Positions 1-64,000 of a stretch of DNA of 64,000 bases are shown here, piece by piece; position 1 is the first letter of the stretch, and each line of letters opens with the position of its first letter. The notes below the pieces were generated by a model. The model was not told the origin of the DNA, did not search any database, and saw only the letters and a list, made by a program, of their open reading frames with translations. The stretch is from positions 476,379 to 540,378 of the forward strand of contig NZ_LQBL01000028.1 of the NCBI RefSeq assembly GCF_001483745.1, in the 5' to 3' direction. This DNA comes from Serinicoccus chungangensis. GTDB taxonomy: Bacteria > Actinomycetota > Actinomycetes > Actinomycetales > Dermatophilaceae. A program made the translations under genes and the position numbers.

Positions 1-1
1 G

Positions 2-181
2 GTCACCCTCCCCCGGCCCGGGCCGACCGCCGGCGAGGAACTGCTCGCCGAGCACCTCGAGGACGCGCGCCGCATCCTGGCCGGCGCCGCTGGGGACCCG
101 TTGCCCGAGGCCGCCGACGACCAGGCGGGCGGTGCCCCGGAGCTGCGGTGGTTCGACCTGCCCGAGGTATGCCTGCGCTGA
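2..181 (+). CDS. C-terminal end of an unidentified protein (partial)
   Basis: An open frame enters from the left edge and stops at TGA 179-181, giving the last 59 residues. It is Ala/Glu-rich and ends in a segment reading ELRWFDLPEV. The composition fits coding DNA of this genome, including the rare GTA and TGC codons formed by the GGTATGCC word just before the stop. The start and any recognisable domain lie outside the window, so no function is proposed. Confidence 0.45.
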   Translation, partial: VTLPRPGPTAGEELLAEHLEDARRILAGAAGDPLPEAADDQAGGAPELRWFDLPEVCLR

Positions 182-522
182 CTCCCCGCGAACGGATCGG
201 TGGTGTCTGTCGGTCGTCGGCGCGCGGCAACCGGGCTGCGGGGCCGCGCCGGCTCACGGGCCGCGCTCGCCCCCCCGGGCCAACGCCGGGCGGAGCAGCC
301 CCACGGGTCACGTCGGTATCACTGGCATCACGGTGCGGAGATGTGGCGATCTGCCGGGGATATAAGACCGGCCTACGGCATCGTCCCCGCACGGTGGTGA
401 GCCTGTGACGTCTGTGGCGCAGGTGCCGGAGGACCCTCGTGGACCGACCACCGAGCGGCCCGACCGGCCGGGCTGGCCGGGCTGGCCGGGCTGGCCGGGC
501 TGGCCTGACCGGCCGGGCTGGC
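182..522. other. Intergenic stretch without a recognisable gene
   Basis: No convincing open frame lies here. The stretch separates the rightward partial gene from the leftward sulfur operon, so it holds the 3' ends of both. The only structure I see is the 9-nt tandem repeat at its right end (468-521). No classical hairpin plus T-tract is visible. Confidence 0.5.
468..521. repeat. 9-bp GC minisatellite
   Basis: The unit CCGGGCTGG is repeated head to tail from 468 to 503, followed by one degenerate unit (CCTGACCGG) and a last perfect unit at 513-521. The array ends two bases before the stop codon of the leftward DsrE-like gene. It may form strong secondary structure and act as a transcriptional barrier, or it may be a simple slippage product. 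Confidence 0.8.
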
Positions 523-1152
523 TCACACGAAGACGATCTGGGCGCCCTGGGCGATCTCGACGAAGTCGCCGGCGCTGATGACGCCCTCGACACCGGGGTG
601 CAGGTCGGCCTCGAGCATCTTGGCCATGTCGAAGCTGAGCCTGCAGGCATACAGGTGCGCACCTGACGCCTGCAGGAGGTCGAGGAACTCCGGAACCGTC
701 GGGATGTCCTGCTCGGCCATCTGCCGCTTGAGCATCCGGGTCGCCATGCCGGTCATCCCGGGCAGGTTGCCGAGGACCTGCGGCACCGACGCGTGCTCCA
801 GCCCGGGCCGGACCCGGCCGAGGTCGTCGAGGTGCATGGCGGTGTTGCCGGCCAGGGTGAAGCGCAGCTTGTCGTTGGTCTTCGTGTTGACGATGTCCAG
901 GCCCCAGAAGGTGAAGAAGAGATGGACCTCCACCCCCTCGCCCAGGGCGGCGTTGCCCATGATGAGCGCGGGGTAGGCCATGTCGAGGTTGCCCTTGGAG
1001 CAGATGAACGCCATCTTGCGCGGGCCCTCGTAGCTCGTCGTCGTGGTCACCGCGGTGTCCTCGCCGGTCTGCACCGTCCGGGTCGTCCGGGGCGCGTCGC
1101 CGAAGTCGGGGAGGATGAAGCCCTCCGGCAGGGTGCTGGTGGTCGTGGTCAC
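523..1152 (-). CDS. DsrE/DsrF-like sulfur carrier family protein
   Basis: 209 residues. After a short N-terminal extension the protein shows a DsrE/DsrF/DrsH-like fold sequence: KMAFICSKGNLDMAYPALIMGNAAL, split here only by the quotation, then VHLFFTFWGL, and a C-terminal region with an IPTVPEFLDLL segment. Cysteines that could carry persulfide are in FICSKG and HLYACRL. DsrE-type proteins transfer or store sulfane sulfur and often accompany TusA/DsrC partners. It lies 12 nt downstream of the DsrC/TusE-like gene, in one leftward operon with the broken sulfide:quinone oxidoreductase. The family assignment is firm; the exact substrate is inferred from the neighbours. Confidence 0.8.
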   Translation of the reverse strand: MTTTTSTLPEGFILPDFGDAPRTTRTVQTGEDTAVTTTTSYEGPRKMAFICSKGNLDMAYPALIMGNAALGEGVEVHLFFTFWGLDIVNTKTNDKLRFTLAGNTAMHLDDLGRVRPGLEHASVPQVLGNLPGMTGMATRMLKRQMAEQDIPTVPEFLDLLQASGAHLYACRLSFDMAKMLEADLHPGVEGVISAGDFVEIAQGAQIVFV

Positions 1153-1164
1153 GGGATCGCCTCT

Positions 1165-1479
1165 CTAGACGCAGCCGACGGGTTTGCGCAGACCGGCCAG
1201 CCACGCCATCTTCTTGGCCGGTTTGCCGGGGTAGAGCCCGAAGAGGACCTTGATGTCGAAGCCACCGACGGTCTGCATCCGCCGCAGCGTCGGCGTGACC
1301 CCGGTCCGGGCCGAGTCCTCGCGCATGAAGCGCAGCGGAGCCAGGTGCTCCTCGTCGAGCTCGATCCCGATGAGGGTCGCGAGCTCGGTCGCCAGCTCCT
1401 CGCTCCACTGGTCGCGGTCGGTGAGGAAGCCTTCCTCGTCGACGGCGAAGGACCGTCCGTTCAGGGTGTTGGTGGGCAT
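1165..1479 (-). CDS. DsrC/TusE-like sulfur relay protein
   Basis: 104 residues, the usual length of TusE/DsrC. The N-terminus (MPTNTLNGRSFAVDEEGFL) and the C-terminal PVGCV with the penultimate cysteine are characteristic. That Cys accepts or donates sulfur in this family. The second, upstream cysteine of true dissimilatory DsrC is absent, so this is TusE/DsrC-like rather than a full dissimilatory DsrC. It sits three bases downstream of the SQR pseudogene and just upstream of the DsrE-like gene. The likely role is passing sulfane sulfur formed by sulfide oxidation. Confidence 0.82.
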   Translation of the reverse strand: MPTNTLNGRSFAVDEEGFLTDRDQWSEELATELATLIGIELDEEHLAPLRFMREDSARTGVTPTLRRMQTVGGFDIKVLFGLYPGKPAKKMAWLAGLRKPVGCV

Positions 1480-1482
1480 GGG

Positions 1483-2552
1483 TCAGTGCTCCTCCGCCGG
1501 CTTCTTGCCGGCCATCGACAGGTGGGCGGTGACGGGCAGCCGGTGACCGGGCAGCAGGACCCGCCAGTAGACCTGCTCGAAGGCCAGCTTGCCCAGGTGG
1601 TTGACGCGCGAGGGGGTCAGCAGCCGCATCGGTCCGGCGACGGGCAGCGGGAAGGCGCCCTTGAGGGGTTGGGTGTCGTAGTTGAAGTCGAGCAGCAGCG
1701 CCTGGCCGCGGCCGGACTCGACGAAGCAGTTGGCGTGCCCGTCGAAGGAGTTCGGCAGCGGCTGTCCCGCGACGGCGGCGAGGAAGTTGTCGACGAACAG
1801 CTCGGTGGCGAAGTGCGCCACCGAGCCGGCCTTGGAGGTCGGTATGTCGCTCGCGTCGCCGAGGACGAAGATCCGCTCGTGCTCCCGGCTGCGCAGCGTG
1901 TGCGGGTCGACCGGGACGAACCCGGCGTCGTCGCCGAGCCCGGAGTCGACGACGAACTGCTGGCCGGTGTGCGGCGGCACCGTCACCAGCAGGTCGAAGG
2001 GCAGCTCGCGGCCGTCGTAGGCGACCAGCCGCCGGCGCTCGTCGTCGATCCGCTCCACGGCGAAGTCGGCGGCGAGGCGGATGCTGCGCACGTGCACGAG
2101 CAGCCGGCCGGAGTCGAAGCGGGCAGCGCATCCCTCAGCGCGACGGCGCCCTCGTGGGTGTAGAACTCGTGCACCGTGTCGCGCCACAGCGCCCCGTCGG
2201 CCATCCCGGGCACGAGGTCGGGCCGGGGCACGGAGCCGCTGGCGATGACGAGCCAGTCGTAGTCCAGCAGGTCACCGCCCGCCAGCTCGACCTGCCGCCG
2301 CCCGGGGTGGACGAGGCGGACGGCCTCCTGCCGGAAGGTCGCCCGGCCGGGCAGGAAGTCCCGACGGTCCTTGAGGACCCGGTCCGGGTCCATCCAGAAC
2401 GGCACGAAGAGGTAGCCGGGCTGGTAGTGGTGGTCGACGTCCCGGTCGACCACGGTGATCGACCAGTCGTGGTCGAGGACCTTGGCGAGGTGGTTGGCGG
2501 CCATGGTGCCCGCGGTGCCCGCCCCCAGGATCAGGAGCCTGTTCAAGACCAC
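1483..2552 (-). pseudogene. Sulfide:quinone oxidoreductase-like gene, frameshifted and internally deleted
   Basis: The N-terminal half, from GTG 2552, carries the FAD-binding LLILGAGTAGTMAANHL and the SQR-like HHYQPGYLFVPF and VIASGSVPRP segments. Near 2125 the reading frame must shift by one base: a G appears missing in GCGCTGCCCGC, and adding it restores ALARFDSGRLLVHV. The second half continues in another frame with typical SQR features (DLLVTVP, GDASDIPTSKAGSVAHF, FDGHANCFVESG, DFNYDTQP). Directly after LLVHV about 60-70 residues expected in this family are missing. That region normally contains the MPIKCPVAP segment with a redox cysteine and a second Rossmann strand. With two independent lesions the product is probably inactive. 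Confidence 0.8.
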
Positions 2553-2573
2553 ATACTACGCCCTGTCGTATAT
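2552..2573 (-). promoter_or_regulatory. Candidate operator/promoter region of the sulfur operon
   Basis: This AT-richer island just upstream of the leftward GTG contains imperfect inverted arms: read leftward, TATACG, then a short spacer, then CGTAGTAT. Sulfide-responsive ArsR or CsoR-type repressors use small dyads at such positions. The symmetry is imperfect and no regulator gene is adjacent, so this is only a candidate. Confidence 0.2.
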
Positions 2574-2627
2574 CGTGGCGCACCGCGGTCAGCCTCGTCG
2601 CGGACATCCCCCGTCCGTCGGGCGCAC

Positions 2628-2639
2628 TAGCGTGGCCGC
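2628..2639 (+). promoter_or_regulatory. -10 element for a leaderless start (TAGCGT)
   Basis: TAGCGT at 2628-2633 lies six bases before the ATG at 2640. Transcription would therefore begin at or next to the start codon. The same TANNNT box with 6-7 nt spacing precedes other starts in this window (16378, 17360, 24332, 56686 and the short ORF at 62244). No Shine-Dalgarno sequence is present between box and ATG. Confidence 0.45.
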
Positions 2640-2939
2640 ATGACCGAGGACCCGGACCTGGAGTTCACCGGGGAGGTGGTCGAGTGGCGTGGGCCGGCCC
2701 CCTTCCACTTCCTCGTCACCCCGCCGGAGGAGAGCGCGTGGCTCACCCGGGTGATGCGCGAGGTCACCTACGGGTGGGGGATGGTGCCGGTCGAGGGCCG
2801 CGTGGGCGGCACCACGTTCACGACCTCGCTCTGGCCCCGGCAGGGGTCCTTCTGGGTACCGCTCAAGGACGCCGTGCGCCGTGCGGAGGGGATCGAGCTC
2901 GGCGACGTCGTCACGGTGGGGCTGACCCTCCGTTCCTGA
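2640..2939 (+). CDS. DUF1905 domain protein
   Basis: 99 residues, a single complete DUF1905 domain. Visible hallmarks are LEFTGEVVEWRGPAPFHFL at the start, the central YGWGMVPVEGRVGGTTFTTSL, and the C-terminal AEGIELGDVVTVGL. The domain forms a small beta-barrel of unknown biochemical function, often fused to a YdeI/OmpD-associated domain; here it stands alone. It is transcribed divergently from the sulfur operon and stands 120 nt before the TelA operon. Confidence 0.85.
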   Translation: MTEDPDLEFTGEVVEWRGPAPFHFLVTPPEESAWLTRVMREVTYGWGMVPVEGRVGGTTFTTSLWPRQGSFWVPLKDAVRRAEGIELGDVVTVGLTLRS

Positions 2940-2965
2940 GAAGGGTGGCCCCCGTGTGAAAAGGT

Positions 2966-2992
2966 GGAACCCGGGACACAATGGGGACGTCG
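2966..2992 (+). promoter_or_regulatory. Candidate ECF-sigma promoter upstream of telA operon
   Basis: GGAAC (2966-2970), 17 bases, then CGTCG (2988-2992) resembles the GGAAC / CGTT pattern used by actinobacterial stress ECF sigma factors such as SigE, SigH and SigR. It lies about 65 bases before the telA start. The -10 half deviates by one base, so the call is tentative. Confidence 0.25.
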
Positions 2993-3059
2993 CACGCGCG
3001 ACCTGCACATGCCCCGGCGGGGGCGGGCGCCCCCGCACCAGGCACCTCGAGGAGAGACG

Positions 3060-4313
3060 ATGACCGACCAGCCGCAGCCGCTCGCCGCGCCGGAGCCCCA
3101 GGCGGACCCCCTGGTGCTCACCGCCCCCTCCGCGTCCGAGCCGGTCGCCCAGACCGCGGCCCCGCGCATGGCGCCCCAGGTGGACCCGGAGGCGATGCCG
3201 GCCCTGGACGCCAAGGTCGAGGCATACCTCGCCGGTCTGACCGAGACCGAGACCCGCTCGCCGGAGTTCGCCCAGCGTGCCGCGGACGTGCGCACCATGG
3301 GCGACGCCGACATCCGCGCCGCCGCCGAGACCTCGAACCGCCTGCTCAAGTCCCCGGTCCGGGCCATCCAGCAGGGCGGGGTGTCGAAGGAGTCGAAGGT
3401 CGCGCAGACCCTCACCGAGCTGCGGCACACCGTCGAGGACCTCGACCCGGCGCAGGCGACCGGGGTGAAGAAGTGGTTCGAGCGGTTGCCCTTCTCGGAC
3501 CGCCTCACGAAGTACTTCCAGAAGTACGAGTCGGCGGAGAAGCATCTCGACGCGATCCTGCACGCCCTGCGCAGCGGCCAGGACGAGCTGGCCAAGGACA
3601 ACGCGGCGCTGAACATGGAGAAGCAGCAGTTGTGGGAGTCGATGGGCCGGCTCAACCAGTACGTCTACATCGCCGAGCAGCTGGACGCCAAGGTCGCGGC
3701 GACCATCGCCGAGCTGGACACCAGCGACCCGGACCGCGCCAAGGCGATGCGCGAGGACGTGCTCTTCTACGTCCGGCAGAAGCACCAGGACCTGCTCACC
3801 CAGCTCGCGGTCTCGATCCAGAACTACCTGGCGATCGACATCGTCATGAAGAACAACATCGAGCTCATCAAGGGCGTCGACCGGGCCTCGACCACCACGG
3901 TGTCGGCCCTGCGCACCGCGGTCCTGGTGGCCCAGGCGCTCAACAACCAGAAGCTCGTGCTCGACCAGATCACGGCGCTCAACCAGACCACCTCCCAGAT
4001 GATCCAGAGCACCAGCGAGCTGCTGCGGGACAACTCGGTGGCGATCCAGGAGCAGGCGGCCTCCTCCACGCTGGGGCTGGAGCAGCTGCAGGCGGCCTTC
4101 ACCAACATCTACGCCACCATGGACGCGATCGACGAGTTCCGGGTCCAGGCCCTGGACGGCATGTCGCAGACCATCGGGGTTCTCGAGGGCGAGGTCGAGA
4201 AGTCCCGCACCTACCTGGACCGGGCCCGTCGCACGGACGGCCGGCTGGCCGGCGGACAGCTGGACCTGGACGGGGGCCGGCCGGGCGGGTCGCTGTCGTC
4301 GGGGCCGCGCTGA
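3060..4313 (+). CDS. telA: TelA/KlaA family toxic-anion (tellurite) resistance protein
   Basis: 417 residues from the ATG at 3060, preceded by GAGGAGAG. After a disordered Pro-rich N-terminus of about 40 residues the protein is almost entirely helical and matches TelA throughout: SPVRAIQQGG, WFERLPFSDRL, KYFQKYESAEKHLDAIL, then YVYIAEQLDAKV and LNQTTSQMIQSTSELL. TelA proteins are cytoplasmic, accompany Ter-type stress systems, and lack a proven enzymatic activity. The gene opens a ten-gene unit of overlapping genes that contains a PknG kinase, PP2C phosphatase, vWA and FHA proteins. This suggests that TelA here is an effector or scaffold of a phosphorylation-controlled stress pathway. Confidence 0.9.
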   Translation: MTDQPQPLAAPEPQADPLVLTAPSASEPVAQTAAPRMAPQVDPEAMPALDAKVEAYLAGLTETETRSPEFAQRAADVRTMGDADIRAAAETSNRLLKSPVRAIQQGGVSKESKVAQTLTELRHTVEDLDPAQATGVKKWFERLPFSDRLTKYFQKYESAEKHLDAILHALRSGQDELAKDNAALNMEKQQLWESMGRLNQYVYIAEQLDAKVAATIAELDTSDPDRAKAMREDVLFYVRQKHQDLLTQLAVSIQNYLAIDIVMKNNIELIKGVDRASTTTVSALRTAVLVAQALNNQKLVLDQITALNQTTSQMIQSTSELLRDNSVAIQEQAASSTLGLEQLQAAFTNIYATMDAIDEFRVQALDGMSQTIGVLEGEVEKSRTYLDRARRTDGRLAGGQLDLDGGRPGGSLSSGPR

Positions 4314-4314
4314 G

Positions 4315-4938
4315 GTGGGCTTCTCCGACCTCCTGGACCGGATGCTGGGGCGCCCGGCACCCGGTGACGACCGGCTGGAGCTGCCCGCTCCCCCGACCGC
4401 CCAGGACGTGCACGAGGCGCTCGGCTCGACCGAGGAGCTCCTGGGCTCCAGCGCCCTCCCCTCGGTCGTCGTCGCCCGCGGCGCCCGCGTCATCGACACC
4501 GTGCGCGACACCCTGCCGCGGCTGGAGAAGCTCAGCGGCAGCGACCTCGGCTACACCGTCGTCGCCACCGCGACCGACTACCTGCCGGAGGCCATCGGGG
4601 CCTACCAGCGCCTCCCCCGGCGGTATGCCGACACCCGGCCGGTCGACGGCGCCAAGACCTCCCTCATGGTGCTCGTCGACCAGCTCGACCTGCTCGGGCT
4701 GACGATGGACCGGGTCTTCGACGCGGTCTACCGCCAGGACGCCCAGGAGCTGGTCGCGCAGGGTCGGTTCATCGCCGAGAAGTTCGGCTCCTCCGGCGCC
4801 GGCGGCTCGTTGCGCATCACCGAGGAGGAGCACGTCCCGGCGCCCGCGCCCGGCGGGTCGGCCGAGGCGCCCGGCAGCACGGACGACGGGGCGGACGGGG
4901 TGAGCCCGCTGACGCCACCGCAGGGAGGGGCACGATGA
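4315..4938 (+). CDS. Conserved operon protein of unknown function next to telA
   Basis: 207 residues from a GTG one base after the telA stop; the stop overlaps the next ATG (ATGA). The first 160 residues are predicted helical (GFSDLLDRMLGRP, PSVVVARGARVIDTVRDTLPRLEKL, SLMVLVDQLDLLGLTMDRVF). The last 40 residues are a Pro/Glu/Gly-rich tail. There are no cysteines, signal peptide or membrane helices, and I recognise no family. Its position suggests it works physically with TelA or the AAA+ protein that follows. Confidence 0.8.
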   Translation: MGFSDLLDRMLGRPAPGDDRLELPAPPTAQDVHEALGSTEELLGSSALPSVVVARGARVIDTVRDTLPRLEKLSGSDLGYTVVATATDYLPEAIGAYQRLPRRYADTRPVDGAKTSLMVLVDQLDLLGLTMDRVFDAVYRQDAQELVAQGRFIAEKFGSSGAGGSLRITEEEHVPAPAPGGSAEAPGSTDDGADGVSPLTPPQGGAR

Positions 4939-6710
4939 GCACGAGCACGGGGACGGGCGCGGTCAGGGACGCGGTCGAGCTGCTCGCCCGGGTGGGCAGG
5001 GAGGCCGGGCTGGACGAGCGCGCGGCGCGCGCGGAGGGGCAGGTCATCGCCGCCGCGGTGCTCGAGCAGCCCGGGCCGAGCAGCGCGCACACGCTGTGGG
5101 CCGGCGCGTTCGACCGGCCGGCGAGCGACTTCTTCGGCGCGGTGCCCCGGGGCCGCAGGTATGCCTCGATCCCCACCCCGCTGCTCTCGACGCTCGTCGC
5201 CGAGCGGAGCCCACGCGCGTCGGGGTATGCCCGGGCGCTCGCCGACGTCGCCACGGCGGCCTGCACCCTGCCCGGGGCGGGCCAGCTCAGCATCGGGAAG
5301 GCCACCTCGGTGGGGCGCACCCAGCTGGCGGCCGCCGGCGTGGCGCCGGCCCACGGGGCCGGGACGGCGACCGAGGGGCTCACCCCGCCCGACGCGGCAC
5401 CGGCCGTCGGCCCCGGCCCCGTCACCGGCGCGGGCGCGCTCGACCCGGGTCAGCTGCATACCTGGTCCAGCGCGCTGCTGCGGCGCGCGCAGGAGCAGTC
5501 CGCCCGGTTGGGCGAGCTGCTGGGGCAACCATCCGCGACGCCCGGTGGGGACCAGGGGCAACCATCCACGACGCCCGGTGGGGACCAGGGGCAACCATCC
5601 ACGACGCCCGGTGGGGACCAAGGGCAACCATCCACGACGCCCGGTGGGGACCAGGGGCAACCATCCACGACGCCCGGTGGGGTGCCGGCGGGCGAGACCG
5701 AGCAGGCCGTAGCCGAGACGCCACCGGAGGAGCCGGAGGCCGAGGCCGAGCCGGAGCGCTCGGTGGAGGAGCTGCTCGCCGAGCTCGACGAGCTCATCGG
5801 GCTGGAGCGGGTGAAGGCCGAGATCCACCGGCAGGTCGCGGTGCTCAAGATGGACGCGCGACGGCAGGAGGCCGGGCTCAAGGTCGCCACCCTGACGCGG
5901 CACCTGGTCTTCGTCGGCAACCCGGGCACCGGCAAGACGACCGTCGCCCGGCTGGTGGGAGGCATCTACCGCGCGCTCGGCCTGCTGAGCAAGGGCCAGC
6001 TCGTCGAGGTGGACCGCAGCGAGCTGGTGGCCGGCTACCTCGGCCAGACCGCCGCCAAGACGGCGGAGGTCGTGGGCAGCGCGCACGGCGGGGTCATCTT
6101 CATCGACGAGGCCTACAGCCTGGGCGGGGACCAGTACGGCAAGGAGGCCATCGACACCCTCGTCAAGGAGATGGAGGACCACCGCGAGGACCTCGTGGTC
6201 ATCGTCGCGGGCTACCCCGACCCGATGGCCGACTTCATCGCGACCAACCCGGGCCTGGAGAGCCGTTTCCGTACCATCATCGACTTCGCGGACTACACCG
6301 ACGAGGAGCTGGCCGCCATCCTGCAGCACCTCGCCGCGCAGATGGACTACGACCTGAGCGGGCCGGCGCTCACCCGGTTCACCGAGATCCTGGCGGCCAC
6401 GCCACGGGGCCCCAGCTTCGGCAACGGCCGGTTCGCGCGCAACCTGCTCGAGGCCGCGATCGGCCGGCACGCGTGGCGGCTGCGCGACACGGAGGGGGTC
6501 TCGGTGGAGGAGCTGCGCACGCTGCAGCGGGAGGACTTCGAGGACCGGGACGCGATCGACCTCTCGGTCACCGGCGAGGGGCCGACCGACGACGGGCCGG
6601 CCGACGTGCAGGACCTCGACCGGGCGACCGACGAGGGCCGGACCGACGCGGGTCCGAGCGACGCGGGTCCGAGCGACGCGGGTCCGAGCCACGGGCAGGA
6701 CCCGGCGTGA
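4935..6710 (+). CDS. CbbX/SpoVK-like AAA+ ATPase with Pro-rich repeat linker
   Basis: 591 residues. The N-terminal helical domain (about 1-195) is followed by a linker with five tandem 11-residue units GQPSTTPGGDQ, then an acidic stretch. The AAA+ module of the CbbX/EccA type covers about 275-525: Walker A GNPGTGKTT near residue 330, Walker B VIFIDEA near 390, sensor-like LESRF, and the C-terminal lid with FGNGRFARNLLE. The C-terminal tail contains three DAGPS repeats. This family remodels protein complexes as hexamers. It overlaps both neighbours by four bases and probably remodels TelA, vWA or FHA assemblies of the same operon. Confidence 0.88.
   Translation: MSTSTGTGAVRDAVELLARVGREAGLDERAARAEGQVIAAAVLEQPGPSSAHTLWAGAFDRPASDFFGAVPRGRRYASIPTPLLSTLVAERSPRASGYARALADVATAACTLPGAGQLSIGKATSVGRTQLAAAGVAPAHGAGTATEGLTPPDAAPAVGPGPVTGAGALDPGQLHTWSSALLRRAQEQSARLGELLGQPSATPGGDQGQPSTTPGGDQGQPSTTPGGDQGQPSTTPGGDQGQPSTTPGGVPAGETEQAVAETPPEEPEAEAEPERSVEELLAELDELIGLERVKAEIHRQVAVLKMDARRQEAGLKVATLTRHLVFVGNPGTGKTTVARLVGGIYRALGLLSKGQLVEVDRSELVAGYLGQTAAKTAEVVGSAHGGVIFIDEAYSLGGDQYGKEAIDTLVKEMEDHREDLVVIVAGYPDPMADFIATNPGLESRFRTIIDFADYTDEELAAILQHLAAQMDYDLSGPALTRFTEILAATPRGPSFGNGRFARNLLEAAIGRHAWRLRDTEGVSVEELRTLQREDFEDRDAIDLSVTGEGPTDDGPADVQDLDRATDEGRTDAGPSDAGPSDAGPSHGQDPA
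5523..5681 (+). repeat. 33-nt in-frame tandem repeat (five units)
   Basis: Five copies begin at 5523, 5556, 5589, 5622 and 5655, each encoding GQPS(A/T)TPGGDQ; the last is shortened after TPGG. The copies are nearly identical at DNA level and keep codons that are rare elsewhere in the gene (CAA, CCA). This indicates recent expansion by slippage or recombination rather than old divergence. Copy number is likely to vary between strains. Confidence 0.9.
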
Positions 6711-7927
6711 GCACCCCGCAGGGCGGGTCTGCGGCCTCCGCCCGACCGGCCCCGACGACGACCCCCGCGGCCACCACATCGACGGCCGCCGCTGCGTCGG
6801 GGAGTGCGCAGACCCCGTCGCAGACCCAGCCCGGGACCGGTCAGCCCGCCGGGCGCGCCCTGACCGCGCGGCAGCAGCGGCGGCGGGACGAGACGTCCAG
6901 CACCCCCCGGCTCCTGCGGCTGGCCCGGGCCGGGGCGGCCGCGGCCGCGCTGCTCACCGGGGTGGTCGCCACCGGGACCTTCTCGACCGACGGGATCAAC
7001 GCCACCCCCAACGTCGTCGCCGACCAGTGGGCGGCCGCCGAGCAGGCGAGGGTCGACATACCCCGCGCCGACCTGCTCGCCGCCCAGCGGGTCACCGACC
7101 CGGACGGCGTAGACCAGCAGACGCTGGAGGCCTACGACGAGGTGCTGCGGGCGGCGGCCACCGACCTCAGCCGCATGGGCGACGACGCCGGGGTGGCCGC
7201 CGGCGACTGGAGCGCCTTCGTCACCGGGGTGGAGCGGGCCGCGGCGCAGGAGTCCACGGACGTGTATGCCGACGCCTCGCGTCTCGCAGGCATAGCGACC
7301 GAGCAGGTCGCCGCGGTGGCGGACGCCCGCGCCGACGCCCTGCTCACCGGGTCACGCTCGGTGCTCACCACCGTGGTGGGCACCCTGGGCGTCGTCGTCC
7401 TCGTCGGGATCATGGTGTGGCTGGCGCTGCGCACCCGGCGGATCGTCAACCTCCCGCTCGCGGGCGCCACGCTCATCACCGCCGGCCTCACCTGGTTGTC
7501 GGTCAACCCCGGTGCCCTGCCGCTGGACTACGACCAGTACGTCGAGGACACCCGCGCCTCCACCACCGCGCTGCAGGAGGTCTACCAGGCCCGTACCGCC
7601 CAGGTCGCCGCCGCCGGCGGGGTGGACGTGGATGCCCCGGAGCAGCAGGTGACCGAGGCCACGCAGGCGCTGGAGCGGCTCGACGACCCCGAGCTGGAGC
7701 AGGCGTGGTCCGAGGTCTCCTCCGGGGAGGACCCGGCGGCGAGCGCCGACGCCTACGCCCAGGTCGAGAGCGCCCTGGCCGACCGGGTGAGCGACGACCT
7801 GGCCAGCGTCGACCCCGGCGTCGGCGCACCGGCGGCCCTCACCGCGGCCGGCGCGCTGCTCCTGGGTGTCGTGGCGGCGGGTCTGGCCTGGACCGGCATC
7901 ACCCAGCGGCTGCGGGACTACCGGTGA
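6707..7927 (+). CDS. Four-helix membrane protein (GlnX-like position in PknG operon)
   Basis: 406 residues from a GTG overlapping the previous stop. A 70-residue disordered cytoplasmic N-terminus leads to membrane helices at about 74-94, 220-241, 249-267 and 377-398. Two large extracytoplasmic loops (about 95-219 and 268-376) are helical and acidic. This layout of two outer helical sensor loops resembles GlnX, the sensor partner of PknG in mycobacteria and corynebacteria, although I see no strong motif that proves homology. Inference: it transmits an extracellular or envelope signal to the PknG kinase encoded three genes downstream. Confidence 0.7.
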   Translation: MSTPQGGSAASARPAPTTTPAATTSTAAAASGSAQTPSQTQPGTGQPAGRALTARQQRRRDETSSTPRLLRLARAGAAAAALLTGVVATGTFSTDGINATPNVVADQWAAAEQARVDIPRADLLAAQRVTDPDGVDQQTLEAYDEVLRAAATDLSRMGDDAGVAAGDWSAFVTGVERAAAQESTDVYADASRLAGIATEQVAAVADARADALLTGSRSVLTTVVGTLGVVVLVGIMVWLALRTRRIVNLPLAGATLITAGLTWLSVNPGALPLDYDQYVEDTRASTTALQEVYQARTAQVAAAGGVDVDAPEQQVTEATQALERLDDPELEQAWSEVSSGEDPAASADAYAQVESALADRVSDDLASVDPGVGAPAALTAAGALLLGVVAAGLAWTGITQRLRDYR

Positions 7928-9381
7928 GCGAGGACCGCAGGAGGGGCGGCGAGCCCGAGCTCCCCCCGATGACCATCATCGGGGAGGACCTGCCCGACGT
8001 CGAGGACACCACGGTCGAGGAGCTGCGGGCCCAGCAGGAGCAGCTGGAGCAGGCGCGCCGCGACCTGGCCGACCGTACCCGCGAGGAGCGCGAGCGTGCC
8101 GAACAGCAGCTGGCCGCCGAGCGGCGCCGCGCCGAGCGCGAGCTGGCCCGCCGGCAGCGCGAGATCGACGACGCCGAGCGGCGTCTGCTGCGGACCGAGC
8201 GACGCCTGCGCCGGGAGGCGGCGAGCTCCGGTCGGCACGTCGACCTGCCCCGGACGCCCCGCCGGGCCGCCCGCCGCTCCGACAGCGAGCTCCTCGACGC
8301 GGCCCGGGCCGAGCTCGGCACACGGGTCCCGCGGCTCGGGCTCGCCGCCACCCTCGCGCTGGGTGCCGGGCTCCTGCTGGCGCTCGGCAGCACGCTGTCC
8401 ACGGACCGGGTCGAGCAGGGGCAGACGCGGACGCTCACCGTCCTCGACACCGCGCAGGCCGACCTGCGCGACGCCGTGTCGTCCCTCGACACCGAGCTGG
8501 TGCGCTACGCGACCGGCGACCCCGTGCCGCCGGACGACGCCGGGCGGCTGCCCAGCGTGACGGCCGCGCTGGAGGTGCTGGGCCGGGAGGGGATCGACCC
8601 CTACGCCGCCGAGCGGCTCTCCGAGGCCGAGCCGGGGCTGTCCGGCGACGCGGTGAGCCCGGTCCGCGCGGCCACCGCCTGGCAGGACACGCGCAGGGAC
8701 ATGGCGTATGCCGTCTCGTCCTGGGACGTGGAGCGCGAGCTCGAGGAGCTGCGGCCCGGGTCGGCGCTCGGCACCCTCCTGCTGTGGGCGGGCGCCCTGG
8801 TCCTCGTCGTCGCCGCGGTCGTGCTGCTCCGGGCGGGCGCCAAGGTCGCCAGCGCCTTCTTCGTGCTGGCGGCCCTGTCGACATCGCTGCTCGTGGTCCA
8901 GGACACGCAGCCGGGGTGGCGTCGGGCGGTGGTGGCCCACGAGGAGGCGAGCGACCGTCCCGGGGGGCTGCAGCGGGTCGTCGAGGAGGACCTGAGGGTC
9001 GTGGTGGGGCTGCGCTCGCTGGACCCGTCGCAGACCGAGGACGACGAGTACGGCTACTGGAACCAGCACTACGGCCTCGAGGACGGCGCGGACCCGGACG
9101 GCACCGTGGCGCAGGCCCGCGCCGACCTGGGCCGGGTCCTCACGGGGGACAGCAGCCAGCAGGAGCAGCGCACGGCCGCCCTCGACCTCGTGGCGGCGGC
9201 CGACCAGGCCCGGGACCCCCTGGAGGCCGACCTGGTCACGGCCCGCGAGGCCGTGGTGGCCGAGGCGACCACCGGTCCCTCCGCCGGGCTGCTGGGCGCC
9301 GGCCTGGGGCTGGCCGTGCTGCTGCCCTTCGCCGGCCTCGGGGCGGAGTCGCTGGCCCGACGCCGGAAGGAGACCCCGTGA
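7924..9381 (+). CDS. Coiled-coil, four-helix membrane protein
   Basis: 485 residues, GTG start overlapping the upstream stop. Residues 30-105 form a long charged coiled coil rich in Arg/Glu. Membrane helices follow at about 138-158, 285-303, 308-325 and 453-473, with two large outer loops between helices 1-2 and 3-4. The membrane architecture copies that of the preceding gene, so the two may be ancient paralogues that pair through their outer loops. The coiled coil facing the cytoplasm could bind the soluble coiled-coil protein encoded next. No enzymatic motif is seen. Confidence 0.68.
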   Translation: MSEDRRRGGEPELPPMTIIGEDLPDVEDTTVEELRAQQEQLEQARRDLADRTREERERAEQQLAAERRRAERELARRQREIDDAERRLLRTERRLRREAASSGRHVDLPRTPRRAARRSDSELLDAARAELGTRVPRLGLAATLALGAGLLLALGSTLSTDRVEQGQTRTLTVLDTAQADLRDAVSSLDTELVRYATGDPVPPDDAGRLPSVTAALEVLGREGIDPYAAERLSEAEPGLSGDAVSPVRAATAWQDTRRDMAYAVSSWDVERELEELRPGSALGTLLLWAGALVLVVAAVVLLRAGAKVASAFFVLAALSTSLLVVQDTQPGWRRAVVAHEEASDRPGGLQRVVEEDLRVVVGLRSLDPSQTEDDEYGYWNQHYGLEDGADPDGTVAQARADLGRVLTGDSSQQEQRTAALDLVAAADQARDPLEADLVTAREAVVAEATTGPSAGLLGAGLGLAVLLPFAGLGAESLARRRKETP

Positions 9382-10514
9382 GCCCGGCCCACGCCACCGC
9401 GCCCGCCGCGCCGGGCAGCATCGGGGCGGACGTCCCGGACACCGAGCTGCTGGCCTACCTGGACGCCATGCTGCGGTGGAAGGACCGTCGGCGCAGCGAG
9501 CTGGCCGCCCTCGACGAGGCGGCGCTGGCCGTGGCCGATGCGCACGAGCGGGCCGCGGTCACCCCCGACGTCACCCTCTCGATGACCCTCTGGCAGGCCG
9601 TGGCGGACCGGCTGGCGCTCATCCAGGCCACCTGGGACAGCGGCCGGGTGGGCGAGCGCGAGCGACGTCGGATCACCACCCTCGTCTGGGGCAGCCTCGA
9701 GCAGCCGGGCACCCGCGGGGCGCAGTCCCTGGCGGTCTCCCTGCCCGAGGCCTGCCGGCTCTCGGACTCCCTGGCCTCCTCGCTGCGCTCGAGGCTGCGC
9801 CTCGACGGGGCGGACCCCGACCTGCCCGGCCGGTTGCGCGCGCTGCGCCAGCAGGTCGAGCGCATCGCCGACCAGGTCGCGCTCATCCCGGACGCCCGCT
9901 CCGGCTCGGCCGCCGGGGCGCACCGCGAGCTCGACCAGCGGCTCACCGACATCACCGACCGGGCGGCCCGCGGCGCGGACGTCGGCGGACTGCTGGGCCC
10001 GCTGGAGTCCCAGGCCGCCACGGTGGAGCGTGACCTCATCGTCGCCGCGTCGGCGCGGGCGCACGCCAAGGCCGACCACGCCCAGGCCACCCGCGAGGTG
10101 GCCGAGCTCTCCGCCCGCGGCGAGGCCGTCCGCGCGCTGGCCCACCGCGCCCGCGCCACGGTCACCCCGGCGCCCCGCCTCGGCGTCCCCGACGTCGCGG
10201 CCCTCGGCCCGGTGCCCGGCGACCCGGCCGAGCTGACGGCATACCGGGAGCGGCTGGAGCGTGTCGAGCGGGCCCTCACCGTCGCCCAGGGCGAGTATGC
10301 CGCCGCGCTGGCCCGGCTGGAGGACCTCACCGAGCGCGCGGCCCGGGTCCGGCTGCAGCTGTCGCAGGCCTCGGGGGAGCCTGAGCCGGCCATCGAGGCC
10401 CTCGCCGACCAGACCGACGCCCTGCTGGCGACCCGGCCGACCGACCTCACCCGGTTGCAGGCGCTCGTGCAGGCCCAGGAGAGCTTCGCCACCGCGATGG
10501 GAGGACGACCGTGA
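9378..10514 (+). CDS. Soluble helical/coiled-coil protein of the PknG operon
   Basis: 378 residues, GTG start inside the previous stop (GTGA). The whole protein is predicted alpha-helical with long heptad-like stretches (for example RLRALRQQVERIADQVALI and YRERLERVERALTVAQGEY). There is no signal peptide, membrane helix or cysteine pair. No family is recognised. Its place between a coiled-coil membrane protein and the kinase suggests a scaffold that couples membrane sensors to PknG. Confidence 0.7.
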   Translation: MSPAHATAPAAPGSIGADVPDTELLAYLDAMLRWKDRRRSELAALDEAALAVADAHERAAVTPDVTLSMTLWQAVADRLALIQATWDSGRVGERERRRITTLVWGSLEQPGTRGAQSLAVSLPEACRLSDSLASSLRSRLRLDGADPDLPGRLRALRQQVERIADQVALIPDARSGSAAGAHRELDQRLTDITDRAARGADVGGLLGPLESQAATVERDLIVAASARAHAKADHAQATREVAELSARGEAVRALAHRARATVTPAPRLGVPDVAALGPVPGDPAELTAYRERLERVERALTVAQGEYAAALARLEDLTERAARVRLQLSQASGEPEPAIEALADQTDALLATRPTDLTRLQALVQAQESFATAMGGRP

Positions 10515-12805
10515 CCGCGTGCCAGGAGCCGGGGTGCACCGGCCGCTACGAGGACGGCTGGTGCAACGTGTGCGGTGCGCCCGAGCCGCGGCAGGCGCCG
10601 ATCGAGGCGACCCCGGTGCGGCCGGGCCCGGGCGGCGCCGCGGGCACCACCTCCCCTGCCGTCGGGGACTCCCGGGCCTCGGGGAGCTCGGGGAGCTCCG
10701 TGGGAGCCGACCCGGCCCAGGGGTCGGTGCAGGTGGTCGCCACGCCGGCGCCGGGGCAGACGCAGCAGGCCGTGAGCGCGGCCCGGGTCAGGCGTCGACG
10801 CGCCGGTGCGGCCGGCCGCCGCTCCCGCCTGGGCCTGGGGCTCACCGACGTGCCGGACGTCCCGGTGACCGACCCGACCGAGAAGCTCATGGTCGACCCG
10901 CGCGTCCCCGAGGACCGGCGGGTCTGCCCCGTCTGCGGGGCCGACGTCGGCCGCGCCGCCGGGCAGGCCGAGGGGCGTCAGCAGGGCTTCTGCCCGCAGT
11001 GCCGCGCCCCCTACTCCTTCACCCCCAAGCTGGATCCGGGCGAGCTGGTGGCGGGGCAGTACGAGAATGTCGGTGCCCTCGCCCACGGGGGCATGGGGTG
11101 GATCTACCTGGGCCGCGACAAGAACGTCTCAGACCGCTTCGTCGTGCTCAAGGGGCTGCTCAACACCGGCGACGAGGACGCCCTGGACGCCGCCGTCGCC
11201 GAGCAGCAGTTCCTGGCCCAGGTCAAGCACCCGCTCATCGTCGAGATCTACAACACCGTCCAGCACGACGAGGACGCCTACACCGTCATGGAGCACGTCG
11301 GCGGGCGCTCTCTCAAGCAGCTGCTGCAGGACCGGATGGCGGAGGCGGGCCGCTACACGCCCTTCCCCGTCGACCAGGCCCTGGCCTACGTCATCGAGGC
11401 GCTGCCCGCCTTCACCCACCTGCACGAGCTCGGGCTGCTCTACTGCGACTTCAAGCCGGACAACCTCATCCACGAGGGCGACGGCATCAAGCTCATCGAC
11501 CTGGGCGGGGTGCGCCGGCAGGACGACCTGGACTCCCCCATCTACGGCACGGTCGGCTACCAGGCGCCCGAGGTGGCCGAGGTCGGCCCCTCGGTCGCCT
11601 CCGACATCTACACCATCGGCCGCACCCTGTGCGTGCTCACCTTCGAGTTCCGCGGCTACCAGAGCGAGTACGTCCACTCCCTCCCGCCCCTGTCCCAGGT
11701 CCCGGCCTTCAGCGAGCACGACGCCTTCTACCGCGTCGTCGCGCGGTGCTGCGCCCCGGACCCCAACGACCGCTTCCTGTCCGTGGAGGAGCTGCGCAGC
11801 CAGCTCGTCGGGGTGCTGCGCCAGGTCGTGGCGGCCAGCGGGCCGGGCCGGCCGGCGACCCTCTCGGCGCACAGCCCGGCCTTCGACCCCCCGGTCACCA
11901 CCGGGGAGACCCTGTCGTGGTGGGAGCTGCCCGAGCTGCAGCGGGACGACACCGACCCCATGCTCGACTGGGTCTCGGGGCGCAGCACCAACGACCCGCA
12001 GGCGACCTACGAGGCGCTGGCCGGGGCCCCGGAGGAGACCCCGGAGGTCTTCCTGGCCCGGGCCCGCGCCGGCATCCGGATGGGCCAGCGCGGCTGGGTG
12101 GAGGAGGCCGTGCGCGGTCTGCTGGCCGAGGACCCCTGGGACTGGCGTGGGTCCTGGGTCCGTGGGCTGTGGGCGCTCTCGCAGGCCGAGGGCGAGCACG
12201 TGCGCGAGCGCGCGCAGGAGGCCGGCGGGCACTTCGCCGCCGTGCGGGACGCCCTGCCCGGTGAGATCGCCCCGCGCATGGCGCTCGCGCTGGCCACCGA
12301 GCTGGCCGGCTACGACCAGGCCGCCGAGCTGGACTACGAGCGGGCGTGGCGCACGGACGCGGCCTACGTCGCCCCTGCCGCCTTCGGTCTGCACCGGGTG
12401 CGTCTGGCCCGCGGCGACGTGGACGGCGCCATCGCCGCCCTCGACTCGGTGCCGGCGAGCAGCCGGGCCCACCCCCGGGCCCGGTGGCTGCGGGCCGAGC
12501 TGCTGCGCCGTCGCGGCGGTCTCGCGGACCTGCGCGAGTCCATGCACTCGGTCACCCGCCTCACCCTCGACCCACGCCAGCGCGCGCAGTTCAACGCGGT
12601 CATCTACGAGCAGGCGCTCGACCAGGTGACCGAGCACGGCCCCCAGCCGGACTGGCGGGTGGGTGAGGTCCCGCTCACCCGCGACGCGCTGCAGCGCGCC
12701 CTGGAGCGGGAGTACCGCGTCCTCGCCGACTACACCCCCGACCCGCAGGAGCGGGCCGGGCTCATCGACCGCGCCAACGCGGTCCGCCCCTGGAGCTGGA
12801 CATGA
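10511..12805 (+). CDS. pknG: PknG-type serine/threonine protein kinase with rubredoxin-like domain and TPRs
   Basis: 764 residues. It starts with a small Cys cluster (C4, C9, C18, C21; ends WCNVCGAP), then a disordered segment. A rubredoxin-like metal site, CPVCG ... GFCPQCR, lies near residues 138-165. The kinase domain covers about 183-440: glycine loop GALAHGGMGWIYLG, catalytic LLYCDFKPDN, metal-binding LIDLGG, and YGTVGYQAPE. The C-terminal third forms TPR-like helices. This is the PknG architecture. PknG kinases phosphorylate FHA proteins and control central nitrogen metabolism in actinobacteria. The PP2C and FHA proteins two and four frames downstream are natural antagonist and reader. 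Confidence 0.95.
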   Translation: MTACQEPGCTGRYEDGWCNVCGAPEPRQAPIEATPVRPGPGGAAGTTSPAVGDSRASGSSGSSVGADPAQGSVQVVATPAPGQTQQAVSAARVRRRRAGAAGRRSRLGLGLTDVPDVPVTDPTEKLMVDPRVPEDRRVCPVCGADVGRAAGQAEGRQQGFCPQCRAPYSFTPKLDPGELVAGQYENVGALAHGGMGWIYLGRDKNVSDRFVVLKGLLNTGDEDALDAAVAEQQFLAQVKHPLIVEIYNTVQHDEDAYTVMEHVGGRSLKQLLQDRMAEAGRYTPFPVDQALAYVIEALPAFTHLHELGLLYCDFKPDNLIHEGDGIKLIDLGGVRRQDDLDSPIYGTVGYQAPEVAEVGPSVASDIYTIGRTLCVLTFEFRGYQSEYVHSLPPLSQVPAFSEHDAFYRVVARCCAPDPNDRFLSVEELRSQLVGVLRQVVAASGPGRPATLSAHSPAFDPPVTTGETLSWWELPELQRDDTDPMLDWVSGRSTNDPQATYEALAGAPEETPEVFLARARAGIRMGQRGWVEEAVRGLLAEDPWDWRGSWVRGLWALSQAEGEHVRERAQEAGGHFAAVRDALPGEIAPRMALALATELAGYDQAAELDYERAWRTDAAYVAPAAFGLHRVRLARGDVDGAIAALDSVPASSRAHPRARWLRAELLRRRGGLADLRESMHSVTRLTLDPRQRAQFNAVIYEQALDQVTEHGPQPDWRVGEVPLTRDALQRALEREYRVLADYTPDPQERAGLIDRANAVRPWSWT

Positions 12806-13962
12806 GCGACCCGACCACCGCCCCGCTGCCGGACGACCCGACCGCACCGATCCCCGCGCCCGGGTCCCGGCCCACCGAACAGCCCGAGCAGCCGGAGGCC
12901 GCGACCACCGGGCCGCGTGACGAAGACCAGCCCGGCGCCGAGGACCAGCCCGGTATGGAGGACGAGCCCGGTGCCGAGGAGGAGCCCGAGCCGTTCAGCG
13001 ACGGCCCTCCCCCGCTGCCGGAGCCGATGCTGGTGCTGGACGGCGCGCTGCCCCCGGCCGCCGCCCCCGCCCCCGCCCCGGAGGCCGACCACGGCACCTG
13101 CGCCTCCTGCGGCGGCGGCTTCGACGCGGAGGGGTGGTGCACGCAGTGCGGGGAGCGCCGCCCCGACCCGCGCCACCACGTCACGTCCGCGCCCTCGGCA
13201 ACGGTGGCCGGGGTCTGCGACCGGGGCCGCAGGCACCGCGACAACGAGGACGCCATGGCGCTGTGGGCCGACGACGACCAGCCGGGTCGGGCCGTGCTCG
13301 TCGTCTGCGACGGGGTGTCCAGCGCCCCCCGCTCCGCCGAGGCGAGCCTCGCGGCCGCCGAGGCCGCGCTCGAGCAGCTGCGCGGGTCCGGCGACCCGGA
13401 GCAGCGGCACGACCGGGCGGCGCGGGCCGCCGCCGACGCCGTGGCCGAGGTGGCCGGCGAGAACCACCGCGACGCGCCGTCGTGCACCTACGTGAGCGCC
13501 GTGGTCGAGGACGGCCGCGCCAGCATCGCCTCCATCGGGGACAGCCGCGCCTACTGGCTGCCCGACGACGGGGAGCCGCAGCGGCTCACCAGCGACGACT
13601 CGATGGCCGAGGAGCAGGTGCGCGCCGGCATACCCCGGGCCGAGGCCGAGGCGGGCCCGCTCGCGCACACCATCACCCGGTGGCTGGGGCCGGACTCCCC
13701 CGACCACCGGCCCGGCACCACGGTGCACGACGTCGCCGCCCCCGGCTGGCTGCTGCTCGCCAGCGACGGTCTGTGGAACTACGCCTCCGACCCCAGGGAC
13801 CTCGCTGCCGTGGTCCGCTCGGTCGCCGCGCGGGCCGGTCGCTCCCCCGCGCCGCTGGCCCAGGGCCTGGTGGACTGGGCCAACGAGCAGGGGGGTGCCG
13901 ACAACATCACGGTCGCCCTCGCCCGCTGCGGGGACGCGAGGCAGGATGGGACCCATGGCTGA
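12802..13962 (+). CDS. PP2C-family protein phosphatase with N-terminal Cys ribbon
   Basis: 386 residues, ATG overlapping the pknG stop. The first 95 residues are acidic and Pro-rich with repeated EDQPG units. A zinc-ribbon-like CASCGGGFDAEGWCTQCG follows near residue 100-117. The PP2C domain runs from about 137: RHRDNEDAM, VLVVCDGVSSAP, IASIGDSRAYWL, LLLASDGLWNY and GGADNITVAL supply the metal-binding aspartates. It should dephosphorylate Ser/Thr targets of the adjacent PknG. The Cys ribbon closely resembles those at the N-termini of PknG and the FHA protein. Confidence 0.93.
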   Translation: MSDPTTAPLPDDPTAPIPAPGSRPTEQPEQPEAATTGPRDEDQPGAEDQPGMEDEPGAEEEPEPFSDGPPPLPEPMLVLDGALPPAAAPAPAPEADHGTCASCGGGFDAEGWCTQCGERRPDPRHHVTSAPSATVAGVCDRGRRHRDNEDAMALWADDDQPGRAVLVVCDGVSSAPRSAEASLAAAEAALEQLRGSGDPEQRHDRAARAAADAVAEVAGENHRDAPSCTYVSAVVEDGRASIASIGDSRAYWLPDDGEPQRLTSDDSMAEEQVRAGIPRAEAEAGPLAHTITRWLGPDSPDHRPGTTVHDVAAPGWLLLASDGLWNYASDPRDLAAVVRSVAARAGRSPAPLAQGLVDWANEQGGADNITVALARCGDARQDGTHG

Positions 13963-15277
13963 GTTCACCTCGACCGTCCACCAGAACGAGTTCCTGCCCG
14001 ACGGGGGCACCGACGTGCACGCGATCGTCTCGGTCACCTGCTCCGGGGCCGGGGAGGTGGTCGCCTGGGGCGGCGCGGGCGGCGCGGGAAGCGCGTGGGG
14101 CCAGGGCGGGTCCGGCGGCGACGCCGGCGAGGTCATCATCGTCGACGTCTCGGGGTCCATGGACGTCCAGGGCGTGCAGGCGGCGGCCTACGCCGCGTCC
14201 GCCGCGCTCGACGAGATCGTGGACGGCGTGTGGTTCGCCATCGTGGCGGGCAACCACGAGGCGGCGCTGTGCTACCCGACCGGCACCTCGGCCGCGATGG
14301 CCCGGATGTCGGCGCAGACCCGGCTGGAGGCCAAGCGGTCGCTGCAGCGACTGGCCCCCGGCGGGGGGACGGCGATGGGCCGCTGGCTGCTGGCGGCCGG
14401 CCAGCTGTTCGCTACGGTGCCCTCGCTGTCCAAGCGGCACGCGATCCTGCTCACCGACGGCGCCAACCAGCACGAGACCCCGCAGGAGCTGAGCTGGGCG
14501 CTGGACCAGGTGCGGGGCCGGTTCCAGGTCGACTGCCGCGGGCTGGGTGCGGCGTGGCAGGTGGCCGAGGTCCGCCGCATCGCCGAGACGCTGCTGGGCA
14601 GCGTCGACCTCATCCGCACCTGGGACGGGCTGAGCGAGGACTTCGCCGCCCTCATGGCGTCCTCGATGGGCAAGGGGGTCAGCGACGCGCAGCTGCGCGT
14701 GTGGGCGCCCCAGGGTGCCGAGGTGCTCTTCGTCAAGCAGGTCAGCCCCACGCTGGAGGACCTCTCCGGTCGCCGGGTCGAGGTCAACGCGCTCACCGGC
14801 GGCTACGACACCGGCGCCTGGGGCGACGAGACCCGCGACTACCACGTCGCGGTGCGGCTGGCCCCCAAGGCGGTCGGGCAGGAGCAGCTCGCCTCGCGGG
14901 TGCAGCTCGTCGTGGGTGGCGAGGTCCGCACGCAGGGTCTGGTCAAGGCGGCCTGGTCGGCGGACGACGTGCTGACGGCCCAGATCAGCCCGGAGGTCGC
15001 GCACTACACCGGCCAGACCGAGCTGGCCTCGGCGATCCAGGAGGGGTTGCGGGCCAAGGCCATGGGCGACGACGTGACCGCCACGTCCCGGCTGGGGCGC
15101 GCCGTGCAGCTGGCCCGCGAGACCGGGGACGACGGCGCCACGTCGCGCCTGTCGCGGGTCGTCGACATCGACGACGCCGCGACCGGCCGGGTGCGCCTGC
15201 GCCGGAACGTCGACAAGCTCGACGAGATGGAGCTGGACACCGCCTCCACCAAGACGACCCGGGTGCGGCCCAGCTGA
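13955..15277 (+). CDS. von Willebrand factor A (vWA) domain protein, TerY-like
   Basis: 440 residues. I chose the ATG at 13955 because MAEFTSTVHQNEFLP is the expected opening of the family; an in-frame ATG at 13946 is possible. The vWA domain holds a complete MIDAS: DVSGSM near 64-69, the later GGGT threonine, and LLTDG near 165-169. A Gly/Ala-rich loop of about 20 residues precedes the MIDAS strand. The C-terminal half contains a beta-rich domain and a helical tail. TerY-type vWA proteins form a triad with a PP2C phosphatase and a Ser/Thr kinase; all three are contiguous here. It overlaps both neighbouring genes. Confidence 0.88.
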   Translation: MAEFTSTVHQNEFLPDGGTDVHAIVSVTCSGAGEVVAWGGAGGAGSAWGQGGSGGDAGEVIIVDVSGSMDVQGVQAAAYAASAALDEIVDGVWFAIVAGNHEAALCYPTGTSAAMARMSAQTRLEAKRSLQRLAPGGGTAMGRWLLAAGQLFATVPSLSKRHAILLTDGANQHETPQELSWALDQVRGRFQVDCRGLGAAWQVAEVRRIAETLLGSVDLIRTWDGLSEDFAALMASSMGKGVSDAQLRVWAPQGAEVLFVKQVSPTLEDLSGRRVEVNALTGGYDTGAWGDETRDYHVAVRLAPKAVGQEQLASRVQLVVGGEVRTQGLVKAAWSADDVLTAQISPEVAHYTGQTELASAIQEGLRAKAMGDDVTATSRLGRAVQLARETGDDGATSRLSRVVDIDDAATGRVRLRRNVDKLDEMELDTASTKTTRVRPS

Positions 15278-16314
15278 TGGTGAGGTGCCCCGAGGGCCAC
15301 GACAGCGAGGCCACCGACTACTGCGACACCTGCGGCGCACCCATCGCCGCCGCGCCCGCTGCCCCGGCCGGGGCGGCAGGTGCGCCGTCACCGGGAGGCG
15401 GCGGGTCGGTCCTCGACCTCGACGAGCCGGTCGCCCAGACGCAGTCCTGCCCGCACTGCGGCGGCGTCAACGTCGCGGACGCCCTCTTCTGCGAGGCGTG
15501 CGGCTACGACTTCACCACCGGCGCCCTCCCGCTGGGTGCCGAGCCCGAGGAACCGGAGGGACCGGTCGCCGAGCCCGAGAACGGCGAGGCGCCCGAGCCG
15601 GACGCCGATCCTGTCGTCGACCCCGTCGTCGACCCCGAGAACGGCGAGGCGCCCGAGCCGGACGCCGACCCCGACGCCGATCCTGTCGTCGACCCCGTCG
15701 TCGACCCCGTCGTCGACCCCGAGAACAGCGAGGCGCCCGAGCCCGACGCCGGCCCCGGGGCGCCCGGGCCGGAGTCCCGGCCCGGCCCGACGCCGCAACC
15801 TGCGCCCGGACCGCAGCCGCCCCCGGCGACCACCGCCCCCGAGCCCGCCGCGGTCGGTCACGCCCGGCCACGGCATACCCCTCCCTCGCGCGACCTCGCG
15901 GACACCTGGGTGGTGGAGGTTTGGGTCGACCCCGACTGGTATGCCGTGCAGCAGACCGCGGAGGCGTGCCCCAGCGCCGGGGTCCCGGACGTCGTGGTCG
16001 TGCGACGCAGCGTCGTCATGGTCGGTCGGCCCTCCGGGAGCCTCGGCGTGCGCCCGGAGGTCGACGCGGGCGCCGACAGCGCGGTCTCGCGGCGGCACGC
16101 CCAGCTGACCAGCGACGGGACCCGCTGGTGGATCGAGGACCTGGGCAGCAGCAACGGCACCTACGTCGGGGTCGTGGGCGAGCCGCTGCCCACGCAGGCC
16201 CTGACGCCCGGTCAGCGGGTCGAGATCGACCGGGACGACCGCATCTACGTCGGGGCCTGGACCCGGCTGGTGCTGCGGCAGGCCACGGCGGCCGAGCGAG
16301 CGGGGCAGGGCTGA
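15277..16314 (+). CDS. FHA domain protein with two N-terminal zinc ribbons and Asp/Pro repeat linker
   Basis: 345 residues; the ATG overlaps the vWA stop (TGATG). Two short ribbons open the protein: C4..H8..C16..C19 (TDYCDTCGAP) and CPHCGG ... FCEACGYDF near 58-75. A long acidic linker repeats ENGEAPEPDADP and VVDP units. The FHA domain is at about 240-335: VVMVGRPSG, SRRHAQL and DLGSSNGTYV, the residues that bind phosphothreonine. It is the expected phosphopeptide reader, and probably also a substrate, of the PknG kinase encoded in the same unit. Confidence 0.93.
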   Translation: MVRCPEGHDSEATDYCDTCGAPIAAAPAAPAGAAGAPSPGGGGSVLDLDEPVAQTQSCPHCGGVNVADALFCEACGYDFTTGALPLGAEPEEPEGPVAEPENGEAPEPDADPVVDPVVDPENGEAPEPDADPDADPVVDPVVDPVVDPENSEAPEPDAGPGAPGPESRPGPTPQPAPGPQPPPATTAPEPAAVGHARPRHTPPSRDLADTWVVEVWVDPDWYAVQQTAEACPSAGVPDVVVVRRSVVMVGRPSGSLGVRPEVDAGADSAVSRRHAQLTSDGTRWWIEDLGSSNGTYVGVVGEPLPTQALTPGQRVEIDRDDRIYVGAWTRLVLRQATAAERAGQG

Positions 16315-16364
16315 CCGCGGGAGCGGCGGCGTGCCGCACCCTGCGTCCGGACCACCGGTGCACC

Positions 16365-16377
16365 TAGAGTCGTCCCC
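16365..16377 (+). promoter_or_regulatory. -10 element TAGAGT before a leaderless start
   Basis: TAGAGT (16365-16370) followed by seven bases and ATG at 16378. This suggests that the downstream membrane protein has its own promoter and is not only read through from the FHA gene, whose stop is 63 bases upstream. Confidence 0.4.
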
Positions 16378-17271
16378 ATGCCCACCGACCCCCCGGCGCC
16401 GACGACCCGCACCAGCCGAGCCCGGCTGCGCCGCTCCGGCCGTCACCTGCTGCGCCTGGGGGGCCTGCTGGCCGTCGTGTCCCTCGTCGTCACCCTCGTC
16501 GGCGGGTGGGCCACCCGCTCCCTGCTGGAGCACCTCCAGTCCAACTCGGCCGAGCTGCTCGACGGCACCGCGACGGTCTCGCTGACCGAGGGCACGGAGC
16601 GCACCCTCTACGTCACCGGAGGGCTCGTCGCACCGGGCGAGATCGCCCCGACCCCGGTCGAGCAGATCAGCTGCACCATCACCGGTCCCGGCGGGGAGCT
16701 ACCGTTCACCACGCTGGCCGAGGAGGGCAGCCGGGTCGGCATCGACACGGCGCTGGCCCGCTTCCAGGTGGTCGGCAGGTTCACCGCGGCGGACACCGGC
16801 GAGCACCAGATCGACTGCGAGGGTCTGGGTGTCGTCGTGGCCCCGGACGTCGGCCCGGCCAACGCGTTGCTCCGCCTCGGCGGGCTCGCGCTCGGCACCC
16901 TCGGCACCTTCGTGGGCCTCTCGATGGTGCTCATCGGGGGCGTGCTGCTCCTTCTCGTCCGCGCGCCCGACGGGGGCCAGGACGGGGAGGAGATCCTCGA
17001 CGACGCCCCTCCGGCCGAGGGGGCCGACGAGTGGTGGGAGGACGAGGCCGGAGACGGCCGGCCCGAGCAGGCGGGGCGGCCTGCCGGCAGCGACGACGAC
17101 GCCGAGACCGGGGCCGGGACCGAGGCCGGGGCCGCCGACGGTGACGCCGAGTTCGTCGACCTCAGCGACGAGGAGCTGGCCGCGCTGTCGGAGGAGCAGA
17201 TCGCCGAGCTGGTCGCCTCCGGTCAGCTGGTCTTCGTCGACGACGACGAGGACGACACCACCCCTACGTGA
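16378..17271 (+). CDS. Two-helix membrane protein with extracytoplasmic beta domain and acidic tail
   Basis: 297 residues. A basic N-terminus precedes helix 1 (about 22-45). An outer domain of about 110 residues carries two cysteines likely to pair (SCTITGPGG and DCEGLG). Helix 2 lies near 165-193, and a long very acidic cytoplasmic tail ends in ELVASGQLVFVDDDE. The outer domain is related to that of the next gene (TCTVTGPDG, TFTCEGG), so the two are paralogues. No family name is recognised. The location behind the PknG operon suggests a membrane accessory of that system. Confidence 0.7.
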   Translation: MPTDPPAPTTRTSRARLRRSGRHLLRLGGLLAVVSLVVTLVGGWATRSLLEHLQSNSAELLDGTATVSLTEGTERTLYVTGGLVAPGEIAPTPVEQISCTITGPGGELPFTTLAEEGSRVGIDTALARFQVVGRFTAADTGEHQIDCEGLGVVVAPDVGPANALLRLGGLALGTLGTFVGLSMVLIGGVLLLLVRAPDGGQDGEEILDDAPPAEGADEWWEDEAGDGRPEQAGRPAGSDDDAETGAGTEAGAADGDAEFVDLSDEELAALSEEQIAELVASGQLVFVDDDEDDTTPT

Positions 17272-17347
17272 CCGGCTGGTGCGAGTCGTCCCCGACCCGT
17301 CCGGTAGGCCCTCGACCCACGGTGCGCGCGACGCCGGGGGTGGCGGA

Positions 17348-17359
17348 TAAGGTCGTGCC
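17348..17359 (+). promoter_or_regulatory. -10 element TAAGGT before a leaderless start
   Basis: TAAGGT (17348-17353) followed by six bases and ATG 17360, the same geometry as at 2640 and 24332. The -35 region is not convincing. Confidence 0.4.
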
Positions 17360-18085
17360 ATGAGCTACGGGAACCCTCCGGCACCGCGACGCAGCGGTCT
17401 GACGACGGCCGGCAAGTGGATGTTCATCATCGGCCTCGTCCTGTCCGTCATCGTCGGGATCGGCGTCGTCTGGGGCGGGGTGCAGGGTGCCCGGATGTTC
17501 AGCGACCTCCAGGGCGGCGGGACGCCGATCGACGGGGGCCAGACGACCGTCTCCATGGAGGAGGGCGACCTGCGGCTGGTGACCGCCGAGGGCAGCCAGA
17601 CCCCGACGTGCACGGTGACCGGGCCGGACGGCACCGAGTCGGCGCTCACGCAGGACAGCACCTTCGACACCGGTGACCAGCAGGTCGACGCCCAGCTGGT
17701 GGGCACCTACCAGGCCACCGCCACCGGGGAGCACACGTTCACCTGCGAGGGCGGCGCCGCGTCGCTGTCCCCGAGCATCAGCATCGGGGCCACCATCGGC
17801 CTGGCGGTCGCGGGCCTGGGCATCCTGGCACTCATCCCGCTGCTGCTGCTCACCGGCATCGGGCTCATCCTGTGGCTCGTCGGCCGCAGCAGGGACCGGA
17901 AGGCCGCGGACGGGCCGCCCGGGGGCTACGGCTACGGCACCGCCTACCCGCAGCAGGGCTACGGCCAGCCGCAGGACAGCGGCTACCCGCAGGCACCGGG
18001 GCAGGGGTACGGCCAGCCGTACGGGCAGGGGTCACCCCCGCGGCCGCCCGGGCAGGACCCGACCGACCCCTACCGCCGGGACTGA
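17360..18085 (+). CDS. Two-helix membrane protein with Gly/Tyr/Gln/Pro-rich tail, paralogue of the preceding gene
   Basis: 241 residues. Helix 1 is at about 20-45 and helix 2 at about 140-172. Between them lies a beta-rich outer domain with a cysteine pair (PTCTVTGPDG and HTFTCEGG). The cytoplasmic tail is low complexity with YGQPQ/YPQ-type repeats. Such tails are common in actinobacterial membrane proteins and may bind partners or phase-separate. The shared outer-domain motif with the gene at 16378 supports a duplication. Function unknown. Confidence 0.72.
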   Translation: MSYGNPPAPRRSGLTTAGKWMFIIGLVLSVIVGIGVVWGGVQGARMFSDLQGGGTPIDGGQTTVSMEEGDLRLVTAEGSQTPTCTVTGPDGTESALTQDSTFDTGDQQVDAQLVGTYQATATGEHTFTCEGGAASLSPSISIGATIGLAVAGLGILALIPLLLLTGIGLILWLVGRSRDRKAADGPPGGYGYGTAYPQQGYGQPQDSGYPQAPGQGYGQPYGQGSPPRPPGQDPTDPYRRD

Positions 18086-18097
18086 CCCGAGCGCCGG

Positions 18098-19000
18098 TCA
18101 GGGGCTGTCGGCACCGCCGTTGACGTTGAGCGTCTCGCCCACGACGTAGCTGCTCTCCGGCGAGGCGAGGAAGACGTAGGCCGGGGCGAGCTCGACCGGC
18201 TGGCCCGCGCGCCCCAGGGGCTGCCCGAGGCCGAACTCCGGGATGGCCTCCTTGGGCTGGCCCTGCACCACCTGCAGCGGGGTCCAGATGGGGCCCGGTG
18301 CCACGACGTTGACCCGCACACCCTTCGGCGCGAGCTGCTTGGCCAGGCCCTTGCCGAAGGTGTTCATCGCGCTCTTGGTCATGGCGTAGTCCAGCAGGTG
18401 CTCGCTGGGGCTGTAGGCCTGGACGGAGCTGGACAGGATGATCGTCGACCCGGCCTCCAGGTGCGGGACCGCAGCCCGGCAGATCCAGAACATCGCGTAG
18501 ACGTTGGTCTTGACGGTGAGGTCGAACTGCTCGTCGCTGATCTCCTCGATGGAGGGCGTGCTGACCTGCTTGCCGGCGTTGACGACGAGCGCGTCGAGCC
18601 CGCCGAGCTGCTCCACCGCCTGCTCGACGAGCCGCTGGCAGGTCTCCTTGTTGGTGACGTCGCCGGGCAGCTGCACGCACGTGCGGCCCTCCGCCTCGAC
18701 GAGCTCACGGATCCGGTCTGCGTCCTGCTGCTCGTCGGGGAGGTAGTTGATCGCGACGTCGGCACCCTCGCGGGCGTAGGCGATCGCCACAGCCCCGCCG
18801 ATGCCGGAGTCACCGCCGGTGATGAGCGCGCGACGGCCCTGCAGGCGTCCGGTGCCGCGGTATGACGTCTCGCCCCGGTCGGCCGGCGGGTCGAGCTCGG
18901 CGTCCAGCCCGGGCATGGGCTGGTCCTGCTCGGGCGGGGAGACGCGCGGGTGGCGGGTGGTCGGGTCGTCGAAGGTCAGCTGGTCGGTCTTCTGGGCCAT
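18098..19000 (-). CDS. SDR family oxidoreductase (YghA-like)
   Basis: 300 residues. An N-terminal extension of about 50 residues, Pro-rich and typical of the YghA/glucose-dehydrogenase-like SDR group, leads to the NAD(P)-binding ITGGDSGIG. VVNAGKQ follows, then the catalytic Ser in LSSSVQAYSPS, the YAMTK active-site pair, and the C-terminal GETLNVNGG. The start ATG at 19000 follows a GAGG-like ribosome site. It ends convergently 12 bases from the membrane protein gene. Substrate unknown; such enzymes reduce aldehydes or ketones with NAD(P)H. Confidence 0.9.
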   Translation of the reverse strand: MAQKTDQLTFDDPTTRHPRVSPPEQDQPMPGLDAELDPPADRGETSYRGTGRLQGRRALITGGDSGIGGAVAIAYAREGADVAINYLPDEQQDADRIRELVEAEGRTCVQLPGDVTNKETCQRLVEQAVEQLGGLDALVVNAGKQVSTPSIEEISDEQFDLTVKTNVYAMFWICRAAVPHLEAGSTIILSSSVQAYSPSEHLLDYAMTKSAMNTFGKGLAKQLAPKGVRVNVVAPGPIWTPLQVVQGQPKEAIPEFGLGQPLGRAGQPVELAPAYVFLASPESSYVVGETLNVNGGADSP

Positions 19001-19049
19001 GCCTCGATCCTCCCCCGCCCGCCGCACCCGCGCACCGTGGAACGGTCCA

Positions 19050-19067
19050 GCCCGCACGAGTGCGGGC
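19050..19067 (-). terminator. Hairpin downstream of the cupin gene
   Basis: Perfect dyad GCCCGCAC-GA-GTGCGGGC, 45 bases after the cupin stop and before the SDR start. It lacks a T-run, as is usual for actinobacterial terminators. Confidence 0.5.
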
Positions 19068-19112
19068 ACCCACGATCGCGCCGGCGCCGGCCGGCGCCCG
19101 GCGCCCGTCGAC

Positions 19113-19586
19113 TCAGGCCTTGAGGTCGTCCTCGCCGCTGCCCGGCTGGACGGTCCACTCCGGGGGGACGTCCCGCCCGGCGTCCTCGTCCGCCTCGGCG
19201 TCCTCGGACGTCTGCTGCACGATGCCCTGCGCGTGGTGGGAGGGGGCGTAGACGGCATACAGCTGCAGCGGCTCGTCGCCGGTGTTGATGACGTCGTGCC
19301 AGGACCCGGCCGGGACCTGGATGGACCACCCGTCCGAGACGTCCTGGGTGAAGTCGAGGTCGTCCTCGGCGGGACCCATGACGCAGCGGCCACGACCGGC
19401 GTCGACCCGCAGGAACTGGTCGGTCTCCGGGTGCGCCTCGAGGCCGATCGACTGCCCGGGCGGGATGGACATGAGGGTGACCTGGAGGTACGTCCCGGTC
19501 CACGCCACCGTGCGGTAGGTGGTGTTGTCCCTCGTCGCGGTCTCGATGTCGAAGGCGTTGGGCCGGGGTCCGGGGTCGGTGACCAT
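19113..19586 (-). CDS. Cupin domain protein
   Basis: 157 residues, single cupin barrel. Metal-ligand motifs are recognisable: PPGQSIGLEAHPETDQFLR in cupin motif 1 (His and Glu), and VPAGSWHDVINTGDEPLQL in motif 2. The C-terminal 30 residues are acidic and probably flexible. Cupins of this class bind a divalent metal and have varied roles; nothing here fixes the substrate. It is a single leftward gene upstream of, and possibly cotranscribed with, the SDR. Confidence 0.85.
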   Translation of the reverse strand: MVTDPGPRPNAFDIETATRDNTTYRTVAWTGTYLQVTLMSIPPGQSIGLEAHPETDQFLRVDAGRGRCVMGPAEDDLDFTQDVSDGWSIQVPAGSWHDVINTGDEPLQLYAVYAPSHHAQGIVQQTSEDAEADEDAGRDVPPEWTVQPGSGEDDLKA

Positions 19587-19774
19587 GCTGGCGTCCTCTC
19601 GTGCAGGTGGGTTCCGGGACCAACCTAGCGGCCCATCCCCGCCTCCCGCGCCCGGGCGATCGCCTCCGCCCGGCTGCCGGCGTGACCGGTCGGAACCGGG
19701 ACCGGCGTGGCGGCGTCGGTAGGGTAGGAGCTGCCGTCGATCGGCCGGCCGGGGTGCCGGAGGGAAGAGGGGAC

Positions 19775-21247
19775 ATGTCCAACGTGCACCGCGCCGTGGT
19801 GGGTGGCGTCGCGCTGCTGGGGGTGGTGGGGACGAGCGTCGGCCTCTGGGCCACGCAGACCCCCGAGCACGCCGCCGGCAGCCTGGTGGTCGACGACGGC
19901 GCGCAGGTGCTCGACCTGCCGGCCCTGGAGGCCGGGGTGGAGGGGCTGCGCTTCCACGAGCCGACCGACGTCGCGGTCTACAGCACCCTGGGGGGCGAGG
20001 CGGCGCAGACCGACGACCTGGCGCTCAACACGGCCGTGCTCGAGCACGCGCGGGCCGAGCGCACCGAGTGGCTCTCGGCGGACGGGCAGACCTGGGCCGA
20101 CGACCTGTTCATCTTCGCGGTCGACCCCGAGGGACGGCTGGTGGGCACCTACTTCGGGGAGAACCGTGAGGTCCCCCAGGAGGAGCAGCTGGAGATCCAG
20201 GACGCCGCCAAGGACGACTTCCGCGCGGCCGACTGGACGGACGGCACGCTCGCCGGCCTCGAGGCGGGGGCGGCCCGCATCGAGCAGCCCTTCATGAGGT
20301 CGGCCGGAGGGGTCGTCCTCGCCGGTCTGCTGTCGCTGCTCACCGCCGTCGGCGCCGGCACCTGGCTGGGCATCGGCGTCCACCGCGCCCGGGTCAGCCG
20401 CGACATGCGCGCCGAGGGCGACCGGCGGATGGCCTCGGTCGTCGGTGAGATGGACGCCACCGAGCTGCACGCCCGGCTCATCCCCGAGGACTCCCGCTAC
20501 GGCGGGCGCGTCCTGCGTCGTTACGACGAGTTCACCCGTGGGGTGCGCGAGCTCACCGACCTCGGTAACGAGGTCCGCGCGATCCCGGAGTCGGCCTACA
20601 ACCGGAAGGCCTCGCAGACCCGGCTCACGGCATACCGGGACAAGGCGCTGGAGCTGGACCACCTCGACGACGTCATCGCCGACACGGCCACCTTCCTCGG
20701 TCGCGACCGGGCCTGGGCCCAGGCGTGGACCCGTCAGGAGGCGCCGCTGCGCGAGGACCTCGAGCAGGTCGGGTCCGTCATCGAGACGGACGTGCCGGAC
20801 GAAGCGCGCGGGCTGCCCCAGGTCGCCGAGCTCCGGGAGTTCGCGTCCGGCGCCCTGGCCCGCCTGGACCAGCTGCGCGGGCAGCTGGAGGCGCAGGAGG
20901 TCTCCCCGGACGACGCCCTGGACGAGCTGCGGACCACCCGCGACGGGCTGAGCGAGCGGCTGGACCGGCTCGCCGGTGCCGTCGCGGAGGAGGTCGGGAA
21001 GACTCCCGAGGAGCGGGTCGCCATGAAGAAGGCGATGCGCGACGAGCGGTCCCAGCGCCGCACCGAGGCCACGATCCTCGCCGCGGCCTACCCGTCCTGG
21101 GGCTGGTACCCGCTCGGCGCGTTCCAGACCGGCCTGCACTCCGGCACCGCCGCGGTGGAGCAGTCGCGGTCCAGCTCGAGCGGGGCGACCTCCGGTTACA
21201 GCGGGGGCGGCGGCTTCAGCGGCGCCGGGAGCTCCTCGCGCTTCTGA
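19775..21247 (+). CDS. DUF5129/TPM-like membrane protein
   Basis: 490 residues. It starts with a signal-like helix (VVGGVALLGVVGTSVGLWA). An outer alpha/beta domain of about 150 residues follows, resembling TPM domains (VAVYSTLGG, DLFIFAVDPEGRLVGTYFGENR). A second membrane helix (GGVVLAGLLSLLTAVGAGTWLG) and a long cytoplasmic helical domain come next. The C-terminus is Ser/Gly-rich and ends GGGGFSGAGSSSRF, typical of TPM_phosphatase/DUF5129 proteins. The ATG is preceded by GGGAAGAGGGG. Role unknown; related proteins act in the envelope. Confidence 0.75.
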   Translation: MSNVHRAVVGGVALLGVVGTSVGLWATQTPEHAAGSLVVDDGAQVLDLPALEAGVEGLRFHEPTDVAVYSTLGGEAAQTDDLALNTAVLEHARAERTEWLSADGQTWADDLFIFAVDPEGRLVGTYFGENREVPQEEQLEIQDAAKDDFRAADWTDGTLAGLEAGAARIEQPFMRSAGGVVLAGLLSLLTAVGAGTWLGIGVHRARVSRDMRAEGDRRMASVVGEMDATELHARLIPEDSRYGGRVLRRYDEFTRGVRELTDLGNEVRAIPESAYNRKASQTRLTAYRDKALELDHLDDVIADTATFLGRDRAWAQAWTRQEAPLREDLEQVGSVIETDVPDEARGLPQVAELREFASGALARLDQLRGQLEAQEVSPDDALDELRTTRDGLSERLDRLAGAVAEEVGKTPEERVAMKKAMRDERSQRRTEATILAAAYPSWGWYPLGAFQTGLHSGTAAVEQSRSSSSGATSGYSGGGGFSGAGSSSRF

Positions 21248-21462
21248 CTGCGGTATGTCGTGTCGCGGGCGTGCGCAGAGGCACGCGCGTGTCACGTGGT
21301 CCTGCACGAGGAGATGCACACGCGTGCTCGTTCCCCCCTCGCCCCGCATCTGCTCCGACTCGGGCGTGCCGCGGGTGGGGTTCGCCGGAGGCTCCGTAGG
21401 CTCGGCACCGACCGACAACCGGGTGGTCCTGCGCCTCGACCCCCGAGCGAGGAGCAGAGCAC

Positions 21463-22992
21463 GTGGCCCAGGACCTGCCCGACGACCTCCGACAGGCGAT
21501 TGCCAGCATGACGCCGGACGAGCTGCACCAGCTGCTCGCCGAGATCGCCGCCGCCAGCGGCGGCCTCGGAGCCCCCGAGTTCGGCCGACCCAGGGTGGAG
21601 CCGGTCGTGCTGCCCGACCCGCCCGAGGACGACGTGCTCCTGACCGTGCGGGTCGACGTCGACGACGTCAGGCCGCCGGTGTGGCGCCGGCTGGAGCTGC
21701 GCGGCGACCTGCAGCTCGACGAGGTGCACGAGATCCTGCAGGCGGCGTTCGGCTGGCTGGACGGGCACCTGCACCGATTCTGGCCGGGACCCGCCAAGCG
21801 CATCTGGACCGGGCCGTTCTTCACCACCGAGCTGGACGAGATCGAGCCCGAGGACGAGGGCATGCAGGCCGAGGACGAGGTGCGCCTCGACCAGGTGCTG
21901 CGCCAACCGGGCGACCGGCTGTTCTACACCTACGACTTCGGTGATGACTGGACCTGCACCATCAAGCTGGAGAAGGTCGTCACGCTCGACGACGACGCCG
22001 AGGCCGAGGACGCGGTGTGCACCGCCGCGCGCATGGCCGGTCCGCTCGAGAACTGCGGCGGGCCGCCCGGACACCAGGAGCTGGTCGACGCCTTCCGGGC
22101 CGGCGGGCTGGCCGCCCTCGACCCGGACCTGCGCGCCTGGGTGCCACCCGGTTGGGACCCCTTCGAGGAGGACGTCGCCTCGGTCAACGAGCGGCTGCGG
22201 ATCGCGGGTATGACGCAGGCCGAGCTGATGGAGTCGCTCGCCTCGGGTCAGGACGCAGTCCCGTGGCCGTCGGCCCTGGAGCCGATGCTGGACCTGGCCC
22301 TACCGGACGTGCTCAGCGAGCTGGCCGAGCTGACCCGGACGGCGCGGGACGGCAGCAGGTACGGCGACCTCACGGCGGCCGACCTCGCCGCCCTGGCCCG
22401 CCCCTACCGCTACCTGGTCGACCTGGCCGGGGAGGACGGCATACCCCTCACCCAGGCGGGGTGGATGAAGCCGGCGGTCGTGGAGCAGATCTACCGCGAC
22501 CTCGGCTTCGAGGACGGATGGATCGGCAAGGGCAACCGCGAGGACCAGACCGCCCCCGTCGCGGACCTCCGGGCGCGCTGCCAGCGGGTGGGGCTGCTGC
22601 GCAAGCACCGGGGCCGGTTGCTGCGGACCCGGGCGGCTGCAGCCCTGACCGACGACGAGGACCTCGTGCAGCACGTCGCCGCTCGGGTGGGCGCCGACAA
22701 GAACGATCTGGTGCAGGCGGCGATGGCGCTCTTCGCGCTGGTGAGCGCGGCGACCGGCGAGGCCGGCTACGACCACCGGGTCCCGGTGGCGGACCTCATG
22801 ACCCGCTGCGGCCTCCGGACGACGTCGCGAGGGGTCGACCCGCACCATGCCCTCGAGTGGTGCCGCCCGGTCTGGCGGACGCTCTCGGACGCGTCCGGGC
22901 TGCAGCTGCTGCGCGGAGAGCCCGACCAGCAGAGCCGCCGGCGGGTGGCCGGGCTGGCGCGGATGATGCTGTGGCCGCAGGGCGTCGTGTGA
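21463..22992 (+). CDS. Plasmid pRiA4b ORF-3 family protein
   Basis: 509 residues, GTG start preceded by GCGAGGAGC. The pRiA4b ORF-3-like domain occupies about 45-230: VRPPVWRRLEL, the LHRFWPG segment, and YDFGDDWTCTIKLE, GGPPGHQELVDAF. The rest (230-509) is a helical region with a YDHRVPVADLMTRCGL segment and no known motif. The family is widespread in bacteria and plasmids but its biochemistry is not established. The gene stands alone and ends in a strong hairpin. Confidence 0.85.
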   Translation: MAQDLPDDLRQAIASMTPDELHQLLAEIAAASGGLGAPEFGRPRVEPVVLPDPPEDDVLLTVRVDVDDVRPPVWRRLELRGDLQLDEVHEILQAAFGWLDGHLHRFWPGPAKRIWTGPFFTTELDEIEPEDEGMQAEDEVRLDQVLRQPGDRLFYTYDFGDDWTCTIKLEKVVTLDDDAEAEDAVCTAARMAGPLENCGGPPGHQELVDAFRAGGLAALDPDLRAWVPPGWDPFEEDVASVNERLRIAGMTQAELMESLASGQDAVPWPSALEPMLDLALPDVLSELAELTRTARDGSRYGDLTAADLAALARPYRYLVDLAGEDGIPLTQAGWMKPAVVEQIYRDLGFEDGWIGKGNREDQTAPVADLRARCQRVGLLRKHRGRLLRTRAAAALTDDEDLVQHVAARVGADKNDLVQAAMALFALVSAATGEAGYDHRVPVADLMTRCGLRTTSRGVDPHHALEWCRPVWRTLSDASGLQLLRGEPDQQSRRRVAGLARMMLWPQGVV

Positions 22993-23013
22993 CCCACCTC
23001 AGCACGACGCACG

Positions 23014-23046
23014 CGGGCGCCCGCACCGTGTCGGTGCGGGCGCCCG
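23014..23046. terminator. Bidirectional terminator, perfect 15-bp stem
   Basis: CGGGCGCCCGCACCG (23014-23028), three-base loop, and its exact complement to 23046. It lies between two convergent genes (stops at 22992 and 23066), as expected for a terminator that serves both. The GTATGCC word follows directly after the stem. Confidence 0.8.
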
Positions 23047-23065
23047 GGGTATGCCGTGGTGCGGG

Positions 23066-24124
23066 TCAGCCCGCCAGCGTCGCCGTGTCGATGACGGCGC
23101 GGTAGCGCACGTCCCCGGCCACCACCTTGTCGTAGTAGTCGTCGACCTGGCCGGCGTCGATGACCTCCACGGTGGCGGTGATGCCGTGCTCGGCGCAGAA
23201 GTCGAGCATCTCCTGGTGCTCGGGCAGGCCGCCGATCATGTTGCCCCTGATGGAGCGTCGGTTGGCCAGCAGCGAGAAGGCGCTGACCTGCAGCGAGTCC
23301 TCCGGGGCGCCGACATTGGCCAGGACCCCGCCGCGGTCGAGCAGACCCATGTAGGAGTCCAGCGGGATGCCCGAGCCGACGGTGTTGACCAGGAGGTCGA
23401 AGCTGCCGGCGAGCTCCTCGAACGCCGTGCCGTCCTCGGTGGCGCGGAAGTCCTGGGCGCCGAACGACATACCGTCCTGCTTCTTGCTGTCGGTGCGGCT
23501 CAGCACGGTGACCTCGGCGCCCATGGCCGCGGCGATCTTCACCGCGACGTGCCCGAGGCCGCCCAGGCCGATGACGCCGACGCGCGAGCCCGGGCCGACG
23601 CCGGCCTCCTTGAGCGGGTGGTAGGTCGTGATGCCCGCGCACAGCAGCGGCGTCACGCCCGCGTAGTCGGCCTCGTCGTAGGAGTCCGGGACCTTGACGA
23701 CGAAGTGGTCGCGGACGACGACCTCCCCGCTGTAGCCGCCCTTGGTGATCTCGCCGTGGTAGTCCTCCTGGCCGTAGGTCTGGACGGCGCCCTTGAGGCA
23801 GTACTGCTCCTCGCCGTCCCGGCAGGGCTCGCACTCGCCGCAGGAGTCGACGAGGCAGCCGACGCCGACGACGTCACCGACGGCATGGTCGGTCACGTCC
23901 GCGCCGACCTCGGTGACGGTGCCGAGGATCTCGTGACCGGGGGTGAGCGGGTAGAGGGTGCCGCCCCACTCCTCCCGGGTGATGTGGATGTCGGTGTGGC
24001 AGATGCCGGCCCAGCGGATGTCGATGCGCACGTCGTCCGGTCGCAGGTCGCGGCGCTCGATCTGCACCCGCTCGAAGGCGGCTCCGGCGGAGGGCGCGGC
24101 GAGTGCTGGTGTGGTGGTCGTCAC
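23066..24124 (-). CDS. Zinc-dependent alcohol dehydrogenase (cinnamyl-alcohol/YahK type)
   Basis: 352 residues from GTG 24124, preceded by AGAGGAG. Catalytic zinc ligands are in GICHTDIHI and GHE; the structural zinc loop is CGECEPC...YC; the Rossmann motif is GLGGLGHVAVK. This is the MDR subgroup that reduces aldehydes with NADPH (YahK, AdhC, CAD). Length is standard. It is monocistronic and divergent from the APC permease. Cofactor preference and substrate cannot be read with certainty. Confidence 0.92.
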   Translation of the reverse strand: MTTTTPALAAPSAGAAFERVQIERRDLRPDDVRIDIRWAGICHTDIHITREEWGGTLYPLTPGHEILGTVTEVGADVTDHAVGDVVGVGCLVDSCGECEPCRDGEEQYCLKGAVQTYGQEDYHGEITKGGYSGEVVVRDHFVVKVPDSYDEADYAGVTPLLCAGITTYHPLKEAGVGPGSRVGVIGLGGLGHVAVKIAAAMGAEVTVLSRTDSKKQDGMSFGAQDFRATEDGTAFEELAGSFDLLVNTVGSGIPLDSYMGLLDRGGVLANVGAPEDSLQVSAFSLLANRRSIRGNMIGGLPEHQEMLDFCAEHGITATVEVIDAGQVDDYYDKVVAGDVRYRAVIDTATLAG

Positions 24125-24319
24125 TGATGCTCCTCTGTGGGGTTCGGTGAACAGCAGGGCCGCGACACGAGCTCGCGGCCCACTCCCCCTCCAACCACGT
24201 GGGCGCTGACGCGGATTCCCGCGCGGCCCGGCCCGCAGATATTCCCGCGCCGGGTGGGCGTTCGCTCTCTCCTCCGGGCGTGTCCGCGCGATCATGCACC
24301 GGTGACCCTCACGGAGGTC

Positions 24320-24331
24320 TAGCGTCGGGCT
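24320..24331 (+). promoter_or_regulatory. -10 element TAGCGT before a leaderless start
   Basis: TAGCGT (24320-24325), six bases, then ATG 24332. The box is identical to that at 2628. The 207-base divergent region between this gene and the alcohol dehydrogenase shows no other clear element. Confidence 0.4.
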
Positions 24332-25750
24332 ATGAGCACGCAGACGGGGCAGGGGTTCATCCGGCAGCTCGGGCGCTGGGACGCCCTCGCGATCGGGTTC
24401 GGGGCGATGATCGGCTTCGGCTGGGTGGTGCTCACCGGAGAGTGGCTGGTCGCGGCCGGCACCCTGGGCGCGGTGCTGGCCTTCGTGGTCGGCGGGGTCA
24501 TCATGGCGCTCGTGGGGCTGACGTATGCCGAGCTCGTCGCCGCGATGCCGCACGCCGGGGGTGAGCACAACTACGTCATGCGGGCCATGGGGTCGCGGTG
24601 GGCGTTCGTGGCGTCCTGGGCCCTGGTCGGCGGCTACGTGACCATCGCCGCCTTCGAGGCGGTCGCGCTGCCCCGCACCGCGACATACCTCTGGCCGGCG
24701 CTGGAGTCGGTGGAGCTGTGGTCGGTGGCCGGCTCCCCCGTCTACCTCGGGTGGGGCGTCATCGGCACGGCGGCCGCCGTCGTCCTCACCGTGATCAACG
24801 TCGTCGGCATCCGGCCGGCGTCGCTCGTGCAGACCTTCATCGTGCTCTTCCTCGTCATCATCGCCGTGCTCATGCTCGTGGGGGTCGGCGTCGGCGGGTC
24901 GCTGGAGTATGCCGAGCCGCTGGTCACCGGAGGTTTCGCCGGCTTCGCCGCCGTGCTCGTGGTGGTGCCCTTCCTCTTCGTCGGCTTCGACGTCATCCCG
25001 CAGTCGGCCGAGGAGATCGACCTGCCGTTCCCGCTCATCGGCAAGCTCATCGTGCTCTCGGTGGCGCTGGCCAGCCTGTTCTACATCGTCATGGTGGGCG
25101 CCTCGGGGCTGGCGATGGACCACCAGGAGCTCGTGGACTCCGACCTGGCGACGGCCGACGCGATGGCGGCGCTGTGGGGCTCGCAGACCTTCGGGACCAT
25201 CCTCGTGGCGGGGGGCCTGGCCGGCATCCTCACCTCGTGGAACGCCTTCCTCATCGGCGGATCCCGGCTGCTCTACGCGATGGGCCGGTCGGGCATGCTG
25301 CCGGCGGCGTTCGGTCGTCTGCACCCGCGGTTCCGGACGCCGACGGCCGCGCTGCTCTTCATCGGGGTGCTGTCGGCCGCCGCGCCGTGGCTGGGGGCGG
25401 ACGCGCTCGGCTGGCTGGTCGACTCCGGGTCGCCCTCGATCGTGCTCGGCTACCTGCTCGTCACGGTCGCCTTCCTGGTGCTGCGCCGGCGCGAGCCCGA
25501 GATGGACCGGCCGCTGCGCATCGGCGGCACCGGGTCCGGGGGCGTGGTCATCGGTGTGGTGGCGCTGGTGCTGGCCGCCGGGCTGGCCTCGCTCTACCTG
25601 CCCGGCATGCCGTCCTCGCTGCCGCTCGAGCCCTGGGTGCTCTTCGGTCTGTGGTGGCTGCTGGGTCTGGTCCTGCTGCTGCGGGTCCCGTCGGTCCCCG
25701 GCGGCCCGGACGCCGAGGAGACGGTGTTGTCCCGGCGGGAGGCCTCCTGA
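24332..25750 (+). CDS. APC-superfamily amino acid permease
   Basis: 472 residues with about twelve hydrophobic helices. The first helix carries the APC unwound motif GFGAMIGFGWVVLTGEW, and helix 2-3 carries LTYAELVAAMPHAGGEHNYV. A later loop has FVGFDVIPQSAEEID, typical of the amino-acid/polyamine branch. No antiporter partner or catabolic enzyme is adjacent, so the substrate stays open. Confidence 0.9.
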   Translation: MSTQTGQGFIRQLGRWDALAIGFGAMIGFGWVVLTGEWLVAAGTLGAVLAFVVGGVIMALVGLTYAELVAAMPHAGGEHNYVMRAMGSRWAFVASWALVGGYVTIAAFEAVALPRTATYLWPALESVELWSVAGSPVYLGWGVIGTAAAVVLTVINVVGIRPASLVQTFIVLFLVIIAVLMLVGVGVGGSLEYAEPLVTGGFAGFAAVLVVVPFLFVGFDVIPQSAEEIDLPFPLIGKLIVLSVALASLFYIVMVGASGLAMDHQELVDSDLATADAMAALWGSQTFGTILVAGGLAGILTSWNAFLIGGSRLLYAMGRSGMLPAAFGRLHPRFRTPTAALLFIGVLSAAAPWLGADALGWLVDSGSPSIVLGYLLVTVAFLVLRRREPEMDRPLRIGGTGSGGVVIGVVALVLAAGLASLYLPGMPSSLPLEPWVLFGLWWLLGLVLLLRVPSVPGGPDAEETVLSRREAS

Positions 25751-25753
25751 GGG

Positions 25754-25797
25754 AGCGCGGGCGGACGGAGCCTCGAGCGGCGGCCCTCCCCCGCGCT
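25754..25797. terminator. Weak bidirectional hairpin between convergent genes
   Basis: AGCGCGGG (25754-25761) pairs with CCCGCGCT (25790-25797) across a 28-base loop that has its own dyad (CCTCGAGCGG). It begins just after the permease stop and overlaps the stop of the leftward isomerase gene. Confidence 0.35.
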
Positions 25798-26797
25798 ACC
25801 CCTGGTCGAAGGCGGCGTCGAAGGAGGTCGTGGAGGGCGGGAAGTCGAGGGCGCGCAGGTAGTCCAGCGCCTCCTTGGCGCCGTGCAGCCGGTCCATCCC
25901 GGCGTCCTCCCACTCCACCGAGATCGGCCCGTCGTAGCCGGCGCCGGCGAGCGCGCGGAAGCAGTCCTCCCACGGCACGTCGCCGCGGCCGGCCGAGACG
26001 AAGTCCCACCCGCGGCGCTGGTCGCCCCACGGCAGGTGCGAGCCCATCCGCCCGTTGCGCCCGCCGCCGACCCGCATCCGGGTGTCCTTGCAGTCGACGT
26101 GGTAGATCCGGTCGGCGAAGTCGGTGATGAAGGCGACCGGGTCGATGTCCTGCCACATCATGTGGCTCGGGTCCCAGTTGAGCCCGAACGCCTCGCGGTG
26201 CCCGATCGCCTCGAGGGTGCGCACGGTGGTCCAGTAGTCGTAGGCGATCTCGCTGGGGTGCACCTCGTGGGCGAAGCGGACGCCGCACTCGTCGAAGACG
26301 TCGAGGATGGGGTTCCAGCGGTCGGCGAAGTCCTGGTAGCCCGCCTCGATCCGGTCGGCGGGCACCGGCGGGAACATCGCGACGTACGGCCAGATCGAGG
26401 AGCCGGTGAAGCCGACGACGGTGTCCACCCCCATCCGCTGCGCCAGCCGGGCGGTGAGCTTCAGCTCCTCGGCCGCCCGCTGCCGCACGCCCTCGGGGTC
26501 GCCGTCGCCCCAGACCTTCGCACCCACGATGGAGCGGTGCCGCTCGTCGATAGGGTCGTCGCAGACGGCCTGACCCTTGAGGTGGTTGGAGATCGCCCAG
26601 ACCCCGAGCCCGTGGCGACGCAGGATCTCCAGGCGCCCCTCGACATACTCCTCGTCGTCCCAGCGCCAGGCGTCCAGGTGCTCGCCGGACACGGCGATCT
26701 CGAGGCCGTCGTAGCCCCAGCCGGCCGCCAGCCCGGCGACCTCCTCCAGGGTGAGGTCGGCCCACTGGCCGGTGAAGAGGGTGAACCTGCGTGCCAT
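25796..26797 (-). CDS. Sugar phosphate isomerase/epimerase (xylose-isomerase-like TIM barrel)
   Basis: 333 residues. AP endonuclease family 2/xylose isomerase-like barrel with metal-ligand segments VRFAHEVHPSEIAYDY, NWDPSHMMWQ, HVDCKDTRM and SVEWEDAGMDR. It is the last gene of the leftward sugar operon, 30 bases after the dehydrogenase. Together with the second isomerase and the Gfo/Idh/MocA enzyme it likely processes an oxidised or epimerised sugar or inositol derivative imported by the ABC system. Confidence 0.88.
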   Translation of the reverse strand: MARRFTLFTGQWADLTLEEVAGLAAGWGYDGLEIAVSGEHLDAWRWDDEEYVEGRLEILRRHGLGVWAISNHLKGQAVCDDPIDERHRSIVGAKVWGDGDPEGVRQRAAEELKLTARLAQRMGVDTVVGFTGSSIWPYVAMFPPVPADRIEAGYQDFADRWNPILDVFDECGVRFAHEVHPSEIAYDYWTTVRTLEAIGHREAFGLNWDPSHMMWQDIDPVAFITDFADRIYHVDCKDTRMRVGGGRNGRMGSHLPWGDQRRGWDFVSAGRGDVPWEDCFRALAGAGYDGPISVEWEDAGMDRLHGAKEALDYLRALDFPPSTTSFDAAFDQG

Positions 26798-26827
26798 CGT
26801 GCGTCTCCTTCGTCGTCGGTCAGGCGG

Positions 26828-27949
26828 TCAGGCGGGGATCTCGACGGGTATGCCGCCTCGCCCGCTGCTCGTCTCGATCGCCTCGAGCACCCGCTGGACC
26901 GCGAGGCCGTCGGCGAAGCTGGGGTGGAGGTCGTCGCCGGTGGCGATGGCGCGCAGGAAGTCCGCGGCCTGGCTGGTGAACGTGCTGTCCCAGCCGAGGA
27001 CGTGCCCGGCCGGCCACCAGGCGCCGACGTAGGGGTGCTCGGGCTCGGTGACGAGCACCGTCTCCGCTCCCCCGGCGGCGCCGGTCACCACCAGCTCGTT
27101 GAGCCGCTCGAGGTCGAAGCGCAGCGACCCGGCCGAGCCGTAGACCTCGATCTGCAGCGCGTTCTTGCGGCCGGTGGCCATCCGGCTCACCTCGAGGCTC
27201 GCGACCGCCCCCGACGAGGTATGCAGCGTGGCCCAGGCCGCGTCGTCGACGTCCACCTCCTCGCGGTGGTCGCCGTCGGCGGAGGGCCGCTCGGTGACGA
27301 AGGTCCGCAGGTGTCCGCTGGCGCGGGTGACCTCCTCGCCGAGGAGGAAGCGGAGCTGGTCGACGGCGTGCGAGCCGAGGTCGCCGAGGACGCCCGTGCC
27401 GGCGGTGTCCTTGCGCAGCCGCCAGCTCATCGGGGCCTGGTCGTCGGCGAGCCAGTCCTGCAGGTAGGACAGCCGCGCCTGGCGCACCTGCCCGACCCTC
27501 CCCCGCTCGATGAGGTCTCGGGCGAGCGCCAGGGCGGGCACCCGGCGGTAGTTGTGGCCGAGCATCGAGCGTCCGGCACCGGGAGCGCGGGCCGCCTCGA
27601 CGAGCCGCTCGCAGTCGGCCACGGTGTTGGCGAGCGGCTTCTCGACGAGCACGTGCTTGCCGGCGGCGAGCGCGGCGAGCGCGACCTCCGCGTGCAGGTG
27701 GCCGGGGGTGCACACGTCGACGATGTCGACGTCGTCGCGCTCCAGGACCTCGCGCCAGTCGGTGGCGACATCGGCCCAGCCGAGCTGCTCCGCGGCCGCG
27801 CCCACCCGGTCGCGGTCCCGCCCCACGAGGGTCTGCATGCGGACCTGCGGCAGGTCGGCGTAGAAGGCGTTGACGTTGCGCCAGGCGTTGGAGTGGGCCT
27901 GCCCCATGAAGGAGTAGCCGACGACGGCCACTCCGAGGGTGTCGCTCAT
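26828..27949 (-). CDS. Gfo/Idh/MocA family NAD(P)-dependent sugar/inositol dehydrogenase
   Basis: 373 residues. N-terminal Rossmann motif VAVVGYSFMGQAHSNAW, then DVDIVDVCTPGHLHAEVA and the signature KHVLVEKPLA. The C-terminal domain has LGDLGSHAVDQLRFLLG, the catalytic DxxxH-like segment. The ATG at 27949 overlaps the stop of the upstream isomerase (ATGA). It probably oxidises the imported sugar or inositol. Confidence 0.92.
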   Translation of the reverse strand: MSDTLGVAVVGYSFMGQAHSNAWRNVNAFYADLPQVRMQTLVGRDRDRVGAAAEQLGWADVATDWREVLERDDVDIVDVCTPGHLHAEVALAALAAGKHVLVEKPLANTVADCERLVEAARAPGAGRSMLGHNYRRVPALALARDLIERGRVGQVRQARLSYLQDWLADDQAPMSWRLRKDTAGTGVLGDLGSHAVDQLRFLLGEEVTRASGHLRTFVTERPSADGDHREEVDVDDAAWATLHTSSGAVASLEVSRMATGRKNALQIEVYGSAGSLRFDLERLNELVVTGAAGGAETVLVTEPEHPYVGAWWPAGHVLGWDSTFTSQAADFLRAIATGDDLHPSFADGLAVQRVLEAIETSSGRGGIPVEIPA

Positions 27950-28815
27950 AGATCGTCCCCTGATGTCAGTGACCGCAGGAAGGCGAGGCCGTCGGAGGCC
28001 AGGTCGTCCTGGGTCGGCGCCAGCGGCCGCCAGATCGAGGCGGCGGTGGCGATGGTGTCGTTGTCGGCGGTGAAGGACTCGATGACCAGCGGCCCGGCGT
28101 AGCTCACGTCGGTGAGCGCGTCGAGGATCGCCGGCCAGTCGGTCTGGTCGCCGCCGGGGGCGCCGCGGTCGTTGCCGCAGACCTGCACGTGCACGAGGTG
28201 GTCGCCGGCGCGCCGGACCGCGTCCGCGCTGGAGCGCTCCTCGATGTTGAGGTGGTAGGTGTCGAGCGCCAGCCCGACGTGGGCGCCGAGCGGCCCGTCG
28301 AGCAGCTCCCCCAGGCCCTCGAGCGCCTGGTCGACGGTGTTGACCAGGGAGGTCTCGTAGCGGTTGAGCGGCTCGATGCCGATCCGCACCCCCGCGGAGG
28401 CGGCGTGCTCGACCACGGGCGCGAGGTGCTCCCGCCACTGTGCCCAGGCGTCCTGGCGCTGCTGCGGCGACATGCGCCATACCCTGCCCGTCGCGGCGTA
28501 GAACGGCCCGCAGACGGCGGCGGCGCCGATACCCTCGGCGAGGTCGACGCACGCCTTGAGGTAGTCCTGGGTGGACCGCACCGTGGCGGCGTCGGCCTGC
28601 ACGAGGTCGCGCCCGGGGGCCATCGCCCCCACGACGCACGGGGTCAGCCCGGTGTCGGCGAGCGCCGACCGGGTGGCGGCGACGGTGAGGTCGCCGGGCT
28701 GCTCCAGCGGCAGCTCGACCGCGTCGAAGCCGAGGTCGGCGACGTGGCCGAGCAGGCCCCGGGCCTGGGTGTCGCGCAGCGGCGACGCCCAGACCCAGGT
28801 GTTGACGCCGATCAT
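27946..28815 (-). CDS. Sugar phosphate isomerase/epimerase (TIM barrel), second copy
   Basis: 289 residues. Barrel strands show GVNTWVWASPL, VGIEPLNR-like RIGIEPLNRYETSLVNT, ALDTYHLNIEE, HVQVCGNDR and VIESFT, the metal-binding pattern of DTE/hydroxypyruvate-isomerase/IolE-like enzymes. It differs clearly from the barrel at 25796, so the two are not a recent duplication. Its ATG overlaps the stop of the binding-protein gene, and its stop overlaps the dehydrogenase start. Confidence 0.9.
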   Translation of the reverse strand: MIGVNTWVWASPLRDTQARGLLGHVADLGFDAVELPLEQPGDLTVAATRSALADTGLTPCVVGAMAPGRDLVQADAATVRSTQDYLKACVDLAEGIGAAAVCGPFYAATGRVWRMSPQQRQDAWAQWREHLAPVVEHAASAGVRIGIEPLNRYETSLVNTVDQALEGLGELLDGPLGAHVGLALDTYHLNIEERSSADAVRRAGDHLVHVQVCGNDRGAPGGDQTDWPAILDALTDVSYAGPLVIESFTADNDTIATAASIWRPLAPTQDDLASDGLAFLRSLTSGDDL

Positions 28816-30071
28816 CACGGGATGATCCGCTCCTGCCAGACGTCGGGGTAGCCGGGCAGGTCCTCGCCACCGAACTTGGCGTAGTGCCCGTCGGGCATGC
28901 CGTCGTTGGCCTCGAGGAAGTCGGCGCGCTCGTCCTCGGTGATCGGCACCTGCGGGAGCACCCACTCGGTGGGCACCTCCTCGCCGGCGAAGATCTGCTC
29001 CACCGCGAGCAGCGGGGTGCGCCACTGGAAGTTGGAGTAGACGGGGGCCAGGCCGGTGAGGCCGGTGTCCTCCCACTTGCGCAGGAAGCTCATCTCGTCC
29101 TCGCCGGTCATGACCGGGTAGTCCTGACCGGCGTCCTCGAAGGCCTCGATGGCGGCGACGGCGCCGTCACCGGCGTCCATCCAGACGCCCTGCACCTCGC
29201 CGGTGGCCAGCTCGTCGGCCAGGATGTTCTTGATCTCGGCCGGGTCGGCGCCGGTGAAGTAGTCCACCGCCTCGATGCCGTTCTCCTCGAAGATCTGCTC
29301 GGCGGCCGCCCAGCGGTGCTCGAGCACGTCCACGCCCGGCAGGATGCGCAGCGCGACCACCTTGTCACCCTCCTCGAGGTTCTCGGAGAGGAACTCGGCG
29401 GTGTCGATGCCCCAGGCATACCCGCCGATGGGGTGGATGAAGGTGGTGGGGCAGTCGGTCTCGACGCCGCGGTCGAAGACGACGACCGGCAGGCCGGTGT
29501 CGCAGGCCCGCTCGACCGCCGGCGTCAGCGCGGCGGTGGAGTTGGGCGAGATGACGAAGGCGTCGCAGTTGCCCTCGCTGATGAAGTAGTCGATGTCGGC
29601 GATCTGGGTGTTGTCGTCGGCCTGGGCGTCCCGCGTCTCCATCTCGGAGATGACGCCGTCCTCCTGGAGGACCTCGAGCTGCTGGTTCATGGTGATCCAG
29701 CCGGTCTGTCGCCACGGGTTGTCGATGCTGGCGTTGGAGAAGCAGACCTTCATGGCCCCGTCGGAGGCGAACTCGGAGGTGTCGGTCATGTCGCCGTCGA
29801 TGTACTGCAGCCACGGCGTCTCGGGGTCGCCCTCGAAGGTGGCCGAGCGCTGCTCGAACTGCTCGTCGTAGTCGGCCTGGTCGAACCACTCGTCGCTGTC
29901 GCCCTCGGCCTCCTCACCTCCGTCCTCGGAGCCCTCGTCCTCGGCACCCTCGGCGCCCTCCTCGGCGCTCTCGGTGGCCGGCTCGTCGAGGGACTCGTCG
30001 GTGGAGCATGCCGCCAGCATCGCCAGCGCGCTCAGGGCCGCGACGCTGCGGCCGATCGTCGTCCTGCGCAT
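28815..30071 (-). CDS. Sugar ABC transporter substrate-binding lipoprotein
   Basis: 418 residues. Lipoprotein signal with lipobox LAMLAACS near residue 22, then an unusually acidic linker of about 45 residues rich in EEGAEGAEDEG-like runs. A Peripla_BP_4 fold follows: KVCFSNASIDNPWRQTGW, DAFVISPNSTAALTP, LPVVVFDRGV and VQGVWMDAGDGAVAAIEAFE. It is the binding protein for the two RbsC-type permeases upstream. The sugar is not identifiable from sequence; the catabolic genes suggest a polyol, inositol or rare sugar. Confidence 0.92.
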   Translation of the reverse strand: MRRTTIGRSVAALSALAMLAACSTDESLDEPATESAEEGAEGAEDEGSEDGGEEAEGDSDEWFDQADYDEQFEQRSATFEGDPETPWLQYIDGDMTDTSEFASDGAMKVCFSNASIDNPWRQTGWITMNQQLEVLQEDGVISEMETRDAQADDNTQIADIDYFISEGNCDAFVISPNSTAALTPAVERACDTGLPVVVFDRGVETDCPTTFIHPIGGYAWGIDTAEFLSENLEEGDKVVALRILPGVDVLEHRWAAAEQIFEENGIEAVDYFTGADPAEIKNILADELATGEVQGVWMDAGDGAVAAIEAFEDAGQDYPVMTGEDEMSFLRKWEDTGLTGLAPVYSNFQWRTPLLAVEQIFAGEEVPTEWVLPQVPITEDERADFLEANDGMPDGHYAKFGGEDLPGYPDVWQERIIP

Positions 30072-30083
30072 TGATCTCTCCCT

Positions 30084-31193
30084 TTAGGTGGTGCCCGGGT
30101 CGGGCGGGGTGGGTGCGGTCCCGGTCTGCCGTGGCTCGGCCCCGGGGGTGGTCGGTTCGGCGCTGCGTCGTCGGCGTCCGCCCTGCCAGGCGCGGGCCCC
30201 GATCGCGACGGCGACGATGATGATGACGCCCTGCACTGTGTCCCTCCAGGTGGAGGCGACGCCGACGAAGTTGAGCAGGGTGAAGAGCAGCTCGAGGGCG
30301 AAGGCGCCGGCCGCCGCGGAGAGGACCCAGCCGCGCCCGCCGCCGAGCACGACGCCGCCGACGACCACCGCGGTGATCGCGGTGAACTCGTAGCCCTGGC
30401 CGACGGAGGGGTGCACCCCGGCATACCCCACGAGGATGATGCCGGCGACCGTCGCGGCCAGCGAGGACAGGACGAACGCGCGGGTCTTGAGCCACCACGT
30501 GGCCGAGCCGGACAGGTGCACGGCCTGCGGGTTGTCGCCGACGGCGACCAGGGTGCGGCCGAAGGGGCGGCGCATGAGCCAGACGGCGGCGAGGGCGAGG
30601 ACCAGCAGGATGATCGCCGGGTAGGGGATGACCTCGAGGACCGGGACGCCCTCGATGCCGCCGCGGCCGATCTGGCGGAAGGAGTCGACCGGGTTGCCGG
30701 TGGCGGCGCCGCCGGTGAGGTAGAGCACCAGGCCGGAGAGCGCGAGCATCGTGCCGAGGGTGACGATGAAGCTGGGGACCTTGAGCAGCGTCGTCGCGAG
30801 CCCGTTGACGACGCCGACGAGGGCGCCGAGGATGAACATGAGGAGCATGACCGGCAGCACGCGGCTCTCGTCCTGGCCGATGAGGTTGCCGGCCAGGACC
30901 ACCTGCATCGTCACGACGGAGCCCATCGACAGGTCGAACTCGCCGGAGACGATGACGAAGTACTGCCCCATCGCGGCGATGGCGATCGGGGCGGTGCGGC
31001 CGATGAAGCGGATGAGCGAGCCGGGCTCGCCGAAGTTGGGGTTCGCGACGACGACGCAGACGAGCAGGACGGCGACGAGGACGAAGACCGCACCGCCGGG
31101 GGTCCGCAGGGCGCGGCCGAGGCGCCCGAGGGTGCCGCCCTCGCTCATCGGCAGCGTCGCGCCGCGGGTCGTGGTCGCGTCGGCGGTGGTCAC
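30084..31193 (-). CDS. RbsC-family ABC permease (second)
   Basis: 369 residues from GTG 31193, overlapping the previous stop by four bases. About ten membrane helices; BPD_transp_2 signatures include QYFVIVSGEFDLSMGSVV, VVNGLATTLLKVPSFIVTLGT and GYAGVHPSVGQGYEFTAITAVVVGG. It pairs with the permease at 31190 to form the channel. Confidence 0.92.
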   Translation of the reverse strand: MTTADATTTRGATLPMSEGGTLGRLGRALRTPGGAVFVLVAVLLVCVVVANPNFGEPGSLIRFIGRTAPIAIAAMGQYFVIVSGEFDLSMGSVVTMQVVLAGNLIGQDESRVLPVMLLMFILGALVGVVNGLATTLLKVPSFIVTLGTMLALSGLVLYLTGGAATGNPVDSFRQIGRGGIEGVPVLEVIPYPAIILLVLALAAVWLMRRPFGRTLVAVGDNPQAVHLSGSATWWLKTRAFVLSSLAATVAGIILVGYAGVHPSVGQGYEFTAITAVVVGGVVLGGGRGWVLSAAAGAFALELLFTLLNFVGVASTWRDTVQGVIIIVAVAIGARAWQGGRRRRSAEPTTPGAEPRQTGTAPTPPDPGTT

Positions 31194-32230
31194 GCGGCAC
31201 CTCCTGCGGTGGTGGGGGCGGGGGTATGCCGTGCCGCCCGCGAGCGGTCGAAGCGGGCCGGGCGCAGGTCGGCGTTGCGGCGGGCGTAGACCGCGACCGC
31301 GACGACGATGACCAGGCCGCGGACGACGTCCTGGAGGAAGGCGTTGAGCTGCATGACGCCCATGACGTTGTCCATGACGGCGAAGATGGCGACGCCGCCG
31401 AGGGTGCCGAGGATGTTGCCCTTGCCGCCGGCCAGGACGGTGCCGCCGAGGACGACGGCGGCGATGGACATGAGGTCGTAGCCGCCCTGGGAGCCGATGG
31501 TGGGGCTGCCGACCGAGAGGCGGGCCAGCAGGAGCAGGCCGGCCGTCCCGGCGAGCACCGAGCAGAGGACGTGCGCGAGCACGATGGGCGGCTGGGTGCG
31601 CACGCCGGAGAGGCGGGCGACCTCCTTGCTGCCGCCGACGGCATACAGGTGGTGGCCGATGCGGGTGCGGCGCAGCAGCAGGATGACCAGCACCGCGCAG
31701 CCGAGCATGATGAGCGTCGACAGCGGCACCGGGCCGATGTTGAGGGCGCCGATGAGGCGGAAGTCGCGGGGCGCCGAGCCGGCCGAGCCCTGGTAGTTGG
31801 TGCCGAGGTAGCCGGCGAGGATGAGGCCCATGCCGAGGGTGGCGATGAAGCCGTGGACGTGCAGGTAGGCGACGACCAGGCCGTTGACCAGGCCGATGAG
31901 GGCGGCCACACCGAGCGCGGTGACGACGGCCAGCGGGATGTTGCCGGTCTGGCCGGCCATGGTGACGCCGCCGAGGAGGCTGGCGAGGCTGGCGACGTAG
32001 GGCACCGACAGGTCGAGGCTGCCGGCGAGGATGACGAGGGTCTGGCCGATGGCGATGAAGCCGAGGATGCTCGTGCCGGTGAGGATCGCGGAGATGTTGC
32101 CGGCGCTGAAGAAGTTGCGGCCCGCCGCGGCGGTGATGATGGCGCCGAGGACGAGGACCAGCACGAGGACGAGGTAGACGATGCCCGTGCTGGTGAGGCG
32201 GGTGGGCCGGAGGCGGGCGAGAGCGTTCAC
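31190..32230 (-). CDS. RbsC-family ABC permease (first)
   Basis: 346 residues, GTG start overlapping the ATPase stop. Contains GQTLVILAGSLDLSVPYVASL, GLVNGLVVAYLHVHGFIATLG and GYDLMSIAAVVLGGTVLAGGKG. Forms a heterodimeric channel with the next permease. The C-terminus is Arg/Ala-rich. Confidence 0.92.
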   Translation of the reverse strand: MNALARLRPTRLTSTGIVYLVLVLVLVLGAIITAAAGRNFFSAGNISAILTGTSILGFIAIGQTLVILAGSLDLSVPYVASLASLLGGVTMAGQTGNIPLAVVTALGVAALIGLVNGLVVAYLHVHGFIATLGMGLILAGYLGTNYQGSAGSAPRDFRLIGALNIGPVPLSTLIMLGCAVLVILLLRRTRIGHHLYAVGGSKEVARLSGVRTQPPIVLAHVLCSVLAGTAGLLLLARLSVGSPTIGSQGGYDLMSIAAVVLGGTVLAGGKGNILGTLGGVAIFAVMDNVMGVMQLNAFLQDVVRGLVIVVAVAVYARRNADLRPARFDRSRAARHTPAPTTAGGAA

Positions 32231-33765
32231 GCGAGGACCTCCTCGTGCTCGTCGGCGCCGGTCGCCAGGGCGAGGACGTCCTCCTCGGTGGCGCCGCGGG
32301 GCAGCTCGCCGGCGAGGCGGCCGTCCCGCATGACGAGGATCCGGTCGGACATGCCGATGACCTCGGGCAGCTCGCTGGACACCATGAGGACGCCGACGCC
32401 GTCGGCGGCCAGGCCGCGCATGAGCTCGTAGATCGCGTGCTTGGCGCCGACGTCGATGCCGCGGGTGGGCTCGTCCATGAGCATGACGCGCGGGTTCACC
32501 GACAGCCAGCGGGCCAGGACGACCTTCTGCTGGTTGCCGCCGGAGAGGAACTGCACCTCCTGGTCCAGCGAGCGGGCGGCGACCTCGAGGGAGGACAGGA
32601 CCCCCGGCATACCCGTGCGGGCCTCACCGGTGCGACCGGGGAAGACGGAGCGGACGACGCCGAGGGCGTTGTCGAGGACGGACTGGCCGAGCGCGAGGCC
32701 CTTGGCCTTGCGGTCCTCGGTGATGAGGGCGAGGCCGCGGCGGATCGCCTGGCGGGGCGAGCCGATGGTCGTGGTCTGGCCTTCGAGGGTCAGGGTGCCG
32801 CGGGTGAGCGGGGTGACGCCGAAGACCGACTCGACGAGCTCGGTGCGTCCCGAGCCCTGCAGCCCGGCCAGACCGACGATCTCACCGGCGCGCAGCGTGA
32901 GGTCGATCCCGTCGACATACCCGTTGCCGGAGCCCGAGAGGGTGAGCACGGCCTCCCCCACCTCGGTGCCGGGGGTGGGCTCGGGGAAGAACGCGGACAT
33001 CTCGCGGCCGACCATGAGGCGGACGAGGGCGCCCTCGTCGAGCTCGGCAGCCGGCTGGGTGGTGACCTGCTGGCCGTCCTTGAGGACGGTGATGGTGTCG
33101 CAGAGGTCGAAGATCTCCTTGAGCCGGTGGGAGACGTAGAGGATGGCGACGTCGCGGTCGAGGAGCCTGCGGATGATGGCGTAGAGCAGCTCGACCTCGT
33201 GGTCGGCGAGCGCGGCGGTCGGCTCGTCCATGGAGATGATGCGCGAGTCGTAGCTCACCGCCTTGGCGATCTCGACGATCTGCTGCTCGGCGACCGACAG
33301 GGAGCGCACGGTCCGCTCCGGGTCCAGGCCGGTGACGCCGAGGCCGTCGAGGAGCTCGGTGGTGTCGCGGCGCATGGCGGCGGTGTCGACGAGCGGGCCG
33401 CGCCGCGGCTCGCGGCCGAGGTAGATGTTCTCGGCCACCGTGCGGTCCGGGAGGAGGTTGAACTCCTGGAAGACGGTCGACAGGCCGGCCTGCTGGGCCT
33501 GGATCGGGTGGGAGAAGTGCTGGGCCTGCCCGTCGATCTCGACGGTGCCCTCGTCGGGCTGGTGCACGCCGGCGAGGACCTTCATCAGGGTGGACTTGCC
33601 GGCGCCGTTCTCCCCCACCAGGCCGTGGACCTGGCCCGGGTGTAGCTCGAGGGTCACGTCCTCGAGGACGGCGTTGCCGAAGAAGCGCTTGGTCACCCCG
33701 GTGGCGCGAAGCACGGGCTGCGTCGGGGTGCTGGCCGTCGGTGCGACGGCGTCGTTGGACGTCAC
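32227..33765 (-). CDS. RbsA-type sugar ABC transporter ATPase (two ATPase domains)
   Basis: 512 residues from GTG 33765. Tandem ABC modules: first Walker A GENGAGKST and signature LSVAEQQIVEIAK; second module with VGLAGLQGSGRTELVE, degenerate as usual in RbsA/MglA-like proteins, and signature FLSGGNQQKVVLARWL with Walker B MLMDEPTRGIDVGAK. First gene of the leftward seven-gene operon. It shares a 93-base control region with the ROK regulator. Confidence 0.94.
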   Translation of the reverse strand: MTSNDAVAPTASTPTQPVLRATGVTKRFFGNAVLEDVTLELHPGQVHGLVGENGAGKSTLMKVLAGVHQPDEGTVEIDGQAQHFSHPIQAQQAGLSTVFQEFNLLPDRTVAENIYLGREPRRGPLVDTAAMRRDTTELLDGLGVTGLDPERTVRSLSVAEQQIVEIAKAVSYDSRIISMDEPTAALADHEVELLYAIIRRLLDRDVAILYVSHRLKEIFDLCDTITVLKDGQQVTTQPAAELDEGALVRLMVGREMSAFFPEPTPGTEVGEAVLTLSGSGNGYVDGIDLTLRAGEIVGLAGLQGSGRTELVESVFGVTPLTRGTLTLEGQTTTIGSPRQAIRRGLALITEDRKAKGLALGQSVLDNALGVVRSVFPGRTGEARTGMPGVLSSLEVAARSLDQEVQFLSGGNQQKVVLARWLSVNPRVMLMDEPTRGIDVGAKHAIYELMRGLAADGVGVLMVSSELPEVIGMSDRILVMRDGRLAGELPRGATEEDVLALATGADEHEEVLA

Positions 33766-33772
33766 GGTCTGG

Positions 33773-33802
33773 ACTATGGCACGGGTTCGAGGCTTTTGTC
33801 GA
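33773..33802 (-). promoter_or_regulatory. Candidate promoter of the sugar ABC operon
   Basis: Read leftward: -35 TCGACA (complement of 33797-33802), 18-bp spacer, -10 CATAGT (complement of 33773-33778), about eight bases before the GTG at 33765. The -35 box overlaps the dyad described separately, a good layout for repression by the divergent ROK protein. Confidence 0.4.
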
Positions 33803-33816
33803 GAGTTCGGCAGAAG
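33793..33816. promoter_or_regulatory. Candidate ROK operator (imperfect dyad)
   Basis: CTTTTGTCG, six bases, CGGCAGAAG: seven of nine positions are complementary. It overlaps the -35 of the leftward operon and precedes the ROK gene. A second dyad, GAAGTG-N8-CACTTC (33835-33854), lies nearer the ROK start. Confidence 0.35.
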
Positions 33817-33858
33817 TTGTTGGTTGAGCGTGTCGAAGTGGCGTGGTTCACTTCCGGG

Positions 33859-35016
33859 GTGCGCACCAGTGATGTCTTCGAGCTCCTGAGGGATGGGCGC
33901 CCGCGCACGCGTGCGCAGCTGGCCGAGGAGACCGGTATGGCGCGCAGCACCATCGCGGCGCGGGTGGACGTGCTGCTGCGGATGGGTCTGGTGGCGCCGG
34001 TCGGCGGGGCCCGGTCGACCGGGGGGCGGCCCCCGGCGCTCATCGCGATGAACCCGGCGGCGCGGGTCGTGGCCGGGGTGGACGTCGGTGCGACGCACGC
34101 CGTGGCGGCGCTGACCGACCTGGCCGGGACGGTGCTCGGTGAGCGACGGGCCGAGCTCGACGTGGCCGAGGGCCCGGAGGCGGTGCTGGGGTGGGTAACG
34201 TCGGTGGTCGGTGAGCTGCTGGAGGACGCGCGGCGGCCGGTGGGTGAGCTGGCAGCGGTGGGGCTCGGGCTGCCGGGGCCGGTCGAGCACTCCACCGGCC
34301 GGCCGATCAACCCGCCGATCATGCCGGGGTGGGACCGGTACGACGTGCCCGCCCACCTGCAGCGGACCTATCCCGTGCCCGTGCTCGTCGACAACGACGT
34401 CAACATCATGGCCCTAGGCGAACGGGGAGCCTACCTCCCGTCGGTGGACGACCTGATCTTCGTCAAGGTGGCCACCGGTATCGGCGCCGGGATCATCTCG
34501 GGCTCACGGCTGCAGCGGGGAGCACAGGGCACGGCCGGCGACCTGGGTCACGTGCGGGTCAGCAGCGGCGAGGGTGTCATGTGCCGGTGCGGCAACGAAG
34601 GGTGCCTCGAGGCCATCGCGGCCGGCCCGGCGCTGGCTGCCGCCTTGGCCGCGGGAGGCGTGGCCGTCGACTCGACCGCGGGGGTGGTGGAGCTGGTGCG
34701 CGCCGGCAACGCCGCGGCCGTGCAGGAGGTGCGGCGGGCCGGGCGAGACATCGGCGAGGTGCTCGCCACCATGGTGAACCTCATGAACCCCTCCGCTGTC
34801 GTCATCGGCGGGCGCCTCGCGGAGGCCGGCGAGCACCTGCTGGCCGGGATCCGCGAGGTCGTCTACCAACGCTCGTTGCCGTTGGCGACCGAGCACCTGC
34901 GGATCGTGGCCTCAAAGGCGGGGGCGCAGGCTGGCGTGCTTGGTGCCGCCACCATGGCGGCCGAGCACGTGCTCTCCCCCGAGGCGATCGAGGCGGCCAG
35001 CCTCGGTGTGGCCTGA
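33859..35016 (+). CDS. ROK family transcriptional regulator
   Basis: 385 residues if the GTG at 33859 is used, giving MRTSDVFELLRDG; an upstream TTG at 33796 is in frame. The winged HTH is RAQLAEETGMARSTIAARVDVLL. The ROK domain shows VDVGATHAVAAL, VLVDNDVNIMALGE, ATGIGAGIISG, and the zinc-binding CRCGNEGCLEAIAAG. It should bind a sugar or sugar phosphate and control the divergent ABC operon. Confidence 0.92.
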   Translation: MRTSDVFELLRDGRPRTRAQLAEETGMARSTIAARVDVLLRMGLVAPVGGARSTGGRPPALIAMNPAARVVAGVDVGATHAVAALTDLAGTVLGERRAELDVAEGPEAVLGWVTSVVGELLEDARRPVGELAAVGLGLPGPVEHSTGRPINPPIMPGWDRYDVPAHLQRTYPVPVLVDNDVNIMALGERGAYLPSVDDLIFVKVATGIGAGIISGSRLQRGAQGTAGDLGHVRVSSGEGVMCRCGNEGCLEAIAAGPALAAALAAGGVAVDSTAGVVELVRAGNAAAVQEVRRAGRDIGEVLATMVNLMNPSAVVIGGRLAEAGEHLLAGIREVVYQRSLPLATEHLRIVASKAGAQAGVLGAATMAAEHVLSPEAIEAASLGVA

Positions 35017-35116
35017 GGCGCAGCACTATCGTCACGGCTCGTCTCTGAACTTGGAATCCTCGACACCTCGAGACGGCGGTGCCGAACCTCGCTCCTCTGC
35101 CTGTGCAACCATTTGC

Positions 35117-35140
35117 GGCTCTTCACGCTTCAAGGTGTAG
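35117..35140 (+). repeat. Left inverted repeat of the ISL3-like element
   Basis: Begins GGCTCTTCACGC and ends AAGGTGTAG. The transposase remnant's stop (complement of 35123-35125) falls within it, as in other compact ISL3 elements. Confidence 0.75.
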
Positions 35141-36467
35141 TCGGGGTGTCAATCCGCCGGTCTCGAGGAGTGCTTGGGCGGTGTAGTGGGCGAGATTGCG
35201 AGAGCCGAGGGCCACGCCTCGAAGGTGCTCAAGTCGACCGTTGACGGCTTCGGTCGAGCCGTTGCTGGTGCGGGTCCGGTCGAAGTAGACCAGGACGTCC
35301 TCGGCGCGCTTGGACAGGGTGCGGCCGAGCTTGCGGAGTTCGACCAGCGCCGCCGGGATACCTCGGTGAGGGCGTCGATGACCGGCTCGGCCTTCCTACG
35401 GCCGGCGGCTCGGTTCAGGGCGCGGCATGCGGCGATGAGGCGCTGGTGCATGCCCCACGTGACCTCGACCTGCACGTGCTGGTCGCCGGCGAAGAGCTTG
35501 TCCAGTAGCTGCTGCTGGCGCTCGGTGAGCAGGTGGGCACCGGTGCGCAGGGTCCGCCGCGCGGTCTGCAGCGGGTCGCCTCTGCGGCCGCGGTGGCCGC
35601 GCAGTTCTTGCTGAAACCGGCGGCGGCACTCGTCCAGCGCCTCACCGGCCAGTCGGACAGCGTGGAAGGGGTCCATCACTGCCACCGCGTCCGGGAGCTC
35701 CTCGGTGGTGGCGGTCGTGAACCCGGCAGAGTCGTTCATCGCGACGACCTCGATCCCATCGCGCCAGGCCTGATCACGCTCGGTCAGCCAGTCCTTGAAC
35801 GCCTTCTTCGACCGGTCATCAAGCATCGCCAGCAGCCGTAAGGGGCCGGTGCCTCTACGGACCGCGTGGGGTCGATGACCACGGTCACGCACTTGTCACC
35901 CTTCCTTGTGTGCCGCCACATGCGCTGATGCACACGGACGACCCGGACCCGTCGAGTTGGGTCGGGTCAGCGATGAAGACGCGCTGCCCGTCGGCCAGGA
36001 CCGCATCGTTGGCGGTGTTCCAGGAGACCCCGAGCCCTTCGGCGACCCGGGCCATCGACAGGTGGCCGACCACGATCCCGACCAGGCCCCACCGCAGGCC
36101 GGAACGGGAGACCTTGGCCCGCGGCGACGCTGCGGCGGTGGCGTCCCGACGCCACACCCGCGAGCACTCGACGCACCGGTACCGATGGACGGTGAGCAGC
36201 AGCGTGGTGGGGCCCCCACCCAAACAGCTCGTGCTCCAGCTCCCGAGTCACCGTGTCCCGCGGTACACCCTGGCAGCGGCACCGCTTGCACCAGTCGTCC
36301 GGTTCGACGACCCGGCAAGCGAGCACCGCACGGTGAGGTTCGATCCTCTCGTCGGTGACTTCCGGGTTAAGGTCATCCAGGCGGGTGAAGGCGATCAGGT
36401 CGGGGCGCGTGAAGGTAGCTTCGGGCACGTCGAGGTCTCGGATGGCTGGCGTAGGAACCTCCATCAT
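35123..36467 (-). pseudogene. ISL3-family transposase, multiply frameshifted
   Basis: Starting at 36467 the N-terminal zinc-finger part is readable (DVPEATFTRPDLIAFTRLD, VVEPDDWCKRCRCQG). One extra C in the run near 36213 shifts the frame. The next part is RYRCVECSRVW and the helix-turn-helix VAEGLGVSWNTANDAVLA. Further shifts occur near 35930, 35860 and 35360. The segment that should read GVDEHVW, the first catalytic Asp, reads RVHQRMW instead. The later frame DRSKKAFKDWL ... AVAVMDPFHAVRLAG is intact, and the tail ends HLEA. With at least four shifts and loss of the catalytic Asp the enzyme is dead. Confidence 0.88.
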
Positions 36468-36512
36468 CGGAAGATCTCAACACCTACCTCCGGACCAACG
36501 CGCCAGCGCCTT

Positions 36513-36535
36513 CTACACCCTTACTGCGAAGAGCC
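36513..36535 (-). repeat. Right inverted repeat of the ISL3-like element
   Basis: Read leftward it begins GGCTCTTCGCAG and continues AAGGGTGTAG, matching the left end with small gaps. Confidence 0.75.
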
Positions 36536-37049
36536 GGTTGGCGCCGGGGACGTTGCCCGAACGGGCGCGACGACCACCAGTGCGGAGAGCAGCATGGCTA
36601 GCGCCGCAGCCCACGACGCGACCCGCCAGCGCCCGGGCAGGAACCGTCCGGTCGGGAAGAGCACGCGGAGCAGCGCAACGGTGGCCGGCAGGACGGCTGC
36701 GGCCCGGTTGGGGACCCAGAGGGCCAGGTTGGCGCCCGCCAGCACCTCGTCATCCCTGATGGCGAAGCGGACCCAGGACTTGGCGAGCCCGCCGAGGGCC
36801 CCGAAGCAGCCGAGCCAGGTGAGCCCCCAGCCGAAGCCCTGGCGCGGGTCGCGGACGAGGATGACCGTCGCGCAGCCCGCGAGGATCGGGCCGAGGAGCG
36901 CATAGGCCACCCCGGGCCGAGCCCGGGCCGGTCGGGTCAGTGCGCAGGTCGAGTACCACGCTGGCGACGAGGACCGCCCCGGTGACCAGCACGAAGCCAG
37001 CCCCCTGCCCACGGGCGACGGCCGGCTCCGGCGAGCGGAAGAGCAGCAC
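36521..37049 (-). pseudogene. Truncated, frameshifted membrane sensor-like gene
   Basis: The N-terminus starts at GTG 37049 (LLFRSPEPAVARGQGAGFVL). A frameshift near 36915 leads into the other frame, which continues VAYALLGPILAGCATVILV, WGLTWLGCFGALGGLAKSWVRF and FPTGRFLPGRW. This is the pattern of the multi-helix membrane input domain of actinobacterial histidine kinases. The frame runs into the right end of the IS, which provides SSQ and the TAA stop, so any kinase or ATPase domain is lost. The assignment to histidine kinases is inferred from the membrane-domain style. Confidence 0.6.
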
Positions 37050-37070
37050 GGTGCTTACTCTGTCAGGCGA

Positions 37071-37781
37071 TCAGGCGTTGCGGAATGCCTTGTCGCCGGC
37101 GGTGAAGCCGACGGCGGTGACGAGCAGCCACAGGACGGCGACGGGGCCGGCCATGTACTCGAAGGGCGAGATGCCCGCCAGCAGCGTCAGGCCGCCCATG
37201 ACCAGCCCGACGATGCCGAGCCAGCGGGGCACCGCGCGGGCACGTGCGGCCAGGAAGACGCTGACCCCGGTGACACCGGCGAGGGTCCACAGCCAGGGGA
37301 TCGTGCCGATCCAGTGGTTGTACATGATCGCGCTGGACGCCTCGACGGTGCCGTCGCCCGCGGCGAGCGCCAGCATGAACTCGGTGTCCAGGCCCGAGCC
37401 CAGGATGGAGACGACCGCCGTGCCGAGCATGCCGGCAAAGGCGAGCAGCGGCAGCGAGCTGTCTGCCGGGAGCGCCGCCCGGAGGCGGCGGTGCAGGCCG
37501 GCGCCGAAGACGAGCATCAGCAGCGCGCCGACGACGGTGACCGAGTGGAGGGCGAACATCCAGCCGGCCTGGGTCTCGAGCTTGGCCATGATCTGCTCGG
37601 GGGTGGTGAGGCTGGGGTCGTAGACGGCGCTGACCGCGCTGCTGGTGATGATCGTGCCGACGCCCGCCAGGGCGGCGCCGATGCCGATGACGGCCCACAG
37701 GCGGCTCTGCCGCGTCCGTGCCGGCGCCTGCTCCTCGACGACGTCCGAACGGACGGGGTTGGTGGTGGTGATGGTGGTCAT
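37071..37781 (-). CDS. Six-helix DUF4386-like membrane protein
   Basis: 236 residues from ATG 37781, preceded by AGAAGGAA. Six hydrophobic helices; helix 2-3 region GWMFALHSVTVVGALLMLVF, then NHWIGTIPWLW and WLGIVGLVMGGLTLLAGIS. The pattern resembles DUF4386 proteins, which lack known function. It precedes the truncated sensor-like gene by 21 bases, so they once formed one operon. Confidence 0.65.
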   Translation of the reverse strand: MTTITTTNPVRSDVVEEQAPARTRQSRLWAVIGIGAALAGVGTIITSSAVSAVYDPSLTTPEQIMAKLETQAGWMFALHSVTVVGALLMLVFGAGLHRRLRAALPADSSLPLLAFAGMLGTAVVSILGSGLDTEFMLALAAGDGTVEASSAIMYNHWIGTIPWLWTLAGVTGVSVFLAARARAVPRWLGIVGLVMGGLTLLAGISPFEYMAGPVAVLWLLVTAVGFTAGDKAFRNA

Positions 37782-37907
37782 CGCGGTTCCTTCTGTCGTG
37801 GTGGTTGGTGCGATGACACGACTCTGTCCGGCGGGGCGTCCCGGGCGACAGGGACAGGTGGGCAGTGGTTGTCCTGTGTCAGGTCCCGAACAACAGCCAG
37901 GCGCGGG

Positions 37908-39296
37908 TTACCCGACTGCCGAGGCTGCCCGAAACTGCTCGTATCTCTGCGTCAGCAGCTCGGGGTCCGGCCACTCCAATTGAGAAGCCGGCAGGATCAT
38001 CAGATCCTGACCGTGACGTCCCTGAAGGCCGTACTTCAGCGTGGGCCCGTCCACCTCGGTCATAATCCGTGGCGGTATCTCAATTCGACGTTCGGGCGTG
38101 ACGCCGAGGAGATTCGCGTCGTAGGCCGCATGATGCAGCTTGCACATCGCCATCCCGTTGTGGATCGCCGGCACTCCCAGTTCATGTGCGTCGGGAACGA
38201 TGTGCGCGGCGTCCAACAGCTCTACATGCCGCAGAGCACAGACGGCGCATCGTCGCTCGTATGCGCGGAGCACATGTGCCCTAAATACAGGCTGGTGGAG
38301 TCGACGCTTAGTCTCGGCGAGCACGTACCGCTTCATCACCACCTCGAGGGCAGACTCGGGCTCCTCGGGAAGTCGGCCGAACGTCTCGTCCGGCGATAGA
38401 AGGAAGTCGGCTCCGTCCCGGGCCGCTACATAGAGCGGAAACATGGCTAGGTAACGCGCCCCGCCAATGCTCTGCAACCAGATCAGCGGGAAACGACGCA
38501 CCTCAGCGACACGAAGGCTCTCGATGTGCACGCTCGATTCCGGTGACAACGTTAGACCATCGAGCTGCACCTGTTCTCCTTCTACGTCTCGCTCATCTCG
38601 GATGGAGAGGAGCGCCTCGAACCCAGGTGGCTGCCAGAGTTCGACCGCTGGGCTTGCCAGGTCATAGCCACCTTCGAAGTCGCGCAAGTCTTCGAGAGAG
38701 AGCGCCTGCCTGCCGCCGTCGGTCCGCTGCTCGAGCCAACGGAGCGCCACCTCGCGCAGCTTCCGCTCATCGAACGGCACGTCGACCTCAAGCGGGTGAG
38801 TGACCATTCCTGCCTGGCTAACAGCACGGCTCCGGGCAGGCTCGACGGCCACCAGTTTGTGGACGACCACCTGCCGCATGAGTCCGTCCCGATCGGGTGC
38901 CTCGCGAAAGCGCCATGGATCAACTGGGTCTATGTGGAACTCGCCAATATAGAGCTGCGGCTTGCCTCCTCCCCTGTTCGGGCCCGCCGCCTCGAACAAC
39001 CGCAGGGCCGGTCCCGTTTCCAGATGCCGAAGTATCGCCCTGTTGCCCTTACTCTCGGGGTTCTGATCGCCGCGCTGGCCTTCGCCGGTGTAGTAGAAAA
39101 ATGGCGAGTCGGCGTCCGGGTCCCAACCGTCGTAGTTGTAGCCATGTTGAATGCCTTGCTTAGGATCGCTGTAAATCAGCACGTTGGGCGACCTGTTCGA
39201 TGGCTCGATCCCCCCGAAGCGCGATCCCCCGTACCGCTCCATCATTTCACGACGGTTCGTGAGGTCCCCGACCTCCAACGCCCACTCCGCAGTCAT
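37908..39296 (-). CDS. SRA-like/HNH modification-dependent endonuclease (type IV restriction, ScoMcrA-like)
   Basis: 462 residues. The N-terminal domain (about 1-110) has YGGSRFGGIEPS, NVLIYSDP, FFYYTGEGQRGDQ and LRLFEAAGP, features of the SRA-type base-flipping domain found in McrA-like nucleases. The C-terminal HNH domain holds RCAVCALRHVELLDAAHIVP, NGMAMCKLHHAAYDANLLGV, with paired CxxC-type and His residues. Such enzymes cut DNA with modified bases, so this gene would restrict foreign methylated DNA. GC and codon use are lower than in the chromosome backbone, supporting transfer. It is the third gene of the DUF262-HipA set. Confidence 0.82.
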   Translation of the reverse strand: MTAEWALEVGDLTNRREMMERYGGSRFGGIEPSNRSPNVLIYSDPKQGIQHGYNYDGWDPDADSPFFYYTGEGQRGDQNPESKGNRAILRHLETGPALRLFEAAGPNRGGGKPQLYIGEFHIDPVDPWRFREAPDRDGLMRQVVVHKLVAVEPARSRAVSQAGMVTHPLEVDVPFDERKLREVALRWLEQRTDGGRQALSLEDLRDFEGGYDLASPAVELWQPPGFEALLSIRDERDVEGEQVQLDGLTLSPESSVHIESLRVAEVRRFPLIWLQSIGGARYLAMFPLYVAARDGADFLLSPDETFGRLPEEPESALEVVMKRYVLAETKRRLHQPVFRAHVLRAYERRCAVCALRHVELLDAAHIVPDAHELGVPAIHNGMAMCKLHHAAYDANLLGVTPERRIEIPPRIMTEVDGPTLKYGLQGRHGQDLMILPASQLEWPDPELLTQRYEQFRAASAVG

Positions 39297-39412
39297 GGCG
39301 GAAGCCTACTGTGCCTCCGGTCCGGACCCATCAACCTCGCACCGGATCTACAGCTATCCCGTACCTACCGCCAGACGAAATCTCGGGTGCGCCGAGGCGC
39401 CCGCCGCTACCT

Positions 39413-40660
39413 CTAGGGCCTCTGGGTGAACAGCGATCCAGTCAGGGTTGCTTCCCGCGCCGCAGCTACCATGAGCGACTCCCTTACGATGAGATCCCCT
39501 AGCCGTTCCCGATATTCACTTAGAATTTCCTTGCTCGCCAGGGTTCGCTCGAGGGTATCGCGGGCCACATCACTGAGATCGTCACCCTCGTAGCCAATTC
39601 GCCGCCCGAGCCGGTCGAAAGTGCCCAGTCGAAGACTCTCGAATTCGCGACGCCCATTGAGCTTTAACGCCATTCTCTTGAAGTTGCGATCGGAACTGTA
39701 AGAGCTCGTGGCCACCAGGTCATACGCGGGAGAGAGACTAGGATGCCCAGGGTCCTCATATTGTAGCGACCAATTCTTCAAGTGCGCATCACTATTCCCA
39801 ATTAGCGCGTTGAAAACCAACCTACGGACAATCTCTCGCAGCGACTCGTCGTCCACTCCCCTCCAAGCGAGAGCGGCCAGCGTTTCATACGTGCCATCGT
39901 ATTTCCGGAGTGGATGCCAGTCTCGAACCTGGCAGAAGTCCTCGATATGTATCTTGTGCCGATTCGCGGGCTCCCTATCGAACCTGCGCACAGCATAGGC
40001 CAGCTCCTCACCATTTGGCCAAGCTTCCGCGGGGAGGCCCTGCAGCTCGTCACGATGCACCAGATCTACATCCGGGACGGCCACTCCGGCATGCCTCGCC
40101 CATCGCATCATCACAAATTCATTTGCGGGAACATTGTGGAAATGAGCATTTGGGGTCTTAACAATCCAATCTCCCCCCCGCCCGTACGCGGGTAGCGCCA
40201 ATCGAGTGCCCCGGCGAACCATCGAGAACTTCAAGGCGACACCCGCGAGGGAGAATCGAAATCCCACTCCCTCCGCGTGCGTCTCGTGGTTCAACGGCGC
40301 ACCCGCATTCTCAACCTGGGAAAAGGACCGTCGTACTTCGCCTCCCGGGACAACCTCCACAGCCCCCGGCAGGTCATGCCCTACGCGAGCCAGTAACTCC
40401 ATCTCGCGCGCGGGCGACACATTTGCGTCCTCTGCAATCCAGGTACGCAGGATCCCCTCGGGAAGTAAGTTGGAGAACCAGTTTGGCAGAGAAACGGAGC
40501 TTACGTGACGTCGTCGGAGATCGTCCTCGAAGGCGAGCCCAAGAATGGGCCTGAGGGGCAGATCTAAGTACTCTTCGACGAAGAAGAACTCACTGCGCTC
40601 CCCCTCATGGATGATTTGACCCACGGGGATGCCATCTAGCCGCACGTCGAAAGACTGCAT
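39413..40660 (-). CDS. HipA-family Ser/Thr kinase toxin without adjacent HipB
   Basis: 415 residues. HipA N-lobe: SLPNWFSNLLPEGILR. A loop FSLAGVALKFSM sits where typical HipA proteins have GxQ-P-K. Then come ATP-binding DWIVKTPN, the catalytic segment NALIGNSDAHLKNWSL, and LSPAYDLVAT. HipA kinases phosphorylate tRNA synthetases or other translation targets and cause dormancy. They are normally paired with an HTH antitoxin HipB; here I find none. The partner upstream, with a gap of four bases, is a DUF262 protein. Inference: this HipA may be the effector of a phage-triggered abortive system. Confidence 0.9.
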   Translation of the reverse strand: MQSFDVRLDGIPVGQIIHEGERSEFFFVEEYLDLPLRPILGLAFEDDLRRRHVSSVSLPNWFSNLLPEGILRTWIAEDANVSPAREMELLARVGHDLPGAVEVVPGGEVRRSFSQVENAGAPLNHETHAEGVGFRFSLAGVALKFSMVRRGTRLALPAYGRGGDWIVKTPNAHFHNVPANEFVMMRWARHAGVAVPDVDLVHRDELQGLPAEAWPNGEELAYAVRRFDREPANRHKIHIEDFCQVRDWHPLRKYDGTYETLAALAWRGVDDESLREIVRRLVFNALIGNSDAHLKNWSLQYEDPGHPSLSPAYDLVATSSYSSDRNFKRMALKLNGRREFESLRLGTFDRLGRRIGYEGDDLSDVARDTLERTLASKEILSEYRERLGDLIVRESLMVAAAREATLTGSLFTQRP

Positions 40661-40664
40661 CTTC

Positions 40665-42299
40665 TTAGTCCAAGTCGTCGAAATTGAAGCGACTTAGACT
40701 TGGCGTGTCCTCGAGCCTATATCCTCCTAGGCGCTTAACGAACGATTCTGCCGACACAGCAACTTCGACGGCTCGCGCATCCCAGACATTGCCACCGGTG
40801 GAGGACAAGCTGAACCCATGACTGCGCAGAATGTCCAGCTCCGTGACGGAGGGTTGGTCTCTTGCGGTCAGTTCGACTAGCCGGCTCATGGGACTCATTT
40901 CGTGTGTCCCCGCATGCCGTCTAGAAGGGAGGATCACTCGCGAGCCTGCCGACCGTCTGACCGCTACATGCTCACCTACGGGTAGGCGCTGTACGACGGG
41001 ACTTGCGGTGCTGTAAGAGCCAATTGATCTACCAAGGTCTTCTATTGAGAATTCTTCACCAGTAATCGGATCGCGCGGGCCCCTCGACCACAGCGAGCAC
41101 AAGAAAATCTTCGCTGTCGCCTCACTCGCCTGAAAGCTTGTATAATTTCGTGGGGCAGGGGTCGTTGGCAGACTTCTGAGTAAACTCTGTATCGACTCGT
41201 CGCGGTAGCGCACGGGATCAGAACCCGGGCTCAGGATTTTCCCGCACAGGACCCGCGCAGCGTTCGGTGTACCGCCACGGAAGTGCTCTGGCCCAGCCAC
41301 GGCCGCCCTCCAAAACCAGCGTCGGAGCAGTTCGATGCTACGCGCATCTGTCGCTGGGTAGAACGCGAAGTATCGGGCCAGTACCACCAGCAGATACTTG
41401 TATGGGAGGAACGTGAGGTGGGGTACTCCTGCTTCACGTTGCAGGAAGTCGATTGCACGCCGGAGACTATCATAGGTATTTTGATAGGCCGCTCGACGCT
41501 CGTCCGCGTTAGCTTCGTCAAATTCTGTTCGGATGTCCCGCTTTACGTCAGGTCCGCGTGTCGCAAGCAGTGCGCTAAGGACGGTATTCTCGTCGATATA
41601 TCCGAAAGCAGTTGCATCGTGGATTTCGCGGACAATTCGCTGAAAGGTCCAATCATTAGAATCGGCGTCAGAATGGAGCGCCGAGAAGACCTCCGCCCGC
41701 GTCAATCGTTTTCCATAGTTGTTCATGCGGTCGAAAATGTCCGTCAGGACCGACTCATCGTTGCTCGCGACAATGTATGCCGGTATGACGTATTGACGGA
41801 TCTGCTGAGTCATGCGGTTAGCGCGCTCTACGAGCTGAGGGTCTAGAGCAGATTGCGAAAACCATCTCAAAAGTTCCGCTAGGTCGAATAACACCGGCAG
41901 CGGAACCTGTGAGCCTGCGGGAGACTGTGGCGCCTTGATAAATTCTTGCTTTTGTAGATCATATGATAGGGCGAATCGACCTGTCCGACCTACTTCTGGA
42001 TGCAAAGCATTCGCGAGGCTCGTAAGGCGCTGCTGACCGTCGACTACCCAGAGGGCCTGCTGTGACGCTGGGGCTTCGACCTCAAGCTGCCCCAAGGAGA
42101 GTTTTTGGGCAGCAGCTGGCCTTTGCCAGAGTAGGAGGTTGCCGATGGGATATCCATGCGAAATACTATCGAGGAGGCGCCTAACGTCCTCGAAACCCCA
42201 TCGAAATTCGCGTTGGAAGCTAGGAACTCGAATCTGGCCCGACCAAGCGTGCTCGATCAGCGCTTCGATCGTGTATGAGGTAGCGCTGGGCCGGAGCAT
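40665..42299 (-). CDS. DUF262 (GmrS/ParB-like NTPase) protein
   Basis: 544 residues. DUF262 domain at about 5-240: VPSFQREFRWGFEDVRRLLDSI, GYPIGNLLLWQ and the diagnostic VVDGQQRLTSLA, then IFDRMNNYGKRLTRAEVF. The DGQQR motif is the nucleotide-binding site of GmrSD-type restriction enzymes. The C-terminal DUF1524 HNH half usual in GmrSD is not evident. Instead an HNH protein is encoded two genes downstream. The gene is AT-richer than the flanks and begins the leftward accessory operon. Confidence 0.88.
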   Translation of the reverse strand: MLRPSATSYTIEALIEHAWSGQIRVPSFQREFRWGFEDVRRLLDSISHGYPIGNLLLWQRPAAAQKLSLGQLEVEAPASQQALWVVDGQQRLTSLANALHPEVGRTGRFALSYDLQKQEFIKAPQSPAGSQVPLPVLFDLAELLRWFSQSALDPQLVERANRMTQQIRQYVIPAYIVASNDESVLTDIFDRMNNYGKRLTRAEVFSALHSDADSNDWTFQRIVREIHDATAFGYIDENTVLSALLATRGPDVKRDIRTEFDEANADERRAAYQNTYDSLRRAIDFLQREAGVPHLTFLPYKYLLVVLARYFAFYPATDARSIELLRRWFWRAAVAGPEHFRGGTPNAARVLCGKILSPGSDPVRYRDESIQSLLRSLPTTPAPRNYTSFQASEATAKIFLCSLWSRGPRDPITGEEFSIEDLGRSIGSYSTASPVVQRLPVGEHVAVRRSAGSRVILPSRRHAGTHEMSPMSRLVELTARDQPSVTELDILRSHGFSLSSTGGNVWDARAVEVAVSAESFVKRLGGYRLEDTPSLSRFNFDDLD

Positions 42300-42326
42300 C
42301 GGGGTCCTTCCGTGCGGATGGTATGG

Positions 42327-42339
42327 CCGTACTGTACGG
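42327..42339. promoter_or_regulatory. Perfect palindrome CCGTACTGTACGG upstream of DUF262 gene
   Basis: Thirteen-base dyad, 28 bases before the leftward ATG at 42299. The position suits an operator controlling the DUF262-HipA-HNH operon. No regulator gene of the operon is known, so the binding protein is open. Confidence 0.4.
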
Positions 42340-42372
42340 GGCGGACTCGACCCTCGAAGCCGAGCCCGCCCC
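42338..42372 (-). terminator. Terminator of nrdJ
   Basis: GGGGCGG (42338-42344) pairs with CCGCCCC (42366-42372); an inner CTCG/CGAG pair extends the stem after one mismatch. It starts nine bases past the nrdJ stop. Its last bases overlap the palindrome above. Confidence 0.6.
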
Positions 42373-42380
42373 GATTGGAT

Positions 42381-45269
42381 TCAGCTGCAGCCGCTGGTGC
42401 TGCCGCAGCCCTCACAGACGTAGCACGACCCAGCCGGACGCATCTTCGTTCCGCAGGTCATGCAGATCGGCGCGTCGGCGACCTTGCCCTGGAACTGCTC
42501 GAGCAGCTCAGCCGAGGAGTGGATCTCCGCGTCGACCTTCCGGGCGTCGGCGGCTCCGGCACCGGACTGGTCCGCGACCTTTTCCACCTTGTCGGCCTTC
42601 TTGGCCGGCGTGGTGGCGGCGGTCTGGCTGTAGTTCTCCAGCTCGTCCTCGTAGTCGTCGTCGTCGTTCGACGGCTCGAGCGGGGCGTACGACCCGGTCT
42701 CCAGCTGGCGGGCCCGCTCCTCCGCGGTGTGGATGCCCATGAACGACCGGGTCTCGAAGTCCAGGTAGTCCAGCGCCAGGCGGCGGAAGACGTAGTCCAT
42801 GATCGACTGCGCCATACGCACGTCCGGGTCATCGGTCATACCGGCCGGCTCGAAGCGCAGGTTGGTGAACTTCTCGACGAAAGTCTCCAGCGGCACGCCG
42901 TACTGCAGCCCGATCGACACGGCGATGGAGAAGGCGTCCATGACACCGGCCAGGGTCGAACCCTGCTTGCCGAACTTCAGGAACAGCTCGCCCAGGTCAC
43001 CGCTCTCGTAGGTGCCGGCGGTGAGGTAGCCCTCCGCGCCGCCCACGGCGAAGCTCGTGGTCTGGCTGGACCGGCGCTTGGGGAGCCGCTTGCGGACGGG
43101 GCGGTACTCGACGACCTTCTCGACGGGAGCCTCGACCTCGTCGGCCTTCTTCTCCTTGTCGGCCTTGCCGTCGGACAGCGGCTGGCCGACCTTGCAGTTG
43201 TCGCGGTAGACGGCGAGCGCCTTGAGGCCCATCTTCCAGCCCTGGAGGTAGACCTCGGCGATGTCCTCGACGGTCGCCGACTCCGGCAGGTTGACCGTCT
43301 TGGAGATGGCACCGGACAGGAACGGCTGCACCGCGGCCATCATCCGCACGTGGCCCATGGGGCGGATCGCCCGGGCGCCCATCGCGCAGTCGAAGACCTC
43401 GTAGTGCTCGGGCTTGAGGCCCGGGGCGTCGATGACGTGCCCCTTCTCGGCGATGAACTCGACGATCGCCTCGATGGTCTCGTCGGCATACCCGAGGCGG
43501 TTGAGCGCCCGCGGGATGGTCTGGTTGACGATCTGCATCGAGCCGCCACCGACGAGCTTCTTGAACTTCACCAGCGAGAAGTCGGGCTCGATGCCGGTGG
43601 TGTCGCAGTCCATCATGAAGCCGATGGTGCCGGTCGGGGCGAGCACGGAGGCCTGCGCGTTGCGGTAGCCGTTCTTCTCCCCCGTCTTGACGACGGCGTC
43701 CCAAGCCTTGGTCGCGGCCTTGTGGACCGAGGAGTCCATGGTGTGAAGGGTGCGGATCTCGTCGTTCGCCGCCTGGTGCTTGCGCATGACGCGCTTGTGC
43801 GCGTCGGCGTTACGGGCATACCCGTTGTAGGGGCCGACGACGCCGGCGAGCTCGGCGGAGCGCTTGTAGGCGGCGCCGGTGAGCAGCGAGGTCAGCGACG
43901 CGGCGAGCGCGCGGCCGCCCTCGGAGTCGTAGCCGTGACCGGTCGCCATGAGCAGCGCACCGAGGTTGGCGTAGCCGATGCCGAGCTGACGGTAGTTGCG
44001 GGTGGTCTCACCGATCGGGTCGGTCGGGAAGTCCGCGAAGCAGATCGAGATGTCCATCGCGGTGATGACCAGCTCGGCGACCTTCTGGTAGGTCTCCACG
44101 TCGAAGGTGTCGTCCTCGCGCAGGAACTTCAGCAGGTTGAGCGACGCGAGGTTGCAGCTGGAGTTGTCCAGCGACATGTACTCCGAGCAGGGGTTGGACG
44201 CGGTGATCCGGCCGGTCTCGGGGTTGGTGTGCCAGTCGTTGATGGTGCCGTCGTACTGGATGCCCGGGTCGGCGCACTCCCACGCGGCCTGCGCCATCTT
44301 GGTGAAGAGGTGCTTGGCGTCGACGGTGGTGACGACGGAGCCGTCCTTGCGGGAGGTCAGGCCGAACTCGGCCTCCTCCTCCACCGCGCGCATGAACTCG
44401 TCGGAGACACGCACCGAGTTGTTGGCGTTCTGGTACTGCACCGAGACGATGTCGTTGCCGCCGAGGTCCATGTCGAAGCCGGCGTCACGCAGGGCGCGGA
44501 TCTTGTCCTCCTCGCGCGCCTTGGTGTCGATGAACTCCTCGATGTCGGGGTGGTCGACATCGAGGACGACCATCTTGGCCGCGCGGCGGGTGGCGCCACC
44601 GGACTTGATGGTGCCCGCGGAGGCGTCGGCGCCACGCATGAAGGAGACCGGGCCGGAGGCGGTGCCGCCGGAGGACAGCAGCTCCTTGGAGGAGCGGATG
44701 CGCGAGAGGTTGAGGCCGGCGCCCGAGCCGCCCTTGAAGATGAAGCCCTCCTCCTTGTACCAGTTGAGGATCGAGTCCATCGAGTCGTCCACCGAGAGGA
44801 TGAAGCAGGCGCTGACCTGCTGCGGGCTCTGGGTGCCGACGTTGAACCACACCGGGGAGTTGAACGAGAACACCTGGTGCACGAGGGCATACGTCAGCTC
44901 GTGCTCGAAGATCTCGGCGTCCTCGTCGGTCGCGAAGTAGCCGTGCTCCTTGCCCGCCTTGACGTAGGTGAGGACGACGCGGTCGATGAGCTGCTTGAGG
45001 CCGGTCTCGCGGGCGTCGGTGCCGACGGCGCCGCGGAAGTACTTCGTCGTGACGATGGTCGAGGCGTTGGCCGACCAGAAGTCGGGGTACTCCACACCGC
45101 GCTGCTCGAAGATCGTCTCCCCCGTCTTCCAGTTGGTCTGGACGACGTCCCGCTTCTCCCAGGTCACCTGGTCGTAGGGGTGGACACCAGGCGTGGTGAA
45201 GATGCGCTCGATGGTCAGGCCCTTGCCGCCCCGTCGTGCGCGCGTCTTCGCCCCGGTCGTCTCTGTCAT
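42381..45269 (-). CDS. nrdJ: Vitamin B12-dependent (class II) ribonucleoside-diphosphate reductase
   Basis: 962 residues, full length. Active-site region NPCSEYMSLDNSSCNLASLN with the catalytic cysteines; upstream SGAGLNLSRIRSS and GGATRRAAKMVVLD; radical-barrel segments VLAPTGTIGFMMDCDTTG and IPRALNRLGY. The C-terminal CMTCGTKMRPAGSCYVCEGCG is the zinc-binding/thiol-transfer tail typical of NrdJ. It reduces ribonucleotides using adenosylcobalamin. Encoded downstream of nrdR with a 78-base gap; regulation by NrdR is expected. Confidence 0.97.
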   Translation of the reverse strand: MTETTGAKTRARRGGKGLTIERIFTTPGVHPYDQVTWEKRDVVQTNWKTGETIFEQRGVEYPDFWSANASTIVTTKYFRGAVGTDARETGLKQLIDRVVLTYVKAGKEHGYFATDEDAEIFEHELTYALVHQVFSFNSPVWFNVGTQSPQQVSACFILSVDDSMDSILNWYKEEGFIFKGGSGAGLNLSRIRSSKELLSSGGTASGPVSFMRGADASAGTIKSGGATRRAAKMVVLDVDHPDIEEFIDTKAREEDKIRALRDAGFDMDLGGNDIVSVQYQNANNSVRVSDEFMRAVEEEAEFGLTSRKDGSVVTTVDAKHLFTKMAQAAWECADPGIQYDGTINDWHTNPETGRITASNPCSEYMSLDNSSCNLASLNLLKFLREDDTFDVETYQKVAELVITAMDISICFADFPTDPIGETTRNYRQLGIGYANLGALLMATGHGYDSEGGRALAASLTSLLTGAAYKRSAELAGVVGPYNGYARNADAHKRVMRKHQAANDEIRTLHTMDSSVHKAATKAWDAVVKTGEKNGYRNAQASVLAPTGTIGFMMDCDTTGIEPDFSLVKFKKLVGGGSMQIVNQTIPRALNRLGYADETIEAIVEFIAEKGHVIDAPGLKPEHYEVFDCAMGARAIRPMGHVRMMAAVQPFLSGAISKTVNLPESATVEDIAEVYLQGWKMGLKALAVYRDNCKVGQPLSDGKADKEKKADEVEAPVEKVVEYRPVRKRLPKRRSSQTTSFAVGGAEGYLTAGTYESGDLGELFLKFGKQGSTLAGVMDAFSIAVSIGLQYGVPLETFVEKFTNLRFEPAGMTDDPDVRMAQSIMDYVFRRLALDYLDFETRSFMGIHTAEERARQLETGSYAPLEPSNDDDDYEDELENYSQTAATTPAKKADKVEKVADQSGAGAADARKVDAEIHSSAELLEQFQGKVADAPICMTCGTKMRPAGSCYVCEGCGSTSGCS

Positions 45270-45347
45270 GACTAGCTCTCCCTGTGTGTGGTGTGGTGCT
45301 CGGAGGTGCTGATGTAAGTCAAGCGGTGGGTACTGACATACCCGGCT

Positions 45348-45827
45348 CTAGGGCGTCTGCCCCGGTGAGTCGGTCTCCACGTCGCGCTCGGAGCGCAGCA
45401 GCGTGATGGCCGACTCGAAGTCGTCGAGGTTGTCGAAGGCCTGGTAAACGGACGCGAAGCGCAGGTAGGCGACCTCGTCGAGCGCCTTGAGCGGCTCGAG
45501 GATGGCCAGACCCACCTCGTGCGCGTCCACCTCGGCCTGCCCCAGCGAGCGGATCGACTCCTCCACCTGCTGCGCGAGCAGCTGCAGCTGGGCGTCGGAG
45601 ACCGGTCGCCCCTGGCACGCCTTGCGGGCGCCGGAGATGACCTTGTCGCGGCTGAACGGCTCGGTCGCGCCGGAACGCTTGATGACCGAGAGGGTCGCGG
45701 TCTCCACGGTGCCGAAGCGGCGCCCGCACTCGGGGCACTGGCGACGGCGGCGGATGACGGTCCCCTCCTCCTGGACGCGGCTGTCGACGACCTTGGAGTC
45801 GGTATGACGGCAGAACGGGCAGTGCAT
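45348..45827 (-). CDS. nrdR: Transcriptional repressor NrdR
   Basis: 159 residues. Zinc ribbon at the N-terminus ([29 protein letters not shown]) and the ATP-cone domain ([24 protein letters not shown]). I chose ATG 45827 because all NrdR proteins start MHCPFC and AAGGAGG lies six bases upstream. NrdR binds (d)ATP and represses ribonucleotide reductase genes; here nrdJ follows directly. Confidence 0.96.
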
Positions 45828-45830
45828 CAC

Positions 45831-46224
45831 TCGCCTCCTTCGGTCTCGCGGCAGCGCGGCGCGAACGCCCCCGGTGCGGGGCGCTCTGTGGGTGGATCTG
45901 GGGACTGTGTGTGGATGACGTGTGCATACACGCTACCCGGTTGTGCACAAGATGTGGACGAACCACAGGCTTGTAACTACTAGATATGGGGAGCGTAGGT
46001 CAGTTGGCTACTAGATGCAAGGGTCCCGCGTGTCGCGCTCGAGGCGGGGCGGCGGGAAGCCCGGAACGGCGCGGATCTCGGGGTCTGGAGGGCGTCAGGC
46101 TCTGGTCAGATCGGGCGTGAGTCTCTACTGTGGACAACGGTTCTGGAGGTCCGAGCTGGGGCAGACTGGAGCCAGACCACGGTCGCTGGGGAGTCGCGAC
46201 TGCAGGAGCAAGAAGGGGTATGCC
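45831..46224. other. Divergent control region between nrdR and a lipoprotein gene
   Basis: 394 bases without a credible gene. It holds the tandem CTACTAGAT elements (45977-46016), a TGTG-rich stretch (45900-45960) including GTGTGCATACAC, and the untranslated lead of the DUF6318 gene. The segment GGGGAGCGTAGGTCAGTTGGC resembles the 5' part of a tRNA, but no matching acceptor strand or T-arm follows. Confidence 0.5.
45977..46016 (-). promoter_or_regulatory. Two candidate NrdR boxes 31 bp apart
   Basis: The nonamer CTACTAGAT occurs at 45977-45985 and again at 46008-46016, exactly 31 bp apart (three helical turns). The first continues as CTACTAGATATGGGG, close to the AT-rich core of NrdR boxes (ACACWATATATWGTGT). 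The pair lies about 150 bases upstream of nrdR. Paired NrdR boxes on one face of the helix are the known arrangement. Confidence 0.45.
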
Positions 46225-46839
46225 GTGAGACGCACCGCCATCATCGCCGCCGCTGCCAGCCTGCTGCTGCTCCCCGCCTGCACCGACCAGAGCGAGCCCT
46301 CCCCCATGCCCACCTCGGAGGACGCGCTCACGACGGCGACCGAGGAGCCGGAGGAGCCTGACGACGTGGCCGCCACATCGGAACCGATGGAGACCGACGA
46401 GGGGACGTCGGAGCCGGCGGCCGAGGGGCCTCCTGAGATGCCTGCCGAGGCGCAAGAACAGACGGAAGAGGGGGCGGAGGCCTTCGCACTGCACTACGTA
46501 GGGCTCATTAACTACACGGGAGTACAGCCGGAGTTGGGCTTGCTCGAACCGTTAGCCGCTGACGACTGCGAATCATGCCGCAACCACGAGGACTCAGTCT
46601 CTTTCTCCGTTGAGAACGGGGACTACCTGGCAGAACCCCCTCTGAGCATCGGGGATCCGTCATCGATATTTACTGGTGAATCCTCCCGGGTGGCCGTGCC
46701 CGTTGAGCAGAACGCGCAGGCTTACCTCCGCGATGGCGAAGAGACGGACCGAGTACTGGGCGATGAGGCGGTGACTCTGATAATCCGCACCGTGTGGAAC
46801 GATGGCTGGTTGGTAGAGGAAATCACCGTAGAGCAATGA
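46225..46839 (+). CDS. DUF6318 secreted lipoprotein
   Basis: 204 residues from GTG 46225. Lipoprotein signal AAAASLLLLPACT, a Glu/Pro/Thr-rich spacer, then the DUF6318 domain with FALHYVGLINYTGVQPELG and the paired cysteines DDCESCRNH. Surface-anchored protein of unknown role. It overlaps the next gene (ATGA), so the two probably function together. Confidence 0.8.
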   Translation: MRRTAIIAAAASLLLLPACTDQSEPSPMPTSEDALTTATEEPEEPDDVAATSEPMETDEGTSEPAAEGPPEMPAEAQEQTEEGAEAFALHYVGLINYTGVQPELGLLEPLAADDCESCRNHEDSVSFSVENGDYLAEPPLSIGDPSSIFTGESSRVAVPVEQNAQAYLRDGEETDRVLGDEAVTLIIRTVWNDGWLVEEITVEQ

Positions 46840-47741
46840 TCGCCCTCTGGCTTATTGCGATGTCTCTAGGGCTGGACTCACTCTCAAATGGGTCAGCGCC
46901 AGCAGATCCTCCTTGCGGCATAATCGACTGCGACCACGAAGGTGGCGGAGCGGAAATAGGACTGACTAAAGCGGAAGTAGCGCAACAGGCCGAGGAGTGG
47001 CCGGACGGGTCGAGCGAGGAGAGCCCCGACTCGTGGTACGAGTACGTCGCGGTCATCGACTGTCGTCCGCCCAACACTCCGGCACAACCACGCCTCGAGA
47101 TCTGCGGCTTCGCGGTGAACTTCTGCGAGGAGTTCGTTCCTGACTCATCCGGCCCGCGGTCCTGGATCTACCGCAGAACTGTGGATGCCTCCGGTCCGAC
47201 GTCTGAGTGGACGGAGGTCGCCCCCACCTGCTTCACGGACGTCGTTCCAGCCCGCTCGGGTGAGCACGCACAGGAACTCACCGAAGCGATGATCATCGAG
47301 CAGTTCCACCGCACCCAGTTCGCGCTGCCGCAGACCGTGATGGAGCCGCCAGGCAACCGGACTCTGGTCAACCTGCCGGTCTACTTCGAGCTCGCCTGGC
47401 CGGAGGGAGGGTTCGAGCCGCAGGAGGTCGACGTCACGACGCTGATCGGCCACGAGGTGCGCATCCGGCCGACCCTGGTGGGGGCGACCTACGTCACCGG
47501 GGACGGCACGACCATTGGCCCCACCACGAGCCTGGGCGGCCCCTACCCGGGCGGCGACATCACCCACGAGTACGTCTCCGCCGACGAGGTCAGTCCCTAC
47601 ATCTCGGTGGAGTACGGCGGGGAGGTCAGCGTGGACGGCGGCGAGTGGAGCACCATACCGAGCACTGTGACGATCGACGGCCCGGCCACCCCGTTGGAGG
47701 TGCTGACCTCGACGAACCGTCTCTACAGCAACGACCGCTGA
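46836..47741 (+). CDS. Secreted protein of unknown function coupled to DUF6318
   Basis: 301 residues. A short signal-like helix (MIALWLIAMSLGLDSLS) leads to a Cys-rich segment (CGIIDC, IDCRPP, EICGFAVNFCEEF, TCFTD), then a beta-rich domain with PVYFELAWPEGG and VEYGGEVSVDGGEW. The C-terminal half resembles extracellular beta-sandwich proteins of actinobacteria. No catalytic motif. Translationally coupled to the preceding lipoprotein. Confidence 0.7.
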   Translation: MIALWLIAMSLGLDSLSNGSAPADPPCGIIDCDHEGGGAEIGLTKAEVAQQAEEWPDGSSEESPDSWYEYVAVIDCRPPNTPAQPRLEICGFAVNFCEEFVPDSSGPRSWIYRRTVDASGPTSEWTEVAPTCFTDVVPARSGEHAQELTEAMIIEQFHRTQFALPQTVMEPPGNRTLVNLPVYFELAWPEGGFEPQEVDVTTLIGHEVRIRPTLVGATYVTGDGTTIGPTTSLGGPYPGGDITHEYVSADEVSPYISVEYGGEVSVDGGEWSTIPSTVTIDGPATPLEVLTSTNRLYSNDR

Positions 47742-47762
47742 GCGACTGGACGACGGCCCTTC

Positions 47763-48371
47763 TCAGAGCCAGCCGCGGTCCTCGGCGAACCTCGCCGCCT
47801 CGACACGGGTGGTGGTCCCTGTCTTGCCGATCGCCGACGAGAGGTAGTTGCGCACGGTGCCGGGCGAGAGGTAGAGCCGCCCGGCGATGACCTGGACGGG
47901 TGAGCCGTCCAGGGCCGCGCGCAGGGCCTCGCGCTCGCGCTCGGTCAGCGGGTTGGGCCCACCCAGAAGCGACTCCGTCGCCAGCGCCGGGTCGACGACG
48001 CGGACCCCGGCGTGTACCCGGCGCACCGCCTCCGCCAGCTCGGGCGCGGGCGTGTCCTTGACGACGAAGCCGCTCGCCCCGGCGTCCATCGCCCGCCTCA
48101 GGTAGCCAGGTCTGCCGAACGTCGTCACCACGAGGCAGCGGGTCGGCATACCGAGCTGGCGCAGCTCCTCGAGCACACCGATGCCGTCCCGTCCCGGCAT
48201 CTCGATGTCGAGCAGGCACACGTCGGGCGAGGAGGTGCGCACCGCCTCCAGCACCTCGTCCCCGCGCCCCACCTGCGCGACCACCTGCATGTCGCGCTCG
48301 AGGTCCAGGAGCGCGGCCAGCGCTCCCCGTACCAGGGCCTGGTCGTCTGCCAGGAGCAACCTGATCACCAC
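47763..48371 (-). CDS. NarL/LuxR-family response regulator
   Basis: 202 residues. Receiver domain with LLLADDQALVRGAL, phosphoacceptor DVCLLDIEMPG, and the conserved Lys in FVVKDTPAPE. C-terminal HTH: LTEREREALRAALDGSPVQVIAGRLYLSPGTVRNYLSS (too long to be anything but LuxR type). It overlaps the kinase gene by seven bases. The target genes are not evident; the two secreted-protein genes are convergent neighbours. Confidence 0.93.
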   Translation of the reverse strand: MVIRLLLADDQALVRGALAALLDLERDMQVVAQVGRGDEVLEAVRTSSPDVCLLDIEMPGRDGIGVLEELRQLGMPTRCLVVTTFGRPGYLRRAMDAGASGFVVKDTPAPELAEAVRRVHAGVRVVDPALATESLLGGPNPLTEREREALRAALDGSPVQVIAGRLYLSPGTVRNYLSSAIGKTGTTTRVEAARFAEDRGWL

Positions 48372-49459
48372 CGCACCTCCAGAGCCGTCCCCGCACCACG
48401 TGGGCCCGCACCGACGGTCAGCTGCCCACCCGCCTGCCGCACCCGTTCACCAGCACCGCACAGTCCGTTCCCCTCGACGACTCCCCCACCCACGCCGTCG
48501 TCGACCACCCGCAGCGACGACTCCCCGAGCTCCACGGTGCACCGGTTCGCGGCGCTGTGCCGCACCACGTTGGTCACCGCCTCCCGCAGGACCCAGGCCA
48601 GCGTGATGCGGTGCCGGGGGTCGACGTCGGTGACCGAGCCGCATACCTCCATCTCCATGCCTGCCCCAGCCAGCGCGACGCGCGCAGCCTCGAGCTCGTC
48701 CGCCAGCCGCGCCACCCGCAGCCCGCCGACGGTCGCGCGGATCTCCGCGAGCGCCTGACGTGACAGGTCCTGCACCTCGGCGAGCTCCTGCTTCGCCGCC
48801 GCCGGGTCGACGTCGATGAGCCGCTGGGCAAGCTCGGTCTTGACCGTCACCACGGTCAACGAGTGCCCCAGCACGTCGTGCACGTCCCTCGCGACCCGCT
48901 CCCGCTCCTCGGTCAGCGCGAGCTGCCCCTCCACCTCGCGCGCCGACTCCTGCCGCTCCTCGAGGTGCCGCGACAGCACGCTGGTGGCGAGGACGAGCAT
49001 CGCGATGCCCCAGAACATGACCGTGCGCGCCAGCCCCCAGGACACCGTGCTCGCGACGACACCCAGCGCGAAGAGCGTCAGGGAGGTCGTCCACATGGCC
49101 CGCCACGGCAGGAAGAAGACCGGGACGGCCACGATGAACGGGAAGGCGGTGAGGGAGTTGGGCCCGATCAACGCCGCCAGCACGAGGGCGCTGGCCACCA
49201 TCGCGGCCAGGCCGACCATGCCGCCGCGGGCGGCACGGGCGTACTCCCCTGCCGAGACGAGACGCGTGGACAGGCGGACGGTCACGACGTAGGCCGCCAT
49301 GAAGGCGACGATGACGACGGTCGAGGTCACCCGCCACACTGTCGACCCGTGCGCGGTCCAGACGTAGGTCAGGGGAAAGAGGAAGAAGACCAGCCAGATC
49401 GCCCCGAAGAGCCACCCCCAGCGGCCCCACGCGTCGGTGCCGGACTTCCGTGGACTCAT
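48365..49459 (-). CDS. DesK-type sensor histidine kinase
   Basis: 364 residues from ATG 49459. Residues 10-155 contain five to six membrane helices with short loops (sensing within the membrane). HisKA_3 motif DVHDVLGHSLTVV, then LREAVTNVVRHS and the ATP-binding DDGVGGG and GLCGAGERV. Cognate of the overlapping response regulator. The signal is unknown; this class often detects membrane state or cell-wall antibiotics. Confidence 0.92.
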   Translation of the reverse strand: MSPRKSGTDAWGRWGWLFGAIWLVFFLFPLTYVWTAHGSTVWRVTSTVVIVAFMAAYVVTVRLSTRLVSAGEYARAARGGMVGLAAMVASALVLAALIGPNSLTAFPFIVAVPVFFLPWRAMWTTSLTLFALGVVASTVSWGLARTVMFWGIAMLVLATSVLSRHLEERQESAREVEGQLALTEERERVARDVHDVLGHSLTVVTVKTELAQRLIDVDPAAAKQELAEVQDLSRQALAEIRATVGGLRVARLADELEAARVALAGAGMEMEVCGSVTDVDPRHRITLAWVLREAVTNVVRHSAANRCTVELGESSLRVVDDGVGGGVVEGNGLCGAGERVRQAGGQLTVGAGPRGAGTALEVRW

Positions 49460-49560
49460 GCCTTCACTCTGCCACCGGGCCCGCCGCCGGGCCATGACGT
49501 CTGTCACCGGTGTCGTCGCAGGTCAGCGGGTCTGTCGGTGGGTGGTGCTTGAGTGAGGGT

Positions 49561-50973
49561 ATGGAGTACCTACCGGGGGGCGAGACGGGCGGCGCAGGTG
49601 CGTGGTCGCCCACCGCGAGCGCGCCGGCGGTCGCCGACGAGGACTGGGGCGAGGCGCTGGACGAGCTGGACGCCCTGGACGCCGCCGACTACCAGGCGCT
49701 CATGGACGAGGTCGCGACCGTGCTCGGCGAGATGCACGGGCAGGACAGGCGGGGGTTGCCGGCCGAGAAGCTGGAGGACGGCCTGAAGGGCGCCGCCCTC
49801 TCGCTGGGCCGCGCGAGCCTCGGGCCCGACGAGGTCGTGACCGTGCAGGACGAGGAGCTGACCGGGGCGCTCGAAGCGGTCGGCCGGCTGCAGACCCGGC
49901 TGGGTGCCATCGGTTTCCGACTGGCCCAGCAGGCGGCCGCCCGGGGTCTGCACCAGGAGTCGGGGATGACGCTGGTGGATTGGCTGCGGGTGCGCTGCCC
50001 CTGGCTGAGCAGCCGGGACGCCGCACAGGTGATGTCGGTGGTCACGGCGTCGGAGGCACCCGCCGTAGCGCAGATCGGGGAGGCCGTCGCCAGCGGCGAC
50101 GTGCCGCTGCACCGCGCGGCGACCGTGGCGCGGACGATGACGCGGCTCCAGGAGTCGCTCGACCCCGAGCAGCAGGAGTCCTACACCCGGATCGCGACCG
50201 CCGCCGCGGGCCGTCCCGAGGTGTCGGACAAGGACCTGACCACCGTCTGCCACCGACTGCTGGAGGACCTGCTGCACGAGAAGGCCCCGGGTGAGCGGGA
50301 ACGAGCCGCGATCGCCCTGCGCGGCGTCTCGTCCCGCAAGGTCGCGCCGGGGCTCACCCGCTTCACCATCGACGCTCCCGACGGTGCGGCCGCGACCCTC
50401 AGCGGCGTGCTCACCTCCCAGTTGGCGGCACCCGCCCCAGACGAGGCGACCCAGGAGCCCGACCCGCGGACGGCGACGCAGCGTCGCTTCGACGCCCTGC
50501 TGGCCGTGGTCAACCGCGGGATCGCGCACCCGGGGGCTCCCCCGTCGACCGCGCGGGCGACGGTCATCCTGACCATCCCCTTCGATCCTGAGCGAGGCCT
50601 GCCGTCCGGGCCGGCGACGACCGCCGACGGTGGCTACGTGCCACCGCGGCAGGCCTCCGAGCTGGCGTGCTCGGCCGACATCACCCCCGTGTGGATGGCG
50701 GCCGACGGTGAACCGCTCGCCCTCGGTCGCACGACGCGCTATGCGTCGTCGGCCCAGTGGAAAGCGCTGGTGGCACGAGACCGCGGCTGCAGCTATCCCG
50801 GGTGCAGCGCCCTCCCCCAGTGGTGCGACAGCCACCACGTCGACTGGTGGAGCCGGGGCGGACGCACCGACGTCGACCGGATGACACTGCTGTGCGGGCG
50901 GCACCACACCGTGGTGCACCAGCACGAGCTCAGCGCCTCGGTCGACGGCGGCACCGTGACCTGGCACGTCTGA
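49561..50973 (+). CDS. DUF222/HNH endonuclease-like protein (13E12 repeat family)
   Basis: 470 residues. DUF222 helical domain (about 80-330), then a C-terminal HNH motif: RDRGCSYPGCSALPQWCDSHHVDWWSRGG is its core, followed by LLCGRHHTVVHQHELS. Actinobacterial genomes carry many such genes and their physiological role is not established. The start chosen is ATG 49561; GTG 49510 is possible. Not linked to the restriction island by position. Confidence 0.88.
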   Translation: MEYLPGGETGGAGAWSPTASAPAVADEDWGEALDELDALDAADYQALMDEVATVLGEMHGQDRRGLPAEKLEDGLKGAALSLGRASLGPDEVVTVQDEELTGALEAVGRLQTRLGAIGFRLAQQAAARGLHQESGMTLVDWLRVRCPWLSSRDAAQVMSVVTASEAPAVAQIGEAVASGDVPLHRAATVARTMTRLQESLDPEQQESYTRIATAAAGRPEVSDKDLTTVCHRLLEDLLHEKAPGERERAAIALRGVSSRKVAPGLTRFTIDAPDGAAATLSGVLTSQLAAPAPDEATQEPDPRTATQRRFDALLAVVNRGIAHPGAPPSTARATVILTIPFDPERGLPSGPATTADGGYVPPRQASELACSADITPVWMAADGEPLALGRTTRYASSAQWKALVARDRGCSYPGCSALPQWCDSHHVDWWSRGGRTDVDRMTLLCGRHHTVVHQHELSASVDGGTVTWHV

Positions 50974-50985
50974 GGCCCCCGCCCC

Positions 50986-51010
50986 GGAGCCGGCCTGCGT
51001 GGCCGGCTCC
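50986..51010 (+). terminator. Hairpin with perfect 10-bp stem
   Basis: GGAGCCGGCC-TGCGT-GGCCGGCTCC, 13 bases after the DUF222-HNH stop. Confidence 0.75.
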
Positions 51011-51076
51011 GACCCGAGCCCGCGTGCAGCCGCCGCTGTCCAGGCATACTCGCTGGGCGGACGCTGTTGAGCGGGT

Positions 51077-52111
51077 ATGCCTACCTCTCGCATCCCGCTG
51101 TCCGTGCTCGACCTCGTGCCCCGCTCGCAGGGTATGACGGCCGCCACCGCCATCGAGGAGTCCGTCACGCTCGCCCGTGAGGTCGACGAGCTCGGCTACC
51201 GCCGGTTCTGGATGGCCGAGCACCACGGCTCCGAGGCCTTCATGTCCTCCGCCACCGCCCTGCTGCTCGGTCACGTGGCGCACGCGACCGATCGCATCCG
51301 GCTGGGGTCGGGCGGCGTGATGCTGCCCAACCACTCACCCCTCATGGTCGCCGAGTACTACGGGACCCTCGCCACCATCCACGGCGACCGCTTCGACCTG
51401 GGGCTGGGGCGTGCTCCGGGCACGGATCCGATGACGGCTGCCGCGCTGTCGCGCTCGAGCGGCCACCTGCCGGACTTCGCGTCCGAGGTGGCTGACCTGC
51501 AGGGTTACCTGGGAGCTCCCCGGTCCGGAGCGAGGGTCCGCGCCCTTCCCGGCGAGGGCACCGAGGTGCCGCTGTGGATGCTCGGCTCATCGACCGGCGG
51601 CGCCCAGGTGGCCGCTGCGCTCGGGCTGCCCTTCTCCTTCGCCTCTCACTTCGCCCCCGACCAGCTTGCGGAGGCCCTGGCGATCTACCGCGACCGGTTC
51701 CGCGCCGACGCCGCCACCGCGCAGGTCGACCGCCCGACCACCATGGCTGGTGTCAACGTGCTGGTGGCTCCGACCCAAGAGGAGGCCGACCACCTCTTCA
51801 CCACGGCGCAGCTCATGGCCATCCGCATCCGCTCGGGCCAGCCGGCCCCGCTCGACCCGCCGGTCGACAGCCTCGCCGCCGTCGTCCCGACCGAGCTGCT
51901 CCCCCTCGCCCACGCCCACCAGTCCGTGAAGATGGTCGGCACGCCGGACACGGTGGTCGAGCAGCTCGAGAGCTTCGCCGGCTCCCACGAGCTGGACGAG
52001 CTCATCGTCACCACCTACACGTACGACCCGCAGATGCGCCGCCGCAGCTACCGGATGCTGGCGGACGCGTGGGGGATGTCGTCCGCCTCCCCCGTCGAGA
52101 TCGCTTCCTGA
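51077..52111 (+). CDS. LLM-class flavin-dependent oxidoreductase (luciferase-like)
   Basis: 344 residues. Shows FWMAEHHGSEAFMSSATALL, GSGGVMLPNHSPLMVAEYYGTL and DRFDLGLGRAPG, the signature of MsnO8/YhbW-like LLM enzymes. The C-terminal segment MVGTPDTVVEQLESFA is typical. Uses FMN (or F420) with an unknown substrate. Monocistronic. Confidence 0.93.
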   Translation: MPTSRIPLSVLDLVPRSQGMTAATAIEESVTLAREVDELGYRRFWMAEHHGSEAFMSSATALLLGHVAHATDRIRLGSGGVMLPNHSPLMVAEYYGTLATIHGDRFDLGLGRAPGTDPMTAAALSRSSGHLPDFASEVADLQGYLGAPRSGARVRALPGEGTEVPLWMLGSSTGGAQVAAALGLPFSFASHFAPDQLAEALAIYRDRFRADAATAQVDRPTTMAGVNVLVAPTQEEADHLFTTAQLMAIRIRSGQPAPLDPPVDSLAAVVPTELLPLAHAHQSVKMVGTPDTVVEQLESFAGSHELDELIVTTYTYDPQMRRRSYRMLADAWGMSSASPVEIAS

Positions 52112-52203
52112 GGTCTCCAGCCCCGGACGTCGCGGACGCTCCCTGTCCCGGTGTCCCGCTGTCGTCCTGACGCGGTCGGCGTGCCGGTGGCACCCTGGGG
52201 CCC

Positions 52204-53538
52204 ATGGCACCGAGCACATCGTCGACGACTGACGGGGCCTTCCCGGACCTCCCCCGCACGGAGGACTGGCGTGTCCTCCGCGGCAACGCCACCGCGTGGT
52301 TCGCGGCAGGGTCGCACTCGGACGCGGCGTTGCTGTCGCGGGCGGTGGTCGAGCTGTGCGGCGGCGCCGGGGCCGCGCTGCCCGACCTGGACGTCCGTCC
52401 CACGGGTGTCCGCGTCCGTCTTGGTGGCGACCTCGACGTGACGGCGGAGCATCCCGACCTGGCGAGGTCCATCTCGGAGGCCGCCCGCCGGCTCGGCCTG
52501 GAGGCAGAGCCGGGCGTCCTCCAGGAGCTGGGTCTGAGGATCGACACCGGTCAGGTCGAGAGCGTGACGGCGTTCTGGGAGTTTGCCCTGGGATACCGGC
52601 GTCGGGGCCGGCACGGCCTGACCGACCCGCTGCGCCGGCACCCAGGGCTGCGGTTCAAGCAGCTGGACGCCCCACGCCCGCTGCGCAACCGGCTGCACCT
52701 CGACTCCGTGGCCGCTCAGCGCGTGGCCTCCGGCACGGTGGACCGTCTGGCCTCGACCGGTGCCCGCGTGGCCCACCACGGCTACTACGCGACGGTCGCG
52801 GACGCGGAGGGCAACGAGGTGGACATCCTGCCGCTGCCCGAGGACGCCGACCGCTGGGACGGGCCGGGCACCGACGACTGGCGCCTGGTCTTCTCGGCCG
52901 TCGCCGTCTACCCGACCACCACGATCGAGCAGGCGGAGAGGCTCGTGACCGCCGCGGCCGACATCGCCGACCGCGCCGGCATACCCCTGCTGCTCGACGT
53001 GCGACACGACGGCACGGCCGGGCGCGCCGCCGGTGCCGGCGCAGAGACGATCGTGGTCCTCGACACGGGCAAGGACCGCTGGGAGATGGACGAGGGCTAC
53101 CTGCCGCTCTGCCAGCGGGTCCAGCGCGAGGCCCGCTCGCTGGGGCTCACTGCCGCACCCGACCTGGCGCGGTTCGTGCAGGTCGGCGTCGACGCCGTCG
53201 ACGTGCCCGCGACCCGGTCGTTCTGGCAGACGGCCCTGGGCTACGCGCCCGACCCCCGGCCGGGCGTCACCGACGTCGTCGACCCGAACGGCCTCGGCCC
53301 GGTCCTCTTCTTCCAGCCGCTGGACCCCAGCGAGACCGAGCGCCGCTCGCAGCGCAACCGCCTCCACCTCGAGGCCGCCGTCCCCCACGACGTGGCTGAC
53401 GCCAAGGTCAGGGCGGCGCTGCGGGCCGGCGGCACCGTCGTGCGCGACGACAGCCCGACGAGCTGGACCCTGGCCGACCCGGAGGGCAACGAGCTCGACA
53501 TCGTGGCGGGCGTGGCGAGGGAGGAGGACGGCGCCTGA
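52204..53538 (+). CDS. Tandem PCD-like/VOC (glyoxalase-like) fusion protein
   Basis: 444 residues containing two copies of one pattern: a short domain resembling pterin-4a-carbinolamine dehydratase ([25 protein letters not shown] in copy one reads with V for I) followed by a glyoxalase/VOC half. VOC signs are [19 protein letters not shown] and [14 protein letters not shown] in copy one, and [25 protein letters not shown] and [13 protein letters not shown] in copy two. Metal-ligand positions (His and terminal Glu) remain. Known in actinobacteria as a VOC family protein; the substrate is unknown. Confidence 0.82.
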
Positions 53539-53562
53539 GCCGGGCACCGGCACAATGGGGCG

Positions 53563-54372
53563 GTGCCCACCCCCCTCGACAGCTCCCGCAGCCCGCGCGC
53601 ACTGCTCCCCGCAGCGGGGGTGTCCGTCTCGGCACTGCTGCTCTTCGGGGTGCACCTCCCGTGGGCCGGCTATGCGCTGCTCGTGGCGAGCCTGGCGGCG
53701 GCCTTCGTCCTGCACCGCCCCCTCTTCAAGGACCTGCTGCTCATCGGGCTGGGTATCGGCATCGTCTCGACGACCTCGGTCGAGGCGGACATCAGCTGGG
53801 ACCGCTTCTTCCTCCTGGGCGCGGTCCTGACCGCCGCGGTCGCGGCACCGGTGCTCGTCGACCGTCTCGTCTACCGTCGGCAGGCGATCACCTTCCCGTG
53901 GATCACCCGGCGCCGGTGGACGCGGTTGCAGTGGGCCTACGTCGTCGCCGTCCCCCTGCTCGGCTATCTCATCCTGCCCGCCTACTTCATCCACTCGGGC
54001 AGCTACCAGAACTGGCCCCCCATCCAGACCCCCAGCGAGTTCGGCCGGTTCTTCGTCGGGGTCAACGCCGTGGGTCTCTGGGACGAGCTGTTCTTCATGT
54101 GCATCTGCTTCGCCCTGCTGCGCCGGCACTTCCCGCTGTGGACGGCCAACGTCCTGCAGGCCACCATCTTCGTGTCGTTCCTGTGGGAGCTCGGCTACCG
54201 CTCCTGGGGTCCCCTGCTGACCATCCCGTTCGCCCTGCTGCAGGGCTACATCTTCACCCGCACCAAGTCGCTGACGTATGTCGTCATCATCCACCTGCTC
54301 TTCGACGCGGTGGTGTTCCTCGCGATCGTCCACGCGCACGACCGCAGCATCTTCCCGTTCTTCGTCTACTGA
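53563..54372 (+). CDS. CPBP/Abi-like membrane protein with altered catalytic motif
   Basis: 269 residues, GTG start. About eight membrane helices. The segment GLWDELFFMCICFALLRR replaces the EExxxR of CPBP proteases with DE and Met, FLWELGYRSW stands where FxxxH is expected, and HLLFD is a third conserved stretch. The fold is likely CPBP-like, but peptidase activity is doubtful. Related proteins process prenylated peptides or give bacteriocin self-immunity. Confidence 0.65.
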   Translation: MPTPLDSSRSPRALLPAAGVSVSALLLFGVHLPWAGYALLVASLAAAFVLHRPLFKDLLLIGLGIGIVSTTSVEADISWDRFFLLGAVLTAAVAAPVLVDRLVYRRQAITFPWITRRRWTRLQWAYVVAVPLLGYLILPAYFIHSGSYQNWPPIQTPSEFGRFFVGVNAVGLWDELFFMCICFALLRRHFPLWTANVLQATIFVSFLWELGYRSWGPLLTIPFALLQGYIFTRTKSLTYVVIIHLLFDAVVFLAIVHAHDRSIFPFFVY

Positions 54373-54380
54373 GCACCGGC

Positions 54381-56546
54381 TCAGCCGTCGATCGCCAGCG
54401 CGAGCGGCAAGACGCCCTCCGCCCCCGCCCGCCGCAGGGCCCGCGCGGCCACCGTCATCGTCCACCGCGAGTCCACGACGTCGTCGACCAGGAGCACCGG
54501 CCCGCGGGCGTCCTGCAGGGCCGCGGCCAGGTCAGGGCCGACGACGACCCGGTCCCACACGTTCGAGAGGCGGAAGGCGCTGTTGCCCCCGGGCTCGCCC
54601 ACCGGGCCCCCGTGGGCCAGGTCGAGGGTGCCCAGCAGCGGGAGCCGGCCGATCTGGCTGATCTGCTCGGCCAGCGACCCCACGACCGCCGGCCGGCGGC
54701 GCGAGGGCATGGCCACCACGCCCACCGGTCGGCTGGTCCACCCCCAGCCCGCGAGCACCTGCACGACGGCCCGGACGACGTCGTCCGGCACCGGTTGCCC
54801 CAGGGCCATCTCCTGGTCGGGGTCGTCGGGGTCGGCGACCCGCGACGTCCCCGCGTCGAGCACGCCGCGCAGCCGCTGGCCCCACCCGAGGTCGGAGAGC
54901 CGGGCCAGCGCCCGACCTGGGCCGGCCTGCTCCTCCGGGGCGATCTTGCCCTTGACGTCGACGCCCAGCCGGGGCATACCCGTCGGCCACTGTCCTCGCG
55001 GCTCCACGAGCACCCCGACGGCTCCCAGCCGATCGCGGGCGGCCCCGACCGCCTCCGTCGGCACCTCGGTCGGGAACCACGCCCCGGCGCAGCGGTCGCA
55101 GCGCCCGCAGGGCTCCGCGCTGGGGTCGTCCAGGCACTCCTGCAGGAACTCCATCCGGCACCGCTCGCCCTGCTGGTAGGCGACCATGAGCTCGGCCTCA
55201 CGCACCCGTGCCTCGGCCACCCGGGTGTAGCGCTCCCGGTCGTAGACCCAGGGCTGCCCGGTCGCCGCCCAGCCCCCGCGGACCTTCTCCACGGCCCCGT
55301 CGACGTCCAGCACCTTGAGCAGCAGCTCCAGGCGGGTGCGCCGCACGTCCACGATGGTCTCCAGCGCCGGCGTCGACAACGGCCGGTCGCTCTCGGCCAG
55401 CGCGCCGAGCACCGCGTCGGCCTGGTCCTGGCGTGGCATGGACACGGTCGCGAAGTAGTTCCAGATCTCGCGGTCCTCGGACCCGGGCAGGAGCAGCACG
55501 TCGGCGCGCTCCGTGGCGCGGCCGGCGCGACCGACCTGCTGGTAGTAGGCCACCGGCGAGCTGGGCGCCCCGAGGTGCACGACGAAGCCGAGGTCCGGCT
55601 TGTCGAACCCCATCCCCAGGGCGCTCGTCGCGACGAGGGCCTTGACCTGGTTGTGCCGCAGGGCACCCTCCAGCCGCTCGCGGTCCTCGGTGTCGGTGCG
55701 CCCCGTGTAGGCCGCCACCTCGTGCCCGGCGGCGGCGAGCGCCTCGGCGACGTCCTCGGCGGCGGACACGGTGAGGCAGTAGATGATGCCGCTCCCGGGC
55801 AGGCTCTCCAGGTGGGCCAGCAGCCACCCCAGCCGCTGCTCGGGGGTGAGCCGCGGCAGCACCCCCAGGCGCAGGGAGGACCGGGCCAGCGGGCCGCGGA
55901 CGGTGCGCACCTCGCGCCCGCCCACCCCGAGCTGCTCGACGACGTCCTCGACGACCCGCTCGTTGGCCGTCGCCGTGGTCGCCAGCACCGGGGTCGCCGG
56001 GGCCAACGCGTCCAGCAGCGTCCGGATGCGCCGGTAGTCGGGCCGGAAGTCGTGACCCCAGTCGCTGATGCAGTGGGCCTCGTCGACGACGAGCAACCCG
56101 CACCGCGCGGCGAGGTCGGGCAGCTGCTCCTCCCTGAAGCGCGGGTTGTTGAGCCGCTCCGGGCTCACCAGCAGCACGTCCACCTCGTCGGCGGCGAGCG
56201 CCGCCCGGACCTCGTCCCACTCGGTGGCGTTGGCCGAGTTCATCGTCACGGCACGGACCCCGGCCCGCCCCGCCGCGGCGATCTGGTCACGCATCAGCGC
56301 CAGGAGCGGGGACACGATGACCGTGGGGCCGGACCCCTCCGCCCGCCGCAGCGCCGTGGCCACGAAGTAGACCGCCGACTTGCCCCACCCCGTGCGCTGC
56401 ACCACCAGCACCCGCGCCCGCTCGCGCACCAGCGCCTCGACCGCCTCCAGCTGCCCGTCCCGGAACTCCGCGTCGTCCCGACCCACGAGCCGCCGCAGGG
56501 CCTCCTGCGCCGCCGTCACCAGCTCCTGACCGCTCACCTGCTGCAT
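54381..56546 (-). CDS. RecQ-family ATP-dependent DNA helicase with C-terminal phosphoribosyltransferase-like domain
   Basis: 721 residues. Helicase core: Walker A QRTGWGKSAVYF, DEAH box VVDEAHCISDWGHDFRPDY, TATAN, and motif VI QVGRAGR. The RecQ zinc site is CRMEF...CLDD...CGRCDRC. The last 130 residues depart from RecQ and contain VLLVDDVVDSRWTMTVAARALRRAG, split here only as quotation, the PRPP-binding motif of ComF-like phosphoribosyltransferases. The fusion occurs in actinobacteria. A link to nucleotide or competence-like functions is inferred. Ends nine bases from the convergent CPBP-like gene. Confidence 0.9.
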   Translation of the reverse strand: MQQVSGQELVTAAQEALRRLVGRDDAEFRDGQLEAVEALVRERARVLVVQRTGWGKSAVYFVATALRRAEGSGPTVIVSPLLALMRDQIAAAGRAGVRAVTMNSANATEWDEVRAALAADEVDVLLVSPERLNNPRFREEQLPDLAARCGLLVVDEAHCISDWGHDFRPDYRRIRTLLDALAPATPVLATTATANERVVEDVVEQLGVGGREVRTVRGPLARSSLRLGVLPRLTPEQRLGWLLAHLESLPGSGIIYCLTVSAAEDVAEALAAAGHEVAAYTGRTDTEDRERLEGALRHNQVKALVATSALGMGFDKPDLGFVVHLGAPSSPVAYYQQVGRAGRATERADVLLLPGSEDREIWNYFATVSMPRQDQADAVLGALAESDRPLSTPALETIVDVRRTRLELLLKVLDVDGAVEKVRGGWAATGQPWVYDRERYTRVAEARVREAELMVAYQQGERCRMEFLQECLDDPSAEPCGRCDRCAGAWFPTEVPTEAVGAARDRLGAVGVLVEPRGQWPTGMPRLGVDVKGKIAPEEQAGPGRALARLSDLGWGQRLRGVLDAGTSRVADPDDPDQEMALGQPVPDDVVRAVVQVLAGWGWTSRPVGVVAMPSRRRPAVVGSLAEQISQIGRLPLLGTLDLAHGGPVGEPGGNSAFRLSNVWDRVVVGPDLAAALQDARGPVLLVDDVVDSRWTMTVAARALRRAGAEGVLPLALAIDG

Positions 56547-56672
56547 ACTCCGACCGTAGCCGCCACCACCCCCACGCCCACGACCCGCCGAGCCGCGCAC
56601 GCACCCCGCCCACCGCGCGCCCACCCTCCAGGACACCGGTGCGGAACACCCCGCGGGACCGCCGACCTCCAC

Positions 56673-56685
56673 TAGTGTGTGCTGC
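56673..56685 (+). promoter_or_regulatory. -10 element TAGTGT before a leaderless GTG
   Basis: TAGTGT (56673-56678), seven bases, GTG 56686. Favours the shorter start over GTG 56677. Confidence 0.35.
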
Positions 56686-57399
56686 GTGAACTGGGACCCG
56701 GTGACCGCTGTCCTCTTCGACCTCGACGGGGTGCTGACCCCGACCGCCGACGTGCACATGCGTGCGTGGGAGACGATGTTCACCCGCGTCCTGGACCAGC
56801 AGCCCACGCCCCAGGAGCCCTACACCGACCAGGACTACTTCGCCTACATCGACGGCAAGCCGCGCTACGACGGCGTGCAGTCCTTCCTCGACGCCCGCGG
56901 GATCGACCTCCCCTACGGCCAGCCCTCCGACCCACCAGAGCTGGCGAGCGTCTGCGGACTGGGCAACCGCAAGAACGAGATCTTCAACGAGGTGCTCGCC
57001 GAGCGGGGCATTCAGGCCTACCCGGGCTCGCTGCGCCTGCTCGACGCCCTGGAGGCACGCGGCATCGCCATGGCTGTCGTCTCCTCCTCCAAGAACGCGC
57101 CCTCGGTCCTCGGCGCCGCCGGCATCGCCGAGCGCTTCCCGGTCGTCGTCGACGGGTCGGTCGCCAGCCGCGAGCGGCTCCCCGGCAAGCCGCACCCCGA
57201 CACCTTCCTGTATGCCGCCTCCCAGCTCGGACACGAGCCCGCCACCTCCGTGGTGGTCGAGGACGCCGTCTCCGGGGTGCAGGCCGGCGCGGCCGGTGGC
57301 TTCGCCCGGGTCATCGGCGTCGACCGGGGTGCCGGTCGCTCGGTCCTGCGCGACGCCGGCGCGGACGAGGTCGTGTCCGACCTCGCCGACCTCGTCTGA
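56686..57399 (+). CDS. Beta-phosphoglucomutase-family HAD hydrolase
   Basis: 237 residues. HAD motifs VLFDLDGVLTPTADVH, VSSSKNAPSVL, GKPHPDTFLYAA and VVEDAVSGVQAG. The cap region with KPRYDGVQSFL is that of beta-PGM/trehalose-linked HADs. It lies 34 bases before a GH65 phosphorylase, the classical pair: the phosphorylase releases beta-glucose 1-phosphate and this enzyme converts it to glucose 6-phosphate. Confidence 0.93.
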   Translation: MNWDPVTAVLFDLDGVLTPTADVHMRAWETMFTRVLDQQPTPQEPYTDQDYFAYIDGKPRYDGVQSFLDARGIDLPYGQPSDPPELASVCGLGNRKNEIFNEVLAERGIQAYPGSLRLLDALEARGIAMAVVSSSKNAPSVLGAAGIAERFPVVVDGSVASRERLPGKPHPDTFLYAASQLGHEPATSVVVEDAVSGVQAGAAGGFARVIGVDRGAGRSVLRDAGADEVVSDLADLV

Positions 57400-57433
57400 C
57401 CAGCCACCCCTCCCGCACGACAGGAGACGCCCG

Positions 57434-60025
57434 ATGGCGACCATGTCGCACCACCGTCCGCCGGCCCCGATCGACCCGCTCGACCGCACCCGCTTCCCCG
57501 CCGACCCGTGGCAGCTGCGGGAGACGGCCTACGAGGACGGGGACCTGGGGGTCACCGAGACCCTCTTCGCCACCTCCAACGGCTACCTCGGTCTGCGCGG
57601 CAACGTCGAGGAGGGGCGGGACACCCACGCCCACGGCACCTTCGTCAACGGCTTCCACGAGACCTGGCCGATCCGGCACGCCGAGGAGGCCTTCGGCCTG
57701 GCGCGGGTCGGACAGACGATCGTCAACGTGCCGGATCCCAAGACCATCAAGCTCTACGTCGACGACGAGCCGCTGCTGCTGTCCACGGCCGACCTGGACC
57801 ACTACGAGCGCACCCTCGACTTCCGCGCGGGTCTGCTGCGCCGCTGCGTCATCTGGCGCACGAGCGCCGGCAAGCGGGTCAAGATCACCTCCACACGCAT
57901 GACCGGCGTCGTGGAGCGCCACCTCGCCGTCATGACCTTCGAGGTCGAGATGCTGGACGGGCACGCGGCCCTCGACATCTCCAGCCAGATCCTCAACCGC
58001 CAGGACGGCTCGGACGAGTACCACGTGACGAGCGCGGCCATGGGTGAGGGCGTGGACCCCCGCCAGGCGGAGGCCTTCGAGCACCGGGTGCTCGACCCCG
58101 TCCTCGCCGAGGTGCGGGACCGCCGTCTCCTGCTCGGCTACCGCTGTCACAACTCGGGTATGACGATCGCCACCCTGGCGCAGCACCTCGTCGAGACCGA
58201 CAACACGTGGACGGAGAAGCTCAGCGTCAGCGACGACCTCGCCAAGCACGTCGTCCGCGTGGAGGCCCGGGAGGGACGGCCGGTGCGCATCGAGAAGCTG
58301 GTGAGCATGCACACCTCCCGAGGCGTGCCTCCGCAGGAGCTGGCCGACCGCTGCTCGCGCACCCTCGACCGCGCCGTCGACCGCGGGGTGGCCGTGCTGC
58401 AGCAGGAGCAGGCACAGGTGTGGTCGCGATTCTGGGAGGAGTCCGACGTCGAGCTGCCCGACCAGCCGGCGCTGCAGCAGGCCGTCCGGTGGAACCTCTT
58501 CCAGCTCGGCCAGGCCTCGATCCGCGCCGGGTCGCACGGCATCCCCGCCAAGGGGCTCACCGGCTCGGGGTACGGCGGGCACTACTTCTGGGACACCGAG
58601 TGCTACGTCCTGCCCTTCCTCGTCTACACCCACCCCCAGGCGGCCCGCAACGCCCTGCGGTTCCGGCACGGCATGCTCGAGGCGGCCCGGCGGCGGGCGG
58701 CGGAGATGGCCCAGTACGGCGCGCTCTTCCCCTGGCGCACCATCAACGGGGAGGAGGCGTCGGCCTACTTCGCCGCCGGGACGGCGCAGTACCACATCAA
58801 CGCCGACGTGGCCTACGCGCTGATGAAGTACGCGCGGGCCACCGGCGACGACCAGTTCCTCCTCGACCAGGGGGTCGACATGCTCGTCGAGACCGCGCGT
58901 CTGTGGGCGGACCTGGGCTTCTGGCAGACCAACGGCAACCGGCAGTTCCACATCCACGCGGTGACCGGCCCGGACGAGTACACGACGATCGTCAACGACA
59001 ACCTGTTCACCAATGTCATGGCGCAGCTCAACCTGCGCGCCGCGGTGGAGGCGGTCCGCCGCCTGCGGATCGCCGACCCGGCCCAGTTCGCCCGGGCCGT
59101 CGCCCGGCTGGACCTGGGCGAGCACGAGGTCGACTCGTGGCAGCGGGCGGCGGACGGCATGCACATCCCCTTCGACGAGGCGACCGGCGTCCACCCCCAG
59201 GACAGCCACTTCCTGGAGCGCGAGGTGTGGGACCTCGACGCCACCCCCGCGGACAAGCGTCCGCTGCTGCTGAACTACCACCCGCTGGTGATCTACCGCT
59301 ACCAGGTCCTCAAGCAGGCCGACGTCGTCCTCGCGCTCTACCTCGCCGGGGACGCCTTCACCGCCGAGGAGAAGCTCACCGACTTCGCCTACTACGACCC
59401 GATCACCACGGGTGACTCGACGCTCTCCGCGGTCGTGCAGTCCATCGTCGCGGCCGAGGTCGGCTACCACGACCTCGCGCTGCGCTACTTCTACGCCGCC
59501 CTGTTCGTCGACCTGGACGACCGCCACGGTAACGCCAGCGACGGCGTGCACGTCGCCTCCACCGGTGGCGTCTGGAGCGCGCTGGTCGCCGGGTTCGGAG
59601 GGATGCGCGACCACAGCGGCGTCCTGTCGCTGGACCCTCGGCTGCCGACCTCCTGGCCCGGCCTGACGTGGCGTATGCGGTGGCACGGCTCGCGGCTGCG
59701 GGTCACCGTGGAGCAGGAGCAGGTCCGCCTGGCCGTCGAGGTCGGCGGACCGGTCACCCTCGAGGTCCGCGGGCAGAGGGTGGAGGTGGGCGACCAGGAG
59801 GTCACCGTGGCCCTGGACGGCCACGGGTCGCGCCGCGACGGTGCACCCACCTCGGAGGCGGCGTCCGGCGGCAGCATCCCGACCGATCGGCGCAGGGGCA
59901 CGCCGGGACGCCCCAGTGGCGTGGTCCCCCACAGCTGGCCCGAGGAGCAGTGGGAGTCCACCGGCGCGGTGCCGCGCGGGCTCGCCGGGTCAGAAACCGA
60001 GCCGCCGCGCCGCACCGCGCAGTGA
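57434..60025 (+). CDS. Glycoside hydrolase family 65 phosphorylase (maltose/trehalose/kojibiose type)
   Basis: 863 residues. GH65 N-domain (FATSNGYLGLRGN), catalytic (alpha/alpha)6 barrel with HYFWDTECYVLPFLVYTHP, AQYHINADVAYALMKY, and the catalytic acid region VTGPDEYTTIVNDNLFTN. C-domain STGGVWSALVAGFGG. The tail of about 75 residues is low complexity and overlaps the convergent ldh gene by 36 bases. Phosphorolyses an alpha-glucoside into beta-glucose 1-phosphate; the exact disaccharide cannot be fixed. Confidence 0.93.
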   Translation: MATMSHHRPPAPIDPLDRTRFPADPWQLRETAYEDGDLGVTETLFATSNGYLGLRGNVEEGRDTHAHGTFVNGFHETWPIRHAEEAFGLARVGQTIVNVPDPKTIKLYVDDEPLLLSTADLDHYERTLDFRAGLLRRCVIWRTSAGKRVKITSTRMTGVVERHLAVMTFEVEMLDGHAALDISSQILNRQDGSDEYHVTSAAMGEGVDPRQAEAFEHRVLDPVLAEVRDRRLLLGYRCHNSGMTIATLAQHLVETDNTWTEKLSVSDDLAKHVVRVEAREGRPVRIEKLVSMHTSRGVPPQELADRCSRTLDRAVDRGVAVLQQEQAQVWSRFWEESDVELPDQPALQQAVRWNLFQLGQASIRAGSHGIPAKGLTGSGYGGHYFWDTECYVLPFLVYTHPQAARNALRFRHGMLEAARRRAAEMAQYGALFPWRTINGEEASAYFAAGTAQYHINADVAYALMKYARATGDDQFLLDQGVDMLVETARLWADLGFWQTNGNRQFHIHAVTGPDEYTTIVNDNLFTNVMAQLNLRAAVEAVRRLRIADPAQFARAVARLDLGEHEVDSWQRAADGMHIPFDEATGVHPQDSHFLEREVWDLDATPADKRPLLLNYHPLVIYRYQVLKQADVVLALYLAGDAFTAEEKLTDFAYYDPITTGDSTLSAVVQSIVAAEVGYHDLALRYFYAALFVDLDDRHGNASDGVHVASTGGVWSALVAGFGGMRDHSGVLSLDPRLPTSWPGLTWRMRWHGSRLRVTVEQEQVRLAVEVGGPVTLEVRGQRVEVGDQEVTVALDGHGSRRDGAPTSEAASGGSIPTDRRRGTPGRPSGVVPHSWPEEQWESTGAVPRGLAGSETEPPRRTAQ

Positions 60026-60925
60026 GTCGGCGCCGGCGCGCAGCCCGCCGAGCTCGTCCTCGGACAGGGTGGGCGCCAGCGGGCGCTCTGCACCCCCGGC
60101 GCCCACGACCGTCGGGATCGACAGGCAGACGTCGTGCAGCCCGAGGGTGCCCGAGAGCAGGGTCGAGACGGGCAGGACCTGGCGTTCGTCGCGCAGCACC
60201 GACTCGATGATGCGGCTGGCGGACGCGCCGATCGCGTAGTTGGTCGCCCCCTTGCCGGCGATGATCTCGTAGGCCGCGTGCACCACGTCGTGGGCCATCT
60301 GCGCGCGCTGCTCCTCGGTGGTCAGCTCGATGACGGGCACCGCGCCCACGGTCGCGCTGCTCCACAGGGGGATCTCGGAGTCCCCGTGCTCACCGACGAT
60401 GTAGGCGTGCACGCTCTGCACCGCCACCCCGCAGGCCTGCGCCACCAGACCCCTCAACCGGGCGGAGTCCAGGACCGTGCCCGAGCCGAACAGCCGCGCG
60501 GGCGGGAGGTCGGTGACCTTCTGCGCCACGTAGGTGATGACGTCCACGGGGTTGGTCACCATGACGTAGGTCGCCCGCGGCGCCACCTGCACCAGCCGCG
60601 GCATGAGGTCGACCATGAGCCGGGTCGTCGAGGCGGCCAGGTCCATGCGGCTCTGGCCCTCCTGCTGCTTGGCCCCGGCCGTGACGGCCACGACGTCGGC
60701 GTCGGCGCAGACGTCGATGTCGTCGGAACCGTCGACGTGGGCGGCCGGCATGAACTGCAGCCCCTGCCGCAGGTCGAGGGTCTCGGCCCTGACCTTCCCG
60801 ACGTCGATGTCGTGCAGGACGACGTGCCTGGCCACACCCCGCAGGAGCAGCGCGTAGGCGAGCGTGGTGCCGACCGACCCCGCCCCGACGATGGCCACCT
60901 TGGGTCCCGAGATGCTGTCCGTCAC
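59990..60925 (-). CDS. ldh: L-lactate dehydrogenase
   Basis: 311 residues from GTG 60925. NAD-binding VAIVGAGSVGTTLAYAL, VTAGAKQQEGQSRMDL, VTNPVDVITYVA, SGTVLDSARLR, and the active-site His in VGEHGDSEIPLW. Tetrameric cytosolic LDH, pyruvate to L-lactate. Its last 12 codons lie antisense to the GH65 tail. Confidence 0.95.
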   Translation of the reverse strand: MTDSISGPKVAIVGAGSVGTTLAYALLLRGVARHVVLHDIDVGKVRAETLDLRQGLQFMPAAHVDGSDDIDVCADADVVAVTAGAKQQEGQSRMDLAASTTRLMVDLMPRLVQVAPRATYVMVTNPVDVITYVAQKVTDLPPARLFGSGTVLDSARLRGLVAQACGVAVQSVHAYIVGEHGDSEIPLWSSATVGAVPVIELTTEEQRAQMAHDVVHAAYEIIAGKGATNYAIGASASRIIESVLRDERQVLPVSTLLSGTLGLHDVCLSIPTVVGAGGAERPLAPTLSEDELGGLRAGADSLRGAARRLGF

Positions 60926-61007
60926 GCGCTCATCATGACAGCCCCAGGGGCCGGTCCTCCGGACGAGGGATTGGCCCTCCCGCCCGGCGTATGGTCGACT
61001 GGGCGGC

Positions 61008-61631
61008 ATGAGCGAGCCCACAGACCTCCCCTTCCAGGACGACGAGAACCGCCCGGAGTCCATCTACGAGGGCGAGCGTCCGGGCGAGAACGGCGCGGGA
61101 CGTCGCCCCGGGGACGCCGGCGGCGAGAACGGGCCCAACGGGCAGGTCGAGGACCACGCGCTGACCCCCGGAACCACGCGGCTGGGTCGGCTGGGCGAGC
61201 CCGAGGAGACGGAGACGGACGTCCTCGCGGCCCGGGTGACCGGCCCGGAGGACCACGACGGCATGACCCGGCTGTGGCGCGCCACCATGGGCTTGGGTCA
61301 CTGGTGGTTCGTCGCGGTCGGCGAGACGGGTGCCGAGTCCCCCGCGGCCGCGCAGATCGACGGGCAGATGATGCTGCTCACCTTCACCAGCGCCGAGCGG
61401 GCCCGGCACTTCGCGGTGCAGAACGAGATGGTCGGCCCGGACGAGGACCTTCGCGCGATCGCCCTCACCCCGCGCGAGCTCGTCGACTCCTCCTCGACCT
61501 ACGCGGACGCCGGCATCGCCGGGCTGATGTTCGACCCGCACCTGTCCGGCTACTTCATCCCCACCGACCAGCTCCCCGTCGTCTGGGACGCCGTGAGCAC
61601 CAGCGACTCTCCGGACGAGCAGCCCTCCTGA
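61008..61631 (+). CDS. Conserved actinobacterial hypothetical protein (SseB-like?)
   Basis: 207 residues. The first 75 are acidic and disordered. The folded part (80-200) reads WWFVAVGETG, GQMMLLTFTSAERARHFAVQNEMV and IAGLMFDPHLSGYFIPTDQLP. The order of these segments recalls the SseB N-terminal domain, but the similarity is weak. A TATGGT -10-like box lies at 60990-60995. Function unknown. Confidence 0.72.
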   Translation: MSEPTDLPFQDDENRPESIYEGERPGENGAGRRPGDAGGENGPNGQVEDHALTPGTTRLGRLGEPEETETDVLAARVTGPEDHDGMTRLWRATMGLGHWWFVAVGETGAESPAAAQIDGQMMLLTFTSAERARHFAVQNEMVGPDEDLRAIALTPRELVDSSSTYADAGIAGLMFDPHLSGYFIPTDQLPVVWDAVSTSDSPDEQPS

Positions 61632-61672
61632 TCTGACCCCTCCACGCCGGCACCGCCGGGAGCGGGCCCGGC

Positions 61673-62098
61673 TCAGCGGCCGGGGATCACCAGCTCCTGA
61701 CCGGCGGCGATCGAGGTGGTGCTCAGGCTGTTGGCCCGCTGGATGGCGGTCATGGCCCGGCTCAACGGCAGCTCGGGCAGCTGCTCGCTGGCGATCTGGC
61801 TCAACGTCTCCCCGCGCTCGACGGTCACGGAGGTGCTGGCACCGGCCGGGCCGAGCAGGCCGACCATCGACCAGATGACCGCCGCCAGGACCAGCCCGGT
61901 GGTGGCCGTGACGGCCAGCCGACCACGGCGGGTCAGGTGCAGTCGACCCGCACGCAGACGCCGCCGTGCCGCCCTGGACGGGCGGCGGTCGTCCTCGCCG
62001 ACCAGGCGCAGGTGCGTCGGCCGACGGGACGCCCCGCCGGTGACGGGGCGGGGCCCGGGCAGCGGGCCCAGGATGTCGTGTGCGATGGCGGTGCTCAT
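61673..62098 (-). CDS. LysM membrane protein divergent from lexA (putative SOS cell-division suppressor)
   Basis: 141 residues from ATG 62098. Basic cytoplasmic N-terminus, one membrane helix (LAVTATTGLVLAAVIWSMVGLL), then a single LysM domain (VTVERGETLSQIASEQLP ... IQRANSL...IAAGQELVIPGR). Size, topology and location beside lexA match the SOS-induced division inhibitors YneA (Bacillus) and Rv2719c/ChiZ-type proteins, which carry a membrane helix and a LysM domain. Function by this analogy: halting septation after DNA damage. Confidence 0.85.
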   Translation of the reverse strand: MSTAIAHDILGPLPGPRPVTGGASRRPTHLRLVGEDDRRPSRAARRRLRAGRLHLTRRGRLAVTATTGLVLAAVIWSMVGLLGPAGASTSVTVERGETLSQIASEQLPELPLSRAMTAIQRANSLSTTSIAAGQELVIPGR

Positions 62099-62130
62099 GA
62101 TGTTCACCTTCCTCGGGGCGGTGCCATGCG

Positions 62131-62176
62131 GACAGGTGTCCGATAGCACGTCTGTCCTATTGATAGCACACCTGTC
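62131..62176. repeat. Nested inverted and direct repeats between lysM gene and lexA
   Basis: Outer arms GACAGGTGT (62131-62139) and ACACCTGTC (62168-62176) are perfect inverted repeats. Inside, GATAGCAC occurs twice (62142-62149 and 62162-62169), 20 bp apart in the same orientation. Such symmetry suggests a protein-binding site additional to the LexA box. Confidence 0.5.
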
Positions 62177-62197
62177 GGACGACGTCGACACGCCGAC

Positions 62198-62212
62198 CGA
62201 ACACATGTTTGT
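62198..62212. promoter_or_regulatory. LexA (SOS) box
   Basis: CGAACACATGTTTGT contains GAACACATGTTTG, the actinobacterial SOS box (compare GAAC-N4-GTTC). It lies between the divergent LysM gene and lexA and overlaps the -35 of the rightward promoter, so LexA would repress both or at least itself. Confidence 0.85.
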
Positions 62213-62237
62213 CCGCGGCGCTCGACGGGCGTAGGCT
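62209..62237 (+). promoter_or_regulatory. lexA promoter (TTGTCC-N17-TAGGCT)
   Basis: -35 TTGTCC (62209-62214), 17-bp spacer, -10 TAGGCT (62232-62237). The expected transcript start falls on the ATG of a 16-codon ORF at 62244. The -35 overlaps the LexA box. Confidence 0.6.
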
Positions 62238-62243
62238 GCTCTC

Positions 62244-62294
62244 ATGTCAGGAACTCAAGCACCCACCACTGACATACCCTCTGACCAGCGATGA
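62244..62294 (+). CDS. Possible leaderless 16-residue leader peptide upstream of lexA
   Basis: [16 protein letters not shown] followed by TGA. It starts where the promoter's transcript should begin and ends 61 bases before the lexA ATG. It contains the ACATACCC word in a rare ATA codon. Too short for statistical support from sequence alone; it could be a real uORF or chance. Confidence 0.35.
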
Positions 62295-62355
62295 TGCTCG
62301 CGGCAGCAGTGCCGTGACGGTTGGCAGGGTGGGCCCGGACGAGGGGATGGAGACC

Positions 62356-63081
62356 ATGGCCACGATTCACGAGATGCCGGACCGCGACGGCGGCGCCGAG
62401 CTGACCAACCGGCAGCGACGCGTCCTCGACGTCATCCGCGACGCGGTCGACCAGCGCGGGTACCCGCCGAGCCTGCGGGAGATCGGCGACGCCGTGGGTC
62501 TGACCTCGCCGAGCTCCGTGGCCCACCAGCTGAAGACCCTCGAGCGCAAGGGCTTCCTGCGCCGGGACCCGCACCGTCCCCGCGCGATCGAGGTCGTCAC
62601 CCCCGGCCAGGAGGGCACGGGTTACCGCCGCAGCGATCAGGACGCCGCGCTCGGCCCGGTCTCGAGCGAGACGATCGACGAGACCGGCATCAACGACTCA
62701 CGCCCCCAGCCGTCCTACGTCCCCATGGTCGGGCGCATCGCGGCCGGTGGTCCGATCCTGGCCGAGGAGGCGGTCGAGGACGTCTTCCCGCTGCCTCGTC
62801 AGATCGTCGGCGACGGCGAGCTGTTCCTGCTCAAGGTGGTGGGTGACTCGATGATCGACGCCGCCATCTGCGACGGCGACTGGGTCGTCGTCCGCCGCCA
62901 GCCGACCGCGGTCAACGGCGAGATCGTCGCCGCCATGCTGGACAACGAGGCGACCGTCAAGACCTACCGCCACCGCGACGGCAAGACCTGGCTCATCCCC
63001 CACAACCCCGCCTACGAGCCGATCGACGGCGACCACGCCGTCGTCCTCGGCAAGGTGACGGCGGTGCTCCGCCGGGTCTGA
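62356..63081 (+). CDS. lexA: LexA repressor/autoprotease
   Basis: 241 residues from ATG 62356, preceded by GAGGGG nine bases upstream; ATG 62347 is in frame but has no room for a ribosome site. Winged [19 protein letters not shown] ... [23 protein letters not shown]. Cleavage site Ala-Gly in GRIAAGGPI, catalytic Ser in [11 protein letters not shown] and Lys in EATVKTYRH. Represses SOS genes until RecA filaments trigger self-cleavage. Confidence 0.96.
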
Positions 63082-63087
63082 CCCGGC
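63071..63087 (+). terminator. Hairpin over the lexA stop
   Basis: GCCGGGT-CTG-ACCCGGC followed by seven C; the TGA of lexA lies in loop and stem. Confidence 0.5.
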
Positions 63088-63098
63088 CCCCCCAGACC

Positions 63099-63146
63099 GC
63101 GGCGCCGCTCCCCGTCCCCTCCATCCTCGTCGGGGGGTGGCGCCGC
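63099..63146. terminator. Bidirectional terminator between lexA and PRC-barrel gene
   Basis: GCGGCGCC (63099-63106) pairs with GGCGCCGC (63139-63146); an inner CCCC/GGGG pairing lengthens the stem. It ends four bases before the stop of the convergent gene. Confidence 0.65.
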
Positions 63147-63150
63147 ATCC

Positions 63151-63483
63151 TCATCCCGACGGGGCCGGGCCCTCGTCGAGGGAGTAGTAGTCGTAGAGCT
63201 GCTCCTCCTCGTCCTCGGTCAGGTGCCCGTCGCAGGGGATGTCCGGGGCGTCCTTGATCATGTCGACGGGGTAGGGCACCTCGATGTGTCCGTCCCTGAT
63301 GACGGCGTTCGACACGGGGCAGAAGATCTTGCGGCCACCGAACCACCCGGTCCGCACCGACACCCACGCCGGCTCGCCGGTCCCGTTGTCCAGGTAGACC
63401 TGGTCGAGCCCGCCGACCTTGTGGCCGTAATGGTCGACGACCTCCGCGTCATACATCTCACCCAGCTGCTCGTAGGTGACCAC
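63151..63483 (-). CDS. PRC-barrel domain protein
   Basis: 110 residues from GTG 63483, preceded by GAGGAGG. PRC-barrel: TYEQLGEMYDAEVVDHYGHKVG (read in two parts), then GEPAWVSVRTGWFGGRKIFCPV and HIEVPYPVDMIKDAPDI. C-terminal acidic tail EDEEEQLYDYYSLDEG. Small actinobacterial stress-type PRC protein; role unknown. Confidence 0.88.
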   Translation of the reverse strand: MVTYEQLGEMYDAEVVDHYGHKVGGLDQVYLDNGTGEPAWVSVRTGWFGGRKIFCPVSNAVIRDGHIEVPYPVDMIKDAPDIPCDGHLTEDEEEQLYDYYSLDEGPAPSG

Positions 63484-63526
63484 TGGTGACCTCCTCGTCG
63501 CGGCCCGGTTGGCCGATACCCCCAGC

Positions 63527-64000
63527 CTAGCCACCCAGGTCGGCGACCAGCCCGGGCAGCACGTCCCCCACCAGCGCGTCGAGCCGGAGAGTGGTCTCGG
63601 CGTCGCCGCGCGTGGAGCCCCGGGTGACCACCGCGACCGGTATGCCGTCGCGCGCGGCCCGGCGGACGAACCGGTAGCCGCTCATCACCCGCAGCGAGGA
63701 GCCGAGCACCAGCAGCGCGCTCGCACCCTCGACCAGGCCGAACGCCCGCTCGACCACGTCCTTGGCGACCGAGCCACCGAAGAAGACCACGTCCGGCTTG
63801 AGCCGGTCCCCTCCGCAGACGAGGCAGCGCGGCGTGCGGAAGGTGGCGACGAGGGCCTCGGGGAGGGCGACGTCGCCGTCCGGTCTCACCTGCGCGAGGC
63901 CGTCCAGACCGGTGAGGACGTCGGGGTTGGCGTCCACCAGCCACTGCTGCACGAGGTCCCGCGAGGTCCGCTCGCCGCAGTCGAGGCAGGTGACGGCCGC
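63527..64000 (-). CDS. SIR2-family NAD-dependent protein deacetylase (partial)
   Basis: C-terminal 157 residues; the start lies beyond the right edge. Zinc cysteines CLDCGERTS near the edge and CLVCGGD later; VVFFGGSVAKDVVERAF; ALLVLGSSLRVMSGYRFVR, the NAD-binding GSSL motif. A sirtuin of the bacterial class with extra Cys spacing. Removes acyl groups from lysines using NAD. Confidence 0.9.
   Translation of the reverse strand, partial: AAVTCLDCGERTSRDLVQQWLVDANPDVLTGLDGLAQVRPDGDVALPEALVATFRTPRCLVCGGDRLKPDVVFFGGSVAKDVVERAFGLVEGASALLVLGSSLRVMSGYRFVRRAARDGIPVAVVTRGSTRGDAETTLRLDALVGDVLPGLVADLGG

Follow-up and report, generated by a model that had tools for sequence, protein, structure and literature searches.

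A conserved PknG operon of Serinicoccus chungangensis with a diverged GlnX homologue and a TelA module

The ten-gene block

In the analysed stretch of Serinicoccus chungangensis DNA (64,000 nucleotides, hereafter the window), ten real genes form a block on the forward strand at 3060-16314 (Table 1). The nine junctions are, in gene order, a 1-base gap and overlaps of 4, 4, 4, 4, 4, 4, 8 and 1 bases. This gene model confirmed an earlier note on this DNA, which had described neighbours that overlap by 1-8 bases or sit 1 base apart. The domain assignments of that note were also correct (TelA, AAA+ with lid, PknG, PP2C, vWA with VWA_3_C, FHA with zinc ribbons), and its statement that two of the genes encode membrane proteins whose outer loops are large was upheld. 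Genes 4, 5, 6 and 10 were missed by a simple GC3 gene picker, and rest on open frames, start choice and conserved relatives. No RNA genes were found in the window at the thresholds used.

Table 1. Genes of the block and two adjacent candidate members
Feature	Position	Strand	Length	Basis
Gene 1, TelA-family	3060..4313	+	417 aa	PF05816 1.6e-88
Gene 2, conserved, family unassigned, TelA companion	4315..4938	+	207 aa	alignment, neighbourhoods
Gene 3, AAA+ ATPase of the CbbX/SpoVK/EccA group, long N-terminal region	4935..6710	+	591 aa	PF00004, PF17866
Gene 4, diverged GlnX homologue, 4 TM, two outer domains	6707..7927	+	406 aa	NCBIfam GlnX, hhalign
Gene 5, second membrane protein, GlnX-like topology	7924..9381	+	485 aa	sequence, TM of L061 orthologue
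Gene 6, soluble protein	9378..10514	+	378 aa	alignment, relatives
Gene 7, PknG: N-terminal 4-Cys motif, rubredoxin, kinase, TPR	10511..12805	+	764 aa	PF16919, PF00069, PF16918
Gene 8, PP2C phosphatase, N-terminal zinc-ribbon motif	12802..13962	+	386 aa	PF13672 1.5e-17
Gene 9, vWA, MIDAS DVSGS, VWA_3_C	13955..15277	+	440 aa	PF13768, PF18571
Gene 10, double zinc ribbon and FHA	15277..16314	+	345 aa	PF12773, PF00498
Possible operon member, membrane protein	16378..17271	+		15 loci at E<1e-10, window and duplicate records counted; no Pfam family
Possible operon member, membrane protein	17360..18085	+		13 loci at E<1e-10; no Pfam family

The overlaps exceed what chance would give, because the same short overlaps recur across the loci of relatives: -4 at the AAA/GlnX (84/100 loci), GlnX/GlnH (62/68), gene 6/PknG (85/98), PknG/PP2C (79/97) and vWA/FHA (53/86) junctions, and -8 at PP2C/vWA (48/89). 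The start of each relative's gene was taken as the in-frame one closest to the stop before it, which biases these counts towards short overlaps. The TelA/gene 2 junction is loose, with the two genes overlapping or abutting in 15 of 92 loci. The two membrane protein genes downstream of gene 10 were recognised only beside the Serinicoccus/Ornithinimicrobium form of the block.

The GlnX homologue and the absence of GlnH

In mycobacteria and C. glutamicum, GlnH binds amino acids and acts through GlnX on PknG (PMC6069109, PMC8546545 and PMC9769921, in the passages drawn on here). The earlier note had stated that the block contains no GlnH and so is not the glnX-glnH-pknG arrangement. The absence of GlnH from the window was borne out, and the best match elsewhere in the host genome in a profile search (1.1e-42) was not of GlnH grade. 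The same search gave best values of 5.7e-51 among 20 GlnH-less genomes, with no match in three of them, and 4.1e-143 to 2.1e-123 in three control genomes. The conclusion drawn from this absence did not stand. Gene 4 is homologous to GlnX (hhalign 99.7%, E 1.6e-26, 359 columns), and of 132 related loci, among which some genomes are counted twice, 89 encode a GlnH-type protein in the interval from GlnX to gene 6. This protein was SBP_bac_3 in all three cases tested. Since gene 4 is a GlnX homologue, the block is best read as a derived glnX-glnH-pknG locus. Against the NCBIfam GlnX model gene 4 matched at 3.3e-9 (36 bits, cut-off 250), and the GlnX proteins of two relatives at 2.9e-55 and 6.2e-66.

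On a tree of 93 loci, the GlnH state required at least three changes. By parsimony (two to three state changes) we infer a loss of GlnH in the Serinicoccus/Ornithinimicrobium group (clade A) and another in Propionibacteriaceae (clade B). Second PknG copies at five loci of other families also have no GlnH on their strand, so PknG without GlnH is found outside these clades too.

We scored the retention of conserved GlnX residues by leave-one-out over 102 outer and 13 cytoplasmic columns. Median outer retention was 0.90 in GlnH-bearing loci (0.73-0.96, n 68), 0.49 in GlnH-bearing outgroups (0.33-0.60, n 7), 0.33 in clade B (0.30-0.51, n 7), a weaker effect that overlaps the outgroups, and 0.18 in clade A (0.12-0.34, n 17). 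Cytoplasmic retention was 0.92 in GlnH-bearing loci, 0.77 in outgroups, 0.92 in clade B and 0.85 in clade A; the window's own value of 0.77 is at the low end, on 13 columns only. Among close relatives (PknG identity 70-95%), GlnX similarity was no lower in GlnH-less than in GlnH-bearing loci. Gene 4, which has a cytoplasmic C-tail RLRDYR (TM positions computed on the L061 orthologue), has thus lost conserved outer residues and kept cytoplasmic ones. Its contact with PknG and its control of the kinase most likely persist. On this comparison, gene 4 probably still feeds PknG and no longer reads GlnH.

In Serinicoccus/Ornithinimicrobium, gene 5 occupies the place that GlnH has in the gene order of relatives. 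It has four TM segments (again positioned on the L061 orthologue), an N-terminal coiled coil as judged by eye, and invariant N-tail positions in its alignment. It had no match to NCBIfam GlnX, and profile comparison gave probabilities of 42.7 against GlnX and 57.0 against gene 4, so that gene 5 was not established as a GlnX paralogue.

The loss of conserved outer residues would also fit a GlnX that is decaying in the GlnH-less clades, a vestigial receptor beside a PknG that acts without an outside signal, and among the 41 GlnH-less loci with a GlnX frame, 10 indeed have a shortened GlnX of 273-338 aa. We regard decay as unlikely, however: the open frame is intact with most cytoplasmic residues kept, gene 4 has invariant membrane and membrane-near positions of its own across 14 Serinicoccus/Ornithinimicrobium sequences, and a second membrane gene has been gained, with room for a third in some loci.

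The kinase core and the TelA module

Gene 7 matches the PknG structure 2pzi (6.3e-123) and retains the catalytic motifs, with rubredoxin, kinase and TPR regions present. The PP2C protein carries VCDG, ASDG and DNIT in the window sequence. Of 97 loci, however, just 4 match the pattern R..NED and 11 the pattern [AS]SDG, and its phosphatase activity is therefore assumed. The MIDAS pattern of the vWA protein is present in 88 of 92 loci, the window among them, and the zinc-ribbon pattern of gene 10 in 88/88. The host genome also encodes an unlinked GarA/OdhI homologue (C27:233311; 171 bits, under the 200-bit cut-off). Its N-terminal site in the host family differs from the ETTS form (L206) with or without GlnH; loss of this site as a companion of GlnH loss was rejected, as the changed site also occurs in GlnH-bearing relatives.

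Gene 2 has a mean column identity of 53% in its alignment. It has no Pfam family, the 24 members scanned giving only scattered weak matches (best 0.0038), and no relative among solved structures. XpaC-TelA (YaaN) is a gene pair of Bacillus, which the block resembles in having TelA with a small conserved companion, and from which it differs in that gene 2 has no PF10112 match. Identity of gene 2 with XpaC was rejected, PF10112 being absent from the families matched by the 24 members; this family also had no match in the host genome and none above cut-off in 60 genomes of the class. TelA itself had no clear relative among solved structures (best 0.047). Gene 3 matches CbbX 3syk (6.8e-58), shows both Walker patterns (A and B) in the window sequence, and shares the AAA core and lid of the CbbX, SpoVK and EccA ATPases. 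It differs from these in a long unmatched N-terminal region and in scores far below the curated equivalog cut-offs (SpoVK 279.2 against 422.95 bits, EccA 245 against 466.65, CbbX 226.6 against 459.25). Gene 6 accompanies the full cluster (141 relatives found in genome contigs, 80 kept), with only chance-level matches to solved structures (best E 0.025). Its role as a scaffold is putative, as is the sensing of the envelope proposed in the earlier note.

Across the loci compared, the block is a joining of two modules, TelA with gene 2 and GlnX-GlnH-PknG-PP2C-vWA-FHA. TelA and gene 2 occur without PknG: 18 such gene 2 loci were found, with TelA adjoining in 7 and at most 2 kb away in 4 more. Conversely, GlnX-GlnH-PknG-PP2C-vWA occurs without TelA at five loci of other actinobacterial families. 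PP2C and vWA therefore look like long-standing neighbours of PknG, and TelA with gene 2 like a later addition.

The TerY-P triad of Ter systems consists of a vWA protein, a PP2C and a Ser/Thr kinase. The block is like it in its adjacent kinase, PP2C and vWA genes, with TelA inside the same block, and unlike it in that the kinase is of the PknG type and the vWA protein carries VWA_3_C and no TerY C-terminal metal-binding domain (only VWA families and VWA_3_C were matched up to E 0.01). Of the earlier note's TerY triad the adjacency stood; without the TerY-type domain the name is an analogy, and we rejected it as the identity of the block. The triad and the TelA family member could nevertheless belong to a Ter-like system of resistance to tellurite, metals or envelope damage, with PknG working for TelA and not for nutrient sensing. 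This is quite improbable given the missing domain, the amino-acid-type GlnH carried by relatives of the core, and a PknG-PP2C-vWA core that exists with no TelA nearby.

Conservation and proposed working of the operon

The earlier note's single operon joining PknG with PP2C, vWA, FHA, AAA+ and TelA was supported by a neighbourhood survey, in which the genes travelled together. Of 59 loci retrieved from the host family, 47 have eight landmark genes in one shared order, which is also seen at 6 loci from two other families; the order was broken in four loci. Across 149 host-family genomes, PknG and gene 2 were both present in 71, both missing from 75, and found singly in only 3, each of which is an assembly of at least 360 contigs. 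Match positions placed the two genes less than 10 kb apart in 59 of the 71 genomes. That the members are mere neighbours with separate roles is very hard to reconcile with this near all-or-none occurrence, close spacing and identical order across three families, even though short overlaps are ordinary in compact high-GC genomes, both modules also occur separately, and three genomes carry PknG and gene 2 at distant positions of a single contig. On sequence grounds, the block is an enlarged and widely conserved version of a kinase operon already known for nutrient sensing.

As far as the cited passages of PMC6069109, PMC8546545 and PMC9769921 go, the block shares with glnX-glnH-pknG a PknG built of rubredoxin, kinase and TPR (in C. 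glutamicum the rubredoxin domain is missing), an adjacent GlnX homologue with four TM segments and two outer domains, and a GarA/OdhI homologue in the genome. The window lineage differs in the absent GlnH, the diverged outer face of GlnX and the extra membrane gene, and the block adds PP2C, vWA, FHA, gene 6, AAA+, gene 2 and TelA, which those passages do not describe for glnX-glnH-pknG. In the open-access PMC literature we found no locus of PknG with TelA, FHA and PP2C, and no report pairing PknG with toxic anion resistance, toxic anion resistance with an FHA domain, or PknG with von Willebrand factor in actinobacteria; in PMC1262709, in the part drawn on here, vWA concerns PpkA and PknG appears in the reference list only.

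We consider it probable that the block is a PknG operon of two older modules, with a receptor that no longer reads GlnH and a kinase-controlled output. One module would be GlnX-GlnH-PknG with its co-encoded PP2C, vWA and FHA proteins, and the other TelA with gene 2, to which the AAA+ ATPase and gene 6 would have been added. In the ancestor, amino-acid-bound GlnH would have acted via GlnX on PknG; in the window lineage GlnH is gone, and gene 4 would respond to a different signal, either by itself or together with gene 5. PknG may then phosphorylate FHA-type partners, the putative substrates being the unlinked GarA/OdhI homologue, gene 10 or both; PP2C would reverse this phosphorylation, and vWA, FHA, AAA+ and TelA would make up an output that is assembled and remodelled. 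More tentatively, Serinicoccus and Ornithinimicrobium may have re-invented the PknG receptor: GlnX without its amino-acid-binding subunit would be part of a membrane receptor of two or three chains (gene 4 and gene 5 copies) that directly reads a ligand or the state of the membrane and drives a TelA/AAA+ machine under kinase control, and the GlnH losses would map the docking faces of GlnX.

The mode of interaction between GlnX and PknG is still elusive according to PMC9769921, in the passage drawn on here. The outer-face bias of GlnX change after GlnH loss suggests where the sensor and kinase dock. If this is true, the predicted GlnH docking face comprises outer motifs such as NNRQG, NE[ST]L and RGSG, and the predicted kinase docking face the TP before TM1, the LA-R--R--N loop and the G---R--EY tail. 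Lineages that lack GlnH and keep GlnX and PknG would let comparison alone tell the two receptor faces apart, and supply residues to mutate. The published model of PknG was built on a reduced three-gene form; in several actinobacterial families PknG sits beside phosphatase, vWA and FHA partners of its own, to which one large group adds a TelA module.

The ten-gene block and its conservation

The earlier note had read ten forward-strand genes as one coupled kinase-phosphatase-vWA-FHA-TelA-AAA+ system. Their positions were confirmed, and domain searches bore out the domain assignments. From TelA through gene 2, AAA+, genes 4, 5 and 6, PknG, PP2C and vWA to the zinc-ribbon/FHA gene, the junctions measure +1, -4, -4, -4, -4, -4, -4, -8 and -1 bases. 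Alignment to PDB 2pzi showed that the VLKG, Y-D-KP-N and LIDLG motifs are kept in PknG, which is the single PknG rubredoxin match in the whole genome. Serinicoccus strains are close relatives, and an uncultured Serinicoccus contig (L126) carries a gene 6 with 98% identity to the one in the window. The two small membrane genes 3' of the FHA gene were recognised at E<1e-10 in 15 and 13 loci (counting the window and duplicate records), all of them next to a cluster of the Serinicoccus/Ornithinimicrobium form. A separate low-GC stretch is possibly a mobile island.

Features of the window
Feature	Location	Strand	Basis or detail
TelA-family protein	ten-gene block	+	domain match
AAA+ ATPase, CbbX/SpoVK/EccA group	ten-gene block	+	domain match
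PknG: rubredoxin, kinase, TPR	ten-gene block	+	domain match
PP2C	ten-gene block	+	domain match
vWA with VWA_3_C	ten-gene block	+	domain match
Double zinc ribbon with FHA	ten-gene block	+	domain match
Tandem repeat, AAA+ gene linker	5522-5682		33 bp x 4.9, 97% matches
Tandem repeat, FHA gene linker	15565-15697		60 bp x 2.2
Two small membrane genes	16378-18085		3' of FHA gene
Low-GC stretch	37908-41846		GC 57-61%; HNH-endonuclease gene and HipA-like kinase gene

The earlier note had also proposed looking for PknG, TelA, vWA and PP2C together across Actinomycetota. Eight landmarks (TelA, gene 2, AAA+, gene 6, PknG, PP2C, vWA, FHA) occur in full order in 47 of the 59 loci fetched from the family. 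Of the other 12, eight are pieces that end at a contig end and four are real departures (L064, L102, L111, L112). At the PknG place of L064, TelA, gene 2, vWA and FHA are absent, with gene 2 on another contig; L064, L111 and L112 are natural splits of the cluster, with either the PP2C/vWA/FHA or the TelA/gene 2 genes absent from the PknG locus or located elsewhere. Outside the family, the full order was found in 6/20 fetched class loci (L032-L037, two families). PknG_TPR was detected in 73 of 149 family genomes and 56 of 197 class genomes. Gene 2 (E <= 1e-40) was present in 72 of the 149, 71 of them also with PknG; two genomes have PknG without gene 2 (G256, G300) and one the reverse (G242), a co-occurrence with Fisher p 5e-39, uncorrected for kinship. 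Comparison of positions placed the two genes less than 10 kb apart in 59 of these 71 genomes, on different contigs in nine, and widely separated on a single contig in three (G252, G260, G281).

Among the best 80 of 141 gene 6 relatives, 55 show the eight landmarks in order, and many others are short contigs. Carriers in this set include Serinicoccus, Ornithinimicrobium, Mobilicoccus, Agilicoccus, Austwickia, Dermatophilus, Intrasporangium, Tetrasphaera, Terrabacter, Pedococcus, Nocardioides, Microlunatus, Enemella, Micropruina and Actinotalea. Conservation extends to the short gene overlaps, as comparison of the relatives' junctions showed. In L065 the PknG match is split in two, with ~1.9 kb between the pieces. 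Downstream of the cluster in L134 (Ornithinimicrobium pekingense), a second gene-2-like and gene-6-like match lies at 20310-21121. A contig titled as an Acidobacteria MAG (L131), probably a mis-binned Ornithinimicrobium contig, also has a cluster, and its gene 6 shares 75% identity with that of the window.

Receptor genes and two joined modules

In relatives, the gene 3' of AAA+ encodes a protein with four transmembrane segments and two outer loops of ~130-170 residues each, matching GlnX topology as reported in PMC9769921. Two of these receptors matched the NCBIfam GlnX model at 2.9e-55 and 6.2e-66, both below its 250-bit cut-off. In most relatives the next gene encodes an SBP_bac_3 protein (9.6e-24 to 2e-27 in three tested) with a lipobox-like start as judged by eye. 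An hhalign profile comparison matched window gene 4 to GlnX across 359 columns (99.7%, E 1.6e-26). Gene 5 occupies exactly the GlnH position of relatives; its topology, taken from the L061 orthologue, is the same as that of GlnX, and its profile comparison with GlnX falls short of proving homology. In its long N-tail, P-M-(3)-G-(4)-D-(1)-E-D-T-T-(1)-E is invariant in all 13 sequences. In three loci (L061, L086, L087) AAA+ and gene 6 are ~3.9 kb apart, enough to hold one more membrane gene between genes 4 and 5; the additional stretch in L087 matches gene 5.

In families that lack the TelA part, PknG-PP2C-vWA is preceded by GlnX-GlnH in L038, L040, L042, L046 and L047 and followed by it in L050. 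The mycobacterium-like L051 has GlnX-GlnH-PknG without PP2C and vWA, and GlnH was not seen on the strand of second PknG copies (L043, L044, L045, L048, L049). A further 19 class genomes have weak gene-2 homologues; of the 26 class genomes with gene 2, 11 lack PknG_TPR. Neighbourhoods were fetched for 18 of the 25 weak hits. Seven of them have TelA directly beside gene 2 and on its strand, four have it ~1.8-1.9 kb upstream, and in seven it was not seen; PknG was found in none of the 18 stretches. Since the TelA-gene 2 pair and the GlnX-GlnH-PknG-PP2C-vWA block each occur separately, the window block is the two joined.

Probable loss of GlnH and the two faces of GlnX

AAA+, gene 6 and PknG occur together in 132 loci, drawn from two collections with some genomes counted twice; GlnH is present in 89 of these and absent in 43. 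The distance from AAA+ to gene 6 is 2212-3413 with GlnH, 869-1570 without GlnH where there is one receptor gene, and 2634-3927 in GlnH-less Serinicoccus/Ornithinimicrobium, which have two or three membrane genes. GlnX is 273-338 aa in 10 of the 41 GlnH-less loci with a GlnX frame. No GlnH-grade match was found in 20 GlnH-less genomes (best 5.7e-51; three without any at E 0.001; in one, G202, the receptor region lies outside its contig), whereas three controls gave 4.1e-143, 3.8e-139 and 2.1e-123 and also carry generic binding proteins at ~1e-48.

A PknG+vWA+TelA tree of 93 loci (87 of the 132 plus six outgroups; 28 GlnH-less; short pieces and identical PknG left out) requires at least three changes of GlnH state. 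One falls on clade A (Serinicoccus, Ornithinimicrobium, Mobilicoccus, Austwickia), supported at 100 here and at 0.445 in an earlier 70-locus tree. Two fall in clade B (Propionibacteriaceae), as two losses or as a single loss followed by a regain in Enemella. As the outgroups carry GlnH, loss is the likelier direction.

We compared GlnX with PknG identity in sampled loci (40 with GlnH, 23 clade A, 6 clade B). At 55-60% PknG identity, GlnX identity was 0.40 with GlnH (88 pairs) versus 0.31 in clades A (108) and B (2); at 60-65% it was 0.41 (436), 0.34 (31) and 0.29 (10), respectively. Genes 2 and 6 in these clades were, where measured, conserved as much as or more than in GlnH-bearing loci. At 70-95% PknG identity, GlnX identity did not differ with and without GlnH, which dates the change to the time of GlnH loss or later and speaks against a lasting faster rate.

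Four outer motifs of GlnX from GlnH-bearing loci (NNRQG type, 46/89; AR[AS]NNR, 59/89; NE[ST]L type, 60/89; RGSG, 75/89) were all absent by pattern search from 31 GlnH-less proteins, taken from the 43 loci at one per genome as far as could be told. Retention was scored, leave-one-out, over columns whose conservation reached 70% or more among 68 distinct GlnX proteins with GlnH. For the 102 outer columns, median retention was 0.90 (0.73-0.96) with GlnH, 0.18 (0.12-0.34) in clade A (n=17, shortened GlnX excluded), 0.33 (0.30-0.51) in clade B (n=7) and 0.49 (0.33-0.60) in seven GlnH-bearing outgroups, five of them more distant by PknG than either clade. The drop is clear for clade A, and clade B overlaps the outgroups. 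On the cytoplasmic side, retention over 13 columns (PP and TP ahead of TM1, the LA-R--R--N loop linking TM2 to TM3, and the G---R--EY tail) was 0.92, 0.85, 0.92 and 0.77, respectively. Window gene 4 scored 0.16 outer and 0.77 cytoplasmic. These sequence comparisons suggest that GlnH constrained the outer face of GlnX and that the inner face is held by a partner that remains, for which PknG is the leading candidate; with two to three events, this is a strong lead rather than proof.

Proposed signalling and relation to the known system

According to PMC6069109, PMC8546545 and PMC9769921, GlnH senses amino acids, GlnX is the proposed signal carrier and PknG phosphorylates GarA/OdhI. A GarA/OdhI homologue is present in the genome, unlinked to the cluster (L080). 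With or without GlnH, its N-terminal site in the family is not the ETTSVFRADF seen in mycobacterium-like L206; in most family members of the compared set L206-L235 it is PTTMRF-like, not ETTS. GarA is kept in three genomes without PknG_TPR (G048, G081, G094).

Judging from their families and constant company, PP2C would reset the system, vWA/FHA would take part in assembly and AAA+/TelA would form the remodelled output. A four-cysteine ribbon pattern, counted by pattern search with positions inspected in seven loci, occurs in PknG (100/101 loci), PP2C (96/97) and the FHA protein (88/88), and may be a shared docking device.

We found no description in the open-access literature of PknG with TelA, vWA or FHA neighbours. 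The published accounts describe the three-gene form, an arrangement said to be conserved in PknG-bearing actinobacteria (PMC6069109). Unlike this published glnX-glnH-pknG form, the window form also has TelA, vWA and FHA neighbours of PknG, and by the open-access literature we file it as a previously undescribed form of the GlnX-PknG system.
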